From Pirellulales bacterium (lineage in GTDB: Bacteria; Planctomycetota; Planctomycetia; Pirellulales; JADZDJ01), in assembly GCA_035656635.1 (NCBI GenBank), contig DASRSD010000134.1:1-53012 (forward strand): a stretch of DNA of 53,012 nucleotides, given 5' to 3'. The notes under the pieces are model-generated. The model was not told the origin of the DNA, did not search any database, and saw nothing but the letters and a program-made list of their open reading frames with translations. This document shows, piece after piece, positions 1-53,012 of this stretch (positions are counted from its first letter, which is position 1; each line of letters opens with the position of its first letter). A program made the translations under genes and the position numbers.

Positions 1-247
1 GGGCATCGCCCACCAAGACGATAAACCGCAACTTGCCATCTTTGGCCAACGCCCGGATTTGCTCGCGAATTTGCAGCGCATTCCCTTGATTGGAGAGGAA
101 TTGGACCACGTGCCCTTGCTGCTGGCGGCGCTCCAGCCAGGGCTGCATTGCGGGGCGAAATTCGGCCGGGCAAACCACAGCAATATCGGGAGGTTGCTGG
201 GGCACGTCTCCCAAGGTCAACAACAGCGGCAGCAGCAAAAAGTGCAT
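1..247 (-). CDS. Partial secreted protein, C25 (gingipain-like) peptidase family, N-terminal part
   Basis: Open from an ATG at 247 to the window edge, so about 82 residues are visible and the C-terminus is missing. The first residues (MHFLLLPLLLTLG) form a short hydrophobic signal-like segment. The following part has an alpha/beta pattern, DIAVVCPAEF, then a helix, then LRFIVLVGDA. A strand ending in hydrophobic-VGDA after an 'I-R-E-Q-I-R' helix is what the N-terminal half of C25-type peptidase domains looks like. The catalytic His and Cys would lie outside the window, so the peptidase assignment rests on this partial similarity only. The gene lies 68 bases downstream of the rhomboid gene on the same strand and could be co-transcribed with it. 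Confidence 0.55.
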   Translation of the reverse strand, partial: MHFLLLPLLLTLGDVPQQPPDIAVVCPAEFRPAMQPWLERRQQQGHVVQFLSNQGNALQIREQIRALAKDGKLRFIVLVGDA

Positions 248-315
248 GGCGGAAGTCTAGCGTCCGGCCCGAGTTTGGGGGAGATGAACTTTCGGTCCTG
301 AAACGCCGGGCAGGG

Positions 316-1272
316 CTATTGCATTCCCGTCAATTTTCGCCAAGCGACCGGGGCGTAGCCAATCACCATGCCGACTAGAAAGCCCACGGTATGCTCCCAA
401 TTAGCAATGCTGCCTCCGACGAGCTGGTTGAGCGCCCCGGTCCATCCCAGAACCAGCCACACGACCAAAAATAGAACCGTGCCATCGGAAACATACATTT
501 GCAACTGCGGCTCGAACCGGCTTTTCATCCAAATGTAACCCAGCAATCCAAACACTACTCCCGACATGCCGCCGAAATTAGTGGTCGGCAGCCCGCCCCA
601 ATGCAACCGAAAGGGAAAATAATATTGGGCAAAATTTGCCGTCACAGCAACCACCAGCACCAGCAACCCGAACCGCAGCGTGCCGCGGCGGACTTCGATG
701 ATCGAGCCAAACAGATAAAACATGTACATGTTGAAAACCAAGTGCATCGGCCCGAAGTGAATAAATATCGGCGTCACCAACCGCCAGATTTGTCCATGGG
801 CGATGGCTTGGATCGGCGACCAATTGAATTGCTCTAAAAACGTGCGCGGAGGGGGAGCAAAAAACAAATAATCCAGCACGGGGCTGTCTTGTTTTTCGCC
901 GGCATCGGTGGCGATGGCCACCAGCACGCACAGGACGATCAGCAAAATTGTGAGTGCTTTGCGCCCTGTTGGCCGGACATCCCAACGGTTGCGCACTTCG
1001 ATGAGATTTTTCCGTCGCTCGTGGTCGTCGCGGGCTTGCTGCTTCCGCACATTCGCCGCAGAGGCTGCCGCTTGCTGATAGCGCGGGGCCAGGGGATTGG
1101 CCTGGAATTCTTGCAACTCCCGGACCGCCTGGGGAAGTTGATCTTCGTCGCGCACCCACAGAACCCAAGCGTCGCCGTTGGGATCGATCCGGGCTTGGAC
1201 GCCTTGCGTCAGCAAATAATCAACCAAGCATTGTGCCTGATCGCGATTGGAGAGGGTGCCCGCCTGTCGCAT
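316..1272 (-). CDS. Rhomboid family intramembrane serine protease (GlpG-like)
   Basis: Membrane protease that cleaves substrate transmembrane helices. With the start at 1272 (MRQAGTLSNRDQ) the protein has 318 residues. Residues 1-70 resemble the cytoplasmic GlpG N-terminal domain (NRDQAQCLVDYLL, VWVRDEDQL-like strands). The membrane core carries HFGPMHLVFN, with H172, H177 and N181, the nucleophile S237 in GGMSGVVFG, and H294 in WEHTVGF, so the Ser-His dyad is complete. The reading frame stays open further upstream to 1371, but that extension is basic and unlike the family, so I prefer the internal ATG. It diverges from the PGPGW gene and precedes the C25-like gene. Confidence 0.9.
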   Translation of the reverse strand: MRQAGTLSNRDQAQCLVDYLLTQGVQARIDPNGDAWVLWVRDEDQLPQAVRELQEFQANPLAPRYQQAAASAANVRKQQARDDHERRKNLIEVRNRWDVRPTGRKALTILLIVLCVLVAIATDAGEKQDSPVLDYLFFAPPPRTFLEQFNWSPIQAIAHGQIWRLVTPIFIHFGPMHLVFNMYMFYLFGSIIEVRRGTLRFGLLVLVVAVTANFAQYYFPFRLHWGGLPTTNFGGMSGVVFGLLGYIWMKSRFEPQLQMYVSDGTVLFLVVWLVLGWTGALNQLVGGSIANWEHTVGFLVGMVIGYAPVAWRKLTGMQ

Positions 1273-1442
1273 AATAAAATGAGTTCCGAATTTGTCGTTA
1301 GTTTTCGAGTGTGTGAGGGCGTCCGTCAATGCGCTTTTCGTTAGAATTCCAGGGCGGGTTCGCAGGCACATTCGCCGGCTGTAATTTTCCTACCCGAATT
1401 CGTGCGGCGCGGTTTCCTTGAATTCTAGCTTTCGACGGGCAA

Positions 1443-1886
1443 ATGATACTGGAAATTGCCAGGAATGTAACCGACTGGTTCGCCCACCATCCCTGGGTGT
1501 TTGGGCTGCTGATGAGTTTATCGCTGTTGACGGTGCTGGCTACCCTGGTCATCGTTCCGTGGGCGATTGTGCGGATTCCGCCCGATTATTTCGCGCATCG
1601 TCGTTGTGCGCAAATGCGGTGGGAAAAACTGCATCCTACCGTGCGGCTGGCGGTCTTTACGGCCAAGAATTTGTTGGGCTTGGCGTTACTTTTGGCCGGT
1701 GTGATCATGGCGTTGCCGTTGGTGCCTGGTCCTGGAATTTTGACGGTGTTGCTGGGGCTAGCACTTTTGGATTTGCCAGGCAAACGTGCCGTGGAACGCT
1801 GGATTGTCGCGCAGCCGGCGGTGTTTGCATCGCTGAACAAGCTGCGCGCCAAGTACGGCCAACCGCCGCTGGCAAAGCCCGATTGA
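1443..1886 (+). CDS. PGPGW-family small transmembrane protein
   Basis: A 147-residue membrane protein. One hydrophobic segment spans about residues 17-42, and a second, about 73-105, contains the PGPGILTVLLGLALLD signature typical of the putative transmembrane PGPGW family (PF09656), although here the residue after PGPG is Ile. The C-terminal tail is basic and probably cytoplasmic. The function of the family is unknown. It is monocistronic: divergent from the rhomboid gene and convergent with the Coa1-like gene, whose stop lies 27 bases away. A longer overlapping frame from 1418 has no recognisable domain and was discarded. Confidence 0.8.
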   Translation: MILEIARNVTDWFAHHPWVFGLLMSLSLLTVLATLVIVPWAIVRIPPDYFAHRRCAQMRWEKLHPTVRLAVFTAKNLLGLALLLAGVIMALPLVPGPGILTVLLGLALLDLPGKRAVERWIVAQPAVFASLNKLRAKYGQPPLAKPD

Positions 1887-1913
1887 CGCTCCGAAATCCG
1901 ATTTATCCGGCGG

Positions 1914-2471
1914 CTATTTTTGGCCAGACCCGGGGATATCTGGCAGGGTAATGTCCACCGGCAGATTAGGCGCTTTCACGTCCGGCGGCTTGGCATTGGG
2001 ATCGAACTTGGGAGTATCGTTGCCGGCGCGCTCCTGAATGGCCGTGGCCAGATCGAGCTTTTGCTTATCGGGGAATTCCAATACCAACTGCGTGAAACCC
2101 CATTGGCCGTTAACCATTCTTAGCAGCGAGGAGGCCTGCGCTTTATCTTTGGAGCCGACGACGGAAAAAAAGAATTTTGCTTCGCCCCGATCCCCTTCTT
2201 GGGAGACATAGCCGGACGGAAACGGCAATACCGGTACGCTAATAGGTTCCCCCAACCGCTGGACGGCGACCGGACTTTTCCGGATTTCGTCGAGCGAAGA
2301 CACAAATAGTGCGTGGAAGCGCCACTTCATCAGCGGCCAGCCCAGAAAATAAAATGCCACCACAGCGGCGACGATTAGCAGTCCGAAAATTGTCAGCAAC
2401 TTATGCCGGGCAACCCACGGTTTAGAGGCGGGCGTGGCGGATTGGGGGGCCGTATTTTGAACCGTAGACAT
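1914..2471 (-). CDS. Membrane-anchored Coa1-like protein
   Basis: A 185-residue protein with one N-terminal transmembrane helix (about 24-48, LLTIFGLLIVAAVVAFYFLGW). A soluble domain follows, in which 'VAVQRLGEPI', a Gly-rich turn, 'GEAKFFFSVVGSKDKA' and 'NGQWGFTQLVLEF' are arranged as in the cytochrome-oxidase-assembly Coa1 family (PF08695), found widely as hypothetical proteins in planctomycetes. A Pro/Asp-rich tail ends the protein. The start at 2471 is fixed by AAAGGAG seven bases upstream of the ATG; the in-frame ATG at 2498 has no such site. A role in oxidase assembly is not established for the bacterial members. Confidence 0.65.
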   Translation of the reverse strand: MSTVQNTAPQSATPASKPWVARHKLLTIFGLLIVAAVVAFYFLGWPLMKWRFHALFVSSLDEIRKSPVAVQRLGEPISVPVLPFPSGYVSQEGDRGEAKFFFSVVGSKDKAQASSLLRMVNGQWGFTQLVLEFPDKQKLDLATAIQERAGNDTPKFDPNAKPPDVKAPNLPVDITLPDIPGSGQK

Positions 2472-2510
2472 GGGGCGACTCCTTTCGGCACGTGACAAAG
2501 ATTGGTTCCG

Positions 2511-3305
2511 TTAACCGTTGCCGTCGACCTGACGGCAATAGGCAATTTTTTCTGCGGTAGTGGTTGGCTTGGGACCACCGGCAGCTTTTTTGATCGGCTT
2601 GGCCGGCTCGACAACTGGCGCGGCTTCGGCCACGGGTTCCTCGGCTTCTTCCGGAGTAATGGGGGCCGGCTCGTCAGGCTTCACGGTCGCTTTGGCCACA
2701 GGTTTGGCAGCCGCAGCTGCCGATGCAGCCGGCGCAGGTGCAGCACCCTTGCCACGGGCCATGGCCAGAACGTCTGTGGTCGATAATTTTCCGTCCGGTG
2801 CAGGCTTGGCGGCAGGCGATGCAACTTTTGGCGCTGCGGCTGGAGCCGTTTTGGCCGCGGGTGCGGCCTGTGTTCCGGCCACGGGTTCGCCCGTCCTTTT
2901 TTTCACGCGGGCAGCGGCCAAAATATCGGCGGTGCTTGGTTTTCCGGCGGCGGGCGCGGCAGGCTTGGCGGCGGCTTTGGCCGCTGCGACTTGACCGGCA
3001 GACGCCGCCGGGGCGGTGACTTTTTCCGTTCCCTTTTGTGTGGCCGCTTTTCCGGCCGCTTCTTTTTTTGCTTCGGCTAATTTGGGTTCTGGCTGGGGAA
3101 CAACTTTTAGAAAATCCAACTCGATGTCATACCAGCCGATGTTGTCGTACTGATCGAACTCGACCAGCGCCCGGCCACTCATGTTGACGGTTTTGATCAG
3201 TCCAATTGCATTGGCGAACCGGGCCAGTTCTGGTCGTGTGGCGTCGACCACAACATATTTGTCGGTAAACGCCCGTTTCAGTTTTTCAATATGCTCAAAC
3301 ACCAT
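2511..3305 (-). CDS. Planctomycete-type hypothetical with SH3/KOW-like head and repeated STxDxLAxAR motif
   Basis: 264 residues in two parts. Residues 1-69 form a compact beta-rich head (DKYVVVDATRPELARF, GLIKTVNMSGRALVEFD, GWYDIELDFLKVV) that reads like a small SH3/KOW-like fold. Residues 70-264 are Ala/Pro/Lys-rich and probably disordered, but contain a motif repeated three times: STADILAAAR (124-133), STTDVLAMAR (175-184) and a diverged TTAEKIAYCR (249-258) near the C-terminus. No signal peptide or membrane segment is visible, so it is probably cytoplasmic. It starts 40 bases upstream of the Coa1-like gene in the same direction. Function unknown; the repeats could be short docking or helix-forming motifs. 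Confidence 0.6.
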   Translation of the reverse strand: MVFEHIEKLKRAFTDKYVVVDATRPELARFANAIGLIKTVNMSGRALVEFDQYDNIGWYDIELDFLKVVPQPEPKLAEAKKEAAGKAATQKGTEKVTAPAASAGQVAAAKAAAKPAAPAAGKPSTADILAAARVKKRTGEPVAGTQAAPAAKTAPAAAPKVASPAAKPAPDGKLSTTDVLAMARGKGAAPAPAASAAAAAKPVAKATVKPDEPAPITPEEAEEPVAEAAPVVEPAKPIKKAAGGPKPTTTAEKIAYCRQVDGNG

Positions 3306-3421
3306 GGGAGTAATAACGAATGACGAAAAAGGAGGTTGAATTCAGCCGGCATTGTCGCCCAAGCAGGGCAGTGAATCAAGACGGCAATGCAGCAGAGTTG
3401 CCGATGCAATTTGGTCCAAAA

Positions 3422-3970
3422 TTAAGCGGGGAGTTGCTGCGTCAGGGCAATTGCATACCGCCAGCGGATAGTTTGTGGAAAACTGCCGATGGCGGAGGGG
3501 GCGGGAATTCGCACGTTGCCGCTGCGGCGATCGAATTGAATCAGAATTTGTTTTTCCGATGCGTTTCCCTCCCAAGCGCTTAACGACAGGTAATCGAGCG
3601 GCCAGGCGGCGCCCTGTTGATTCAGGCCGTGGTAAGTGCTGCCCAGCCACAGCGGAGACTCATGGACTCTGCAGGCGACGTCGAACAGAAGTGCATTTTG
3701 CGTGGCATCCACTTCTACGGTCATCGACCAGTGGCTGCGTCCCGCCATTCCCACCAGCATGGCAATTTGGCCCTTGCCCGGTTGGGTTTCCAAATGCAGT
3801 GACTGCAAGGCGGGACTGGTCGGCCAAGGATCGTCCGGCTTGCTTTCGTGCGAGATCAGTAATCCACCGGTTCCGTTGGGGAAGTGCCGCGACACTTGGT
3901 GGATGTATCGATCGTCGCGCTTCTCGAAACTGACCCGCAACGCCGGCGTGCCCACACTGATGCTACTCAT
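3422..3970 (-). CDS. Hypothetical protein downstream of prfB
   Basis: A 182-residue protein without signal peptide or transmembrane segment. The composition is that of a beta-rich globular domain (LRVSFEKRDDRYIHQV, HWSMTVEVDATQNALLFDVACRV, WPLDYLSLSAWEG). I do not recognise the family. The ATG at 3970 lies only eight bases after the prfB stop, so the two genes are most likely one transcript. The base composition and codon use look like those of the neighbours, and the coding frame is uninterrupted for its full length, which supports a real gene. Confidence 0.6.
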   Translation of the reverse strand: MSSISVGTPALRVSFEKRDDRYIHQVSRHFPNGTGGLLISHESKPDDPWPTSPALQSLHLETQPGKGQIAMLVGMAGRSHWSMTVEVDATQNALLFDVACRVHESPLWLGSTYHGLNQQGAAWPLDYLSLSAWEGNASEKQILIQFDRRSGNVRIPAPSAIGSFPQTIRWRYAIALTQQLPA

Positions 3971-3978
3971 GAGTTGTG

Positions 3979-5110
3979 TTACTCATCATCGCCGTCTTTT
4001 TCTGCGACGGGCTTGCCGCCGGTGGCGCGCCAGCGAAGATAGGCATCGAGAAAGCCCTGAATGTTGCCATCCAGCACCGCATGAAAGCTGCCCATGTAGT
4101 GCCCGGTGCGGGCATCTTTCACTCGCTGATCTGGGTGCAAAAAGTAGTTGCGAATTTGCGAGCCGAAGCCGGTTTTCGCTTGCGATTTGTATTTGGCCGC
4201 CAGCGCCGCTTCCTGCTTTTCTTCCTCGAGCCGGGCCAGGCGGGCGCGCAACATTTTCAAAGCGGTGGCGCGGTTTTTGTGCTGACTGCGCTCGTTTTGG
4301 CATTGCACCACAATGCCGCTAGGAAAATGCGTGAGCCGGATGGCGCTGGAAGTTTTATTGACGTGTTGACCGCCGGCGCCGCTGGCGCGAAAAACATCTT
4401 CGCGGATGTCTTCATCCCTCAGCTCAATTTCGGTGCTCTCGTTGACTTCGGGCGAGACATCAATCGCTGCGAAACTGGTTTGTCGCTTGCTTTCCGCGTT
4501 GAAGGGGCTGATGCGCACCAGGCGGTGCATGCCGGTTTCGCCTTTCAAATAACCGTAAGCCATGGGGCCGCGAACCGTGATGGCCGCATGCTGAATGCCA
4601 GCCACTCCGTCGTCCTGGCGGTCGAGCAGCTCGGTTTCATACCCGTTTTTTTGGGCCCACTGAAGATACATGCGCAGCAGCATTTCGGCCCAATCGTTGG
4701 CATCGGTGCCGCCATCGCGGGCGTTAATGGAAAGAATGGCCGCATTGGCATCGTGCGGCCCGCTGAGGAGCGACTTCAATTCCAACTCGTCGAGTTTGGA
4801 CTCGGTCCGGTCTAGTTGTTCGCGCAATTCGGGGATGAAACTGGGGTCTTCGTCTCCCATTTCGACTAAGGCTTGAATTTCCTCGTCGGCGCGAATCGCA
4901 TCGTCCATGGGCTTAAGCAGCGAGTTAAGCCCCCTTAGCTGCATTACCGTTGCCTGGGCCGCCGCCTGATTGCTCCAAAAGCCATCCGCAACCATTTGCT
5001 GTTCGATCTGGGCCGCTTCCGATTTTTTCGAAGCGTAGTCAAAGACTGTCCCGCAGCTGCAGGATTCTCTTGCGAATGCGCTCGGCCCGATCGGTCAATT
5101 CTTTTTCCAT
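3979..5110 (-). CDS. prfB: Peptide chain release factor 2 (RF2), expressed by programmed +1 frameshift
   Basis: RF2 terminates translation at UGA and UAA. The gene is in two frames. Frame one starts at the ATG at 5110 and runs 23 codons (MEKELTDRAERIRK...RDSL) to an in-frame TGA (5041-5039). Slipping +1 at CTT-TGA-C gives DYASKKSEAAQIEQQ and then the long frame whose first ATG is at 4995, for 376 residues in total. The product has the SPF anticodon-recognition tripeptide (RLVRISPFNAES), the catalytic GGQ (GAGGQHVNKTSS), and the usual RF length. The ATG at 4995 would remove the first helix and is not the true start. No Shine-Dalgarno is evident before 5110. Confidence 0.96.
5038..5044 (-). promoter_or_regulatory. 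prfB: prfB programmed +1 frameshift site (CTTTGAC)
   Basis: The heptamer CTTTGAC is the classical RF2 autoregulatory slip site: codon 23 CTT, codon 24 TGA, with C as the following base. The stimulatory internal Shine-Dalgarno, AGGGGG in E. coli three bases before CTT, is degenerate here (GCGGGAC ending three bases before CTT). When RF2 is scarce, ribosomes pause at UGA and slip +1, producing RF2. Confidence 0.93.
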
Positions 5111-5358
5111 GGTTTGGCAGCGTTAAAGTTGTACAAAATTCTGCTGGCCGGACGTGGCAAACATGATCGCCACAATTATATGGCTTGTCGGTGAAATGAA
5201 AACACCATTTGGCGTTGGGCACATAGGCCATCGTTTGCGGCAACCCGGTTGAAGCTTTATCATGGCAGATAGATTCCTAAGCCCGTCGGCCGGCTGGCCA
5301 GGCAGTTAATCCCGCGGTAAATCCACTAAAATCCCGGCACACCGTTCAATTAGCGATT

Positions 5359-6810
5359 ATGCGTTGGCCTTTGCGGTACCAAATTCTGATCCCGTTTGCG
5401 CTCGTGCTATTGGGCGTAGTGTGTGTGGTTAGCGTGTTGAATGCCGTGTTGGCCACGGCGCGGGCGAAATCGCAAATTGAAGACCAGTTGCAAGGGGTAG
5501 CGGCCACTTTGGCCGATTCCAGCTTTCCGCTGACCGACATGGTGCTGCGCCAAATGCACGGCTTGTCGGGCGCAGATTTTGTCTTCGTGGATCCGGCCGG
5601 GCAAGTCTTGGCGGAGAGTAAGCATTTCGAACTGCCCGCCGGCCAGAGCACGAACGTGGCCGACCATTCGCAGCAATTGCGCCTGGGTCCGCCGGTGGAC
5701 ATTGCCGGTCAACAATACTTTCAAATGTTGTTGGCCGTGCCAGGTCGAGGGTTGCAGCAATCGGGCCAACTTCACATTTATTACCCCGTGCGATTTTGGC
5801 ATGAGGCTCGCAGCGAAGCCGCATTGCCACCACTGATGGTCGGAGCGGTTGCGTTGATCGCCACGGCGCTATTGGCGCTGTTGATTGCCGGACGGTTGAC
5901 GCGGCCCATTCTTGAATTGCGTTCGCAGGTCAGCCGCCTCGCCCAGGCAGTTTACTCGCCTATCTCGTTGCCTTCGCGCAATGATGAGCTGCGCGATCTG
6001 GCGGAAGACGTGAACCGTTTGGCGGAGCAGTTGGCGGAAATGGAGCGGGCAATTCGCCGCAGCGAGCGGCTTTCGCTGCTCGGACAATTGGCCGGAGGCT
6101 TGGCGCATCAACTACGGAATAATGTAACCGGCGCGCGAATGGCGGTCCAGTTGCATGCTCGAGAATGCACGTCCGATCCGGAAAGCTTAAGCGTAGCGTT
6201 ACGGCAACTAGCGCTGACAGAGGAAAATCTCAAGCAATTTCTCGCCGCGCCGCAGAGTCCCCACTTGATGCCAGCCACCAAGCGCATCCCCTGTCAATTG
6301 CCCGATGTAATTCACGAAGTTGTCGAATTACTCGATCCATCGTTGCAACATCGGCATGTGCATTTATCCGTCGTGGAGCGCGCAACGAGCAACGGGCAAC
6401 TGCAAGCCAACACCGCTCAACTGCGGCAAATGCTCATGAATTTAGTGCTCAATGCCGCCGATGCCGCTGGGCCCGGAGGTTGGGTGCGAATAGAAACCTG
6501 TGCCAACGATTTCGAGCCACCGGGGGTGATTCTGCGCGTCATTGATAACGGCAATGGACCGCCGCAAGAAATGTTAACTCGGCTGTTCGAACCGTTTGCC
6601 ACCAGCAAGCCCGAGGGGGTCGGACTGGGACTGGCGGTGGCTCAGCAAATTGCGCAATCTCACGAGGGTCGGATTGCGTTTCACCGTGTCAGTGAAGAAA
6701 CTTGCTTTGAAGTGCATTTGCCGCTGGTGCAAAATCCAATGCTTGATGATACGCCGTTGTCGCGGCAAATTGGCGCAGCATACAGCCAGCCAGAGAACTC
6801 CCAAATCTGA
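5359..6810 (+). CDS. Membrane sensor histidine kinase (NtrB/ZraS-like)
   Basis: 483 residues. A transmembrane helix at about 10-33, a roughly 125-residue extracytoplasmic sensor domain (with a PAS/Cache-like strand GADFVFVDPAGQVLAES), a second helix at about 158-180, a HAMP region (TRPILELRSQVSRLA), and a kinase core. The phosphoacceptor is H250 in LAGGLAHQLRNNVTG. The ATPase domain has N365 (NLVLNAADAA), G1 motif DNGNG at 396-400 and GVGLGLAVAQQ near 420. It is followed after 23 bases by an NtrC-type regulator, so the two form a cognate pair. The signal sensed is unknown. The gene diverges from prfB across a 248-base gap in which I see no clear promoter. Confidence 0.92.
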   Translation: MRWPLRYQILIPFALVLLGVVCVVSVLNAVLATARAKSQIEDQLQGVAATLADSSFPLTDMVLRQMHGLSGADFVFVDPAGQVLAESKHFELPAGQSTNVADHSQQLRLGPPVDIAGQQYFQMLLAVPGRGLQQSGQLHIYYPVRFWHEARSEAALPPLMVGAVALIATALLALLIAGRLTRPILELRSQVSRLAQAVYSPISLPSRNDELRDLAEDVNRLAEQLAEMERAIRRSERLSLLGQLAGGLAHQLRNNVTGARMAVQLHARECTSDPESLSVALRQLALTEENLKQFLAAPQSPHLMPATKRIPCQLPDVIHEVVELLDPSLQHRHVHLSVVERATSNGQLQANTAQLRQMLMNLVLNAADAAGPGGWVRIETCANDFEPPGVILRVIDNGNGPPQEMLTRLFEPFATSKPEGVGLGLAVAQQIAQSHEGRIAFHRVSEETCFEVHLPLVQNPMLDDTPLSRQIGAAYSQPENSQI

Positions 6811-6833
6811 TTTTTATCGATGGTCCTATTACC

Positions 6834-8246
6834 ATGTCCAATATTCTGATTGTTGATGACGAAGAAAGCATTTGCTGGGGGCTAAGTCGGCTGCTTAGCG
6901 GCGAAGGACACAATGTGCACGTTGCTTCGTCGGCCGAAGAAGCGCTGGAAAAGGTGCCAGACAGCAAGCCAGATTTAGTAGTTCTCGATGTTCGCCTGCC
7001 GGGAATGGACGGACTTTCGGCCATGGGCAAGTTTCGCGACTTGGCCGGCCCGGTGCCAATTGTGGTGATTACCGCGTTTGGCAGCTTGAACACGGCGGTG
7101 GCGGCACTGGGCGAGGGAGCATTCGATTACCTTCCCAAGCCGTTCGATTTGGATCAGGCCGCTGCGGTCATTCATCGCGCTTTAGCTCATCCGGAGGCCG
7201 CCGGCCCCGCGGTCGCTGAAGACAATACGATTCAGTCGCTGCCGGCAGAAGAGGAGTTATTCGGGGCCAGCCCGGCCATGCAGGAAGTTTTCAAGCGCAT
7301 TGCGCTGGTGGCGCCAACCGATACGCCGGTGCTCATCGGCGGCGAAAGTGGAACGGGGAAAGAATTAGTGGCCCGGGCCATTCATCGGCATTCGCTGCGG
7401 AGGGAGGCGCCGCTTGTGCCGGTCAATTTGGCGGCCTTAAGCCCCACTTTGGTCGAAAGTGAATTATTCGGTCACGTGCGGGGAGCATTCACCGGCGCAA
7501 CGGCGGCTCGGCAGGGGCTATTAGAATTGGCCAACGGCGCGACGGTGTTTTTTGACGAAGCGGGCGATATTCCCCTGTCCGTGCAAGTAAAATTATTGCG
7601 CGTGCTAGAGCAGCAGGAGGTTACACCGGTCGGCGATACCCGACCGCGCCGTACAGGCTTTCGCGTAGTGGCGGCGACCAATCGCGATTTGCGAAAAGAG
7701 TGCGCTGAAGGCCGGTTCCGTCAAGATTTGTTTTTCCGCCTGGCGGTGTTCGAAATTCAGTTGCCTCCGTTACGGCAGCGCCGCGAGGAAATTCCGCGAT
7801 TGGCTGAACGGTTCCTGCGGCGGTGGGCTCCGGCCGATCAAGCGCCGCCGCACCTGCTGGAGGAAACCCTCGCCGAACTTTGTCGCCGGGAGTGGCCCGG
7901 CAATGTCCGCGAGCTGCGTAATGCCGTAGAGCACGGAGCGTTAATGGCCCGCGGTCGCGCCATTGCTCCCGAGCATCTTCCGCCGCCGAGCTATTTAGAT
8001 CAATCGCCTGCCAGCGATCCTACTTCGGCCCTGCAAGCGGCCACCGGCGTTTGGGCCCAAACTCAATTGGCATCCGGCGGCCAGGAAGATAACTTATACC
8101 AGCAATTTTTAGATGCGACGGAACCGGGATTGTTTCAAACCGTCATCGCTGCCACCAGCGGGAACCGCGCGCAGGCCGCGGCTCTGCTGGGAATTCATCG
8201 GGCCACACTGCGTAAAAAACTCAGCAGCGAAGTGGATGCCGAATAG
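6834..8246 (+). CDS. NtrC-family sigma-54-dependent response regulator (cognate to the 5359 kinase)
   Basis: 470 residues. The receiver domain occupies 1-120 with acidic pocket D9/D10, phosphorylation site D52 and K102. The AAA+ sigma-54 activation domain follows, with Walker A GGESGTGKE (169-177), GAFTGA loop (217-222) and Walker B FFDEAGD (239-245). The Fis-type helix-turn-helix is at the C-terminus (NRAQAAALLGIHRATLRKKL). All elements needed to remodel sigma-54 polymerase are present. The gene follows its kinase by 23 bases. It is more distant from the two other NtrC-type regulators in the window than they are from each other. Confidence 0.94.
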   Translation: MSNILIVDDEESICWGLSRLLSGEGHNVHVASSAEEALEKVPDSKPDLVVLDVRLPGMDGLSAMGKFRDLAGPVPIVVITAFGSLNTAVAALGEGAFDYLPKPFDLDQAAAVIHRALAHPEAAGPAVAEDNTIQSLPAEEELFGASPAMQEVFKRIALVAPTDTPVLIGGESGTGKELVARAIHRHSLRREAPLVPVNLAALSPTLVESELFGHVRGAFTGATAARQGLLELANGATVFFDEAGDIPLSVQVKLLRVLEQQEVTPVGDTRPRRTGFRVVAATNRDLRKECAEGRFRQDLFFRLAVFEIQLPPLRQRREEIPRLAERFLRRWAPADQAPPHLLEETLAELCRREWPGNVRELRNAVEHGALMARGRAIAPEHLPPPSYLDQSPASDPTSALQAATGVWAQTQLASGGQEDNLYQQFLDATEPGLFQTVIAATSGNRAQAAALLGIHRATLRKKLSSEVDAE

Positions 8247-8323
8247 GTTTGCCGAGCAAAACCGGCCGACGGCTCTTAAGCTGCTGGCCGCCAGTTGGTA
8301 ATATATCGGCACTTCATTTGCTA

Positions 8324-10252
8324 ATGGGCTTTTCCATGGCGTCGATCCCGGAACAAAAGACGGACCTTCCGCAGGCATTCCGCCGGCTGTTAAGCCAGGC
8401 GATCATTCTGCCGCTGACGCTGGCATTTTTGGTGGGCGCGGTATTTGTGTGGCAAGTTTCGATGTTATTGTCTGTCAACGAAGCCGTCGAGAGGTCCGAT
8501 CGTATCACCGATGTGACAAATCAGGTGCAAATGCTGATGGTCGACATGGAGACCGGCCTGCGGGCCTACGTCATTACCCAAGACGCCACGTTTTTGGAGC
8601 CGTTTGACCAAGCCCTACCACCGCTCGAGGAAAATATCCAAGAGCTGCGACAATCGTTATCTGCAAAACCCGAAGCATTGGTCGTTTTGGATCGAATTAT
8701 CGACTCGTCGAAACAGTGGCAGCAGTACGCGACAATGGTCAAATCCAAAATCGCGCAGCGCGAGGATGCCCGGTCGACAATTCTTACGGGCACCGGCAAA
8801 AGGCTGATGGATGCAGTTCGCCAAGATGTGAAGCAACTGGTGGATCAGGAAACCATATTGCGCCAGCAGTTGTCGCACACCGCGCGGCTGCGGGCGAGGG
8901 TGGTGCTGTCCACCAGCATAGGGTTGTGCGTGGCGATTGGAATTTTATCCGCCTTTCTGGCCCGTCGGCAACTGTTTGCCGCCGCAAAAACGTATACCGA
9001 AGCGCTCCGAAGCGCCCGCGAAAGTGAACAGGATAAATCGAAGTTACTGGCCAACGAACGTACTTTGCGGAGTGCGGCAGAACACGCGAACCGCATGAAA
9101 GACGAGTTTTTGTCAACGCTGTCGCACGAATTGCGCACTCCGTTGAATGCGATTCTCGGCTGGTCGCAACTGCTACGGCAAAACGGCAACGAGTCGCAGG
9201 AGTTGTCGCAGGGCCTGGAAACGATCGAGCGGAATGCGCGGCTACAGACGCAATTGATCGAAGATCTGCTGGACATGAGCCGGATTATTTCCGGAAAAAT
9301 CCGGATCGACATTCAACGCGTAGCGCCGGTCGCCTTTATTGAAGCGGCCATTCAAAGCATCAAGCCGGCGGCTGAGGCCAAGGAAATTAGGATCGAGCAG
9401 ATTCTGGATCAGCACGCGGGCCCCATTTCCGGCGACCCCGCCCGATTGCAGCAAGTGCTGTGGAACCTGTTATCCAACGCCGTCAAATTCACTCCCAAGG
9501 GCGGGAAAGTGCAAGTCCGTTTGGAACGAGTCAATTCGCATCTTGAAATCACCGTCGCCGACACCGGGCAAGGAATCAAGCCCGAATTCTTGCCTTACGT
9601 GTTCGATCGCTTCCGGCAAGCCGATGCCAGCACGACCCGTAGTTATAGCGGCTTGGGACTGGGCCTGGCGATTGTGAAGCAATTGGTTGAATTGCATGGG
9701 GGCGGCGTTCGGGTGAAAAGCCCCGGAGAGGGAAAGGGGACCACGTTTGTCGTGAATTTGCCATTGGTGGTTGTCCATTCGCCGGTAGAGGATGAAACAC
9801 GACTGCATCCCAAAACCCCTTCTACCATGCCGTTTGACTATCGGGCAACCAACTTGAACGGAGTCAAAATTCTGGTCGTGGACGATCAATTGGATGCGCG
9901 CGAATTAATTAAGCATGTTCTTGAGGAGCGCGGGGGCAAAGTTATCACCGCAGCCTCGGCGGACGAAGGCCTCCCGCTTTTGGAGCGAGAAAAGCCGAAC
10001 GTATTGCTGAGCGATATTGGCATGCCGGAAGTCGACGGCTTTCAGTTTCTCAAACAAGTTCGCGCCCTTAGTTCGGAAAAAGGGGGCTTAACTCCTGCAA
10101 TTGCTTTGACGGCGTTCGCCCGATCGGAAGACCGAACCCGCGCGATGCTGGCCGGTTTTGTCGTCTATATTACCAAGCCTGTCGAGCCGGCTGAACTCGT
10201 GGCGACCGTGGCGTCGGTGGCGGGCCGAATTGGCAACGCACAAACTTCCTAG
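8324..10252 (+). CDS. CHASE3-type hybrid sensor histidine kinase with receiver domain
   Basis: About 642 residues from the ATG at 8324; a second ATG at 8336 is equally possible, and a TTG at 8249 would extend the frame, but none has a good ribosome binding site. Order: transmembrane helix, CHASE3 sensor (VNEAVERSDRITDV...DMETGLRAYVITQD), second helix, coiled linker, HisKA with H268 in LSHELRTPLN, ATPase domain (NLLSNAVKFT, DTGQGI, GLGLGLAIVKQ), and a C-terminal receiver with D564 in LLSDIGMPEVDG. No output domain, so the receiver must pass phosphate on, plausibly through the free HPt protein at 16973. It is convergent with the next hybrid kinase (31 bases between stops). Confidence 0.92.
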   Translation: MGFSMASIPEQKTDLPQAFRRLLSQAIILPLTLAFLVGAVFVWQVSMLLSVNEAVERSDRITDVTNQVQMLMVDMETGLRAYVITQDATFLEPFDQALPPLEENIQELRQSLSAKPEALVVLDRIIDSSKQWQQYATMVKSKIAQREDARSTILTGTGKRLMDAVRQDVKQLVDQETILRQQLSHTARLRARVVLSTSIGLCVAIGILSAFLARRQLFAAAKTYTEALRSARESEQDKSKLLANERTLRSAAEHANRMKDEFLSTLSHELRTPLNAILGWSQLLRQNGNESQELSQGLETIERNARLQTQLIEDLLDMSRIISGKIRIDIQRVAPVAFIEAAIQSIKPAAEAKEIRIEQILDQHAGPISGDPARLQQVLWNLLSNAVKFTPKGGKVQVRLERVNSHLEITVADTGQGIKPEFLPYVFDRFRQADASTTRSYSGLGLGLAIVKQLVELHGGGVRVKSPGEGKGTTFVVNLPLVVVHSPVEDETRLHPKTPSTMPFDYRATNLNGVKILVVDDQLDARELIKHVLEERGGKVITAASADEGLPLLEREKPNVLLSDIGMPEVDGFQFLKQVRALSSEKGGLTPAIALTAFARSEDRTRAMLAGFVVYITKPVEPAELVATVASVAGRIGNAQTS

Positions 10253-10283
10253 AGCATGGGGACGCCTATTTTCCTGCGCCATT

Positions 10284-12620
10284 TCACTGGGCCACACGAC
10301 CTGCCGTCGCTTCGTCCGCAGAGGAAAAACTTATGACCTTTTCCAAGTCCTCTAGGCTGATCGGCTTGATCAGGTGGTAATTGAAGCCGGCCTCTTTCGC
10401 CCGTTTGCGGTGGCTTTCTTGCCCGTACCCAGACAAGGCCACGAGGACAACTCCCACGAGATCCGGCTCTTGCCGCACGCGCCGGGCAAACTCGTAGCCA
10501 TCCATTTTCGGCATGGCAATGTCGGAGATGATCATATCGGGCCGTTCCCTGCGGGCATTCTGCAAAGCGGTAGCCGCGTCGTGGTTTATGGATACGCGAT
10601 GTCCTAGTTTTTCCAGAAGCTTGCCCAAGACGAAGACAGAATCTCGGGTATCGTCGACAATCATGATCCGGCGCGGAGGCGTCGCGGCCTTGTCCCCCAG
10701 AGCCGGCGTAACCTGCACGGGGCTCAGTGGCGCGGCTTGTGCCAAAGGCAATCGCACGACAAATTCGGATCCTTTTCCTAAGCCAGCGCTAAACGCTTCA
10801 ATTTTGCCATCATGCAATTGCACCAGATTTTTTGCCAGCGTGAGGCCAATTCCCAGACCGCCATGAGCGCGATCCAAAGTTTGTTCGCCTTGGGCAAACA
10901 TATTGAAAACTTTGGAGAGCATGTCGGGAGCAATTCCTAATCCGTTATCGCGCACCGACACGACCGCCAACTGGCCTTCCTGCCGGCCATTGATCCAAAC
11001 CTGCCCGCCATGAGGGGTATATTTGGCGGCATTATTCAACAAGTTGGCGACAACCTGAGCCAGCCGCAGGGGATCGGCCTGCAAGAGGATGGGTTCCGTG
11101 GGGACGCTGATCGCCAGTTGGTGCCCTGCGGCATCCAGCAGCGGCATGCTGGTTTCAATGGCGCTGCGCAAAATAGCAGCCAATTCGACCGATTCCTTGC
11201 GGAGCTCGATTTTATTGCGCGTGATCCGCGAAACTTCAAGCAGATCGTCAACGAGCCGAACCAGGTGGTTGACTTGTCGCTCCATGATTCCGCACACGCG
11301 TTCCGTGGTTGGACTCAGCTCGCCGGACATCCGCAAAATGTGCAGCGAGTTGCTAATGGGCGCCAGCGGATTGCGCAATTCGTGGGCCAGCGTTGCTAAA
11401 AACTCATCTTTGCGAGAATCCAAATCGCGCAGTGCCTGTTCGGCTTTCACACGCTGGGTGATATCGATCGCCATGCCGCCCACCATGGTCGGCTTGCCAT
11501 CGGCGGCTGGAATTGGAAATTTGCTGACGATGGAATGGTGCACGCCGTCGACTTGCTGCAGGGCCTCCACGGTTTCCACGCCGGCGCCGGCGGAAAGTGC
11601 CCGATGATCGTTTTCGCAAAATTGGGCGGCAATTTCGGGTGGAAAAATGTCGCGATCGCTTTTGCCCAGCAGCTCTGCTTTGGTTCGGCCAAAGGCCTTT
11701 TCCGCTGCGTCGTTGACGAACACGTAACGCCCGTTGGAATCTTTAATCCAGGCCAGTCCGGGCAAATACTGCATAAAATTGGCAAATCGTTGTTCACTTT
11801 CGCGAAGCGCAGCTTCGACCAGCTTTCGCTCCGTAATGTCGCGCGCTACTTTGGAAGCGCCGACAATGTGGCCGGAACGATCGCGCACAGAGGAGATCGC
11901 GAGCGAAATGTCCAATCGCCGGCCGTTTTTTGCGATGCGCACCGTTTCGAAATGGTCGATCCGCTCCCCCCGCCCAATTTTTTCGATGATGGCCGTTTCC
12001 TCGTGTTGGCGCTCGGGTGGAATAATGAGGGTAATCGGTTGGCCGATGGCTTCCTTGGCCGAATACCCAAAGATTCTTTCCGCGCCAGCATTCCAGGAAA
12101 GGATTCGGCCCTCGAGCGTTTTGCTGATAATGGCGTCATCGGAAGATTTAACAATGGCCGCTAGTAATGCTTGGGCGGTGGTGCCGTGGGCTTGCTCAGT
12201 AATATCGATCAATACATTGAGCGCACCAGTCAACTTGCCGGAGGCATCGTGGAGGGGGCTTACATGAGCGAGCACAGTGGAGCGGAAGCCGTCTGGCCGC
12301 TCGATAATAATTTCTTGGCGGATGTACGCTTTGCCGGTTTGTAGACCCAGTGCCATCCAGCACTGATCGTGAGGGACCGGTGTGCCATCGGCCAGGAAGA
12401 GCTTAAAGGAACCGCAAAAGCGGTCGACCGGATCGTTCAATTTCGGCTGGCGTCCCCACAGCTCGACCGCCTGAGCATTAAAGTAGGTAATCAGACCGTT
12501 GGCATCGCAAATATACGCGCCGGCAGGAAACCGATCTAAAATCTCCCGAAACTGCAGTTCGACAGGAGTGGAGAACGGTTCCGAATTGTCATGCGGAGGA
12601 TTGGAAGACGCGGGTTGCAT
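10284..12620 (-). CDS. Triple-PAS hybrid histidine kinase with receiver domain
   Basis: About 778 residues with the start at 12620 (MQPASSNPPHD); in-frame ATGs at 12647 and 12695 are alternatives. There is no transmembrane segment, so it is cytoplasmic. Three PAS domains occupy about 23-143, 151-267 and 275-390, the last two ending in the ARDITER / AIDITQR signatures that link PAS to output helices. HisKA has H413 in LAHELRNPLAPI, the ATPase domain has NLLNNAAKYT, DNGLGIAP and GGLGIGLTLAK, and the C-terminal receiver has D700 in IISDIAMPKMDG. Like the CHASE3 kinase, it ends in a receiver without output domain, which fits a phosphorelay. PAS domains suggest redox or small-molecule sensing, but no ligand can be read from sequence. 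Confidence 0.92.
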   Translation of the reverse strand: MQPASSNPPHDNSEPFSTPVELQFREILDRFPAGAYICDANGLITYFNAQAVELWGRQPKLNDPVDRFCGSFKLFLADGTPVPHDQCWMALGLQTGKAYIRQEIIIERPDGFRSTVLAHVSPLHDASGKLTGALNVLIDITEQAHGTTAQALLAAIVKSSDDAIISKTLEGRILSWNAGAERIFGYSAKEAIGQPITLIIPPERQHEETAIIEKIGRGERIDHFETVRIAKNGRRLDISLAISSVRDRSGHIVGASKVARDITERKLVEAALRESEQRFANFMQYLPGLAWIKDSNGRYVFVNDAAEKAFGRTKAELLGKSDRDIFPPEIAAQFCENDHRALSAGAGVETVEALQQVDGVHHSIVSKFPIPAADGKPTMVGGMAIDITQRVKAEQALRDLDSRKDEFLATLAHELRNPLAPISNSLHILRMSGELSPTTERVCGIMERQVNHLVRLVDDLLEVSRITRNKIELRKESVELAAILRSAIETSMPLLDAAGHQLAISVPTEPILLQADPLRLAQVVANLLNNAAKYTPHGGQVWINGRQEGQLAVVSVRDNGLGIAPDMLSKVFNMFAQGEQTLDRAHGGLGIGLTLAKNLVQLHDGKIEAFSAGLGKGSEFVVRLPLAQAAPLSPVQVTPALGDKAATPPRRIMIVDDTRDSVFVLGKLLEKLGHRVSINHDAATALQNARRERPDMIISDIAMPKMDGYEFARRVRQEPDLVGVVLVALSGYGQESHRKRAKEAGFNYHLIKPISLEDLEKVISFSSADEATAGRVAQ

Positions 12621-13095
12621 TTTCTTTGTGTCGCCGTGGGCGTACATCAAGCATTGATGAATCAAATTTTTTTTAGTTTTTTGTGCGGGGCGCAATAAGC
12701 ACTGCGAAAAATCTCCCTGGACTGGCTACATAACTTCCAGCTTGGCTAAAAAGGAACCAATGGGCAAGATGCCCGACTTATATCGGATGCATAATGAGAA
12801 GTAAAAAAACAGAGCGTGCGGGATTTATTGCGACGCTGCTCCATTAAGCAAATTCCAAACCAAAAGCTGGGCCAGTATGTGAAGATTGTTGGCAATCCAC
12901 CAGCATTCATCTCGGATTCACGTTGCGGCTGCCGTGAAAATCGAAACCGGCACTCAATTCGCGGGCATTTTTGGGCAGCGGGTTTTGAACCTTTCATTGC
13001 GGTTTTTCTAATCGGGCTATAGGCAGTCGAAAAGTGCCAATTTAGCCGCTTGAAGGTCAGGTTAACGTGGTTATGGGCGAATAGAGAAGAGTGAA
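12621..13095. other. 475-base gap between hybrid kinase and NtrC-type regulator; divergent promoter region
   Basis: Both flanking genes read outward, so their promoters must lie here. Short frames on either strand have no recognisable domain. A small dyad, GGGCA-AGA-TGCCC, lies at 12762-12774. Two weak sigma-54-like strings are present on the plus strand (12889-12905 and 12947-12963), each with the GG-N10-GC core but a poor -12 element; I do not call them. I see no other feature. Confidence 0.4.
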
Positions 13096-14550
13096 ATGCC
13101 AAAATTATTAGCCATTGACGATGACCGCTCGGTATTACGTCTCATCGAACAAGCATTCGCAAAATCGTCCTTTTCCGTTTTGTCGGCGGGTTGCGTCCAC
13201 GATGGACTGGAATTGATCGCGGAAAATCCAGATGTCGTGCTGCTGGATATGATGTTGCCCGATGTTTCGGGACTGGAGGCGGCCCGGCAAATTCACAGTA
13301 TGGATCCACAGTTGCCGGTGATGTTCATGACGACGTGCGGCAACAGCGAATTGGCCATCGAGGCCATGAAAATCGGCGCCTACGACTACTTGTTGAAGCC
13401 GCTCGATTTGCCGACGCTGAGGGGGTCTGTAGAGCGTGCCCTGGCGATTCGACGTCGCGTGGGCGAGCCATCGCAAGCCCAAACCTTGCGGGATGACGAC
13501 ACACACACCGAGCAAATTATCGGCCAGAGTCCCCAGATGCAGGAAGTGTTCAAGGCCATCGGCCGGGTGGCGCCACAAGATACAACAGTGCTTATTTTGG
13601 GCGAAAGCGGCACCGGCAAAGAGTTGGTGGCGCGGGCTATTTACCATCACAGCGACCGGGCAGCGGGGCCATTTTTAGCAGTAAATTGCGCCGCAATTCC
13701 GGAATCGCTGCTGGAAAGCGAATTGTTTGGGCACGAGAAAGGGGCATTCACCGGGGCCCATCAGCGCCGCGTGGGCAAGTTCGAGCAATGTTCCGGCGGC
13801 ACCATTTTTTTGGACGAAGTCGGCGATATGTCGCCGTTGGTTCAAAGTAAGGTCTTACGCGTTCTACAAGAGCAGCAATTTGAACGCGTGGGTGGTTCGG
13901 AAACGATCCAGGCGAACGTTCGGGTGATTGCTGCCACCAACCGCGACTTGCCGCAATTGGTGATACAAAAGCAATTTCGCGAGGATTTGTATTACCGGCT
14001 CAATGGATTTTTGATTCGAATTCCACCCTTGCGAGACAGAAATGGTGATTTGGCGATTTTGTTGCAGTATTTTTTACGGCGATTAAATCAAGAATTGGAG
14101 AAAAATGTTCGTGAATTTTCTCCGGATGTTTTGACGGTGCTGATGCATTATCCTTGGCCCGGAAATGTACGCGAACTAGAAACGGTGGTTCGGCAGTGTT
14201 TGTTGCAGTCGACTGGGCCGGTGATTTTGCCCGAGTTTATGCCGGAATCAGTACTCAACGAAAGCTGGACGGAAAGGCTTACAGGCATTCCAAGCAGCGA
14301 TTTGAAACCACTCGTTGACCGTTGCTTTCAGGACGAATCACGCTCGCTGTATCCCACAGCAGTGGAATTAATGGATCGCTATTTACTTGCCCGCACTTTG
14401 CGGCATACGAATGGAAATCAATCCAAGGCCGCAAAAATGTTAGGAATTACGCGCGCCAGCTTACGGCGAAAATTGCATGCGCGGAACATGTCGGTGGAGT
14501 CGGCCATTTCGGTGAAGTGCGATAACGACATGAACACGCCGGCGACATAG
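13096..14550 (+). CDS. NtrC-family sigma-54-dependent response regulator, orphan
   Basis: 484 residues. The receiver has D51 (VVLLDMMLPD) and K101 (LLKPLD). The AAA+ domain has Walker A GESGTGKE (169-176), GAFTGA (216-221) and IFLDEVGDMS as Walker B. The C-terminal Fis-type helix-turn-helix is NQSKAAKMLGITRASLRRKL. No kinase is directly adjacent in the same operon, but two hybrid kinases precede it and an HPt gene follows. It is a close paralogue of the regulator at 18563: long stretches around Walker A, GHEKG, VGDMSP and REDLYYRLNGF are identical. A GAAGAG-type ribosome binding site lies just before the ATG. The immediate downstream gene (DUF1328) carries a sigma-54 promoter, making it a natural target. 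Confidence 0.93.
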   Translation: MPKLLAIDDDRSVLRLIEQAFAKSSFSVLSAGCVHDGLELIAENPDVVLLDMMLPDVSGLEAARQIHSMDPQLPVMFMTTCGNSELAIEAMKIGAYDYLLKPLDLPTLRGSVERALAIRRRVGEPSQAQTLRDDDTHTEQIIGQSPQMQEVFKAIGRVAPQDTTVLILGESGTGKELVARAIYHHSDRAAGPFLAVNCAAIPESLLESELFGHEKGAFTGAHQRRVGKFEQCSGGTIFLDEVGDMSPLVQSKVLRVLQEQQFERVGGSETIQANVRVIAATNRDLPQLVIQKQFREDLYYRLNGFLIRIPPLRDRNGDLAILLQYFLRRLNQELEKNVREFSPDVLTVLMHYPWPGNVRELETVVRQCLLQSTGPVILPEFMPESVLNESWTERLTGIPSSDLKPLVDRCFQDESRSLYPTAVELMDRYLLARTLRHTNGNQSKAAKMLGITRASLRRKLHARNMSVESAISVKCDNDMNTPAT

Positions 14551-14625
14551 CTTGACGAATAACGGCCAAGCCCGCTGCATCGTTTGATTAACATCCAAAC
14601 AGATTTTCCATCATCTGCTAAGCGT

Positions 14626-14642
14626 TTGGCACGCGGCGTGCT
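14626..14642 (+). promoter_or_regulatory. Sigma-54 promoter of the DUF1328 gene
   Basis: TTGGCACGCGGCGTGCT matches TTGGCACG-N4-TTGCT with one mismatch (G for the first T of the -12 element). GG and GC are separated by exactly ten bases. Transcription would start near 14653, about 70 bases before the ATG at 14724. GCTAAGCG, a sequence related to one upstream of two other promoters here, lies immediately upstream. Confidence 0.85.
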
Positions 14643-14723
14643 TGTTTTTGGTGTTGTACTTGGCGCGCCGGCTCAAAGGGGCAATCGCTTGGCGGCTCGC
14701 CCTGGAATAAAGGAGAACCGATC

Positions 14724-14894
14724 ATGTTATATTGGGCTGTAGTGTTTTTCATTGTGGCAATTTTTGCGGGTGCTTTCGGATTTTTGGGCTTAGCGGCGGG
14801 AGCTGCTGAGATTGCCAGAATTTTATTCTTCATTTTCTTGGCGCTGTTCGTCGTGAGCTTGCTGACTGGCATGCGTCCTCGAGGAACCGTCTGA
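14724..14894 (+). CDS. DUF1328 (YtjA-like) small membrane protein
   Basis: 56 residues, almost entirely two hydrophobic helices: MLYWAVVFFIVAIFAG, then FGFLGLAAGAAEIARILFFIFLALFVVSLLTG. This pattern (LYWAxxFFIVAIxAGxxGFxGxAxGAxxIA) is diagnostic of DUF1328. An AAAGGAG ribosome binding site sits nine bases before the ATG. Family members are inner-membrane proteins often induced by general stress; their molecular role is unknown. Here a near-consensus sigma-54 promoter precedes the gene and an NtrC-type regulator lies directly upstream. A strong hairpin without a T-run follows the stop codon. Confidence 0.92.
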   Translation: MLYWAVVFFIVAIFAGAFGFLGLAAGAAEIARILFFIFLALFVVSLLTGMRPRGTV

Positions 14895-14903
14895 GACATG
14901 TCG

Positions 14904-14939
14904 CCACCTTCCACTGACAAGGAATGTCAGTGGAAGTGG
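14904..14939 (+). other. Long perfect hairpin after the DUF1328 gene
   Basis: TTCCACTGACA (14909-14919) and TGTCAGTGGAA (14925-14935) pair perfectly over 11 bases with a five-base AGGAA loop; CCAC and GTGG outside extend the stem with one bulged C. There is no T-run on either side, so it is not a standard intrinsic terminator. It may be a 3'-end stabiliser or processing site. The loop carries the GGA core of CsrA binding sites (AGGAA), notable because csrA lies 2.8 kb away. Confidence 0.6.
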
Positions 14940-15069
14940 AAGCGACCGCATTCTAACGCGGCCTTCGATTCGGCATATGAGAAGGCGTCGAGAAGCCTTC
15001 CGTGAAGCTTGATCGCTTTTCTTGGCTGCCAACCACTAGGAAATTTGCGTCCGGGGGATTTCTGTGCGC

Positions 15070-15107
15070 AAAAAAGCCGCCTTTGCGACCCGCGACGCAA
15101 AGGCGGC
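15070..15107 (-). terminator. Intrinsic terminator of the Gly-rich protein gene
   Basis: Read on the minus strand, a 12-base stem (GCCGCCTTTGCG with CGCAAAGGCGGC) closes an eight-base loop and is followed by TTTTTT. It lies about 125 bases after the stop at 15231 and also protects the convergent DUF1328 gene. Confidence 0.9.
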
Positions 15108-15230
15108 AGAGAAATGAGGAAGCAGTTCAGCGATCACTGGTTGGCGCGCAAACCACCGCCAATCTCGGGGTTTACGCAGGCACTTGTATCACCGCCGACC
15201 TCCTCCTCGAAAATTGCTTGCCGTACTCTT

Positions 15231-16202
15231 TTATCCATTCGGCATGCCTTGGGCCGGCATGGTTCCGGCCGGTGAGGCTGAATTCGCATTATTGGAATTT
15301 CGCAAGGAACGACTATCTGGGGAATAATCTCTCCGATATCGTCGTCCATTTTCGTCAACGTAGTAACCGGACTGATTGCGATTCATATAATCGCCCCGAT
15401 ATGCTGTGCGATATTGCGTGGGCTGGTATTCGTCGGGATTGTAGCGATTCCAGTTGTTGCCTCGATAAAACATCCAATAGTTACCGGGCATCCAATACCA
15501 CCATTCGCCATTATTGAAAGTGAATCGCCAATCGTCAGGCCCATTCTGGCGAGATGAATTTGTCGGCAACCGGTTGGCGTTGAATTGATTGGTTTGCGGC
15601 TGATTGGGATTGAGGGTATTGTCCATGCTGCCGCCTCCTCCTAGCGCGTTCGTTGCCGTGCCGTTCGCCGTATTGACATTCGATTGATTCCCCGGCGGTA
15701 GCAGCGCAGATCCAGCACCAGTGCGGCTGTTCGGTCCGGTGTTTGGTTGATTTTGTAAGGCATTCGAAGGAGGCACGGGCACATTGCCGGTGGCGTTGGC
15801 GCCCCCCGTGCTATTGTTTGAACCAAAATTGGTGGACGGCCCAGTGTTTGGCTGATTTTCCAAGGCGTTCGGCTGAGCCATGGGAACATTTCCAGAAGTT
15901 CCTGGCACCCCATTTTCCGTCGGAGTATTCCCCGACGATCCGGGCATGCCATTCATAGAGTTTGTATTGCCCGACATTCCGGGCGCGCCTTGAGCAGATG
16001 CGCCACCGCCCGACTGGCCGGCTCCTGAGGTCCCAGTTCCGCCGCTGGTTCCACTGGCAGCCCCGCCACCTCCTGTTCCGGCACCTGCTGCTCCTACTCC
16101 TCCGGCCCCGCTGCCTCCTCCCGCTCCCGCAGCGAAAACTGAACTGACGCCAAATGCAACGCATCCAAGTGCAAGGGCAACGGCAGAAATGCGAAGTCTC
16201 AT
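15231..16202 (-). CDS. Secreted Gly/Asn/Pro-rich protein with C-terminal Trp/Tyr-rich module
   Basis: 323 residues. A signal peptide (about 1-24, ending SSVFAAG) is followed by a Gly/Ala/Ser-rich stretch to about 110. An Asn/Pro/Gly-rich region contains an imperfect repeat, PNALENQPNTGPSTN and SNALQNQPNTGPNS. A C-terminal module, about 225-300, is rich in aromatic residues (WRFTFNNGEWWYWMPGNYWMFYRGNNW, given here as the region around residues 225-252) and charged Tyr/Arg repeats. Similar 'NNGEWWYWMP' modules occur in planctomycete envelope proteins of unknown function. It probably acts outside the cytoplasmic membrane. A near-perfect sigma-54 promoter precedes it and an intrinsic terminator follows, so it is a single-gene unit. 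Confidence 0.75.
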   Translation of the reverse strand: MRLRISAVALALGCVAFGVSSVFAAGAGGGSGAGGVGAAGAGTGGGGAASGTSGGTGTSGAGQSGGGASAQGAPGMSGNTNSMNGMPGSSGNTPTENGVPGTSGNVPMAQPNALENQPNTGPSTNFGSNNSTGGANATGNVPVPPSNALQNQPNTGPNSRTGAGSALLPPGNQSNVNTANGTATNALGGGGSMDNTLNPNQPQTNQFNANRLPTNSSRQNGPDDWRFTFNNGEWWYWMPGNYWMFYRGNNWNRYNPDEYQPTQYRTAYRGDYMNRNQSGYYVDENGRRYRRDYSPDSRSLRNSNNANSASPAGTMPAQGMPNG

Positions 16203-16245
16203 ATATTAACTCTTTTGCAGATTTTCCAGTTTGGGTTCAGTTTCT

Positions 16246-16262
16246 TGCAAACCCTGTGCCAG
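16246..16262 (-). promoter_or_regulatory. Sigma-54 promoter of the Gly-rich secreted protein gene
   Basis: On the minus strand CTGGCACAGGGTTTGCA fits the -24/-12 consensus at all conserved positions (TGGCA and TTGCA, GG-N10-GC). The start of transcription would be near 16235, some 33 bases before the ATG at 16202. GCACTTAGC (plus-strand reading) lies 38 bases upstream at 16300-16308 and recurs upstream of the DUF883-like promoter. Confidence 0.87.
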
Positions 16263-16356
16263 TGAAATTTGAATGATTGGGCTTTAGTTTGTGGGGAAAG
16301 CACTTAGCAAAACTCAACACTTTGGTCGCCAGCGCTCCAGAGTGATTCCAATGGGT

Positions 16357-16647
16357 TCAACCAGCCACAGCCGGCCACAATCGCACTGGCGGCGCGGATT
16401 TCGACGGATGCCATGTAACTTCCAGCTCGTCTCGCACTTGGCGAACACCGGCGACCCGTTGGCAACAACTGATGCACAACTGCCTTTCGTGGAAGGATTT
16501 GACTCTTCCTCGAATGGTGATAACCCCTTGCTGCGATTCGACTTTCACACGTCTCAGTTGCGCAAAATGCTTTTGTCCTAAGAAAATGCTCACGCGCCGC
16601 TCAAGTTCTCGGTCAAGATTGCTAACATTTTCGATTTCTCGCAGCAT
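16357..16647 (-). CDS. BON-domain protein
   Basis: 96 residues, nearly all one BON domain: a helix (NLDRELERRVSIFL), VKVESQQGVITIRGRVKSFHERQLC, then VAGVRQVRDELEV. 'V...G.I.L.G.V.S......A......GV..V...L' is the BON signature. BON domains bind membranes or other envelope components and are common in osmotic-shock proteins such as OsmY. There is no signal peptide, so this copy may be cytoplasmic or peripheral. Two adjacent cysteines (SCCQ) within the domain are unusual. A sigma-54-like promoter lies about 80-95 bases upstream. Confidence 0.85.
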   Translation of the reverse strand: MLREIENVSNLDRELERRVSIFLGQKHFAQLRRVKVESQQGVITIRGRVKSFHERQLCISCCQRVAGVRQVRDELEVTWHPSKSAPPVRLWPAVAG

Positions 16648-16972
16648 AATTGGGTCCGCCCTATAAGTTTTGCAATCTTGCCCCGTAGGCTCGGAATGCC
16701 TGAATAAAAACCGGCCTTAGCAAGTTGCAACTTTTATGCCGGCCTTGCAGCTGCGCACGTTTATGAGATGGGGAAATGGCTACTTCAAGAACAGCCTTTA
16801 AGAAGAAGAGGGGAAGACCACCCGCCCTTGTTGCGCAAGCTAATGCAGGCACATTTTTTGCATGTTCAAACCAAGTATTGGGCGCTTCTGAGTAACTGCG
16901 CCATTACAAATTCGATACAAATTTGGCGCGGGAATACTGTAAAATCAGGATCAGCCTCAAGGGAAAAAAGTT
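16648..16972. other. 325-base gap between divergent BON and HPt genes
   Basis: Contains the BON sigma-54-like promoter (16726-16742), which overlaps a perfect 12-base palindrome, AAGTTGCAACTT (16722-16733). CCGGC/GCCGG arms on either side followed by TTTTTATT on the minus strand give a weak terminator-like shape. No convincing gene is present. No clear sigma-54 promoter faces the HPt gene. Confidence 0.5.
16726..16742 (-). promoter_or_regulatory. Probable sigma-54 promoter of the BON gene
   Basis: On the minus strand CCGGCATAAAAGTTGCA has GGCA at -24, TTGCA at -12 and the exact ten-base GG-GC spacing. The bases before GG (CC) deviate from TT, but the same CCGGCAT form precedes treZ and the gene at 24709. 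Transcription would begin near 16714. Confidence 0.65.
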
Positions 16973-17371
16973 ATGGCGTCCAAAGTAAAAAATGTGGATT
17001 CCACTCATATCATACCGTCGGATGAGTCCAGCGAGGACACGGTGGTTTTCGATCTGCCAGGAACTTTGAGACGGTTAGGTGGCGACCACTCAATCTTGGT
17101 GGACTTGGTGAAAATGTTTGAGGAGGATTCCCCGGTTTTGCTGGAACGATTGCGCACAGCATCCGAGGCACACAATCTTGCACAGATCCAACAGGTCGCA
17201 CATAGCTTACGCGGACTCGCCTCAAATTTTGGCGCAAAGGAATTGATTCAATCGCTGCAAGAGTTAGAAGAGTTGGCAGCTACAGGGCATGTTGGAAACT
17301 TTTCGGCGCTAATCGAAAGAGTTCGCAGGGAAAAGACACGATTGGAGGAAGATCTTCGGTCGTATGTATGA
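16973..17371 (+). CDS. Stand-alone histidine phosphotransfer (HPt) protein
   Basis: 132 residues. A disordered, acidic N-terminus (about 1-25) is followed by an Hpt four-helix domain. The phosphoacceptor is H77 in QVAHSLRGLASNFGA, which matches the AHxLKGxAxxxGA family motif. The second half is the antiparallel helix pair (LIQSLQELEELAATG, LIERVRREKTRLEEDL). AAGGG lies upstream of the ATG. Free HPt proteins shuttle phosphate from hybrid-kinase receivers to response regulators. Two hybrid kinases lacking HPt domains and two orphan NtrC-type regulators surround it, which makes it the expected middle component of a relay. Confidence 0.92.
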   Translation: MASKVKNVDSTHIIPSDESSEDTVVFDLPGTLRRLGGDHSILVDLVKMFEEDSPVLLERLRTASEAHNLAQIQQVAHSLRGLASNFGAKELIQSLQELEELAATGHVGNFSALIERVRREKTRLEEDLRSYV

Positions 17372-17701
17372 GGAACGCCGAATTTCGGGGATGTTAAATT
17401 CCGCTGAAAAACGGCGATCATCTGAACGTTGGTCGCTCAAATCGTTCCAAACCGGCTCACAAGGGTTATTGAGGCCTCCAGGATTCCAAGGGGAATTCAG
17501 TTAATTTCAAGAAAAAGATATTTGTCCAAACTATCTATCTAAACCAGTTCAACTTTCTGCGTATATCCTGGGACGAACGGGCAGGCTACAAGAACTTCTA
17601 GGCCTGGACAGAATTAGATTGGCATCCAAATTGCTACCATAGGGGGCGAAACTGCTGCCGCGGATTCCCTGGCAGGAGCCAATTTCACGGAGGACATAAA
17701 A
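17372..17701. other. csrA: 330-base gap between HPt and csrA
   Basis: Contains the csrA sigma-54 promoter at 17619-17635. The remaining sequence has no credible gene; a 37-codon frame starting at 17391 lacks a ribosome binding site. No obvious terminator follows the HPt gene. Confidence 0.5.
17619..17635 (+). promoter_or_regulatory. csrA: Sigma-54 promoter of csrA
   Basis: TTGGCATCCAAATTGCT matches TTGGCACG-N4-TTGCT apart from the last two -24 bases; GG-N10-GC spacing is exact. Transcription would start near 17646 and give a leader of about 56 bases before the ATG at 17702. Confidence 0.87.
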
Positions 17702-17935
17702 ATGCTTGTGCTATCACGACGGGATGGAGAAGAGATTGCAATTGGCAATAATGTCAAAATCAAAGTGCTATCGAGCGTGCGCGGGCGAGTGCGGATCGGA
17801 ATTGAAGCCCCTCGCAATGTGCCTGTTACTCGTACAGAACTTCCGCCGAAGTTTGACCGACGCCAATTTGCGGAATTCGGCAGCCTAACAGGTGCAGAGC
17901 CTATTTTGCCGCTGTTAGCAGGCATTGCGCATTAA
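17702..17935 (+). CDS. csrA: CsrA translational regulator
   Basis: 77 residues. The first 48 are canonical CsrA: MLVLSRRDGEEIAIGNNVKIKV, RGRVRIGIEAPRNVPVTRTEL, with the RNA-binding R44-type arginine present. The rest is a longer tail than in the enteric protein, of unknown role. CsrA binds GGA-bearing hairpins near start codons and changes translation and mRNA stability. Its own ribosome binding site, ACGGAGGACAT, contains two GGA triplets, so autoregulation is plausible. A sigma-54 promoter drives the gene and a strong terminator follows. In many bacteria csrA is linked to motility or growth-phase control; here the neighbours are stress proteins and phosphorelay parts. Confidence 0.95.
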   Translation: MLVLSRRDGEEIAIGNNVKIKVLSSVRGRVRIGIEAPRNVPVTRTELPPKFDRRQFAEFGSLTGAEPILPLLAGIAH

Positions 17936-17982
17936 GACGAGTGCCGTAGAAATATTTGTCTCGCGCTCAATTGAATACAAAT

Positions 17983-18015
17983 AAAAAATCCCCGACCACT
18001 GCCGGGGATTTTTTT
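17983..18015. terminator. Bidirectional intrinsic terminator between csrA and the DUF883-like gene
   Basis: ATCCCCG and CGGGGAT pair around an eight-base loop (17995-18002). A-run on the left and T-run of seven on the right give a terminator on both strands, serving csrA on plus and the convergent DUF883-like gene on minus. Confidence 0.93.
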
Positions 18016-18058
18016 ATTGATCGTAATGAATGGCTATTCCAAGCGTGCAGCTTTGCCA

Positions 18059-18388
18059 TTACCGTCGGCAGAATAATAATCCGGCCAGGAACCCGACGCC
18101 TAATGCCGCGAAAATTGAACTTACTGGTCGCTGCTGGACCTGTCGTTCGAACGACTGTTCCAGGGAGCCGACCCGTGCCCGTCCTTGATCGACGTACTCT
18201 TGGGCTGTGTTTCGTACGCCTTCGTACCCATCCTTGACGGCGTCGATGGCTTCGCCCCCCATTTGCTGGAAGGTATGCATCATACCGTTGCCTTCTTCTT
18301 CCGCAGTATTGCGCATGCGTCGGGCTGCGGAACGCATTTGCTTGGCGCCCCGTCGCGCGTGGCGGCCTATGTTCGATGCATGAGACAT
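18059..18388 (-). CDS. YqjD/ElaB/DUF883-like protein with C-terminal membrane anchor
   Basis: 109 residues from the ATG at 18388, which has AAGGAG eight bases upstream (the ATG six bases earlier is too close to this site). An Arg/Ala-rich basic N-terminus, a long amphipathic helix (about 35-80, AIDAVKDGYEGVRNTAQEYVDQGRA) and a C-terminal hydrophobic helix with a terminal basic tail (PVSSIFAALGVGFLAGLLFCRR). The layout is that of ElaB/YqjD proteins, which are stress-induced, anchored in the inner membrane and in E. coli bind ribosomes. A strong sigma-54 promoter precedes it and the upstream gene on the same strand is an NtrC-type regulator. Confidence 0.8.
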   Translation of the reverse strand: MSHASNIGRHARRGAKQMRSAARRMRNTAEEEGNGMMHTFQQMGGEAIDAVKDGYEGVRNTAQEYVDQGRARVGSLEQSFERQVQQRPVSSIFAALGVGFLAGLLFCRR

Positions 18389-18471
18389 GATCATAACTCC
18401 TTGGTGTAAATAGTCGCTTTAAAGAGCATCGCTTTTCGACGTGCAAAAGCAGATCCTGCCCCATTAAGATA

Positions 18472-18488
18472 AGCAAGAGCCGTACCAA
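18472..18488 (-). promoter_or_regulatory. Sigma-54 promoter of the DUF883-like gene
   Basis: On the minus strand TTGGTACGGCTCTTGCT matches the consensus with one substitution in -24 (T for C) and a perfect TTGCT -12. Transcription would start near 18461. A dyad, GGCGCA and TGCGCC (18502-18519), and the motif GCACTTAGC (18522-18530) lie just upstream, where an enhancer-binding protein could sit. Confidence 0.88.
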
Positions 18489-18562
18489 AGAACATATATT
18501 CGGCGCAAAAAGATGCGCCTGGCACTTAGCGACTGACATTCCCTGTCCGCGGACTAGAAAAT

Positions 18563-20041
18563 TTAGGCTTCGCTAGCAATCGGCTCGTCGGCTGCCCCGT
18601 TTTCTTCCAGATTTACCGTTCGTTCAATACTAATTCCCAGCAGCCGAATTTTGTTGCGTAGACTACCGCGCGTGATCCCGAGAATTTCGGCGGCTTTGGA
18701 TTGATTTCCATCGGTATGGGTCAACACAGCGGTGAGCAGTGTCCGCTCCATGGCTTCCAAAATTTCGGCATAAAGCGACTGCGAGCCGGCCTGGAGCCGT
18801 TGTTGAATCAAGGTCGTCAGGTCACATTCCGGACCAGGCTTGCCGGCATTTGCCGTCGCCTCGGAGGTCTGGCCACGCACCTCTGAAGGCAACAGGTCTG
18901 CCATCAACACAGGGCCCGTCGCCTGTACCATGGCTTGCTTGAGTACGCTTTGCAACTGCCGCACATTACCCGGCCACGAGTAATTCATTAGCACGTCGAG
19001 CAGTTCGGGCGAAAAGCCATGAACGTCTTTGTCCAAATCTTTTTTGAAGCGATTCAAAAACCAATCCAGCAACAACAAAATGTCTTCTTTACGTTCTCGA
19101 AGCGGGGGAATTTTAATCGTGAAGCCATTCAGTCGGTAATAGAGGTCTTCGCGGAATTTACTGTGGGCCACCATGTGTTCCAAATCACGATTGGTCGCCG
19201 TGATGATGCGCACGTCGGTTTGGATGGTTTGCGTACCCCCGACGCGTTCGAATTTTTGCTCCTGCAACACGCGTAACACTTTGCTTTGCATGACGGGAGA
19301 CATATCGCCGACTTCGTCCATAAATAAGGTGCCACCGGAGCACTGCTCGAACTTTCCAATCCGCTGGCTAGTAGCGCCGGTGAACGAGCCTTTCTCGTGG
19401 CCGAATAACTCGCTTTCCAGCAAAGTTTCCGTAAGGGCTGCGCAATTGACCGCTAAAAATGGGCCCGAGGCCCGGTCGCTGTGATGGTAGATCGCTCGGG
19501 CCACCAATTCTTTGCCGGTGCCGCTTTCGCCGCGGATCAATACGGCCACATTTTGCGATGCTACACGTCCAATGGCTTTGTACACTTCTTGCATTTGCGT
19601 GGTGCGGCCGACCAGCGAATCGCCATTGGCGCTGTTAGGATCCTGGCTTTGCACACGCACCGGCACATGCATCAACCGCCGCATCTCTAGAGCTTGCCCA
19701 ACCAATTCACGAACACGTGCCAGATCGAGCGGCTTAAGCAAATAATCGAAAGCGCCCAATTTCATCGCTTCAATCGCCGTGTCGCTGGTGCCCCCTACCG
19801 TGATGAATACGACCGGCACCTTGGCATCCAAATCGCGTAATCTGCGATACGCATCCAGGCCCGAGAGATCCGGAAGCATGATATCCAGCAATACCACGTC
19901 AATCGAGCCTTGCCGCATGCGCTCGATTCCATCCGCTGCAGAACTCGCAGAAATCACTTCAACTTCCGATTGATTGGAAAACGCTTTTTCAATTAGATGA
20001 ACGACGGACCGGTCGTCATCAATCACCAGGACGTTTGGCAT
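18563..20041 (-). CDS. NtrC-family response regulator, orphan, with GSFTGA loop
   Basis: 492 residues. Receiver with D53 (VVLLDIMLPD) and K103; Walker A GESGTGKE at 171-178; Walker B LFMDEVGDMS; C-terminal Fis-type helix-turn-helix NQSKAAEILGITRGSLRNKI. The sigma-54 contact loop is GSFTGA (218-223) rather than GAFTGA. Ser at this position is tolerated in some activators, so it is probably still active. It is a close paralogue of the regulator at 13096, sharing long identical blocks. An AAGGA site lies about ten bases before the ATG. The downstream gene on the same strand has its own sigma-54 promoter and is a likely target. Confidence 0.93.
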   Translation of the reverse strand: MPNVLVIDDDRSVVHLIEKAFSNQSEVEVISASSAADGIERMRQGSIDVVLLDIMLPDLSGLDAYRRLRDLDAKVPVVFITVGGTSDTAIEAMKLGAFDYLLKPLDLARVRELVGQALEMRRLMHVPVRVQSQDPNSANGDSLVGRTTQMQEVYKAIGRVASQNVAVLIRGESGTGKELVARAIYHHSDRASGPFLAVNCAALTETLLESELFGHEKGSFTGATSQRIGKFEQCSGGTLFMDEVGDMSPVMQSKVLRVLQEQKFERVGGTQTIQTDVRIITATNRDLEHMVAHSKFREDLYYRLNGFTIKIPPLRERKEDILLLLDWFLNRFKKDLDKDVHGFSPELLDVLMNYSWPGNVRQLQSVLKQAMVQATGPVLMADLLPSEVRGQTSEATANAGKPGPECDLTTLIQQRLQAGSQSLYAEILEAMERTLLTAVLTHTDGNQSKAAEILGITRGSLRNKIRLLGISIERTVNLEENGAADEPIASEA

Positions 20042-20229
20042 TCCGGAAGTCCTTCCAGGGGGAGGGAATAGGAGAATATATAAGTATAGCCGGTCCGACG
20101 AGTAGTTTTATAGTGAGCGCGTCCTTAGCACTTCGCAATCGTCGGTTTTTTAGCCTTTTCTTACGCCAGGCTGACAGGAATAAACCCTGTATCTTTACGT
20201 TAGGACAGGATTTCGGCCGTTAAAATTAG

Positions 20230-20258
20230 AAAAAATCGCCCATGTCGCTTTTGAGCGA
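20230..20258 (-). terminator. Possible terminator after the debranching-enzyme gene
   Basis: On the minus strand TCGCT-CAAA-AGCGA forms a short hairpin and is followed within 15 bases by GGGCGATTTTTT. An alternative pairing of TCGC with GCGA places the stem directly before the T-run. The stem is short, so confidence is limited. It lies 14 bases after the stop at 20272. Confidence 0.4.
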
Positions 20259-20271
20259 AAACCGTCGGCTT

Positions 20272-22329
20272 TCAAGAATTGGGAGCAGCGGTGCTAGCGG
20301 AAGATGTTTTGACCCAACTCCTTAGCACTTCGGCCACGCTCCATGCCTGCGCGATGCAACCTCGTGCATGGTACGGTCCTTCAGCATCGAAAACCTCGCT
20401 GATCGATCCCAAGCAAGACTCGTTCAAGTGGCTTTCAAAAGCGGCCAGCAGCTTGCGCGCCTGGCTTAACTGGCCCGGATAGATTCGAAGCCAGGCATCA
20501 ATGTACGATCCGATCAGCCAGGCCCACACGGTTCCTTGATGATAGGCGGCATCTCGGGAGCGTAAATCGCCATCATACGTTGGCTTGTAATCGGCATGCC
20601 CCGGAGCGAGCGATCGTAGACCCATGGGGGTTAGCAATCGCTCGGCCACCAATTCCATAACCGGCTTCCAGCGCGATTCGTCCAGGACCGGAAAATCGAG
20701 GGAAATGGCGAACACTTGATTTGGCCGGAAGGCAGTGTCATTTCCTTTTTCACCGTCGATCACATCGTACAAGTAACCTCCGGCGTCGTACCAAAACCGT
20801 TGGTTGAATGCAGTCCGGGTTTGAGCGATGCGCTCGGCCAGGGCTGTGGCAGCGGTTGCATTTCCCACCGCGCGGCTCCAGTGTTCGAGCAAGCACAGGG
20901 CGTTGTACCACAGCGCATTGATCTCCACTGCTTTGCCGCGACGGGGGGTCACGACCCAATCGCCAACCTTGGCATCCATCCAGGTAAGCTGATAGCCTTC
21001 CTGTCCCTGCGACAACAGCCCATCTTTCGGATCGACATGAATTCCGAATCGGGTGCCGAGCACATGATGTTCTACAATATCGTGCAGCGTGGGAAGCAAA
21101 ACGTACAGCGTTTCCGTGTCGTTGGTTGCACGCAGGTAACGCTCCAGCGCGTGAAAGTACCATAAAGTGGCGTCAGCAGTATGATACCTGCCTTCGGCTT
21201 CACCCTCGGGAAACAAATTTGGAATTAGTCCGTCTTTGGCATAGCGGCCAAATGTGCGCAGCAAAAAACCAGCTTCGCTTTGCCGACCGGTCAACAGCGT
21301 CAGGCCTTCCAAGCTAATCATCGTGTCGCGGCCCCAATCGGTGAACCAATGGTATCCGGCAATCACGGTTCGCACATCGTCGCCGGCGGCATGAGCGACG
21401 GCCACATCTGCCACACGGGTCGTAGGCCGAATAATGAATTGATCGGCAGCTAGCACCAATTCGGCGGCGAAGCCTTCCTGTGCTTTTGGATTCGATTGAA
21501 ACAGCAATCGTTCGCGGCGTTGCAGTTCTGATTCCTGCGCCGCATGGGGCTCGACGGCTAAAATGGTGTCCCAATCTTCCGTGGAACCAACGAGCGTGAC
21601 CTCGTCGCCGGGATTCAAATCCGCGCGGAAATAACCGGGGCTCCACAGTTTGCCCGTGTCTTCATATCCTCGGGCGCGCTCGGTCCGATAGTGAATTTCG
21701 CGAAAACGCCCGTCCAAGACCATGTTGCAGCGATTCGCAATCAAGACCATTTTGAGCGGCGGAGCGATTTCGGAGCGAACCTCAAATCGTTCGTTCATCG
21801 CAGTAAACGAATACGATTTGGGCAGCTCGCCATTGACCGGCGCTTCATGAGGCCGAAAGTGAAATGAAGGCCGCAATCGCAAGCGCAATCCGCCGGGAGA
21901 TGATAGCAGCCGATAATTAACGTGCACCGTGTTTTGCAAATGGGGCATGAGCACGCGTTTTTCGAGTTCCACAGCTCCCACTTCATACCGCCAAACCGGC
22001 AGCCCTGATTCCAAGCGGAACTCGACTAGATTGCCGGCATGTAAAGTTAAACCTCTGGCAGAAACTTCGTCGGCATCGAGTCGGATGATCTTTCGATCTT
22101 CCAACTTGATTTCCTCCGCCAAATGGTTAAACATCAAAAACCGACCTAGCGGCGCCGGCAGTGCGGCAATCAATAAACCGTGATAGCGGCGGGTGCACGT
22201 TCCCGCAGGGGTGCCTGAGGCATATCCGCCCAAGCCATTGGTAACCAGCCACTCGCGCCCCACCAGAACTTCCGGGTCGCGCTCGCGGAGAGCAGGGCGA
22301 TACATTCGGTGTTGAATTTGGGTGCTCAT
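20272..22329 (-). CDS. Amylo-alpha-1,6-glucosidase, glycogen debranching enzyme (GH133-type)
   Basis: 685 residues. The N-terminal beta domain has [17 protein letters not shown] and [11 protein letters not shown], hallmarks of the bacterial/archaeal GDE N-terminal domain. The C-terminal (alpha/alpha)6 barrel contains [58 protein letters not shown] and the late [14 protein letters not shown], with the acidic residues expected for a glucosidase active site. It removes alpha-1,6 branches from glycogen-type glucans. It starts nine bases after the treZ stop, so both are one operon. No TreX-type (GH13) isoamylase is seen in the window; this enzyme may fill that role. Confidence 0.93.
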   Translation of the reverse strand: [685 protein letters not shown]

Positions 22330-22338
22330 CTGCAGCTG

Positions 22339-24285
22339 CTATTTCGAAAATTCGGCGTTTGTCGCGCCTTCCAGACCTGCACGATTGGTGCCAACCGCTT
22401 GAAATACGGTTGTCGATTCGCCCTCGATTGACCAGCCAGCTTCGGTTTCCTGAGTGACGGCGCCCGCGCCGCCATACCGTGGTGCGTTGCTGTTCCACAG
22501 CAATTGCCATCGGCGGTCGGCAGGCGGCGCCAGTAGCGGCTCCGCAATCGGGAAATAATTCAGCTTTTGCCCAAAATTGATGATGATCACCCGATCGTCT
22601 CCATCTCCGCCAAAATAGCGGATTAGAAAGCAGTCGGTGCTCAAAATCGCAGTATCCAAGGCGTCGGCCTGTTGACGGCAAAACACGGAATCTTCTCGGC
22701 GAAGTTTCAGCAAATCGATGTGCAAATCGTACAGGGGACGATTTGTTTCTCGATCAGCAAAGTTCAGTTTGCAGCGGTGGAAGGTTGCAGGATCGGTTGG
22801 ATTTGGCAACTTGCGCTGCGCTTCCTGGGAGCTTAGCGAGGGAAACTGCGACATAAATTTGGCTCTCCCCGCAACGACTGCCGCGGCCATTTGGCCGGAG
22901 AAATCGGCAAAAAACAGAAACGGGCTGGAGGCGGCAAATTCTTGCCCCTGAAAAAACAGCGGCGTTTGAGGCATAAGTAGCCACAACGCGATCATCGCTC
23001 GATAACGGTTTGGGCTGGTTAACTGGTGAAGTCGTTGGCCCGTTGGTGAATTTGCGACCTGGTCGTGATTTTCCAGAAAGCTGACGAACGCCCACGCCGG
23101 CAACCCGGTGGTTGGCGTTCCTCGCCGTTTGTTTTGCCAGCGGGAATGTTGGCCTTGATAAATTAAACCCCGCTTCACCGAAGCTGCTAATTCCTCCACC
23201 GTCCCGGAAAAGTCGGAATAATAAGCTGGATTGGCGCCGGTAAGTTGAACGTGAGCTGCATGGTGAAAATCATCATTCCACATTCCATCCAACCCCCATC
23301 CATGCTCCTCGGGCGGTTTAAGCGCGGCGACATCCTCGGGTTCGTTTTCCGCTACGAGATAAAGTGTGCGATTGCCGGCGCCCTCTTTTGCCGCGCGTCC
23401 AACTGCGGCCAGTATGTACTCGTCGGAGTTGTCAAAGATTTGCTGCGTGGCATCGAAACGGAAGCCGTCTAGATGAAATTCCTCAATCCAATATCGCGCA
23501 TTGGCCGTAAAGAATTCGCGCACCGCGGTTGAGTTGTGGCCGTCAAAATTAATTGCGTCGGCCCATTCGTTTTGGTATGCCGCGGATTTAAAGTTATCGG
23601 CAAATACCCCCAGGTAATTGTCGACATTCCCGAAATGGTTATAAACAACGTCCAAAATAACGCCCAACCCAGCTGCATGAGCCGCGTCGACAAAGCGCCG
23701 AAGGTCATCTGGTGTGCCATACAAATGCGTCGGCGCGAACATCAAAACACCGTCGTAACCCCAACCAAACCGCCCAGAGAACTCCGCCACGGGCATGACT
23801 TCGATTACAGTAATTCCAATGCGAGCCAGTTCCGCCAGCTCTTCCGCTGCGGCCTCGAAAGTCCCTTTCGCGGTAAAGGAACCCACATGCATCTCGTAGA
23901 TTACCTGGCCGCGTGGCCCCAAACCTTTCCAGGTGTGATCTGACCACGCAAAAGATTGCGGATCTACAATTTGGGATAGTCCGGTCGTTCCCTGGGGTTG
24001 GAACCTAGACGCCGGGTCGTTGAAAATCTTCGGCTGGTTGTCTATTCGGAAGCCATAGAGCATGCCCGGTTTTGCGTCCTCGCGATGCAGAAAGTAATAG
24101 CCGGTGCCTTCCGTTTTCATTCGAAAATGTTCCATTTCGTTCGGACGTGCAGAATCGAGCGCGAGAGACAAATACACGCGGCGAGGCTTTGGGGCCCAAA
24201 TTCGGAAATGCACCCCGCCTTCTGGCAAGCATTCCGCGCCCACGGGAAGGCGGCGTTCGTGCAATTGGGGGATAGTTTTTTGCAT
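22339..24285 (-). CDS. treZ: Malto-oligosyltrehalose trehalohydrolase
   Basis: 648 residues, a normal length for TreZ. It releases trehalose from maltooligosyl-trehalose made by TreY. An N-terminal CBM48-like domain (about 10-100, GAECLPEGGVHFRIWAPK) precedes the GH13 barrel: MPVAEFSGRFGWGYDGV, VILDVVYNHFG, nucleophile D278 in GFRFDATQQI, acid/base E313 in LVAENEPED and D408 in FLENHDQV. The barrel order and the 'AEN' acid/base motif separate it from branching enzyme. It is the first gene of a two-gene operon with the debranching enzyme. A sigma-54-like promoter lies about 60 bases upstream. No Shine-Dalgarno is visible. Confidence 0.95.
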   Translation of the reverse strand: MQKTIPQLHERRLPVGAECLPEGGVHFRIWAPKPRRVYLSLALDSARPNEMEHFRMKTEGTGYYFLHREDAKPGMLYGFRIDNQPKIFNDPASRFQPQGTTGLSQIVDPQSFAWSDHTWKGLGPRGQVIYEMHVGSFTAKGTFEAAAEELAELARIGITVIEVMPVAEFSGRFGWGYDGVLMFAPTHLYGTPDDLRRFVDAAHAAGLGVILDVVYNHFGNVDNYLGVFADNFKSAAYQNEWADAINFDGHNSTAVREFFTANARYWIEEFHLDGFRFDATQQIFDNSDEYILAAVGRAAKEGAGNRTLYLVAENEPEDVAALKPPEEHGWGLDGMWNDDFHHAAHVQLTGANPAYYSDFSGTVEELAASVKRGLIYQGQHSRWQNKRRGTPTTGLPAWAFVSFLENHDQVANSPTGQRLHQLTSPNRYRAMIALWLLMPQTPLFFQGQEFAASSPFLFFADFSGQMAAAVVAGRAKFMSQFPSLSSQEAQRKLPNPTDPATFHRCKLNFADRETNRPLYDLHIDLLKLRREDSVFCRQQADALDTAILSTDCFLIRYFGGDGDDRVIIINFGQKLNYFPIAEPLLAPPADRRWQLLWNSNAPRYGGAGAVTQETEAGWSIEGESTTVFQAVGTNRAGLEGATNAEFSK

Positions 24286-24345
24286 TGATACGCGACTAGG
24301 GCGCCATCATTAAACGGAAGGCGGGAATTCTATGCTCTCCCATTT

Positions 24346-24362
24346 TGCACACGCTATGCCGG
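24346..24362 (-). promoter_or_regulatory. treZ: Probable sigma-54 promoter of treZ operon
   Basis: On the minus strand CCGGCATAGCGTGTGCA carries GGCA and GTGCA with exact GG-N10-GC spacing. It resembles the BON promoter (same CCGGCATA). Transcription would start near 24335, about 50 bases before the treZ ATG. Confidence 0.6.
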
Positions 24363-24549
24363 GGCCAAACCCTTATTGCCAATTGACGGCGCGAGTGCTA
24401 TACGCGAGTGGATTTCAGGGTCTGGCGTATTTTCAGTGAACTAAAAGCTCTGTAAAAAATGTGATGCTTTCAAAACCAAAATGGTCGCACTTAAGCCAAT
24501 TCATTCTTTTATTTCTATCGCATTGGCACAACACTGAAAACCCTATGAT

Positions 24550-24566
24550 CCGGCATTAAACCTGCA
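24550..24566 (+). promoter_or_regulatory. Possible sigma-54 promoter upstream of the 24709 gene
   Basis: CCGGCATTAAACCTGCA has GGCA, TGCA and the correct ten-base spacing, but a C at the first -12 position and CC before GG. The start would be near 24577, leaving a leader of about 130 bases. Confidence 0.45.
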
Positions 24567-24708
24567 TAGCAACAGGCGCCGGTACCTATGTGAGAATGGG
24601 ACTGGGATATTCCGACGATGCATCGCATGGACCGCATTGCTTTGTCGCTTTATGGTTGGCAAGTTCGGCCCTGAAAGAATCATGTTGCTATAAGAAAGGC
24701 AAGTTGTT

Positions 24709-25011
24709 ATGCCCCGGGGAGAAAAATCTAAGTACACGAATAAACAAAAGCGTCAGGCGGAGCATATTGAGGAAGGCTATGAGGATCGCGGAACGCCAAA
24801 AAATGAAGCCGAACGACGCGCTTGGGCCACCGTAAATAAGATGACTCACGGCGGCCGAAAACCGGGCGGTTCCGGTCGTGGAACCAAGACCGACAAAAGC
24901 GCGGCAAAAAAAGGCGGCCGCTTAGGCGGAGCCGCTGCGGGTGCCCGATCGGCTGCCGAACGGTCCGCTTCTGCTCGGAAAGCCGCTCGAACCCGGGCAC
25001 GCAGCGGTTAG
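24709..25011 (+). CDS. Small basic protein of the 'plasmid stabilisation' / stress-protein type
   Basis: 100 residues, strongly basic. The N-terminus MPRGEKSKYTNKQKRQAEHIEEGYEDRGTP..EAERRAWATVNK (residues 1-44) is a conserved short module found in many Gram-negative genomes, usually annotated as a plasmid stabilisation or hypothetical protein; no toxin or antitoxin partner is next to it here. The rest is a Gly/Lys/Arg/Ala-rich tail resembling nucleic-acid-binding tails (KKGGRLGGAAAGARSAAERSA region). AAAGG lies upstream of the ATG. It sits between treZ and treS and may share their stress control. Confidence 0.7.
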   Translation: MPRGEKSKYTNKQKRQAEHIEEGYEDRGTPKNEAERRAWATVNKMTHGGRKPGGSGRGTKTDKSAAKKGGRLGGAAAGARSAAERSASARKAARTRARSG

Positions 25012-25090
25012 CAATTATCCCTGACCCCTCTCCCCCGACGTACACTTGAATGTTTGGTCGCTGCTGAATTGGCAGAATTTTTCGGCGGTC

Positions 25091-25119
25091 TTCGCGGGCT
25101 TGCTTGGTGGGTCTATAAT
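25091..25119 (+). promoter_or_regulatory. Possible sigma-70-type promoter of treS-treY
   Basis: A perfect -10 box TATAAT (25114-25119) is preceded at 17 bases by TTCGCG (25091-25096), a weak -35 box. The start would be near 25126, about 24 bases before the treS ATG. No sigma-54 core with a proper -12 element was found here. Confidence 0.45.
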
Positions 25120-25149
25120 GCCTGGTCGACAAGCATTGATTTATAGGTT

Positions 25150-28100
25150 ATGCCTCCGGAATCCCTCACAGCACCTGCCTTCGCCTCGGAAATACATCGG
25201 GGCGCCGTCGAAGGTGGTCCGGTTTGGTATAAGGACGCCGTTATCTATCAGGTGCACGTGCGTGCGTTTGCCGATAGTTCCGGCGATGGCGTCGGCGATT
25301 TTCCCGGCCTGACCAGCAAACTCGACTATTTGCAGGACCTAGGCGTTACCGCACTGTGGTTGTTGCCGTTTTATCCATCTCCACTGAAGGATGATGGGTA
25401 CGACATTGCCGATTACACCAGCGTGCATCCATCTTATGGCACGTTGCGAGATTTCAAAGCGTTTTTGCGAGATGCCCATGTACGCGGGCTGCGAGTGATC
25501 ACCGAGTTGGTATTGAACCATACCTCCGATCAGCACCCATGGTTTAAGCGTGCGCGGCGCGCTAAGCCCGGTTCTTCCGCGCGAGATTTTTACGTCTGGA
25601 GCGACACGGCAGACAAATACAAGGAAGCCCGAATCATTTTCAAAGATTTCGAGGCGTCCAACTGGACATGGGATCCCGTGGCCAAGGCATATTACTGGCA
25701 TCGGTTCTATTCTCACCAGCCGGATTTGAACTTCGAGAATCCGCAAGTGCGAAAGGCGTTGTTGGAAACGGTTTCATTCTGGTTAGAAATGGGAGTGGAT
25801 GGCATGCGGTTGGACGCGGTGCCCTATTTGTTCGAGTGCGAAGGAACTAATTGCGAAAACTTACCGGAGACGCACGCTTTTTTGAAAGAGCTGCGCCGCT
25901 ATGTGGACGCCCGGTTTTCGGATCGCATGCTCCTGGCGGAAGCCAACCAATGGCCAGAAGATGCCATTGCCTACTTCGGCGATGGCGACGAGTGCCATAC
26001 GGCTTTTAATTTTCCCGTCATGCCGCGCCTGTTTATGGCCAAGCATATGGAAGACCGATTTCCCATCGTCGACATTCTGCAGCAAACGCCCCCTATCCCC
26101 GCCAACTGCCAATGGGTTTTGTTTTTGCGAAACCACGATGAATTGACCTTGGAAATGGTCACGGATGAAGAGCGTGACTACATGTACCGAGTTTATGCTC
26201 ACGATCCGCAAGCGCGGATCAACTTGGGCATTCGACGACGATTGGCGCCCCTGTTAAATAACAACCGCCGGACCATCGAATTATTGCAGGGCTTGCTATT
26301 TTCGCTGCCGGGCACTCCGGTCATTTACTACGGCGACGAAGTCGGCATGGGGGATAACATTTATCTCGGCGATCGTGACGGCGTGCGCACGCCGATGCAG
26401 TGGAGCTCCGACCGTAATGCTGGTTTTTCGCGAGCTAATCCGCAAAAGCTGTACTTGCCGGTAGTGATTGATCCGGAGTATTTGTACGAAACGGTAAATG
26501 TAGAAACGCAGCGAAACAATCCACAATCGTTGTGGTGGTGGATGAAGCGGTTAATTGCCGTGCGAAACCAGCATCCTGCCTTTGGGCGCGGCTCGCTCGA
26601 ATTGCTGCTGCCAGAAAATGCGAAAGTGCTAGCCTTCGTGCGGCAGTTGGACGATGATCAAGTATTGGTCGTGGCCAATCTTTCGCGTTTTTCTCAGTAT
26701 GTAGAACTCGACCTGTCCGCGTATGAAGGCCGGGTGCCTGTGGAGTTGTTTGGGCATAATCGCTTCCCAACGATCGGCAAGCTGCCATATTTGCTCACGC
26801 TGGGACCGCACGCCTTTTATTGGTTTGCGCTAGCGCCCTCGGAAATAACACCCACGGATGGAAAACTTAGTATGCAATCCGACGGCAAGCCCGAAGATCG
26901 GCTGCCGCGCGCGAATGTTCATGCGCATTGGGCCGAAATTTTTCAAGGGCGGGCGAAGACTCAATTGGAAGCGTCGCTGCGCGGTTGGTTGTGCGGGCAA
27001 CGTTGGTTCAGCGGCAAAGCGCGAACCATTCAGAACGTTACCATTACCAACGCCGTGCTGCTGGGCAACTCGCCGGCAGATCCGCTAGCCAGATACCTGG
27101 CGTTGGCTCAAGTAGATTACACCGATGGCGAGCCAGAAATCTATTTGTTGCCGCTAGGTTTTGTTGCCGGAGATGCTTTGGAGTCATTTCTTGCTGCGGC
27201 ACCTAAATCAGCCATACTCCGCGTTCACCTGCGCGATACCAAGCAAGCCGGTGTAGTCTTCGATGCTACGAGCGACGCCGCGTTTGCCGCCGCGCTGTGG
27301 GATACCTTGGATCGCCGCCGTCGATGGAAGAGCCAAACCGGCGAACTTACCGTTTCTCATTTGCCTACACTGCGGACTTTTTTGCCTGCGGACATGGGAG
27401 CTTTGCCTGCAGTGGTCGTTAAGGGCGAGCAAAGTAATACCTCAATTATTTACGGCGATAAGGCCATTTTGAAATTGTTTCGCGGGATCAAGCCTGGCGT
27501 TAATCCGGATTTGGAAATCGGGCGGTTTTTTGTCGAACATGGAAATTTTCCCCATACGCCGCCGTTGCTGTCCGCTTTGGAATATGAAACGGAAGGCAGC
27601 GAACCGCTCACCTTGGCAGTTTTAAATGTCTTCGTGCCGCAAACGGAAACTGCCTGGCAGTTCGCATTGGATAATTTGAGCCGCTATTTCGAGCAAGTTT
27701 TGACACTGCCGATGGAAAGGTGGCCCCGTTCCGAGGGATTGGGGAATCAGTCGTTGTGGGAGATCGCTGCCGTGCCTTCTCCCGCGCCAATCCAAGAACT
27801 CGCCAGCGGTTTTCTGCACGCGGCAACTTTGTTAGGGCAGCGCACTGCAGAAATGCACAAGGCTCTGGCTTCCGATCCGGAAACGCCGACCTTTGCGCCA
27901 GAAGTATTCTCGCAACTCTATCAGCGTTCGCTGTATCAATCTGCGCGAAAATCGGCGGTGCAAAATCTGCAACGTTTGAAAAAGCGATTAAGCCATCTTT
28001 CGCCCCGGGCTCAGCAACTCGGTCGCCAAGTATTGGATCAGGAAAAGCATGTCCTGGATCAACTGAAATCGATTACTTCCGGCAGGATTGTGGCCGAACG

Positions 28101-28569
28101 AATTCGCTGCCACGGCGATTACCATCTCGGGCAGGTATTGTACACCGGTAAAGATTTCGTAATCATCGATTTCGAAGGTGAACCGCTCCGTTCTTTTTCC
28201 GAGCGCCGCATCAAATGTTCGCCGCTTCAAGATGTCGCCAGCATGATCCGCTCGTTTCATTATGCCGCTGCGCAAGGCTTCAATCATGTGGCTGTTGCTG
28301 GATTGCACACCCCGGAAACTACGGAGCCGCTAAAGCACGCTGGAACCGCCTGGGCAATTTCTATTGTGGGCACTTTCTTGCAGGCTTATCAAACGACCAT
28401 TGGAAACGCTGCATTTTTTCCCCCGGCGGCAAAGGACCGCGAATTACTGTTGAATTTTTATTTGCTTCAAAAGGCGATTTATGAGATGGGATATGAGTTG
28501 AATAATCGTCCGGATTGGGTGGAAATTCCGTTGGCCGCAATCATTTACCTATTGGGCGGAAAACCGTGA
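25150..28569 (+). CDS. treS: Trehalose synthase / maltokinase fusion (TreS-Mak)
   Basis: 1139 residues, two enzymes in one chain. Residues 1-565 are TreS, a GH13 enzyme interconverting maltose and trehalose: [15 protein letters not shown], the catalytic triad D222 ([12 protein letters not shown]), E264 (LLAEANQWP) and D330 (LRNHDEL), and [14 protein letters not shown]. Residues from about 590 to the end are maltokinase, which makes maltose-1-phosphate with ATP: an N-terminal cap ([16 protein letters not shown]), HGDYHLGQ (988-995) as catalytic loop and IIDFEGEP (1005-1012) as metal-binding site. The fusion couples trehalose to maltose-1-phosphate, the donor for GlgE; no glgE is in this window. 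treY follows after 60 bases, likely in the same operon. Confidence 0.95.
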
Positions 28570-28629
28570 GTCGTCCGGCGTGATCGAATGCCTGCACTTT
28601 GCCCAGAACTTTTTTAATCTCCGTGCTCC

Positions 28630-31287
28630 ATGAGCGATGCTGCAACCTATCATCCGCGTTGCACGTATCGGCTTCAATTGAGACCGGGGTTCGGATTTTT
28701 AGAGGCGGCGGCCATTGCGTCCTATTTGGAGGCATTGGGCATCAGCCACGTCTATTGCTCATCGTATTTGCAAGCCGCGCCGGGCAGCACGCATGGATAT
28801 GACGTGCTCGATCATCAAAGCGTAAACGCCGAACTGGGCGGCACCCTGGGGCATAATGAATTTTGCAACACGCTGGGGAAGCATCACTTGGGCCAAATGC
28901 TGGACGTGGTGCCCAACCACATGAGCATTTCGCACAGCGGGAATCGCTGGTGGTGGGACGTGCTGGAAAACGGTCCGTCGAGCCGCTACGCGGCTTACTT
29001 CGACGTCGATTGGGAACCGCAAGAAAGAACGCTTTACAACCGCGTTCTCATTCCGATTCTCGGCGATCATTACGGCCGGGTCATTGCCGCCGGAAAAATT
29101 CGTATCGAGCGTGAGGCGGGCTCGTTCCGTGTGCGCTATGAAGAACATCTCCTGCCGATGGCGCCACGATCGTTGGACGACATTCTTGCGGCTGCAGCAG
29201 AGGAAACCGGGTCCGACTTGCTGTCGTTCGCCGCCGACGTGGCCAAGCACCTGCCTCCTGCACATCGCACCGACCAACGCAGCATTAGTCGCAGGCATCG
29301 CGACAAGGAAATCCTGCGCCGAATGTTGGATGAGCAATTGGCTGCACATCCGGAATGGGCGGCCGTGATCGATAAGATTTTGGCCGACATCAATGCGTCC
29401 CCGGATCGACTTGACGATCTTCTGGAGCGGCAAAATTATCGGCTCGCGTTTTGGCGGATGGCCAAACAGGAACTTGATTACCGCCGTTTCTTCGATATTA
29501 ACACACTGGTGGGATTGCGCATGGAAGATGAGCAAGTGTTTGCCGATACCCATGCTTTGGTCTTGCACTGGCTGAAGCGCGGCGTGCTCGACGGCTTGCG
29601 CATTGATCATCCCGACGGCTTGCGCGATCCGCAGCAGTATTGTTCCCGTTTGTTACAGGCGGCTCCGCAAGCATGGATTGTGGCCGAAAAGATTCTCATG
29701 CCGGACGAGTCCTTGCCGGAGGATTGGCCGATCGCCGGCACGACGGGTTATGATTTTTTGAATCGCGCGATGCGAGTATTTATCGATCCCGAGGGCGAAA
29801 CGCCGCTAACCGAGTTTTATGCCGAGTTTACTGGCGAATCGACCGACTACGCCAAGTTGGCTCACGACAAAAAGCATTTGGTCATGCGGGATTTGTTTGC
29901 CAGCGATTTGAATCGCTTGACTGGCCAGCTGGCGGAGATTTGCGAAAATCGGCCAGCCTATCGTGATTACACTCGTCGCGAATTGAATTCAATGCTGCGG
30001 GAAGTAATTTCTTGTCTCAGCGTGTATCGAACCTATGTGCAGGCGGAAAAAGGCACGGTGAGCGAGACCGATCGCCGCTACATCCATGAAGCGATTGACG
30101 CCGCGAAAGCAAATCGTCCCGATTTAGATTCTGATTTGTTCGATTTCTTTCGCGGCATTTTGCTTCTGGAAGCGCGTGGGCAGGCGGAAACGGAATTGGT
30201 CATGCGTTTTCAGCAAAGCACCGGCCCAGTCACTGCCAAGGGAATCGAAGATACGCTGTTCTATTGCTACAACCGCTTCGTCGCCTTGAATGAGGTTGGC
30301 AGTGAGCCTAATCGGTTTGCAGTTTCTGCCGAGCGCTTTCATCGAGCAAATTTAGAAATGCTGGCTCGATACCCGCGCACGATGCTTGCCACCACAACTC
30401 ATGACACCAAGCGCGGCGAGGATGTTCGCTTACGGCTGGCGCTGCTTTCGGAAATTCCACAACGATGGGCGGCCGCCGTGCGCAACTGGGCGATCAACAA
30501 CGAACGGTACAAAACGCAGTTCCAACCCGACAGGAATCTGGAATATCTGTTTTATCAAACCGCGTTCGGGGCGTGGCCCATAGAAGTCGATCGCCTGCAA
30601 GCTTATTTGCTGAAAGCAGCTCGGGAAAGTAAACAGCAAACCTCATGGACCGCGCCGAATGAAGCGTACGAAAAGGCATTGGCGGAATTTACAGTTGGGG
30701 TAATGGCCGATCAAAACTTTTGCAACTCGATGGCGGCGCTTGTGGCCGAGCTGGCTCCGTTGGGATGGGTTAACTCACTGGCTCACACTTTGCTTAAATT
30801 GACTTCGCCTGGCGTGCCAGACATTTACCAAGGCTCGGAATTATGGGATCTGCGACTCGTTGATCCTGACAACCGCACGCCGGTCGATTTTTTACGCCGC
30901 CAGCAGTTGCTAAATGACTTGGAGCAAATGTCGCCCGAAGCAATTTGGGCGCAAGCTGCCCCAGGTTTGCCGAAATTATGGCTGATCAAGCAAGCCTTGA
31001 ATTTGCGAAAGCAACGGCCGGAACTATTTGAATCGGGCTCGTACGAGCCCACCTATGCCAAAGGGACGAAGGCCGACCACATTCTGGCATTTGTTCGGGC
31101 GGAGAAAATTCTGACAATTGTCCCACGGCTGAATGTCAACTTGGCTGGATCATGGAGCGACTCCGCCATTGAAGTTCCTCCGGGAGCATGGCTCAATATT
31201 CTGAGCGGCGAATGTTATGAAGGCGGCGTTATTCCTTTAGCAAATTTGATGCACCGTTTTCCCGTTGCTTTGTTATGGGCATCGTGA
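28630..31287 (+). CDS. treY: Malto-oligosyltrehalose synthase
   Basis: 885 residues. It converts the reducing-end alpha-1,4 bond of maltodextrins to the alpha,alpha-1,1 bond of trehalose. The N-terminus YRLQLRPGFGFLEAAAIASYLEALGISHVYCSSYLQAAPGSTHGYD (within residues 13-58) is diagnostic of TreY. Catalytic residues are D326 (GLRIDHPDGLRDP) and E353 (WIVAEKIL), and the later TTTHDTKRGEDVRLR provides the third acid. It works with TreZ, encoded divergently upstream of treS. The ATG at 28630 gives the standard family start (CTYRLQL near the N-terminus). Confidence 0.96.
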   Translation: MSDAATYHPRCTYRLQLRPGFGFLEAAAIASYLEALGISHVYCSSYLQAAPGSTHGYDVLDHQSVNAELGGTLGHNEFCNTLGKHHLGQMLDVVPNHMSISHSGNRWWWDVLENGPSSRYAAYFDVDWEPQERTLYNRVLIPILGDHYGRVIAAGKIRIEREAGSFRVRYEEHLLPMAPRSLDDILAAAAEETGSDLLSFAADVAKHLPPAHRTDQRSISRRHRDKEILRRMLDEQLAAHPEWAAVIDKILADINASPDRLDDLLERQNYRLAFWRMAKQELDYRRFFDINTLVGLRMEDEQVFADTHALVLHWLKRGVLDGLRIDHPDGLRDPQQYCSRLLQAAPQAWIVAEKILMPDESLPEDWPIAGTTGYDFLNRAMRVFIDPEGETPLTEFYAEFTGESTDYAKLAHDKKHLVMRDLFASDLNRLTGQLAEICENRPAYRDYTRRELNSMLREVISCLSVYRTYVQAEKGTVSETDRRYIHEAIDAAKANRPDLDSDLFDFFRGILLLEARGQAETELVMRFQQSTGPVTAKGIEDTLFYCYNRFVALNEVGSEPNRFAVSAERFHRANLEMLARYPRTMLATTTHDTKRGEDVRLRLALLSEIPQRWAAAVRNWAINNERYKTQFQPDRNLEYLFYQTAFGAWPIEVDRLQAYLLKAARESKQQTSWTAPNEAYEKALAEFTVGVMADQNFCNSMAALVAELAPLGWVNSLAHTLLKLTSPGVPDIYQGSELWDLRLVDPDNRTPVDFLRRQQLLNDLEQMSPEAIWAQAAPGLPKLWLIKQALNLRKQRPELFESGSYEPTYAKGTKADHILAFVRAEKILTIVPRLNVNLAGSWSDSAIEVPPGAWLNILSGECYEGGVIPLANLMHRFPVALLWAS

Positions 31288-31315
31288 TGATCAATGGTCA
31301 AAAAGCGATCATTTT
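31287..31315 (+). terminator. Weak terminator-like hairpin after treY
   Basis: ATGATC (31287-31292, overlapping the stop codon) and GATCAT (31307-31312) can pair around a 14-base loop and are followed by TTT. The stem is short and the loop large, so this is only a candidate. Confidence 0.3.
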
Positions 31316-31363
31316 GGCAATTTAGGGATCACTTCGGTGGCCAGAGATGATTTTGAGCGGAAT

Positions 31364-31597
31364 CTAGCGTGCAGGCTTCGCCGTAGGAGGCGTTGCGCTG
31401 GAACCTTTACCTCGGGCTGGTTCGCCTTCCATATACAGATTACATCCACCGTCACCCGTGATACGCAGTTGGTATGGCTGCAAAGTCTCTTCGATGCAAT
31501 ATCCCGCGGTTGCCGGCTCGGCTTTTGCTTCCGGTTCCAATTGCCACCACTTGCACGAGATGCATAGTCCCCATTGCTTGTGGGTGCTGGAAGGCAT
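31364..31597 (-). CDS. Small four-cysteine protein (CxxC...C...C), possible metal or Fe-S binder
   Basis: 77 residues from the ATG at 31597, supported by AAGGA about nine bases upstream; an in-frame ATG 18 bases earlier lacks this site. The Cys pattern is WGLCISCKWWQ, then GYC about 19 residues later, then GGCN after another 17, with Trp-rich surroundings and a low-complexity tail (GKGSSATPPTAKPAR). A CxxC-KWW followed by G-x-C and a final C is reminiscent of small HiPIP-fold iron-sulfur modules, but I cannot assign a family. It follows the 42-residue membrane protein gene after 70 bases and may be co-transcribed from that gene's sigma-54 promoter. Confidence 0.6.
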   Translation of the reverse strand: MPSSTHKQWGLCISCKWWQLEPEAKAEPATAGYCIEETLQPYQLRITGDGGCNLYMEGEPARGKGSSATPPTAKPAR

Positions 31598-31667
31598 GCG
31601 TTCTTTCCTTTTCAAGACTTCCTTGGGCTTGATTTACAGCTCGATTGCGGAAATTCTGTTGGTGTTA

Positions 31668-31796
31668 TTAACGTCCCAGCATTTTAGCCAGGATAAAAAT
31701 GAGTATCGCGCCCCCGAAGCCACCGCCCAATAACAAGTACAAAATCGAGTATCCAATTGCGGCCAAAGGCAAAGCTGCTAAGGCAAGGATTTCCAT
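31668..31796 (-). CDS. 42-residue single/double-span membrane protein
   Basis: MEILALAALPLAAIGYSILY at the start, then LLLGGGFGGAILIFILAKMLGR: two short hydrophobic stretches separated by a Gly-rich turn (GGGFGG), ending in a basic residue. GGAG lies six bases before the ATG, and a good sigma-54 promoter lies 57 bases upstream, so the gene is real despite its size. It resembles no family I can name. By size and promoter class it belongs with the DUF1328 and DUF883-like stress membrane proteins. The gene is located just downstream of the ferritin-like gene on the same strand. Confidence 0.75.
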   Translation of the reverse strand: MEILALAALPLAAIGYSILYLLLGGGFGGAILIFILAKMLGR

Positions 31797-31852
31797 GATG
31801 AACTCCTAAAATGCTTTGTTTTTCGTGAATGAATATAACGCGGCAATTGGGA

Positions 31853-31869
31853 TGCAATCTGTGTTCCAA
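31853..31869 (-). promoter_or_regulatory. Sigma-54 promoter of the 42-residue membrane protein gene
   Basis: On the minus strand TTGGAACACAGATTGCA differs from the consensus by one base in -24 (A for C) and has a perfect TTGCA -12 with exact spacing. The start would be near 31842, 46 bases before the ATG. Confidence 0.82.
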
Positions 31870-31900
31870 AGCGGTAACTTTCCACTCGTTTAAGTGGGTT

Positions 31901-32371
31901 TTAGACCTTCGGGACGTCAATTCCTAATGCGGTCGCCAGATCGATTTGGTGTTCTTGTTCATTCACCAGGATTTTTCTGATTTGTTCGGCCATTGCAAAT
32001 TCCCCCAGTGCCTCGCATTGTCGGATTCGTTGCCGGTAGTTGCGAATCGTTTCGCTTTCGTTCTCTAAATCGAACCGCAACATCTCCTCTGCCTTTTCCG
32101 ATGTTTTGACTGGCTTGGGCTGTACTGACGGCATGCCACCCAAATAATCGATTTGCTTAGAAACTATTAACGCATGCTGTAACTCTTCGCCGGCGTGCTT
32201 TTTTAGTTCGCCGGCAATATTCATATATTGTGCGCCTTTCAAAACCTGCGAATAAACCACGTAGGCGATAATGGCTTGATACTCACGGGCCAGGTCTTCA
32301 TTGAGCAAATCGATCAGTTTTTCGCGAGTAATCTCCGACGAATCTTTCGAACTAGGTGTATGTTCGGCCAT
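31901..32371 (-). CDS. Bacterioferritin-like ferritin-family protein
   Basis: 156 residues. Start at 32371 is fixed by AAAGGAG nine bases upstream; the frame extends further without support. Four-helix ferritin-like fold with putative di-iron ligands E30 (NEDLAREYQAI), E63 and H66 (HAGEELQHA), a Glu near 105 (ENESETIRNY), E138 and H141 (NEQEHQIDL). Such proteins oxidise ferrous iron and store it, or protect against peroxide. A heme-ligand Met is not assignable with confidence. A sigma-54 promoter sits only about 30 bases before the ATG, giving a very short leader. Confidence 0.88.
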   Translation of the reverse strand: MAEHTPSSKDSSEITREKLIDLLNEDLAREYQAIIAYVVYSQVLKGAQYMNIAGELKKHAGEELQHALIVSKQIDYLGGMPSVQPKPVKTSEKAEEMLRFDLENESETIRNYRQRIRQCEALGEFAMAEQIRKILVNEQEHQIDLATALGIDVPKV

Positions 32372-32399
32372 GAGTAATCTCCTTTGCCATGTCCAGGGA

Positions 32400-32416
32400 A
32401 GCAAATCTTAGGCCAT
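32400..32416 (-). promoter_or_regulatory. Sigma-54 promoter of the ferritin-like gene
   Basis: On the minus strand ATGGCCTAAGATTTGCT has TGGC at -24, a perfect TTGCT -12 and exact GG-N10-GC spacing. The start would be near 32389, placing the AAAGGAG site within the first ten transcribed bases. Confidence 0.72.
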
Positions 32417-32470
32417 TCGAAGAGTATGAGGCTAGCCAGACAATGTGCCTGCAGTGTTAGGCCCACAATT

Positions 32471-34228
32471 TCAGTGCGGCCGTTTGGCGTCCGCCGCCGC
32501 CGCTTCCGCAGCGTCGATAAGACCGTCGCGGTTCGTGTCCAGTGCATCGAATTGTTCTCGACTGCCCAAGAATTCGGAGGGGCTGATTTCACCGTCGCCG
32601 TTGCGATCCATTTTAGTAAACCAATCCGGCGGTGATACGGTTGGTTTGGTGCGGCGCGGTTGTCGAGCTGGGGAGCCTAAAGACACAAGGGGATTGGCCG
32701 CGGCGCTGGCTCCGCCGCGCGAGAGCTCCAGCATAACGTGATATGGAATGTCGGCGCTGGTGATGAAACCATCGTGGTCGCTATCATCCGTGGCCAAAAT
32801 GTCGGCGGCTGATTTTAATTCACGGGGAGACAAAACACCATCACCATTGCGATCCAACAAGGTGAACAAGTCCTGTCCTTCGTCGGTCGCTTCCAGCACT
32901 AACTGGGCGCCGGCAATTTCGCTTTGCCAGTGGAAGAAGGCCTCGAATTCCTCTGGGGAAACTTTGCCGTCGCTATTGGTGTCCATTAGCGGCAGGTTAT
33001 TTGCCATCCCAGCCGTCGACAATTCGTCCTTGCTCAGAAAACCATCTTTGTTTTGGTCATAATTGGAAAAGTTGGGCGACTGATTGGCTTGTGCAGGATC
33101 GCGATTGTTACGGCGAAAATCGATTTCAATTTCGGCAACTGTCAACCGATAACCGCCGTCCAATTTGATGCGCAAGCGATAGCCGATAGTTGCCGCCTGG
33201 GCATTGTCGTTTGATCGATGCCGCTGGCCTGTGGAACGTCCCAACGAAAAGAACATTTCCATGTCGACCGACGATTGCAGCATAGCGGTCAGCTCCGACC
33301 GATCAAGCATTTGATCATGATTTAAATCGAACTTGGCGAACATATTTGCGGGAGCCCGAAGCTCTGGGGTCGCTCCGCTTAGCGATAGCTGCCCATCGTG
33401 ATTCTGGTCATAGCGGAAGAGCAGTGTTTCTGCCAACGCCTCGGTCGATGTGGCGGGGCTGATGGCGATCACAGGTCCATCCACGGCGAGCGACGTCCCT
33501 TGGCCGCCACGACTTTCGGCGCCCCGGCCAGGACCGGAAATTAATTCTTCCGCAGTGATTAGCCCGTCGTCATTAAAATCCCGGCCACGGAGACTTTGTT
33601 CAGCGGCGTTTAGTTCGGCGCGGGAGAGTCGTCCGTCGCCATCAGTATCCAGCAACGAAAACAACGCCGGTCCCGCACCGCGACTGGCCAAATGATGTCG
33701 CACAGTAAACGGCGGCGCAATTTTTGCTAATTGAGCGGTCGCTTCCTCTCGCGAGTATCCCTTGGACATTTTCATCATCGTCGCCAAAGAGGGCGGCGCG
33801 ATTCGCGGCTGTCCTCCGCCAGAGGAAAATAGTGCGATCAGGCGATTCGCTTGCTCGACCGAAATGTGTCCCTTTTTCTCCGTATCGAACCGATCAAAAC
33901 TTTCATCGACAACGCGTTGCCATACGTCATGGAATTTGATGCCACTGACATCAATGTGCAAGTTAATGCGCAGCGGGTAGGTGGGGCCCAGCAACAATAA
34001 CTCCTGTACGTCGCCCGTATCGGACGACTTAGTGTTGGATGACGCCCCGTTTGGCGATGGTACAGCATCGGGAAGTGAAATATCCGAGGACGAAGCAACT
34101 TCGGAGGTTGTGGCATTTGGCACGTCGTCGCCACGGGACAAAACAATGTCGCTCGATACGAGAACCATCCACAAGACGAGTGGCGCTCCAAAACTGCAGC
34201 AAACGAGCGCAAACCAGTTGCGCTTCAC
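32471..34228 (-). CDS. Exported protein with eleven EF-hand loops
   Basis: 585 residues with an N-terminal hydrophobic signal or anchor (about 6-30). Eleven loops fit the 12-residue DxDxDG calcium-binding pattern, at about 115, 194, 217, 274, 301, 391, 416, 459, 482, 541 and 564, for example DTDGDGRLSRAE, DQNKDGFLSKDE and DRNGDGEISPSE. Two loops are degenerate (DTEKKGHISVEQ at 115; DLNHDQMLDRSE lacks Gly at loop position 6). Between pairs lie beta-rich segments, one containing IGYRLRIKLDGGYRLTVAEIEIDF. Multi-EF-hand exported proteins are typical of planctomycetes. Its start overlaps the DUF1501 stop by four bases (ATGA), so translation is coupled. Confidence 0.9.
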   Translation of the reverse strand: MKRNWFALVCCSFGAPLVLWMVLVSSDIVLSRGDDVPNATTSEVASSSDISLPDAVPSPNGASSNTKSSDTGDVQELLLLGPTYPLRINLHIDVSGIKFHDVWQRVVDESFDRFDTEKKGHISVEQANRLIALFSSGGGQPRIAPPSLATMMKMSKGYSREEATAQLAKIAPPFTVRHHLASRGAGPALFSLLDTDGDGRLSRAELNAAEQSLRGRDFNDDGLITAEELISGPGRGAESRGGQGTSLAVDGPVIAISPATSTEALAETLLFRYDQNHDGQLSLSGATPELRAPANMFAKFDLNHDQMLDRSELTAMLQSSVDMEMFFSLGRSTGQRHRSNDNAQAATIGYRLRIKLDGGYRLTVAEIEIDFRRNNRDPAQANQSPNFSNYDQNKDGFLSKDELSTAGMANNLPLMDTNSDGKVSPEEFEAFFHWQSEIAGAQLVLEATDEGQDLFTLLDRNGDGVLSPRELKSAADILATDDSDHDGFITSADIPYHVMLELSRGGASAAANPLVSLGSPARQPRRTKPTVSPPDWFTKMDRNGDGEISPSEFLGSREQFDALDTNRDGLIDAAEAAAADAKRPH

Positions 34229-35574
34229 AGCAACACCTCAGCGATCGGCTTGGCAACTGGATCAACAATGCGGATGGGCCGACCCAAGTTCGAATCGTTT
34301 TGTTGCATCGGGTCCATTCCCAGAGCCGTGCATACCGTCGCCAAAAGATCGGGCACGGTAACGGGATGATCGGTCACGGTCATGCCATCGTCGCTTGTTT
34401 TTCCGATGACTTGGCCGCCTCGAATTCCTCCCCCAGCCAATACGCTACTGTATGCTTGCGGATAGTGATCTCGCCCGCCAGCGGAGTTAATTTGCGGCGT
34501 GCGTCCGAATTCTCCCATCCACACAATCAAAGTGCTATCGAGCAGACCGCGCTGATCGAGCTCCTTCATCAAGGTTGCCCAAGCGGGGTCGAGCACACCG
34601 GAAAGCTTGCGAACGCCTTCAAAATTGTCGGTATGAGTGTCCCAACCAGCGCCAGCGCCATCGATGGTACTCAAGGTCACTTCAACAAACGGCACGCCCC
34701 GTTCCACAAGCCGTCGAGCTAGCAAGCAACCTTGGCCAAACCGGGTTCGTCCATAAGCATCGCGTACTTCAGCCGGCTCTTCTTCCAGCTTGAAGGCGGC
34801 AGCCAATTTGCTTTGCATTAACTCGACTGCCCTTTGGTATGCGGCTTGGTAGCTGCTGGCTGGCGCATCGGGATGATTTTTCAAAAAGCCGGCGTTGAGC
34901 GTATTGAGCAGCTTTAATCGCGAATTCACAATCTCAGGTTGAATTTCCGTCGGCGGCGCAATGTCGTCCACTTCCAGTTGGGCAGCATCTTTGCCAGCCG
35001 CAGCCTTTTCGCCGACAATCAGCGGCGCGTAACCTGCACCTAAAAAGCCGGCGCTGTAAGCAGCCGGACTGAGCGCCCGGTTAGGAGCAATGCTAACAAA
35101 ATTGGGTAGCTCCGCGTCGGGCCGGCCGAGTTCCTTGGCCACCAACGAACCCAGTGTGGGGTAGTGAATGGGACCAGCGGGAACGTAGCCGGTACGAACA
35201 TACGCCGTGGCGCGGCCGTGATCGCCTTCTTTGGCGGTCATCGAACGGACAATCGCCATCCGCTTGGTCCATTGTGCGAGTTGCGGCAAATGCTCACTGA
35301 TTTTAACGCCGTCGGCAGCGGTGGAAACATCTTTGAATAATCCACCGTTGCGTGAGCCAGGCTTTAAATCGAAGGTATCCATCTGGCTGGGGCCGCCGTT
35401 CATCCATAGCAAGATGCAAGAGCGGTGACGGTTCTTATCGTCAGCCGCAGCATGCGCCAGCGCTTCGAACCAACCACTGGCAGATATTCCTACAGCTCCC
35501 GTAAGCGACAGCCGCAACAGATCGCGACGCGAAAACGGTCCGGCAAAGCGGTGCAAATTGTGAATGCCGCACAT
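34225..35574 (-). CDS. DUF1501 family protein, Tat-exported
   Basis: 449 residues. SRRDLLRLSLTGAVGIS near residue 15 is a twin-arginine signal. The body has the alkaline-phosphatase-superfamily look of DUF1501: ILLWMNGGPSQMDTFDLKPG, HLPQLAQWTKRMAIVRSMT, GDHGRATAYVRTGY, LVERGVPFVEVTLS, IVWMGEFGRTPQIN and GRDHYPQAYSSVLAGGG. DUF1501 proteins are almost always paired with DUF1549/DUF1553 proteins in planctomycetes, as here (that gene lies 50 bases upstream). The function of the pair is not established; sulfatase-like hydrolysis or surface glycan processing is often proposed. Followed with a four-base overlap by the EF-hand gene. Confidence 0.94.
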   Translation of the reverse strand: MCGIHNLHRFAGPFSRRDLLRLSLTGAVGISASGWFEALAHAAADDKNRHRSCILLWMNGGPSQMDTFDLKPGSRNGGLFKDVSTAADGVKISEHLPQLAQWTKRMAIVRSMTAKEGDHGRATAYVRTGYVPAGPIHYPTLGSLVAKELGRPDAELPNFVSIAPNRALSPAAYSAGFLGAGYAPLIVGEKAAAGKDAAQLEVDDIAPPTEIQPEIVNSRLKLLNTLNAGFLKNHPDAPASSYQAAYQRAVELMQSKLAAAFKLEEEPAEVRDAYGRTRFGQGCLLARRLVERGVPFVEVTLSTIDGAGAGWDTHTDNFEGVRKLSGVLDPAWATLMKELDQRGLLDSTLIVWMGEFGRTPQINSAGGRDHYPQAYSSVLAGGGIRGGQVIGKTSDDGMTVTDHPVTVPDLLATVCTALGMDPMQQNDSNLGRPIRIVDPVAKPIAEVLL

Positions 35575-35624
35575 AAATGTCCTCGCGATGGGAGAATGCT
35601 CGAAGCAAGATCTGCTTGACGAAG

Positions 35625-37382
35625 TTAATGGTTCAACACAAACTCAGCGCTATTTAGTAGCGACCAAAACATGTCGGCCAGGGCTGATTTTTCGTCGTGC
35701 TTGGGCGTACTCGAAAGGTAAGCCGACAATTGCTCCATCTCCGAGGCATCGGGCCGACGGCTTAAAGCCGACAGAAAGAGCATTTCGATTCGGCCTTTTG
35801 TATCCAAGTACGGGGCATCGGCAATTGAAGCAAACACGCGACTAGCCTTCAAATCGGTTGCGTCGGTCACATATTTGCCGTTCATCAAGGCTAGTGCCTG
35901 CAAGATGGTTGTCGGTGCTTCGGTTTGAGGCACACTGTTATCGTTGAATCGAGTTTGAAAATCATCTCGCGCTGTCGGCTCCAATTGAGTTGCTTGCGTC
36001 GCCTGTCCGCCACCAGTCTGGAAGCCGGTGGCTTGTACAAAACTGGCAAAAAGCTGGTCGCCGCTCATCCGCCGCAACGGCATGCGTGCGAACAACGCCA
36101 ATTGCTGATCGTTCGGCTTGTCGCTGGTCTCACTCGAGAGCTGGTAAGCCCGAGTAGCCGTGATCACCCGAATTAAATACTTGATGTCGTAACCATGTAG
36201 CACAAACTGTTGAGCCAATTCATCAAATACTTGCGGTTGCGAGGGAGGGCCGGCTGTATCCAAATGATCGACGGGGCTAACCAGGCCGCGGCCGAAGAAG
36301 TGATCCCATAAACGGTTTACCGCTGCTCGGGTGAACAATGGATTGGACGAATTCACGATCCACTGAGCCAACACTTCGCGTTTGGATTGGTCCGCCTTCC
36401 GATTGGGTGTTGTCCCATCAAGAAATTGCGGCTTTACGACAATTTTTGTGTCTGGAATAGTCAGGCTGTCTGCATTGTCCATCGCCACCAGATTAACGAG
36501 CGTCGCTAAGGTCGACGGTTTTTCGGCCGCCATAGCCGCTTCATTGCTAATATCTTTGAAGAACGTCGCCATTTGCCAGAACTGCTCGCGCTTCCAACTA
36601 GCGAAGGGGTGGTTGTGGCATTGTGCACATTGCAACTGAATTCCCAAAAATACGCGCGAAGTACTCGCTGCTAATTGCTCGGGTTTAAAATCGGCGGCTA
36701 GATAAAAGGCTGCCGGGCTGGGTTCGTTAAAATCGGTGTTGGCCTGCTGCACACGGGCGGTAATTAACTCCCGCGCCATTTTGTCGTACGGCATATTTAC
36801 CGCAAATCGCAGCCGCAGCCAGTTTTCCAAGGCCGCCGCTTGAGCCCGAATTTCCGGGTTTGCAGAACCGGCCAGCAATAAATCGCGCCACGCGTTGGCA
36901 AAATTTTCTGCCCAAGCGCCGCGCTGAAGCAAATTGTCGACCAGTTGTGTACGCTTATCCGCATGGGCATCGTCCACAAATTCCAGAGTTTCGGCCACGG
37001 ATGGAATGCGCCCAATCAAATCCAGATAAGCGCGCCGCACAAATTCAGAATCGGTCGTGAACGGAGCAGGTTCTACGCCGGCGGATTTCCACGCGGCAGC
37101 CAACAACCCGTCGATGCGGGCGGCCATTTGGTCGGCATTGATGGGCTCGACATCTGCCAAAGTGCTGGACGTGCCACTCGGGTAAAGAGCCGAATTTTCC
37201 GTCGACCAGGGTTCAGCCGTGCTGGCTTTTTTTTCGGGCTTTTCGCTGTTGGTTGATGCTGCTTCCTCAGCCAGCAATTTGTATCCCAGTACTAGTGTGC
37301 TGACAAAGCATACGCACAGTGACAGCCACTGCGGCTTTAACGCCCGCAGCAACACAGGCTTTTTAGAAATCATTCGCCGCAT
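35625..37382 (-). CDS. DUF1549/DUF1553 domain protein with CxxCH motif
   Basis: 585 residues when started at 37382 (MRRMISKKP), where GGAGG lies seven bases upstream. The same frame is open to 37499 without such a site. An N-terminal transmembrane/signal helix (about 19-38) precedes DUF1549 (about 80-285; FVRRAYLDLIGRIPS, CAQCHNHPFASWKREQFW) and DUF1553 (about 340-580; VNRLWDHFFGRGLVSPVDHLD, YDIKYLIRVITATRAYQLSS, MNGKYV). CAQCH (252-256) is a possible c-type heme attachment site. No separate PSD1 cytochrome domain is present, so this is the short version of the family. First gene of the three-gene operon with DUF1501 and the EF-hand protein. Confidence 0.93.
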   Translation of the reverse strand: MRRMISKKPVLLRALKPQWLSLCVCFVSTLVLGYKLLAEEAASTNSEKPEKKASTAEPWSTENSALYPSGTSSTLADVEPINADQMAARIDGLLAAAWKSAGVEPAPFTTDSEFVRRAYLDLIGRIPSVAETLEFVDDAHADKRTQLVDNLLQRGAWAENFANAWRDLLLAGSANPEIRAQAAALENWLRLRFAVNMPYDKMARELITARVQQANTDFNEPSPAAFYLAADFKPEQLAASTSRVFLGIQLQCAQCHNHPFASWKREQFWQMATFFKDISNEAAMAAEKPSTLATLVNLVAMDNADSLTIPDTKIVVKPQFLDGTTPNRKADQSKREVLAQWIVNSSNPLFTRAAVNRLWDHFFGRGLVSPVDHLDTAGPPSQPQVFDELAQQFVLHGYDIKYLIRVITATRAYQLSSETSDKPNDQQLALFARMPLRRMSGDQLFASFVQATGFQTGGGQATQATQLEPTARDDFQTRFNDNSVPQTEAPTTILQALALMNGKYVTDATDLKASRVFASIADAPYLDTKGRIEMLFLSALSRRPDASEMEQLSAYLSSTPKHDEKSALADMFWSLLNSAEFVLNH

Positions 37383-37617
37383 CGGCCGCCCTCCGACGGT
37401 TTTAGAAAACGGAGGTTTACCAGAGGACATTATTGTAACAAATCTTCCGAAATTCTCAATTCTAGCTTCGCGCCGGCCCAATTTAGTTGCAAACTGCACG
37501 AACTCTCATTTAGGATGGGCGGATAGCTACCCGGTTCAAATTTGCTGTATATTCCGAGTTTGCTCGGGGAAGTGCAGTATTCTCCGCTTCAATTACACAT
37601 GCTTCGGGGCTAATACT

Positions 37618-39699
37618 ATGCGCCAGGTAAAGGAGTTCCTGCTGGTTTGGGCAATTTTCATTTCCGCAGTTGCCATGGCTACCGCACAAGGTGTGATGGT
37701 GGTCAATGGCATGGCGACCACGACAAACGATGTTAACCAGCCGTTCTTGCTATCGACCGTTCCGAGCGATGTGATCGAATCGATTAACGATTACCGCCGA
37801 TATGTCCAGCGATCGCAATGGGAAAAAGCGTTTAAGCAGTTAGAAAAGCTGTACTCTGCAAAAGGCGCTGCGTTAGTGCCCTATAAAGACGGCGTCATGG
37901 TGCCTCCCGCGGGATTGTTGGCGCGGTTATTTGCGGAATTGCCGGACGAAGGAAAGAAAGCTTATCGGTTGTTCAACGATCCCGAAGCCAAAAATGTGCT
38001 TGACCAAGCCCAAGGAAAAGACGAGGCCGAGAAGCTTGCCACGGTTGCCACGCAGTATTTGTACACAACCTCAGGCGACGCAGCTGCCAATCGCTGGGGC
38101 GACTTACAGTTTGAACGAGGGGATTTTTCCGGCGCAATTCAAGCGTGGCGCAGCGTTCTAAAGTTTCGTCCCGACAGCAACATTCCGCCGGCACAGCTGC
38201 TGACCAAAATTGCCATTGCTTTGGCGCGCGAGGGCCGCGGATCCGAGTTTCAACAGGCGCTCGATCAATTGCGCCAGCGGTACGCTGACGCTTCGGTGAT
38301 TCTAGGCGGCAAAAGCGTCCGTGCGGTCGACCACCTGGAAAAACTAACGAGCATGAAAACGGATGACTCGACGACGCCTAATCGGTCGGCGTCGTCGAAT
38401 AAAATTCAGCTCCCAGCCGATACCAAGCCGCTCTGGCAATTCCGCTGGTTCGCGCAGATTAATCCAGTCTTGGGTAATCGAGAAGGCTTGGCAGTGTACG
38501 ACCAAATGTACGGTCGTCAGTATGCGTCTGATTTTGTGCCGCCCGCAACAGTCGACGCAAACCGCGTCTATTCCGACATGGTTGGTTATGACGTAGGGAT
38601 TGATTTGCTCACGGGCAAATTGGCTTGGCGTAGCGCCCGGTTTTTCGATTTGATGAAAAACAATCAAGGGCAAAATCAATTCAATCCCGGACGCAATATG
38701 TTTTTGGAGCAATCGGCGATAGCTTCCTGCGGCGATAAAGTGTGGAGTGTGGCGCGCGACCCGGCGGCCAATCCAAATCAGAACGATGTGCGCTATTATC
38801 TCATCGCCCGAGATCCAACGACGGGCAAGGAGCTATTCAACAGCAAATCGGCCAAAGACGGCTTGAAGGAATGGACCATTACGGGCATGCCCGTGGCAAA
38901 CGATGGGCATATTTACGCTGGCGCTTACAAGCCAAATCAGCCGAGCGAGCTCAACATCTTGTGCATCGACCGGACAGACAACAAGTTGCTATGGAACACA
39001 AAATTGGGGAGCTACAAAACCGATCCGCGCCAAATGTATTACTCGATAACGCGATTGTCCGTTCCGGCGTTATTGCTTTCCGGTGGTTTGCTATATGTCG
39101 ATACGAACGCGGGCACCTTTGTGCAGATGAATCCATCGACCGGAGCGATTGCCTGGGGACTCAACTACGACGCCGAAATTCCCAGCACCGATCGTTATTA
39201 TAATCAGCCGCCGGAGCAAATTACGGTCAGCGATCCGGTAATGCTGGACGGAGTGCTATACATCAAAGGCATGCGCTCTCGACGGCTATATGCGGTCGAT
39301 CCAGAAGACCCCAAGGTTCTTTGGAACCGGCCGGTCTCGCAAAATGCGGTTTTGGCCGGAGTGGATCGGGAGCGAATTTATTTGGGCGGCGAAGAAATCA
39401 CAGCCTACGATCTGAAAACTCAACAACTTCTGTGGTCCAAACCTGTGGCGATGGGCACTAGTTGGGTGCGGCCGTTGATGACGGCGGATCGAATTTACCA
39501 ATTTACGCCGCGCGGCATCTACGAAATTGCGAAATCCAACGGCGACATTGTGCAATTGTTTCGGGGTAAGGACATGGATTCTGTTGGTGGCCGTTTAATG
39601 CTGACGCCGCATGCGTTGCTTGCAATTTCCAACATTGCTATCACCGCTTATCCCATTAACAGCGTTGCCGAGGATGCAGCGTCCTCAGGACCAAAATGA
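37618..39699 (+). CDS. Exported PQQ-like beta-propeller protein with helical N-terminal domain
   Basis: 693 residues. The start at 37618 (MRQVKEFLLVWAIFISAVAMATAQG) gives a clean signal peptide; the frame is open further upstream but that part overlaps the divergent gene. Residues 30-230 are helical, TPR-like (DYRRYVQRSQWEKAFKQLEKLY, ANRWGDLQFERGDFSGAIQAWRSVLKF). From about 260 on, the repeated blade pattern of PQQ-like propellers appears (LLTGKLAWRSARF, DRTDNKLLWNTKLG, MNPSTGAIAWGLNY, VDPEDPKVLWNRPV, YDLKTQQLLWSKPV). No dehydrogenase active-site residues are evident, so it is probably a binding scaffold in the periplasm. Confidence 0.88.
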   Translation: MRQVKEFLLVWAIFISAVAMATAQGVMVVNGMATTTNDVNQPFLLSTVPSDVIESINDYRRYVQRSQWEKAFKQLEKLYSAKGAALVPYKDGVMVPPAGLLARLFAELPDEGKKAYRLFNDPEAKNVLDQAQGKDEAEKLATVATQYLYTTSGDAAANRWGDLQFERGDFSGAIQAWRSVLKFRPDSNIPPAQLLTKIAIALAREGRGSEFQQALDQLRQRYADASVILGGKSVRAVDHLEKLTSMKTDDSTTPNRSASSNKIQLPADTKPLWQFRWFAQINPVLGNREGLAVYDQMYGRQYASDFVPPATVDANRVYSDMVGYDVGIDLLTGKLAWRSARFFDLMKNNQGQNQFNPGRNMFLEQSAIASCGDKVWSVARDPAANPNQNDVRYYLIARDPTTGKELFNSKSAKDGLKEWTITGMPVANDGHIYAGAYKPNQPSELNILCIDRTDNKLLWNTKLGSYKTDPRQMYYSITRLSVPALLLSGGLLYVDTNAGTFVQMNPSTGAIAWGLNYDAEIPSTDRYYNQPPEQITVSDPVMLDGVLYIKGMRSRRLYAVDPEDPKVLWNRPVSQNAVLAGVDRERIYLGGEEITAYDLKTQQLLWSKPVAMGTSWVRPLMTADRIYQFTPRGIYEIAKSNGDIVQLFRGKDMDSVGGRLMLTPHALLAISNIAITAYPINSVAEDAASSGPK

Positions 39700-39822
39700 G
39701 AATTCGCCAGAAAGAGCCTTTACCCGTAATTTGATTGCCAACCTCCGTTTTTGCACTGCATAAACTTTCTGGACGTTTGATATTCCTGCAACGATCTCTT
39801 CATTTGCTCAATTGGGATTACG

Positions 39823-40665
39823 ATGAAACCTCATTTCTGCATTCTGCTGGCTGGATTATTGTTGTTCGGACTTTGCAAAGTAGCTGCCGCCGATGATCCG
39901 GGTATTTCGGTATCTGCGGTGGGCGAATCGTCGATCAAACCCAACCGATTGGAAATTGAAATAAAAGCAGCGGCTTCCGCGGAACTTACAGGCGACGCCG
40001 TCGTCAAATATCGTGACGCTTTGCGCCGGGCCAAGGAGGCATTCGAGAAGCTCAAAATTGAAAAGCTCGAACTCGTGGATCGTGGGATGAACGTTGCGAA
40101 CAATGCCGCCGGAGGAAATAACAACATGATCAACCTGGGCGGCGGAAATCCACAAGCGACCGCCAAGCCCGAGGTAAATATTTCCAAGTCATTGCGTCTA
40201 TCAGTCAGCGGCATCGACAAGCTTTCCGAGGAAGATCTGGTGTCGCTGGTGGCAAAACTGCTCGATACGGCCAAGGATGCTGGAGTTTCGGTTGGCGACA
40301 CTACAAGTAATTCGCTGCTGTCGCGAATTAACGGGATGAGCACGCCAGTGGCAATGGTTACCTTTGTGGCCGATGATCCTGCAGGAGCCAGACAAACGGC
40401 TTCGGAAAAAGCATTTGCCCAAGCCAAGCAAAAGGCGCAAAAATTGGCGGAAATGGCTGGCGCTCAACTGGGACCGGTGATTTCGATGGAAGAAGGTATG
40501 GAGGGCTCGAACAAGACGGAATCGCTCCAATCGCGAATGATTGAAATGATTTACGGCGGCGGCGGTGGTGCACCAGATGATCCGCGTCTTACTTCGACGT
40601 TGCTTGTCGATATGCCCGTGCGGGTGAATCTTCGCGTTCGCTTTGCGTTGGAACCCAAAAAATAG
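39823..40665 (+). CDS. SIMPL/DUF541 exported protein, copy 1
   Basis: 280 residues with a signal peptide (about 1-23, ending VAAA). The SIMPL domain is clear: ISVSAVGESSIKPNRLEIEIK at the start, KAKEAFEKLKIEKLEL in the middle, AFAQAKQKAQKLAEMAGAQLGPVISM near the end, and RVNLRVRFALEPK as the last strand. An Asn/Gly-rich insert (about 90-110) separates the halves. SIMPL proteins form periplasmic oligomers in other bacteria; their role is poorly known. First of three tandem paralogues; the second starts 13 bases after its stop. Confidence 0.9.
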   Translation: MKPHFCILLAGLLLFGLCKVAAADDPGISVSAVGESSIKPNRLEIEIKAAASAELTGDAVVKYRDALRRAKEAFEKLKIEKLELVDRGMNVANNAAGGNNNMINLGGGNPQATAKPEVNISKSLRLSVSGIDKLSEEDLVSLVAKLLDTAKDAGVSVGDTTSNSLLSRINGMSTPVAMVTFVADDPAGARQTASEKAFAQAKQKAQKLAEMAGAQLGPVISMEEGMEGSNKTESLQSRMIEMIYGGGGGAPDDPRLTSTLLVDMPVRVNLRVRFALEPKK

Positions 40666-40678
40666 TGGGGACAAGAAA

Positions 40679-41605
40679 ATGAAATGGAGTTTATGGACTT
40701 TTGCCGTCCTCGGCATATTCCTGCTCTTTAACAGCACGCATCTGGCGTGGGCTCAGGAGGTCAATTCGCCCGCGAACAGCATCACTGTTTCCGGTTCGGG
40801 CGAGACCATGGTGAAGCCGAATAAGTTGGAGATCGAAATCAAAACGTCGGTTTCTGCGGAACTGACCGGCGACGCCGTGGTTAAGTATCGGGATGCACTG
40901 CACCGCGCTAAAGAGACCGTCGAGAAATTGAAAATCGAGAATTTGCGGGTTGTCGACCAAGGGGTTGCCGTCACCAGTGCTGGAGTTGGTGCTGGAAGCA
41001 CTCCCACGGCAGTTCCTGTTGGCGCATTTATCGCGCAGGGCGGAAGCGGCAATAACATCAAGCAGGAAGTGGGCATCAGTAAATCTTGGAAGCTAACCGT
41101 TAGCGGCATCGATAAATTGCCGGAGGAAGAAGTGATTGCCCTGGTGGCGAAGTTTCTCGACGTGATTAAGGACGCTGGCTTGGCTGCGGGAAGCTCCAAT
41201 CCCACTGGCGAGACTGGTCCCGATGGCCAGCCATTGGCTAGTCCGTTGGTTACATTCGTTGCCGATGATGTGACGTCTGCCCATAGGAAGGCTGTCGAAC
41301 AGGCCTTCCAGCACGCCAAAGAAAAGGCTCAGCAAGTCGCTGAATTGACCGGTGGACATTTAGGAGCAGCTACCACCGTGGACGAAACCACACCGTTGGC
41401 ATCCAATAATAATGATGAGTCGGCGGCATTGGGCATGCTTTCAGCCATTTATTCCGGCGGAACCGTGGGAGGCGACGATGCGTCGTTGAAATCCACAATG
41501 CTTTCGGAACTTCCGTTGCGGGTGAGCCTCCGTGTCCGCTTTGCACTAATTCCTAGCAATTCACAAACGAACACCACATCCATTTCCAGCGGGACCACAA
41601 AATGA
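40679..41605 (+). CDS. SIMPL/DUF541 exported protein, copy 2
   Basis: 308 residues from the ATG at 40679 (MKWSLWTFAVLGIFLLF), which gives a proper signal peptide; the longer frame from 40643 overlaps the previous gene. The mature part repeats the copy 1 pattern almost motif for motif: ITVSGSGETMVKPNKLEIEIKTS, SAELTGDAVVKYRDAL, AFQHAKEKAQQVAELTGGHLG and LRVSLRVRFALIPS. 'SAELTGDAVVKYRDAL' is shared with copy 1 without change, so the two are recent duplicates. A Gly/Ala/Pro-rich insert replaces the Asn/Gly insert. It overlaps copy 3 by four bases. Confidence 0.9.
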   Translation: MKWSLWTFAVLGIFLLFNSTHLAWAQEVNSPANSITVSGSGETMVKPNKLEIEIKTSVSAELTGDAVVKYRDALHRAKETVEKLKIENLRVVDQGVAVTSAGVGAGSTPTAVPVGAFIAQGGSGNNIKQEVGISKSWKLTVSGIDKLPEEEVIALVAKFLDVIKDAGLAAGSSNPTGETGPDGQPLASPLVTFVADDVTSAHRKAVEQAFQHAKEKAQQVAELTGGHLGAATTVDETTPLASNNNDESAALGMLSAIYSGGTVGGDDASLKSTMLSELPLRVSLRVRFALIPSNSQTNTTSISSGTTK

Positions 41606-42504
41606 AAACCAGAATGCTTCCGATTGTCGCAATTGCAGGTTTGTCGCTGGTTGCCTTGCAGTCAGCAAGGGCACAAGTTGGTGGTAATGGCATTGGCGTC
41701 AACGGCGCCGGCGAAGTTACTGCCAAGCCCGACACCGTGGAACTTAAATTGCGCGTCTCGGGCGCTGCCGAATTAACTGATGACGCCATTGTGAAACACC
41801 GCGATGCTCGTGATCGTGTGATGAAAGCATTTGAAGGATTGAAACTCGAGAATATGAAGGTGGACGAGGCTAATCTTTCGGTGCACTCTGGCACGTCCAA
41901 AGATCAGGCGCAATTGATCATGCGGGGCATGCCACAAAACAACAATCCCACCCCGCCCCAGGTGGAGGTTACCAGCGTGGTACGCATACGGTTGCAGGGC
42001 ATCGACAAAATACCAACCGACGATTTGATGAAAACTATTGGCAAACTGCTCGATACGGCTAAAGACAGCGGCGCCGCCGTCGGTCCCAGCGATGAAGAAG
42101 TTTCGATGGCTTATCGCTATGGTCGAACCACTTCCAACAACATGGTTCGATTTGTTGTTACGGGGGTCGATCAAATTCGGGAAGCTGCGTATCAAAAAGC
42201 CGCCGCTGATGCCAAAGAACGTGCCGAACGCCTGGCCAAATTGCACGGTTTGAAACTCGGTCCAGTATTATTTGTGCAGGAAAGTTTTGTCTCGGGTGAC
42301 AGTCCCAACAATAATATTCAACAATCGTGGGATGTTTCTTCCTCCGACCAAACACCCCATGGAGAGATCAATAGCGACAGTATGACGGGCGCGGTGTTTC
42401 AAGTGAAACTAGCGGTTCGGTTCGGAATCGAACGAGCCGATAAGACCCAGGAACAAACGTCAACATCTTCAGAATCTCACGTTTCTGCGACCGAGAATAA
42501 ATAG
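41602..42504 (+). CDS. SIMPL/DUF541 exported protein, copy 3
   Basis: 300 residues; signal peptide about 1-24 (ending QSARAQ). The SIMPL pattern is present (IGVNGAGEVTAKPDTVELKLRVSGAAELTDDAIVKHRDA in residues 29-69, AAADAKERAERLAKLHGLKLGPVLFV, FQVKLAVRFGIE). It is more diverged than copies 1 and 2: DTVELKLRV replaces NRLEIEIK. The C-terminus adds a Ser/Thr-rich tail. It starts inside the stop of copy 2 (ATGA), so the three are translated as one operon. Confidence 0.9.
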   Translation: MKTRMLPIVAIAGLSLVALQSARAQVGGNGIGVNGAGEVTAKPDTVELKLRVSGAAELTDDAIVKHRDARDRVMKAFEGLKLENMKVDEANLSVHSGTSKDQAQLIMRGMPQNNNPTPPQVEVTSVVRIRLQGIDKIPTDDLMKTIGKLLDTAKDSGAAVGPSDEEVSMAYRYGRTTSNNMVRFVVTGVDQIREAAYQKAAADAKERAERLAKLHGLKLGPVLFVQESFVSGDSPNNNIQQSWDVSSSDQTPHGEINSDSMTGAVFQVKLAVRFGIERADKTQEQTSTSSESHVSATENK

Positions 42505-42550
42505 CCTGGAAGGCAGAATCTTCAATTGTTCAAATCAAATCCTCAGCAGA

Positions 42551-43669
42551 ATGCCACGGATGAGATTTCCTAAGCCATTAATCTGCTTTTCCTTTGCTTC
42601 CGCGCAATCAGGACGTGGGTTGTGCTGTCTGTTGACGGTATGCATGATTGCCGCGCCGTTGGCGCAAGTTCAACTTGCGCAAGCCGACGAAGTGCTGCCC
42701 AAACACGTTACGCAAGACACCCTTAAGGCCGTTCGCTCCGGGCTGGATTATCTTGCGCGCACTCAAGCCGACGATGGCGCCTGGCGTGAAGGCCAGGGCG
42801 GGCAAGCATATCCTATGGCCATGACAGCCTTAGCCTGCACCGCGCTGTTGGCTAACGGCAACTCGCCTACAAGAGGCCGATATGGAGAACAGCTGAAGCG
42901 CGGTACGGATTACATATTGCAATGCGCCCAAAATAGTAAATCTGGATTGATCACCAGTCCGAGCTCGGAGAACGGCATGCCGATGCACGGCCACGGCTTC
43001 GCCTTGATGTATTTGGCCTCCGTGTATGGTATGGAAACCAATCCCACCAAACACACGGCGATTCACGATGCCGTGATCGCTGGCGTCAACCTTACGGCGC
43101 GAGGTCAAAGTGGGGCGGGGGGGTGGACGTATGTTCCGGGCGGCGGCGATGAAGGATCGGTTACGGTCACTCAAGTTCAGGCATTGCGTGCTGCGCAAAA
43201 TGCCGGCATTCAAGTTCCCAGTGGAACCATCGAAAATGCCATTCGTTATCTTGAGCGCTGTAGCACGCCGGAAGGGGGCATTTGTTACTCGCTGGCATCC
43301 GGGGGCGAAGCTCATTTGCCAATTTCTGCGGCGGCCGTGGCGACCCTGTACAACGCGGGCGAATTCGATTCACCACTCGCCAATCGTTGCTTGGATTTTG
43401 TGTGGCAGCGGTTCGAGGCAATTAACGGCTGGAGCAAGCGCGCCGGTCACGATTATTACACGCATTTGTATGCATCGCAGGCCTTTTACATGGCCGGCGA
43501 CCAGTATTGGGACAAGTATTTTCCGACTACCCGCGATGAGTTGCTAAAAATGCAAAACGCTGGTGAAGGCTCGTGGGATGGGGACGGAATCGGCAAAACT
43601 TACGGTACAGCTATCGCACTTATTATTCTTCAATTACCCTATAAGTTTCTACCCGTTTACCAGCGTTGA
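42551..43669 (+). CDS. Exported prenyltransferase/squalene-cyclase repeat protein
   Basis: 372 residues, with a hydrophobic export segment about 22-45. The mature part is built of alpha/alpha-barrel repeats of the squalene-cyclase type: ALDYLARTQADDGAWR-like (GLDYLARTQADDGAWREGQG), TDYILQCAQ...GLITSP, GVNLTARGQSGAGGWTYVPGG, AIRYLERCSTPEGGICYS and LLKMQNAGEGSWDGDG. The QxxDGAW and GGW elements are present but there is no DxDD cyclase motif, so it is a binding protein rather than an enzyme. It heads the MoxR/BatA operon, as seen in other planctomycetes. Confidence 0.85.
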   Translation: MPRMRFPKPLICFSFASAQSGRGLCCLLTVCMIAAPLAQVQLAQADEVLPKHVTQDTLKAVRSGLDYLARTQADDGAWREGQGGQAYPMAMTALACTALLANGNSPTRGRYGEQLKRGTDYILQCAQNSKSGLITSPSSENGMPMHGHGFALMYLASVYGMETNPTKHTAIHDAVIAGVNLTARGQSGAGGWTYVPGGGDEGSVTVTQVQALRAAQNAGIQVPSGTIENAIRYLERCSTPEGGICYSLASGGEAHLPISAAAVATLYNAGEFDSPLANRCLDFVWQRFEAINGWSKRAGHDYYTHLYASQAFYMAGDQYWDKYFPTTRDELLKMQNAGEGSWDGDGIGKTYGTAIALIILQLPYKFLPVYQR

Positions 43670-43723
43670 GCGGCCGTTTTGTTCAGCCGCAAGATCTGCC
43701 AATCTGAAACGAGGGCCCATAAC

Positions 43724-44824
43724 GTGATCCATCAAACAGCCAGCGTGGACGAGCGCGCCGCGGCGGGCAATAACTCTGATCGGTCACACTCGGCCGACCT
43801 GGAAGATTTGCGCCGTCTGGAACAGGCCCATCGGCATTTGCGGGAGCAAATTGCGCACATCGTGGTTGGACAGGACGAAGTCATCGAGCAATTGATGATT
43901 GCCATCTTTGCTCGCGGCCATTGCATTTTAGAAGGCGTGCCAGGGTTAGCGAAGACTTTAATGGTCAGCACACTGGCCAATTGCCTGTCGCTGCAATTCA
44001 CGCGCATTCAATTCACGCCCGACTTAATGCCCAGCGACATCACCGGAACGGAGGTACTGCAAGACGATCGGCAAACCGGTACGCGGCATCTACAATTCAT
44101 GCGAGGGCCGGTATTCACTAATATTTTGCTGGCCGACGAAATCAATCGCACGCCTCCCAAGACTCAGGCCGCGCTATTGGAAGCCATGCAAGAACGCCAA
44201 GTTTCGGCCGGCGGCCGGCGGCACGCGCTGGTGGACCCGTTTTTCGTGCTGGCCACGCAAAACCCGATCGAACAGGAGGGTACCTATCCATTGCCCGAAG
44301 CGCAATTAGATCGCTTCCTATTCAAGGTGTATGTCGGTTATCCCACGCCTGACGAGGAGCGGCAGATTTATCGCCGCACCACCGGCGCGGAAGTGGAGCA
44401 CGTCACCAAAATACTAGACGGTCTGGAAATTCCTCATTTGCAGAAGATTGTTCGTAGCGTGCCGGTTTCCGATCATTGCTTGGATTACGTCATGGCACTG
44501 GTTCGCGCCACTCGCGCTGGCGAGCCCAATAGTCCGGCATATATCTCACGTTGGGTTTCCTGGGGCGCCGGCCCTCGCGCTGGGCAAGCGCTCATTCTCG
44601 CTGCCAAAGCCCGGGCCGCATTGCACGGTCGCCCGGCAGTGGCCATCGACGACATCCGCGCTGTTTCTAAACCTGTATTGCGGCATCGCTTGGTGGCCAC
44701 TTATGCGGCTCAGGCCGACGGACAAACCCCCGATACTATTGTCGACGCTTTAATTCGCGACATCCCCGTTCGTTCAGGAGCCGATGAACTCGATGGCCGA
44801 GTTGCCCAAGTATTCCAATCCTGA
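43724..44824 (+). CDS. MoxR-family AAA+ ATPase
   Basis: 366 residues with a GTG start at 43724, which has GAGGG about eight bases upstream; a TTG at 43679 is possible but less likely. Walker A GVPGLAKT (71-78), Walker B LLADEIN (with D138), sensor LATQNPIEQEGTYPLPEAQLDRF and a C-terminal lid domain are all present. MoxR ATPases act as chaperones for VWA-domain partners, matching the three VWA-type proteins encoded immediately downstream. Its end overlaps the DUF58 gene by 41 bases. Confidence 0.95.
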   Translation: MIHQTASVDERAAAGNNSDRSHSADLEDLRRLEQAHRHLREQIAHIVVGQDEVIEQLMIAIFARGHCILEGVPGLAKTLMVSTLANCLSLQFTRIQFTPDLMPSDITGTEVLQDDRQTGTRHLQFMRGPVFTNILLADEINRTPPKTQAALLEAMQERQVSAGGRRHALVDPFFVLATQNPIEQEGTYPLPEAQLDRFLFKVYVGYPTPDEERQIYRRTTGAEVEHVTKILDGLEIPHLQKIVRSVPVSDHCLDYVMALVRATRAGEPNSPAYISRWVSWGAGPRAGQALILAAKARAALHGRPAVAIDDIRAVSKPVLRHRLVATYAAQADGQTPDTIVDALIRDIPVRSGADELDGRVAQVFQS

Positions 44825-45683
44825 AGTGCTGGCCCGCATTTCCGGTCTGACGCTGCGTGCCACTCGGGTAGTGGAAGGCACGGTATGTGGATTACACCGC
44901 AGTCCATTCCACGGCTTCAACGTGGAATTTGCGGAGTACCGCGAGTATTCGCCTGGCGATGATTTGCGGTTGCTCGATTGGCGCGTACTCGGCCGGACCG
45001 ACCGTTTCTACATTAAACAGTATGAAGAAGAGAGCAACTTACGGGCGACCATCGTGATGGACGCCAGCGCTTCCATGCGCTACGGCTCCGGCGCGATGAC
45101 CAAGTTCGATTACGCAGCCACATTGGCGGCCTCATTGGCCACGTTGTTGGTGGAACAGCAAGACCCAGTTGGCTTGGCGCTGTTCGATAATCAGGAGCGG
45201 AGCGTTCTTTCGCCGGCCGCCACGCAATCGCAACTGGTACAAATTATTTATCGATTGGAGCAAGCCAAGCCGGATCGCCAAACCGATTTGGGAGCCGTGT
45301 TGCAAACGCTCAGCGGCAAGCTGAAAAAACGCGGGATGGTAATCATCATTTCGGATTTATTGACCGATTTAAATTCGTTTTACGACGGCCTCTCGCGCCT
45401 GCAATATTTAGGAAACGAAATTCTGGTGTTTCAAGTTCTCGATAAGGATGAGCTCGATTTGCCCTTCAATGATTTGGTTTTGTTCCGCGACATTGAAGGG
45501 AGCGAAGAGCTATTTGCCGAGCCCTGGGCGTTCCGCAAGGCCTATTCGCAGGCGATGCAAAAATTCGTGGAAGAAGTGAAAGATACTTGCGGCAGCCGCG
45601 GAATTGACCATTTGCTACTGCGCACCGATGACAATTTAGCGTTAGCCTTGAGCCATTACCTGCACCGTCGAGAAAGTGCCTGA
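44784..45683 (+). CDS. DUF58 / VWA-domain protein
   Basis: 299 residues. The DUF58 signature GxGxEFxxxREYxxGDDxRxxDW appears as FNVEFAEYREYSPGDDLRLLDW (49-66 region), followed by a VWA domain with the MIDAS motif D93-A-S95-A-S97 (VMDASASM). The second half contains IISDLLTDLNSF and a C-terminal helix. No transmembrane segment, so it is cytoplasmic. It is the usual partner of MoxR ATPases. Two in-frame start codons (44784 and 44793) both overlap the moxR gene, indicating translational coupling. Confidence 0.93.
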   Translation: MNSMAELPKYSNPEVLARISGLTLRATRVVEGTVCGLHRSPFHGFNVEFAEYREYSPGDDLRLLDWRVLGRTDRFYIKQYEEESNLRATIVMDASASMRYGSGAMTKFDYAATLAASLATLLVEQQDPVGLALFDNQERSVLSPAATQSQLVQIIYRLEQAKPDRQTDLGAVLQTLSGKLKKRGMVIIISDLLTDLNSFYDGLSRLQYLGNEILVFQVLDKDELDLPFNDLVLFRDIEGSEELFAEPWAFRKAYSQAMQKFVEEVKDTCGSRGIDHLLLRTDDNLALALSHYLHRRESA

Positions 45684-45719
45684 GATTGAAGGCGCATTGG
45701 AAACGGATGCTTTTCAACC

Positions 45720-47960
45720 ATGCCCGCCATCAATTTTCTCAATCCGGCATTGTTGTGGGGGCTGGGGCTGGCGTCGATACCCATCATTATTCATTTGCTC
45801 TTTCGTCGGCAGTTCAAGCGCGTCGACTGGGCGCCGATGCGGTATTTGAAACTGACGATTCAACGTAATCGTCGCCGAGTTCAATTGGAGCAGTTGTTGT
45901 TGCTGCTTATGCGAATTGCTCTGATTGCGTTGTTAGCGTTTTTGGTTGCCCGGCCCGTCGTGCATTCGCTCGGTTTGGCTGGCTGGTTCGGGGCCGGAAG
46001 TCGTACCAGTCATGTGCTGGTGCTGGATGATTCACTGAGCATGGGCGTGGCGGTCGAAGGCCACACCGTATTCGATCGCGCCGTTGAGTTGGCCACGCAC
46101 ATCATTCGCGATGTCGGGCCGCAAGATCGCTTTACCTTAGTGTTGGCGTCGCAGCCAAAGCAGCCGCTGGTGCATGAAGTGGAAATCCTGGATGCCGAAA
46201 ACCTGGCGCAGCTCATCCGCAAGCAAAAACTCAGTTCTACTTTTGTATCCTGGGCTACAACGATGGAAGCGGTTGACGAATTGCTTGTTTCCAGCACGTA
46301 TCACACTAAGGAAGTCACGCTGCTCACCGATTTGCGGCGCGTCGGCTGGGAAAACAATTTAAAGCCACTGGCTGATCGTTGGGCCAGCGAGGACGTGCGG
46401 CTACAAATTTTCGATCTTGGTGCTCCCGCCACGCATCAACTCTCACTGGACGAGTTGAAAGTGCAAGACCCTTGTGTGCTGGCCGGCGTTCCGGCCCATT
46501 GGGAGGTGGTAATTCACAATGCCTCCGACCAAAGCTTCGATCACGTTGAGGCGGTGTTCCTCGTCGATGGCAAACCGAATCAGTTGGTGCTCCCGCCACT
46601 GCCGGCTGGTCAAAGTGTGCATGTGCCGCTCATGGCGACTTTACAAGAACCGGGTCTGCATTACCTATCGCTGCAACTTCCTGTAGACGATTTGGCCGGT
46701 GACAACCAGCGCTGGACGGTAGTCGATGTGCGCGAACGATTGCACGTCACGTTGATTGACGGACAGCCTTCGAGTGAACCACTGGCTAGCGAGACCGACT
46801 TTCTCGGCCTCGCTCTTTCTTTGGGAGGAGAAGATACCGCTTCCTTCCAAGTGGAAATTCTTACCGACGCCGATTTGACCGCCGTTGCTCACGAGCAGCC
46901 CGACTTGCTGGTGCTGGCCAACGTGGCAACATTAACGCCGCCGCAAGTGACGCGGCTAAGGTCGCTGGTTGAGGCAGGCATGGGGTTAATGATTTTTGTC
47001 GGCGATCAGGTCGATCCTGACAATTACAACCAGTTGCTCCAAGGCGAAGGCGTCGAATTGTTGCCGGCCCAATTGGAAAGCGTTGTCGAACAGCCAGTCA
47101 CTGGCTTGGTGCTGGAAAACCAGTCTCCTTCGCCGCTGGATGCCATGCGGCAACTCAAACCATCGGTGTTGGAGCAGGTCAAAACGAATAAATATTACCA
47201 GTTGCGATTGCCGGGCAAATCGGTTTCGGGCGTGCGCGTGTTGGCCCGCTGGAATGATGCGGAATCGTCGCCGGCAGTGGTTGAGAAAGTGGTCGGTCAT
47301 GGCCACGTGCTTTTGTGGACGACAACTGCCAATAAATCATGGACCGATTGGCCCACGCAACCCAGCTACGTATTGGCGATGCGCGAAGGAGGCAAAGCAA
47401 TTGTGCGAACCGCCGGCGCGCACGATTTGACGGCGGGGGAACCAATTCGCCATCAGCTTGCGCCCGATGAGCAAGTGGTGTCACCGACGATCGAAATCCC
47501 TGAGTCCGATCAGCCATCCTCGCTGACTGTGGAAACGTCAGATGCGAAGGTCGGTACTGGAAATAAGAGCATAAATTCAGACACGGGCAAAAGCGCCGAT
47601 GCGAATTTAAATCAAAGAAGCTCATTAATAGCAACGCCATCCGCGGCGACAACACTCACCTATATCGGTACGCGCCTGGCTGGTTTGTACCGCATGAACT
47701 GGCAAACTCCACCCAGCGGCGCAGGCAACGATTTGTTCGCCGTCAATCCCGATGCCCGCGAGAGCGATTTAACACTCATCAGCGCTGACGAGCTGAAAGC
47801 GTTGTGGGGTGAGCTGCAGCCGGAGATTATTTCCGCCGGCGCTCCCGATGCGGAATTGTCTACTCGCGGCGAGGAAATTTGGCGGCCGCTGGCAATGTGC
47901 CTGCTGGGCTTGATGGCCGTGGAAGCATGCTTTGCAACTTGGGTCGGAAGGCAACGCTGA
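45720..47960 (+). CDS. BatA-type membrane protein with VWA domain
   Basis: 746 residues. The N-terminus (AINFLNPALLWGLGLASIPIIIHLL) followed by RRQFKRVDWAPMRYLK is the 'aerotolerance regulator' BatA N-terminal domain. Two transmembrane helices (about 9-28 and 59-80) flank it. A VWA domain follows with LDDSLSMG (MIDAS DxSxS). The large C-terminal part has beta-rich and GATase-like stretches (HVTLIDGQ, DLLVLANVATLTPPQVTRLRSLVEAGMGLMIFVGD) and a last helix (about 720-740). Probably a periplasm-facing scaffold acting with MoxR/DUF58. A Ser/Asp-rich low-complexity stretch lies at about 600-650. Confidence 0.88.
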   Translation: MPAINFLNPALLWGLGLASIPIIIHLLFRRQFKRVDWAPMRYLKLTIQRNRRRVQLEQLLLLLMRIALIALLAFLVARPVVHSLGLAGWFGAGSRTSHVLVLDDSLSMGVAVEGHTVFDRAVELATHIIRDVGPQDRFTLVLASQPKQPLVHEVEILDAENLAQLIRKQKLSSTFVSWATTMEAVDELLVSSTYHTKEVTLLTDLRRVGWENNLKPLADRWASEDVRLQIFDLGAPATHQLSLDELKVQDPCVLAGVPAHWEVVIHNASDQSFDHVEAVFLVDGKPNQLVLPPLPAGQSVHVPLMATLQEPGLHYLSLQLPVDDLAGDNQRWTVVDVRERLHVTLIDGQPSSEPLASETDFLGLALSLGGEDTASFQVEILTDADLTAVAHEQPDLLVLANVATLTPPQVTRLRSLVEAGMGLMIFVGDQVDPDNYNQLLQGEGVELLPAQLESVVEQPVTGLVLENQSPSPLDAMRQLKPSVLEQVKTNKYYQLRLPGKSVSGVRVLARWNDAESSPAVVEKVVGHGHVLLWTTTANKSWTDWPTQPSYVLAMREGGKAIVRTAGAHDLTAGEPIRHQLAPDEQVVSPTIEIPESDQPSSLTVETSDAKVGTGNKSINSDTGKSADANLNQRSSLIATPSAATTLTYIGTRLAGLYRMNWQTPPSGAGNDLFAVNPDARESDLTLISADELKALWGELQPEIISAGAPDAELSTRGEEIWRPLAMCLLGLMAVEACFATWVGRQR

Positions 47961-48011
47961 ACTTTTATGACTTACTTCGTACTAATTCGTTAATAATCCT
48001 CACCGCATCAC

Positions 48012-50456
48012 ATGATCGAAACCTTCAAATGGCTAATCGGTTTGCGACCGCTGCCCACCGGCGCCACAGAAGGGGATTGGCATGTGGAATTTCAAGCCCT
48101 GCCACAAGGCACGGCGGCGCTGGCTGCCATCGCGATATTTTTGGCCGCGCTGATAGGCGTGTTTTGGTTGTATCGCTTGGAAGGACGGCAGCTTAGCCTG
48201 TCCCGCCGCCTAGCATTTACGGCGCTGAGGGGATTGGTCTTTACGGGCGTCATCTTTATGCTGCTCGATGCGGTGCTTGTCATCGAGCGGCATGAACAGG
48301 TTCCATCGCACTTGTTGGTGCTCATGGATACATCGCAAAGCATGTCACTCACAGACCCTTATGTTGACGATGCTTCCGTCAAACGGATTGCCGAACATTT
48401 GGGTTGGACTGAAAAAGACTCTGCCCTGCTCAAGCGTTTGCGGGATGCTAAGCGATACGATTTAGCCGTGGGTGCTCTCGATTCTGCAATTCCAGAGCTA
48501 TCCGATGGCCGCAAGCTGGCATTGTTTCATTTCGACAGCAGGGCCGATCCAGTGGAATCGTGGACTGGCCTCGCTGCGCTGCCGCCACAAGGCACGCAAA
48601 CGGCCATCGGCGACGCATTGAAGCAAGCCTTGGCCGCGCATCGTAATCAACCGCTGGCGGGTGTGTTATTGGTGACCGACGGTCAATCGAACGGAGGAGA
48701 AGATGCCCGAAAAATTGCGCAGCAGGCCGGCAAGCAAGGCGTGCCCATCCACGTGCTGGCGATGGGAACTGAACAGGGACCCAGTAATGCTCGGCTCACA
48801 GACTTGGAAGCCAGCCCTGTAGTTTTTGTGCGCGATCCGATTAAGCTGGCCGCCGTGATCGATTCTCAAGGCCTACGCGGGCAATCGGCCACAGTTCGCT
48901 TGGAACAACGAAAAGACGGGAGCGATTGGGCAGAAGTCTCACAAAGCTCGATCGTGCTGGCCGAAGACGGCGCCATGCAGCGTGTGGAGTTTGATTTTAC
49001 TCCAGATGCCACAGGTCAATACGATTTTCGAGTCACTATTTCGGATATACCGAACGAATTGACTGAAGCCGACAATTCCGCCACACAGTCGATAAAAGTA
49101 GTCCGCCAGAGAATTCGTGTGCTACTGGTTGCCGGTTATGCATCACCGGAAGTGCAATTCTTGCGGAATGCTTTGCTGCGCGATCCACAGTTGGAATTTT
49201 CCTCCTGGTTGCAAAACGCCACAGACAATTATGAACAGATTGGCCAAAAACCATTGCGTCGCTTGCCTGTGACCCAAACGGAGCTCAATCAATATGACAC
49301 GGTCATCATGTTCGACCCGAACGTGCACGACCTGGGCCCAAATTGGTCGGACATGCTGACAAAATTCGTGGGAGATGCCGGCGGCGGCTTGATTTACGTT
49401 TCCGGCGAATTGAATACCCCTAACTTATTTAGTGTCCGTTCCGGCGATGTTGCTGACACGGCCGACACCGCCTGGGCCCGCATGTTACCGGTTGTGTCGG
49501 AACCGGGGCTTTATCAGTCGTCGGCTGAAGTAAGACTGAGCGCCCGGGAAACCTGGAATTTGGAGCTTACGGCCGACGGGGCCGAGGATCCTATTTTTCG
49601 CTTTACGGCCGATCCCACAAAAAATCGCGATATTCTCGCCAGTTTGCCCGGCATGTACTGGTATTTTCCAGTGACACGCGCCAAACCCGGCGCCACGGTG
49701 CTCGCGCAGCATGGCGACCAACGGATGCGGAATAACTTCGGCCGTCATGTACTGATGGCGATGCAACGTTACGGCCCGGGGAGGACTGTATTTATCGGAT
49801 TCGACAGCACGTACCGTTGGCGATATTTGCACGAAGAGTATTTCGATAGCTTTTGGGCTCGCATGATTGATCGTGTGGGGCGCAGCAAAGTATTGGGCGG
49901 TCGATACCCGTTTACATTAGCCACCGATAAAAGCGCTTACCGCGTGGGTGACCGCGTGACAATCCATGCTTCGCCTGCGCCTGGGCAGGAAGATTCCAGC
50001 GTGCTTTCGCAGCTTCACGGCGATGCCGAAGTGGCTGGCCAAGAGCCGATTGCCTTGGAATTTGAACCGGAGCCCGATCACCCCAACGTATTTGATGCCG
50101 TGTTCAAGGCGGAAAAACCGGGCGCATATTTGGTGCGTGTGTTGCCTGGAACTTCTGCCGAAGGCGAAACTGCCGTTCGCGCCGCTACTCTGCCGTTTCG
50201 AGTGGATCCTCCCCAGCAGGAATTCGACAACCCACGTCTCAATCGAGCCCTTTTAGATGACATCGCTCAAGCCAGCGGCGGTAAGTTATTCATGCTGGAC
50301 CAGGCCGATCAAATTCCCGCCGCATTTCACATTAAGCAAGTGGACCGTGTAATGCAGTACCGTCAAGAGTTATGGGATGCCCCAATCTTGGCGTTAGCGA
50401 TTGTCACATTGTTGACCGTTGAATGGGTGTCGCGCAAAACGAAACGCATGGCTTAA
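48012..50456 (+). CDS. VWA and GATase-like membrane protein
   Basis: 814 residues. Two transmembrane helices (about 38-56 and 70-92), then a VWA domain with MDTSQSMSL (MIDAS), a beta-sandwich (DLEASPVVFVRDPIKLAAV), and a region with a class-I glutamine-amidotransferase-like fold (VLLVAGYASPEVQFLRNAL, LNQYDTVIMFDP, FVGDAGGGLIYVSG) but no catalytic Cys in the expected place. It continues with HDQ-type segments and a final helix near 790-808. It is the usual third membrane component in planctomycete MoxR/BatA loci and starts 51 bases after the BatA-like gene. Confidence 0.83.
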   Translation: MIETFKWLIGLRPLPTGATEGDWHVEFQALPQGTAALAAIAIFLAALIGVFWLYRLEGRQLSLSRRLAFTALRGLVFTGVIFMLLDAVLVIERHEQVPSHLLVLMDTSQSMSLTDPYVDDASVKRIAEHLGWTEKDSALLKRLRDAKRYDLAVGALDSAIPELSDGRKLALFHFDSRADPVESWTGLAALPPQGTQTAIGDALKQALAAHRNQPLAGVLLVTDGQSNGGEDARKIAQQAGKQGVPIHVLAMGTEQGPSNARLTDLEASPVVFVRDPIKLAAVIDSQGLRGQSATVRLEQRKDGSDWAEVSQSSIVLAEDGAMQRVEFDFTPDATGQYDFRVTISDIPNELTEADNSATQSIKVVRQRIRVLLVAGYASPEVQFLRNALLRDPQLEFSSWLQNATDNYEQIGQKPLRRLPVTQTELNQYDTVIMFDPNVHDLGPNWSDMLTKFVGDAGGGLIYVSGELNTPNLFSVRSGDVADTADTAWARMLPVVSEPGLYQSSAEVRLSARETWNLELTADGAEDPIFRFTADPTKNRDILASLPGMYWYFPVTRAKPGATVLAQHGDQRMRNNFGRHVLMAMQRYGPGRTVFIGFDSTYRWRYLHEEYFDSFWARMIDRVGRSKVLGGRYPFTLATDKSAYRVGDRVTIHASPAPGQEDSSVLSQLHGDAEVAGQEPIALEFEPEPDHPNVFDAVFKAEKPGAYLVRVLPGTSAEGETAVRAATLPFRVDPPQQEFDNPRLNRALLDDIAQASGGKLFMLDQADQIPAAFHIKQVDRVMQYRQELWDAPILALAIVTLLTVEWVSRKTKRMA

Positions 50457-50499
50457 GGCGCAATCCGAACAGTGCCACGCGCAAATTGAAGAATCATGT

Positions 50500-52710
50500 A
50501 TGTCAACAATCACTGAAGCCCGATCATCCGACCGCATCTGGCAATGCCGCCAACAATTGCAGCGGCGGATGGCACGAATTCGTCACTCCATGCATGCGCA
50601 TTTGTTATGGGAAGGATTGGCTTGGACGACAACGACGTGCGTCTGTTTTGCCGCAATCAGCTTATTGATTGACCGAACATTTCGGCCGGAGTTGGCTTCC
50701 CGTTTAGTGCTGTTAGGTCTGGGAGTTGCAGGCATCGTCATTGTGGCTTGGCAATGGCTCATCCGACCGCTGAGATTGCGCTTAGATGACTTAGATTTGG
50801 CGGAGCTGTTGGATCGTCGCCGGCCCGGTGTCGGTCAGCGTTTAACGAACGTCTTGCAACTGCCGGAATTGCTGAGGCGCGGAAAAATCGACGGATCCCC
50901 AGCGATGATTGAGATGGCCGTCGTTGACGATTTTACGGCGCTTGAGCAAATCGACCTGCGGAGCACGTTGAACATTTCGCGGCGAAGAAAAGTGATGGCG
51001 CTGCTGTTGGGCTTGATTGCAATAACCGCGCTGTTTTGTTGGGCATTTCCGTCGGTAGCGTCCGTATGGAGTCGCCGTTGGCTGGGCGGCGCATCGGTAC
51101 GCTGGCCTCAACACACGTATTTGAATGTGCTGGGCTTAGACGATCAGGGCCGTTTGCTAGTTCCGCGCGGAGAAGCCACGATTTTGAAAGTCGATGCCCA
51201 ACCGGAATTTATTGCAGCCGAAGGCGAATGGAGCGTGGTTGGCCGTGGTAATACGATTCGCATTCCCGGCGAAGCCAAGCCGCACAGCGAAGTGCCGGAC
51301 GACGTGGCAATTGATTATCGACTGGCCAACGGCAGCCGGAAGCAAGGGGCTCTTACGCAATTCGAAGCCGGCCATTTTCGTTACGAATTGCCGCCCCTCG
51401 CCGAAGCGGCTTCTTTCACACTAACCGGCGGCGACGATTGGCTTGGTCCTTTGCAAATTAAGCCCATCGATCGACCGAGAGTCAAAGATATTACGATTAC
51501 CGCGCACGTTCCTGGACACACACAGCCGGAAGTTTATCATGCCGGCCAGGAGGATTCGCAACTGCTTTTCCTGCCCACCACACAGTTGCAACTCGTGTTA
51601 ACCAGCGACCAACCTTTGGCGTCTGCATGCATTGTAACGCAGGGAGAAAATGCGCCTCAGCTAAAGCAAATTGATGCATCGCATTATGAATCGGAAATAA
51701 TCATGAAGGCCGCAACGAGTTTGGAATTCCAAATGACAGCTGCCGACAGCGGGTTGTCCTCCAAGCCATATTTTCTCTTGATCGGACTGCTGACAGATCG
51801 GCCACCACGCGTCACGGTTCGCGTCACCGGCATAGGAAGACGCGTTACTCCCACGGCGCGCGTGCCGATGATTATTCGCTCAGTGGATGATTTTGGTGTG
51901 GCGAACATGGCTGCCGATTTGGAATTGACGCAGTTCGTTGATTCCAAACCCCAGGTTAGTACGCATCAGCCGTATATGGAAACGTTTGCGCTGGAGAATG
52001 ATAAACTACCTACCGATGTGGAAAAACAGATTCTCGTGAAATTGGCGGAAGTCAACGCGGCGCCCGGCAACATTGTTCGTTTGCAGAGTACTGCTACCGA
52101 TGCTTGTGTTTTGGGTCCGCAACAGGGAACATCGCGCTGGATTCCGTTGCAAGTAGTGACGCCTGAAGAGTTATTCTATGAAATTTTGGTTCGTCAGCGC
52201 GAGCAACGAGGACGCTTCAGTAAGTCGCTTGACATGGCGAAAGCTCAATTGGAGTCGATTCAAAAGCTTACTAGTTCCGAAGAGAGCGGGGGTGTGTTGC
52301 GAGTTCATCAAGTAGTCGCCCGACAGGTATGGCAAATTGCTAATCAACTTGACGCCACTTTACAGGAAATGATCTACAACGATTTGGGCAGTGAACAAGC
52401 TCGCGACTTGCTAGACACTTCCATCATTGCACCGCTGCGGAAACTGCACGAAGAAAACTTCGTCAACATTGGCGAAAGACTGCAAACGCTTTTGGAACAC
52501 CGAGAGCTGCGCGACGCTGACCGCCAGGCTGCGCTCGATGCCCAGCAAGCGGCCGTCACCGAAATACAGCATATTTTGGCCCAAATGTCACAATGGGAAA
52601 GTTTTGTCGATGTGATCAATCAACTCCGTCAGGTCATCAAATCGCAAAATGAAGTCCTTGAATCCACAGAAAAGACGGAAAAAGAACGGATTAAGGGACT
52701 ATTTGATTAG
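50500..52710 (+). CDS. Large membrane protein with C-terminal coiled coil, in the MoxR/BatA operon
   Basis: 736 residues from the ATG at 50500; the frame is open upstream but overlaps the previous gene. Two transmembrane helices near 39-58 and 69-86 and a third near 162-180 are followed by beta-rich Ig-like domains (TYLNVLGLDDQGRLLVPRGEATILKVDAQPEF region, about 205-235). The last 190 residues are helical with heptad-like repeats (LDMAKAQLESIQKLTSSEE, LRKLHEENFVNIGERLQTLLEHREL, INQLRQVIKSQNEVLESTEKTEKE), probably a coiled coil in the periplasm. It resembles DUF4175-type proteins in layout, but I cannot name a family. It is 43 bases downstream of the VWA/GATase gene. Confidence 0.75.
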   Translation: MSTITEARSSDRIWQCRQQLQRRMARIRHSMHAHLLWEGLAWTTTTCVCFAAISLLIDRTFRPELASRLVLLGLGVAGIVIVAWQWLIRPLRLRLDDLDLAELLDRRRPGVGQRLTNVLQLPELLRRGKIDGSPAMIEMAVVDDFTALEQIDLRSTLNISRRRKVMALLLGLIAITALFCWAFPSVASVWSRRWLGGASVRWPQHTYLNVLGLDDQGRLLVPRGEATILKVDAQPEFIAAEGEWSVVGRGNTIRIPGEAKPHSEVPDDVAIDYRLANGSRKQGALTQFEAGHFRYELPPLAEAASFTLTGGDDWLGPLQIKPIDRPRVKDITITAHVPGHTQPEVYHAGQEDSQLLFLPTTQLQLVLTSDQPLASACIVTQGENAPQLKQIDASHYESEIIMKAATSLEFQMTAADSGLSSKPYFLLIGLLTDRPPRVTVRVTGIGRRVTPTARVPMIIRSVDDFGVANMAADLELTQFVDSKPQVSTHQPYMETFALENDKLPTDVEKQILVKLAEVNAAPGNIVRLQSTATDACVLGPQQGTSRWIPLQVVTPEELFYEILVRQREQRGRFSKSLDMAKAQLESIQKLTSSEESGGVLRVHQVVARQVWQIANQLDATLQEMIYNDLGSEQARDLLDTSIIAPLRKLHEENFVNIGERLQTLLEHRELRDADRQAALDAQQAAVTEIQHILAQMSQWESFVDVINQLRQVIKSQNEVLESTEKTEKERIKGLFD

Positions 52711-52896
52711 GAGTTGACTGATGTGCAGGTTCACGATTTATTCCTATGAAATTTGCAGTCACGCGACTTGTATCTTGAGAATTTATTGACAGAACCCGCC
52801 ACAACAAGGCAAACTAATGCGGGATGTCGGCGTACTTATCGTTATTCGGAATGTGCTCAGCCCGTCCACTAAATCCGTTCAGAACGCGAGCAAAAT

Positions 52897-53012
52897 ATGA
52901 GCGTCTATAAACTAACCGCGGGCTGCATTTTTGTAATAGCGGTGAGTATGGAATGCGTTCATCAGCCGGCCATTCATGCTGAAGATGCGCCAGCGACATC
53001 CTCCAAGACTAG
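52897..53012 (+). CDS. Partial exported protein, N-terminus only
   Basis: Thirty-eight codons from the ATG at 52897 to the window edge, with no stop. The sequence MSVYKLTAGCIFVIAVSMEC... has a hydrophobic signal-like stretch followed by HAEDAPATSSKT, a plausible cleavage region. It follows the coiled-coil gene by 186 bases on the same strand and could belong to the same operon. No family can be named from so little sequence. Confidence 0.55.
   Translation, partial: MSVYKLTAGCIFVIAVSMECVHQPAIHAEDAPATSSKT

Follow-up and report, generated by a model that had tools for sequence, protein, structure and literature searches.

A probable sigma-54 promoter of a diverged csrA paralogue in a predicted stress island of a Pirellulales bacterium

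The csrA paralogue at 17702-17935 on the plus strand of the window, which is a stretch of 53,012 nucleotides of DNA from a Pirellulales bacterium with a gene list made from open reading frames rather than curated annotation, very probably has its own sigma-54 promoter, and judged by its sequence and surroundings the gene most probably belongs to the sigma-54 targets of a stress circuit of the Hpt/response-regulator type. We thus hold it to be quite probable that this csrA is transcribed by sigma-54 polymerase within a stress island and activated via a kinase, an Hpt protein and an NtrC-type activator. In such a circuit, sigma-54 RNA polymerase would transcribe csrA from an element at 17620-17635 with a leader of about 56 nt, the likely relay would run from kinase to Hpt to the receiver of the activator, the phosphorylated activator would bind upstream and remodel the sigma-54 polymerase, and induction would raise the level of a CsrA-family protein, which would then alter the translation of mRNAs. 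The activator named, the order of the phosphorelay and the targets of CsrA are what we infer for this circuit.

The promoter element upstream of csrA

An earlier note on this DNA had placed a correctly spaced -24/-12 element 67 nt before the csrA start codon, and this is borne out. The element, TGGCAT-N5-TTGCT (TGGCATCCAAATTGCT, 17620-17635, plus strand), agrees with the consensus TGGCAC-N5-TTGC at 10 of 11 positions and has a GG-GC register of 12 nt, its last base lies 67 nt from the ATG at 17702, and the start site is expected near 17646. Since matches to the bare consensus are frequent (54 in the window at two mismatches or fewer against 36.5 expected), a matrix of 20 columns was trained on 25 promoters of related islands with all csrA and all window sites left out, and chance expectations were taken from simulation of the base order of the window. 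The csrA element scores 16.2 bits, corresponding to a P of about 6e-6 per position and a chance expectation of about 0.0007 in the stretch 25-170 nt upstream, although it should be mentioned that the training sites were first picked by consensus, so that the -24/-12 scores are independent of csrA and not of the consensus. With a closely similar matrix the top three positions on both strands of the window are the promoters of the DUF1328, Gly-rich protein and csrA genes, the csrA element ranking third. One-mismatch matches at 8307, 30779 and 31853 were set aside, being found inside genes or with no gene at a usable distance. The source genome has one copy of rpoN (PF04552, 212.9 bits), and a scan of the plus strand of the hpt-csrA interval found no sigma-70-like match.

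The 3' side of the gene is closed by a bidirectional intrinsic terminator at 17983-18014, shared by csrA on the plus strand and the DUF883 gene on the minus strand, with a hairpin that is good on both strands and a fold z of -3.4. The claim that a terminator isolates the csrA unit therefore stands for this side, but nothing similar is found between hpt and csrA, where the only weak terminator-like match (17481-17498) is without a T-run. As no strong terminator follows hpt, transcripts started at the hpt promoter may also run on into csrA, and it may be argued that csrA is transcribed mostly in this way, or from an unrecognised sigma-70 promoter, with an incidental -24/-12 match. This notion agrees with the facts that hpt and csrA are found on the same strand only 330 nt apart with just the weak match between them, and that planctomycete sigma-70 promoters are poorly known and may escape a scan. 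It is however made very improbable by the score and position of the csrA element, which chance is very unlikely to produce together, and by the recurrence of the same promoter arrangement at csrA genes of related genomes. Sequence statistics and comparison lend good support to the identity of the putative sigma-54 promoter of csrA.

The leader and its GGA triplets

The Shine-Dalgarno region of csrA, read directly at 17689-17694 on the plus strand, contains two GGA triplets, as noted earlier, where feedback by way of these triplets had been proposed. This would have CsrA repressing its own translation through GGA sites of the leader in addition to the promoter control, and the idea draws on the two triplets of the Shine-Dalgarno region, on two further ones upstream, one of which sits in the loop of a possible short hairpin UGGC-AGGA-GCCA (17670-17681, plus strand, read directly) that could conceivably be a CsrA site, and on the precedent of E. 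coli, in which CsrA autoregulates. However, a GGA in the Shine-Dalgarno region is usual, being found in 149 of 155 csrA genes, with two or more in 43 of the 155. Furthermore, the GGA density of 28 sigma-54 csrA leaders (1.50 per 100 nt) equals that of shuffles (1.40) and is below that of other csrA genes (1.89), and the hairpin is missing from the minimum-energy fold of the leader, which with a z of -0.8 is no better than shuffles. With leaders showing neither GGA enrichment nor a stable hairpin, the triplets are those of an ordinary ribosome-binding site, and the feedback loop, while its two triplets are indeed in place, is unsupported and must be considered doubtful.

csrA promoters in related genomes

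A census of 155 distinct csrA genes, each taken together with its 230 nt of upstream sequence and gathered by their similarity to the CsrA of the window and not by promoter, contained sense sigma-54 sites of at least 13 bits at 34 genes, as compared to 2 in the antisense direction and 0.4 in shuffles, and the majority of the 34 sense sites are found 63-91 nt before the ATG. The sigma-54 label clusters on the CsrA protein tree (13 changes against 33.7 with shuffled labels), and one group of 16 consists of sigma-54 genes throughout, in a tree that is short of columns and in which the gene of the window is unplaced. In three named relatives, Stieleria and kin with CsrA proteins 60-63% identical, an invariant block of 27 nt (AAATAGAAAAATTGGCTCAACATTTGC) ending in the -12 GC is found 89-95 nt before the csrA ATG; as evidence for a putative promoter this block is modest, because the upstream regions as a whole are 92% alike. 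Another csrA paralogue of the source genome itself (L005) likewise has a sigma-54 site, of 15.8 bits. The separate promoters of the csrA copies, about one fifth of which are of the sigma-54 type in this sample, suggest that the copies answer different signals, and CsrA activity could consequently be set through the transcription of paralogues.

The stress island and its candidate activator

Between two NtrC-type regulators there are six small genes, coding for DUF1328, Gly-rich, BON, Hpt, CsrA and DUF883 proteins, and sigma-54 sites are found at all six, with chance expectations of 0.0004 to 0.017 each. Besides that of csrA, these are the sites of the DUF1328 gene (14724-14894; site 14627-14642, plus strand, 17.6 bits), the Gly-rich protein gene (15231-16202; a perfect site at 16246-16261, minus strand, 16.8 bits), the BON gene (16357-16647; a sigma-54-like site at 16726-16741, minus strand, 11.2 bits, about 0.015 expected), the hpt gene (a sigma-54-like site at 16847-16862, plus strand, 11.0 bits, about 0.017 expected) and the DUF883 gene (18059-18394; site 18472-18487, minus strand, 12.9 bits). 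The hpt gene itself (16973-17371, plus strand) codes for a phosphotransfer protein (PF01627, E 7.6e-13), and another genome of this family has a relative that is 43% identical. The candidate regulator at 18563-20041 on the minus strand is, by domain search and translation, a sigma-54 activator of the NtrC type with a receiver, an AAA+ domain with GSFTGA and a Fis-type HTH, and the regulator on the other side (13096-14550, plus strand) is its paralogue, 57% identical, with a receiver, an AAA+ domain with GAFTGA and a Fis-type HTH. Domain search furthermore identifies a PAS hybrid histidine kinase with a C-terminal receiver at 10284-12695 on the minus strand. The matrix scan gave no sigma-54 sites before the two NtrC-type regulators, the hybrid kinase or treS.

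Genes for glycogen debranching, TreZ, TreS-maltokinase and TreY adjoin the island (20272-31287 of the window), treZ among them with a sigma-54-like site of 12.8 bits (24361, minus strand). Since glycogen genes are classical targets of CsrA, the glycogen and trehalose genes are natural candidates for targets of the CsrA encoded beside them.

Upstream of 37 island promoters, a search for dyads returned GGTCG-N5-CGACC five times, where shuffles gave at most two, and the spacer of 5 nt alone was enriched (10 of 36 above threshold, 0.9 expected), none of the other spacers standing out. A matrix built from 15 sites outside the window was then run on 40 new independent loci and gave 52 matches of at least 13 bits, 29 of which have a sigma-54 site 30-250 nt downstream as compared to 2.6 expected. 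In many genomes of the order (L070, L083, L227-L263) the full palindrome, TGGTCG-N5-CGACCA, precedes sigma-54 sites close to NtrC-type regulators. We regard it as a candidate activator site of the stress regulon, and its co-location with activators of the 18563 type leads us to infer that it would be bound by this family. Of 296 genomes of the order, 75 contain relatives of the 18563 regulator (53-71% identity, E <= 1e-160), and the genes for these are often found beside Hpt, kinase, DUF1328 and DUF883 genes.

In the window, a degenerate copy of the palindrome (CTGAACGTTGGTCGCTCAA, 17422-17440, 10.8 bits) is found 198 nt upstream of the csrA -24; with the matrix trained outside the window it ranks seventh there, with about 0.017 expected by chance, and as an activator site of this csrA it is suggestive only. 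The matrix scan showed no palindrome at the hpt, BON and DUF883 promoters of the window. In the related island L070, csrA has the sigma-54 site TGGCACATAACATGCA, and 171 nt further upstream the palindrome is perfect (TTGGTCGAACGACGACCAA), while in L083 a perfect -24/-12 element precedes a BON-csrA pair. Among about 51 islands examined, csrA is found in only a few, these being that of the window, L070 and L083, with csrA further off in L074, L247 and L257. As a core gene of the islands csrA must indeed be rejected, since the 2 copies in 40 independent islands are not far from the roughly 0.9 expected by chance (at 8 copies per 6 Mb, for 638 kb), and csrA is thus an occasional member.

These observations bear on the possibility that the sigma-54 site is real but served by another activator of the genome instead of the island pair, csrA being there by chance. 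Many csrA genes outside such islands have sigma-54 sites, including the paralogue of the source genome, the palindrome of the csrA in the window is weak, and csrA is rare among the related islands. On the other hand, every neighbouring small gene has a sigma-54 site, L070 and L083 too have csrA next to the same activator, Hpt, kinase and BON genes, and the palindrome is perfect at one of these two csrA loci. We therefore find this alternative rather unlikely and favour activation from within the island. The earlier proposal of a csrA tied to a sigma-54 activator and a stress circuit is in this way upheld by statistics, neighbourhood and relatives as regards sigma-54 control and the link to the circuit, but with a palindrome as degenerate as that of the window the role of one particular activator is plausible only.

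Relation to earlier predictions

For Pirellula sp. strain 1 (Rhodopirellula baltica), Studholme and Dixon (2004, as cited in PMC12316311) predicted a sigma-54 promoter of csrA, and COG1551 (CsrA) is enriched among the predicted sigma-54 targets of Planctomycetia (PMC12316311, 2025). The former, in the form in which PMC12316311 cites it, is likewise a planctomycete csrA with a predicted -24/-12 promoter, and differs in that the csrA of the window is found in a stress island with an Hpt protein and two activators and that a candidate activator site is described. The class-wide association of csrA with sigma-54 in PMC12316311, obtained by a matrix scan by gene family, is in agreement with the 34 of 155 genes of the present census. 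The text of PMC12316311 was found to mention neither DUF1328 nor CsbD, csrA is not named in the R. baltica stress microarray paper PMC2754498, and a literature search for the island or the palindrome found no paper, which is weak evidence of novelty. The csrA of the window is thus a well-supported further example of planctomycete sigma-54 csrA promoters predicted earlier, while this csrA member, the anatomy of the island and the candidate activator site are new.

In enterobacteria, RpoS, the stress sigma factor, controls CsbD and DUF1328 proteins, which are small general-stress proteins. The kinds of protein are similar here (DUF1328, CsbD, DUF883), whereas the promoters are of the sigma-54 type and the activators of the NtrC family. 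We would give even chances to the broader notion that many planctomycetes of the Pirellulales type run a sigma-54 general-stress regulon, in which a hybrid kinase, Hpt and an NtrC-type family recognising TGGTCG-N5-CGACCA would control small stress proteins (DUF1328, CsbD, DUF883, ferritin-like), and which would now and then have taken in csrA paralogues to serve as a translational arm. With the candidate palindrome, the island regulon can be put to a direct test.

The CsrA protein and its paralogues

The 77-residue product of the island csrA matches PF02599 with 69.8 bits (cut-off 27, E 1.9e-19) and scores 57.2 bits against the NCBIfam equivalog TIGR00202, that is, below the cut-off of 70.1 for canonical CsrA, and by these profile scores it is to be classed as a diverged paralogue. 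Residues 1-52 are matched by solved CsrA structures, and in an ungapped alignment of these residues to E. coli CsrA, L4, R6, R7 and R44, which we take to be the RNA-binding residues of the latter, are all kept. The nearest named records are from Stieleria, Rhodopirellula and other planctomycetes. Close direct orthologues were not found, the best matches being 46-63% identical over the domain, a closely similar csrA was looked for and not found in a genome of the same genus, and placement of the protein in a tree failed on account of a long branch and 56 columns.

The source genome (G000; 4.9 Mb in 190 contigs) has 8 csrA copies, and the relatives searched have 2-14 CsrA copies each, none being without. 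Since the sole FliW gene found (G000:C33:18406-19074; L002, L223) adjoins a different csrA copy, the paralogue in the flagellar CsrA-FliW pair is probably not the one of the island. Two more copies are found 1.3 kb apart (G000:C90; L078, 4889 and 6151; also L079), both with sigma-54-like sites (TGGCACACCCTCTGCA and CGGCATTAACGTTGCA) 77-79 nt upstream, and a genome of the same family holds a csrA pair resembling this one.
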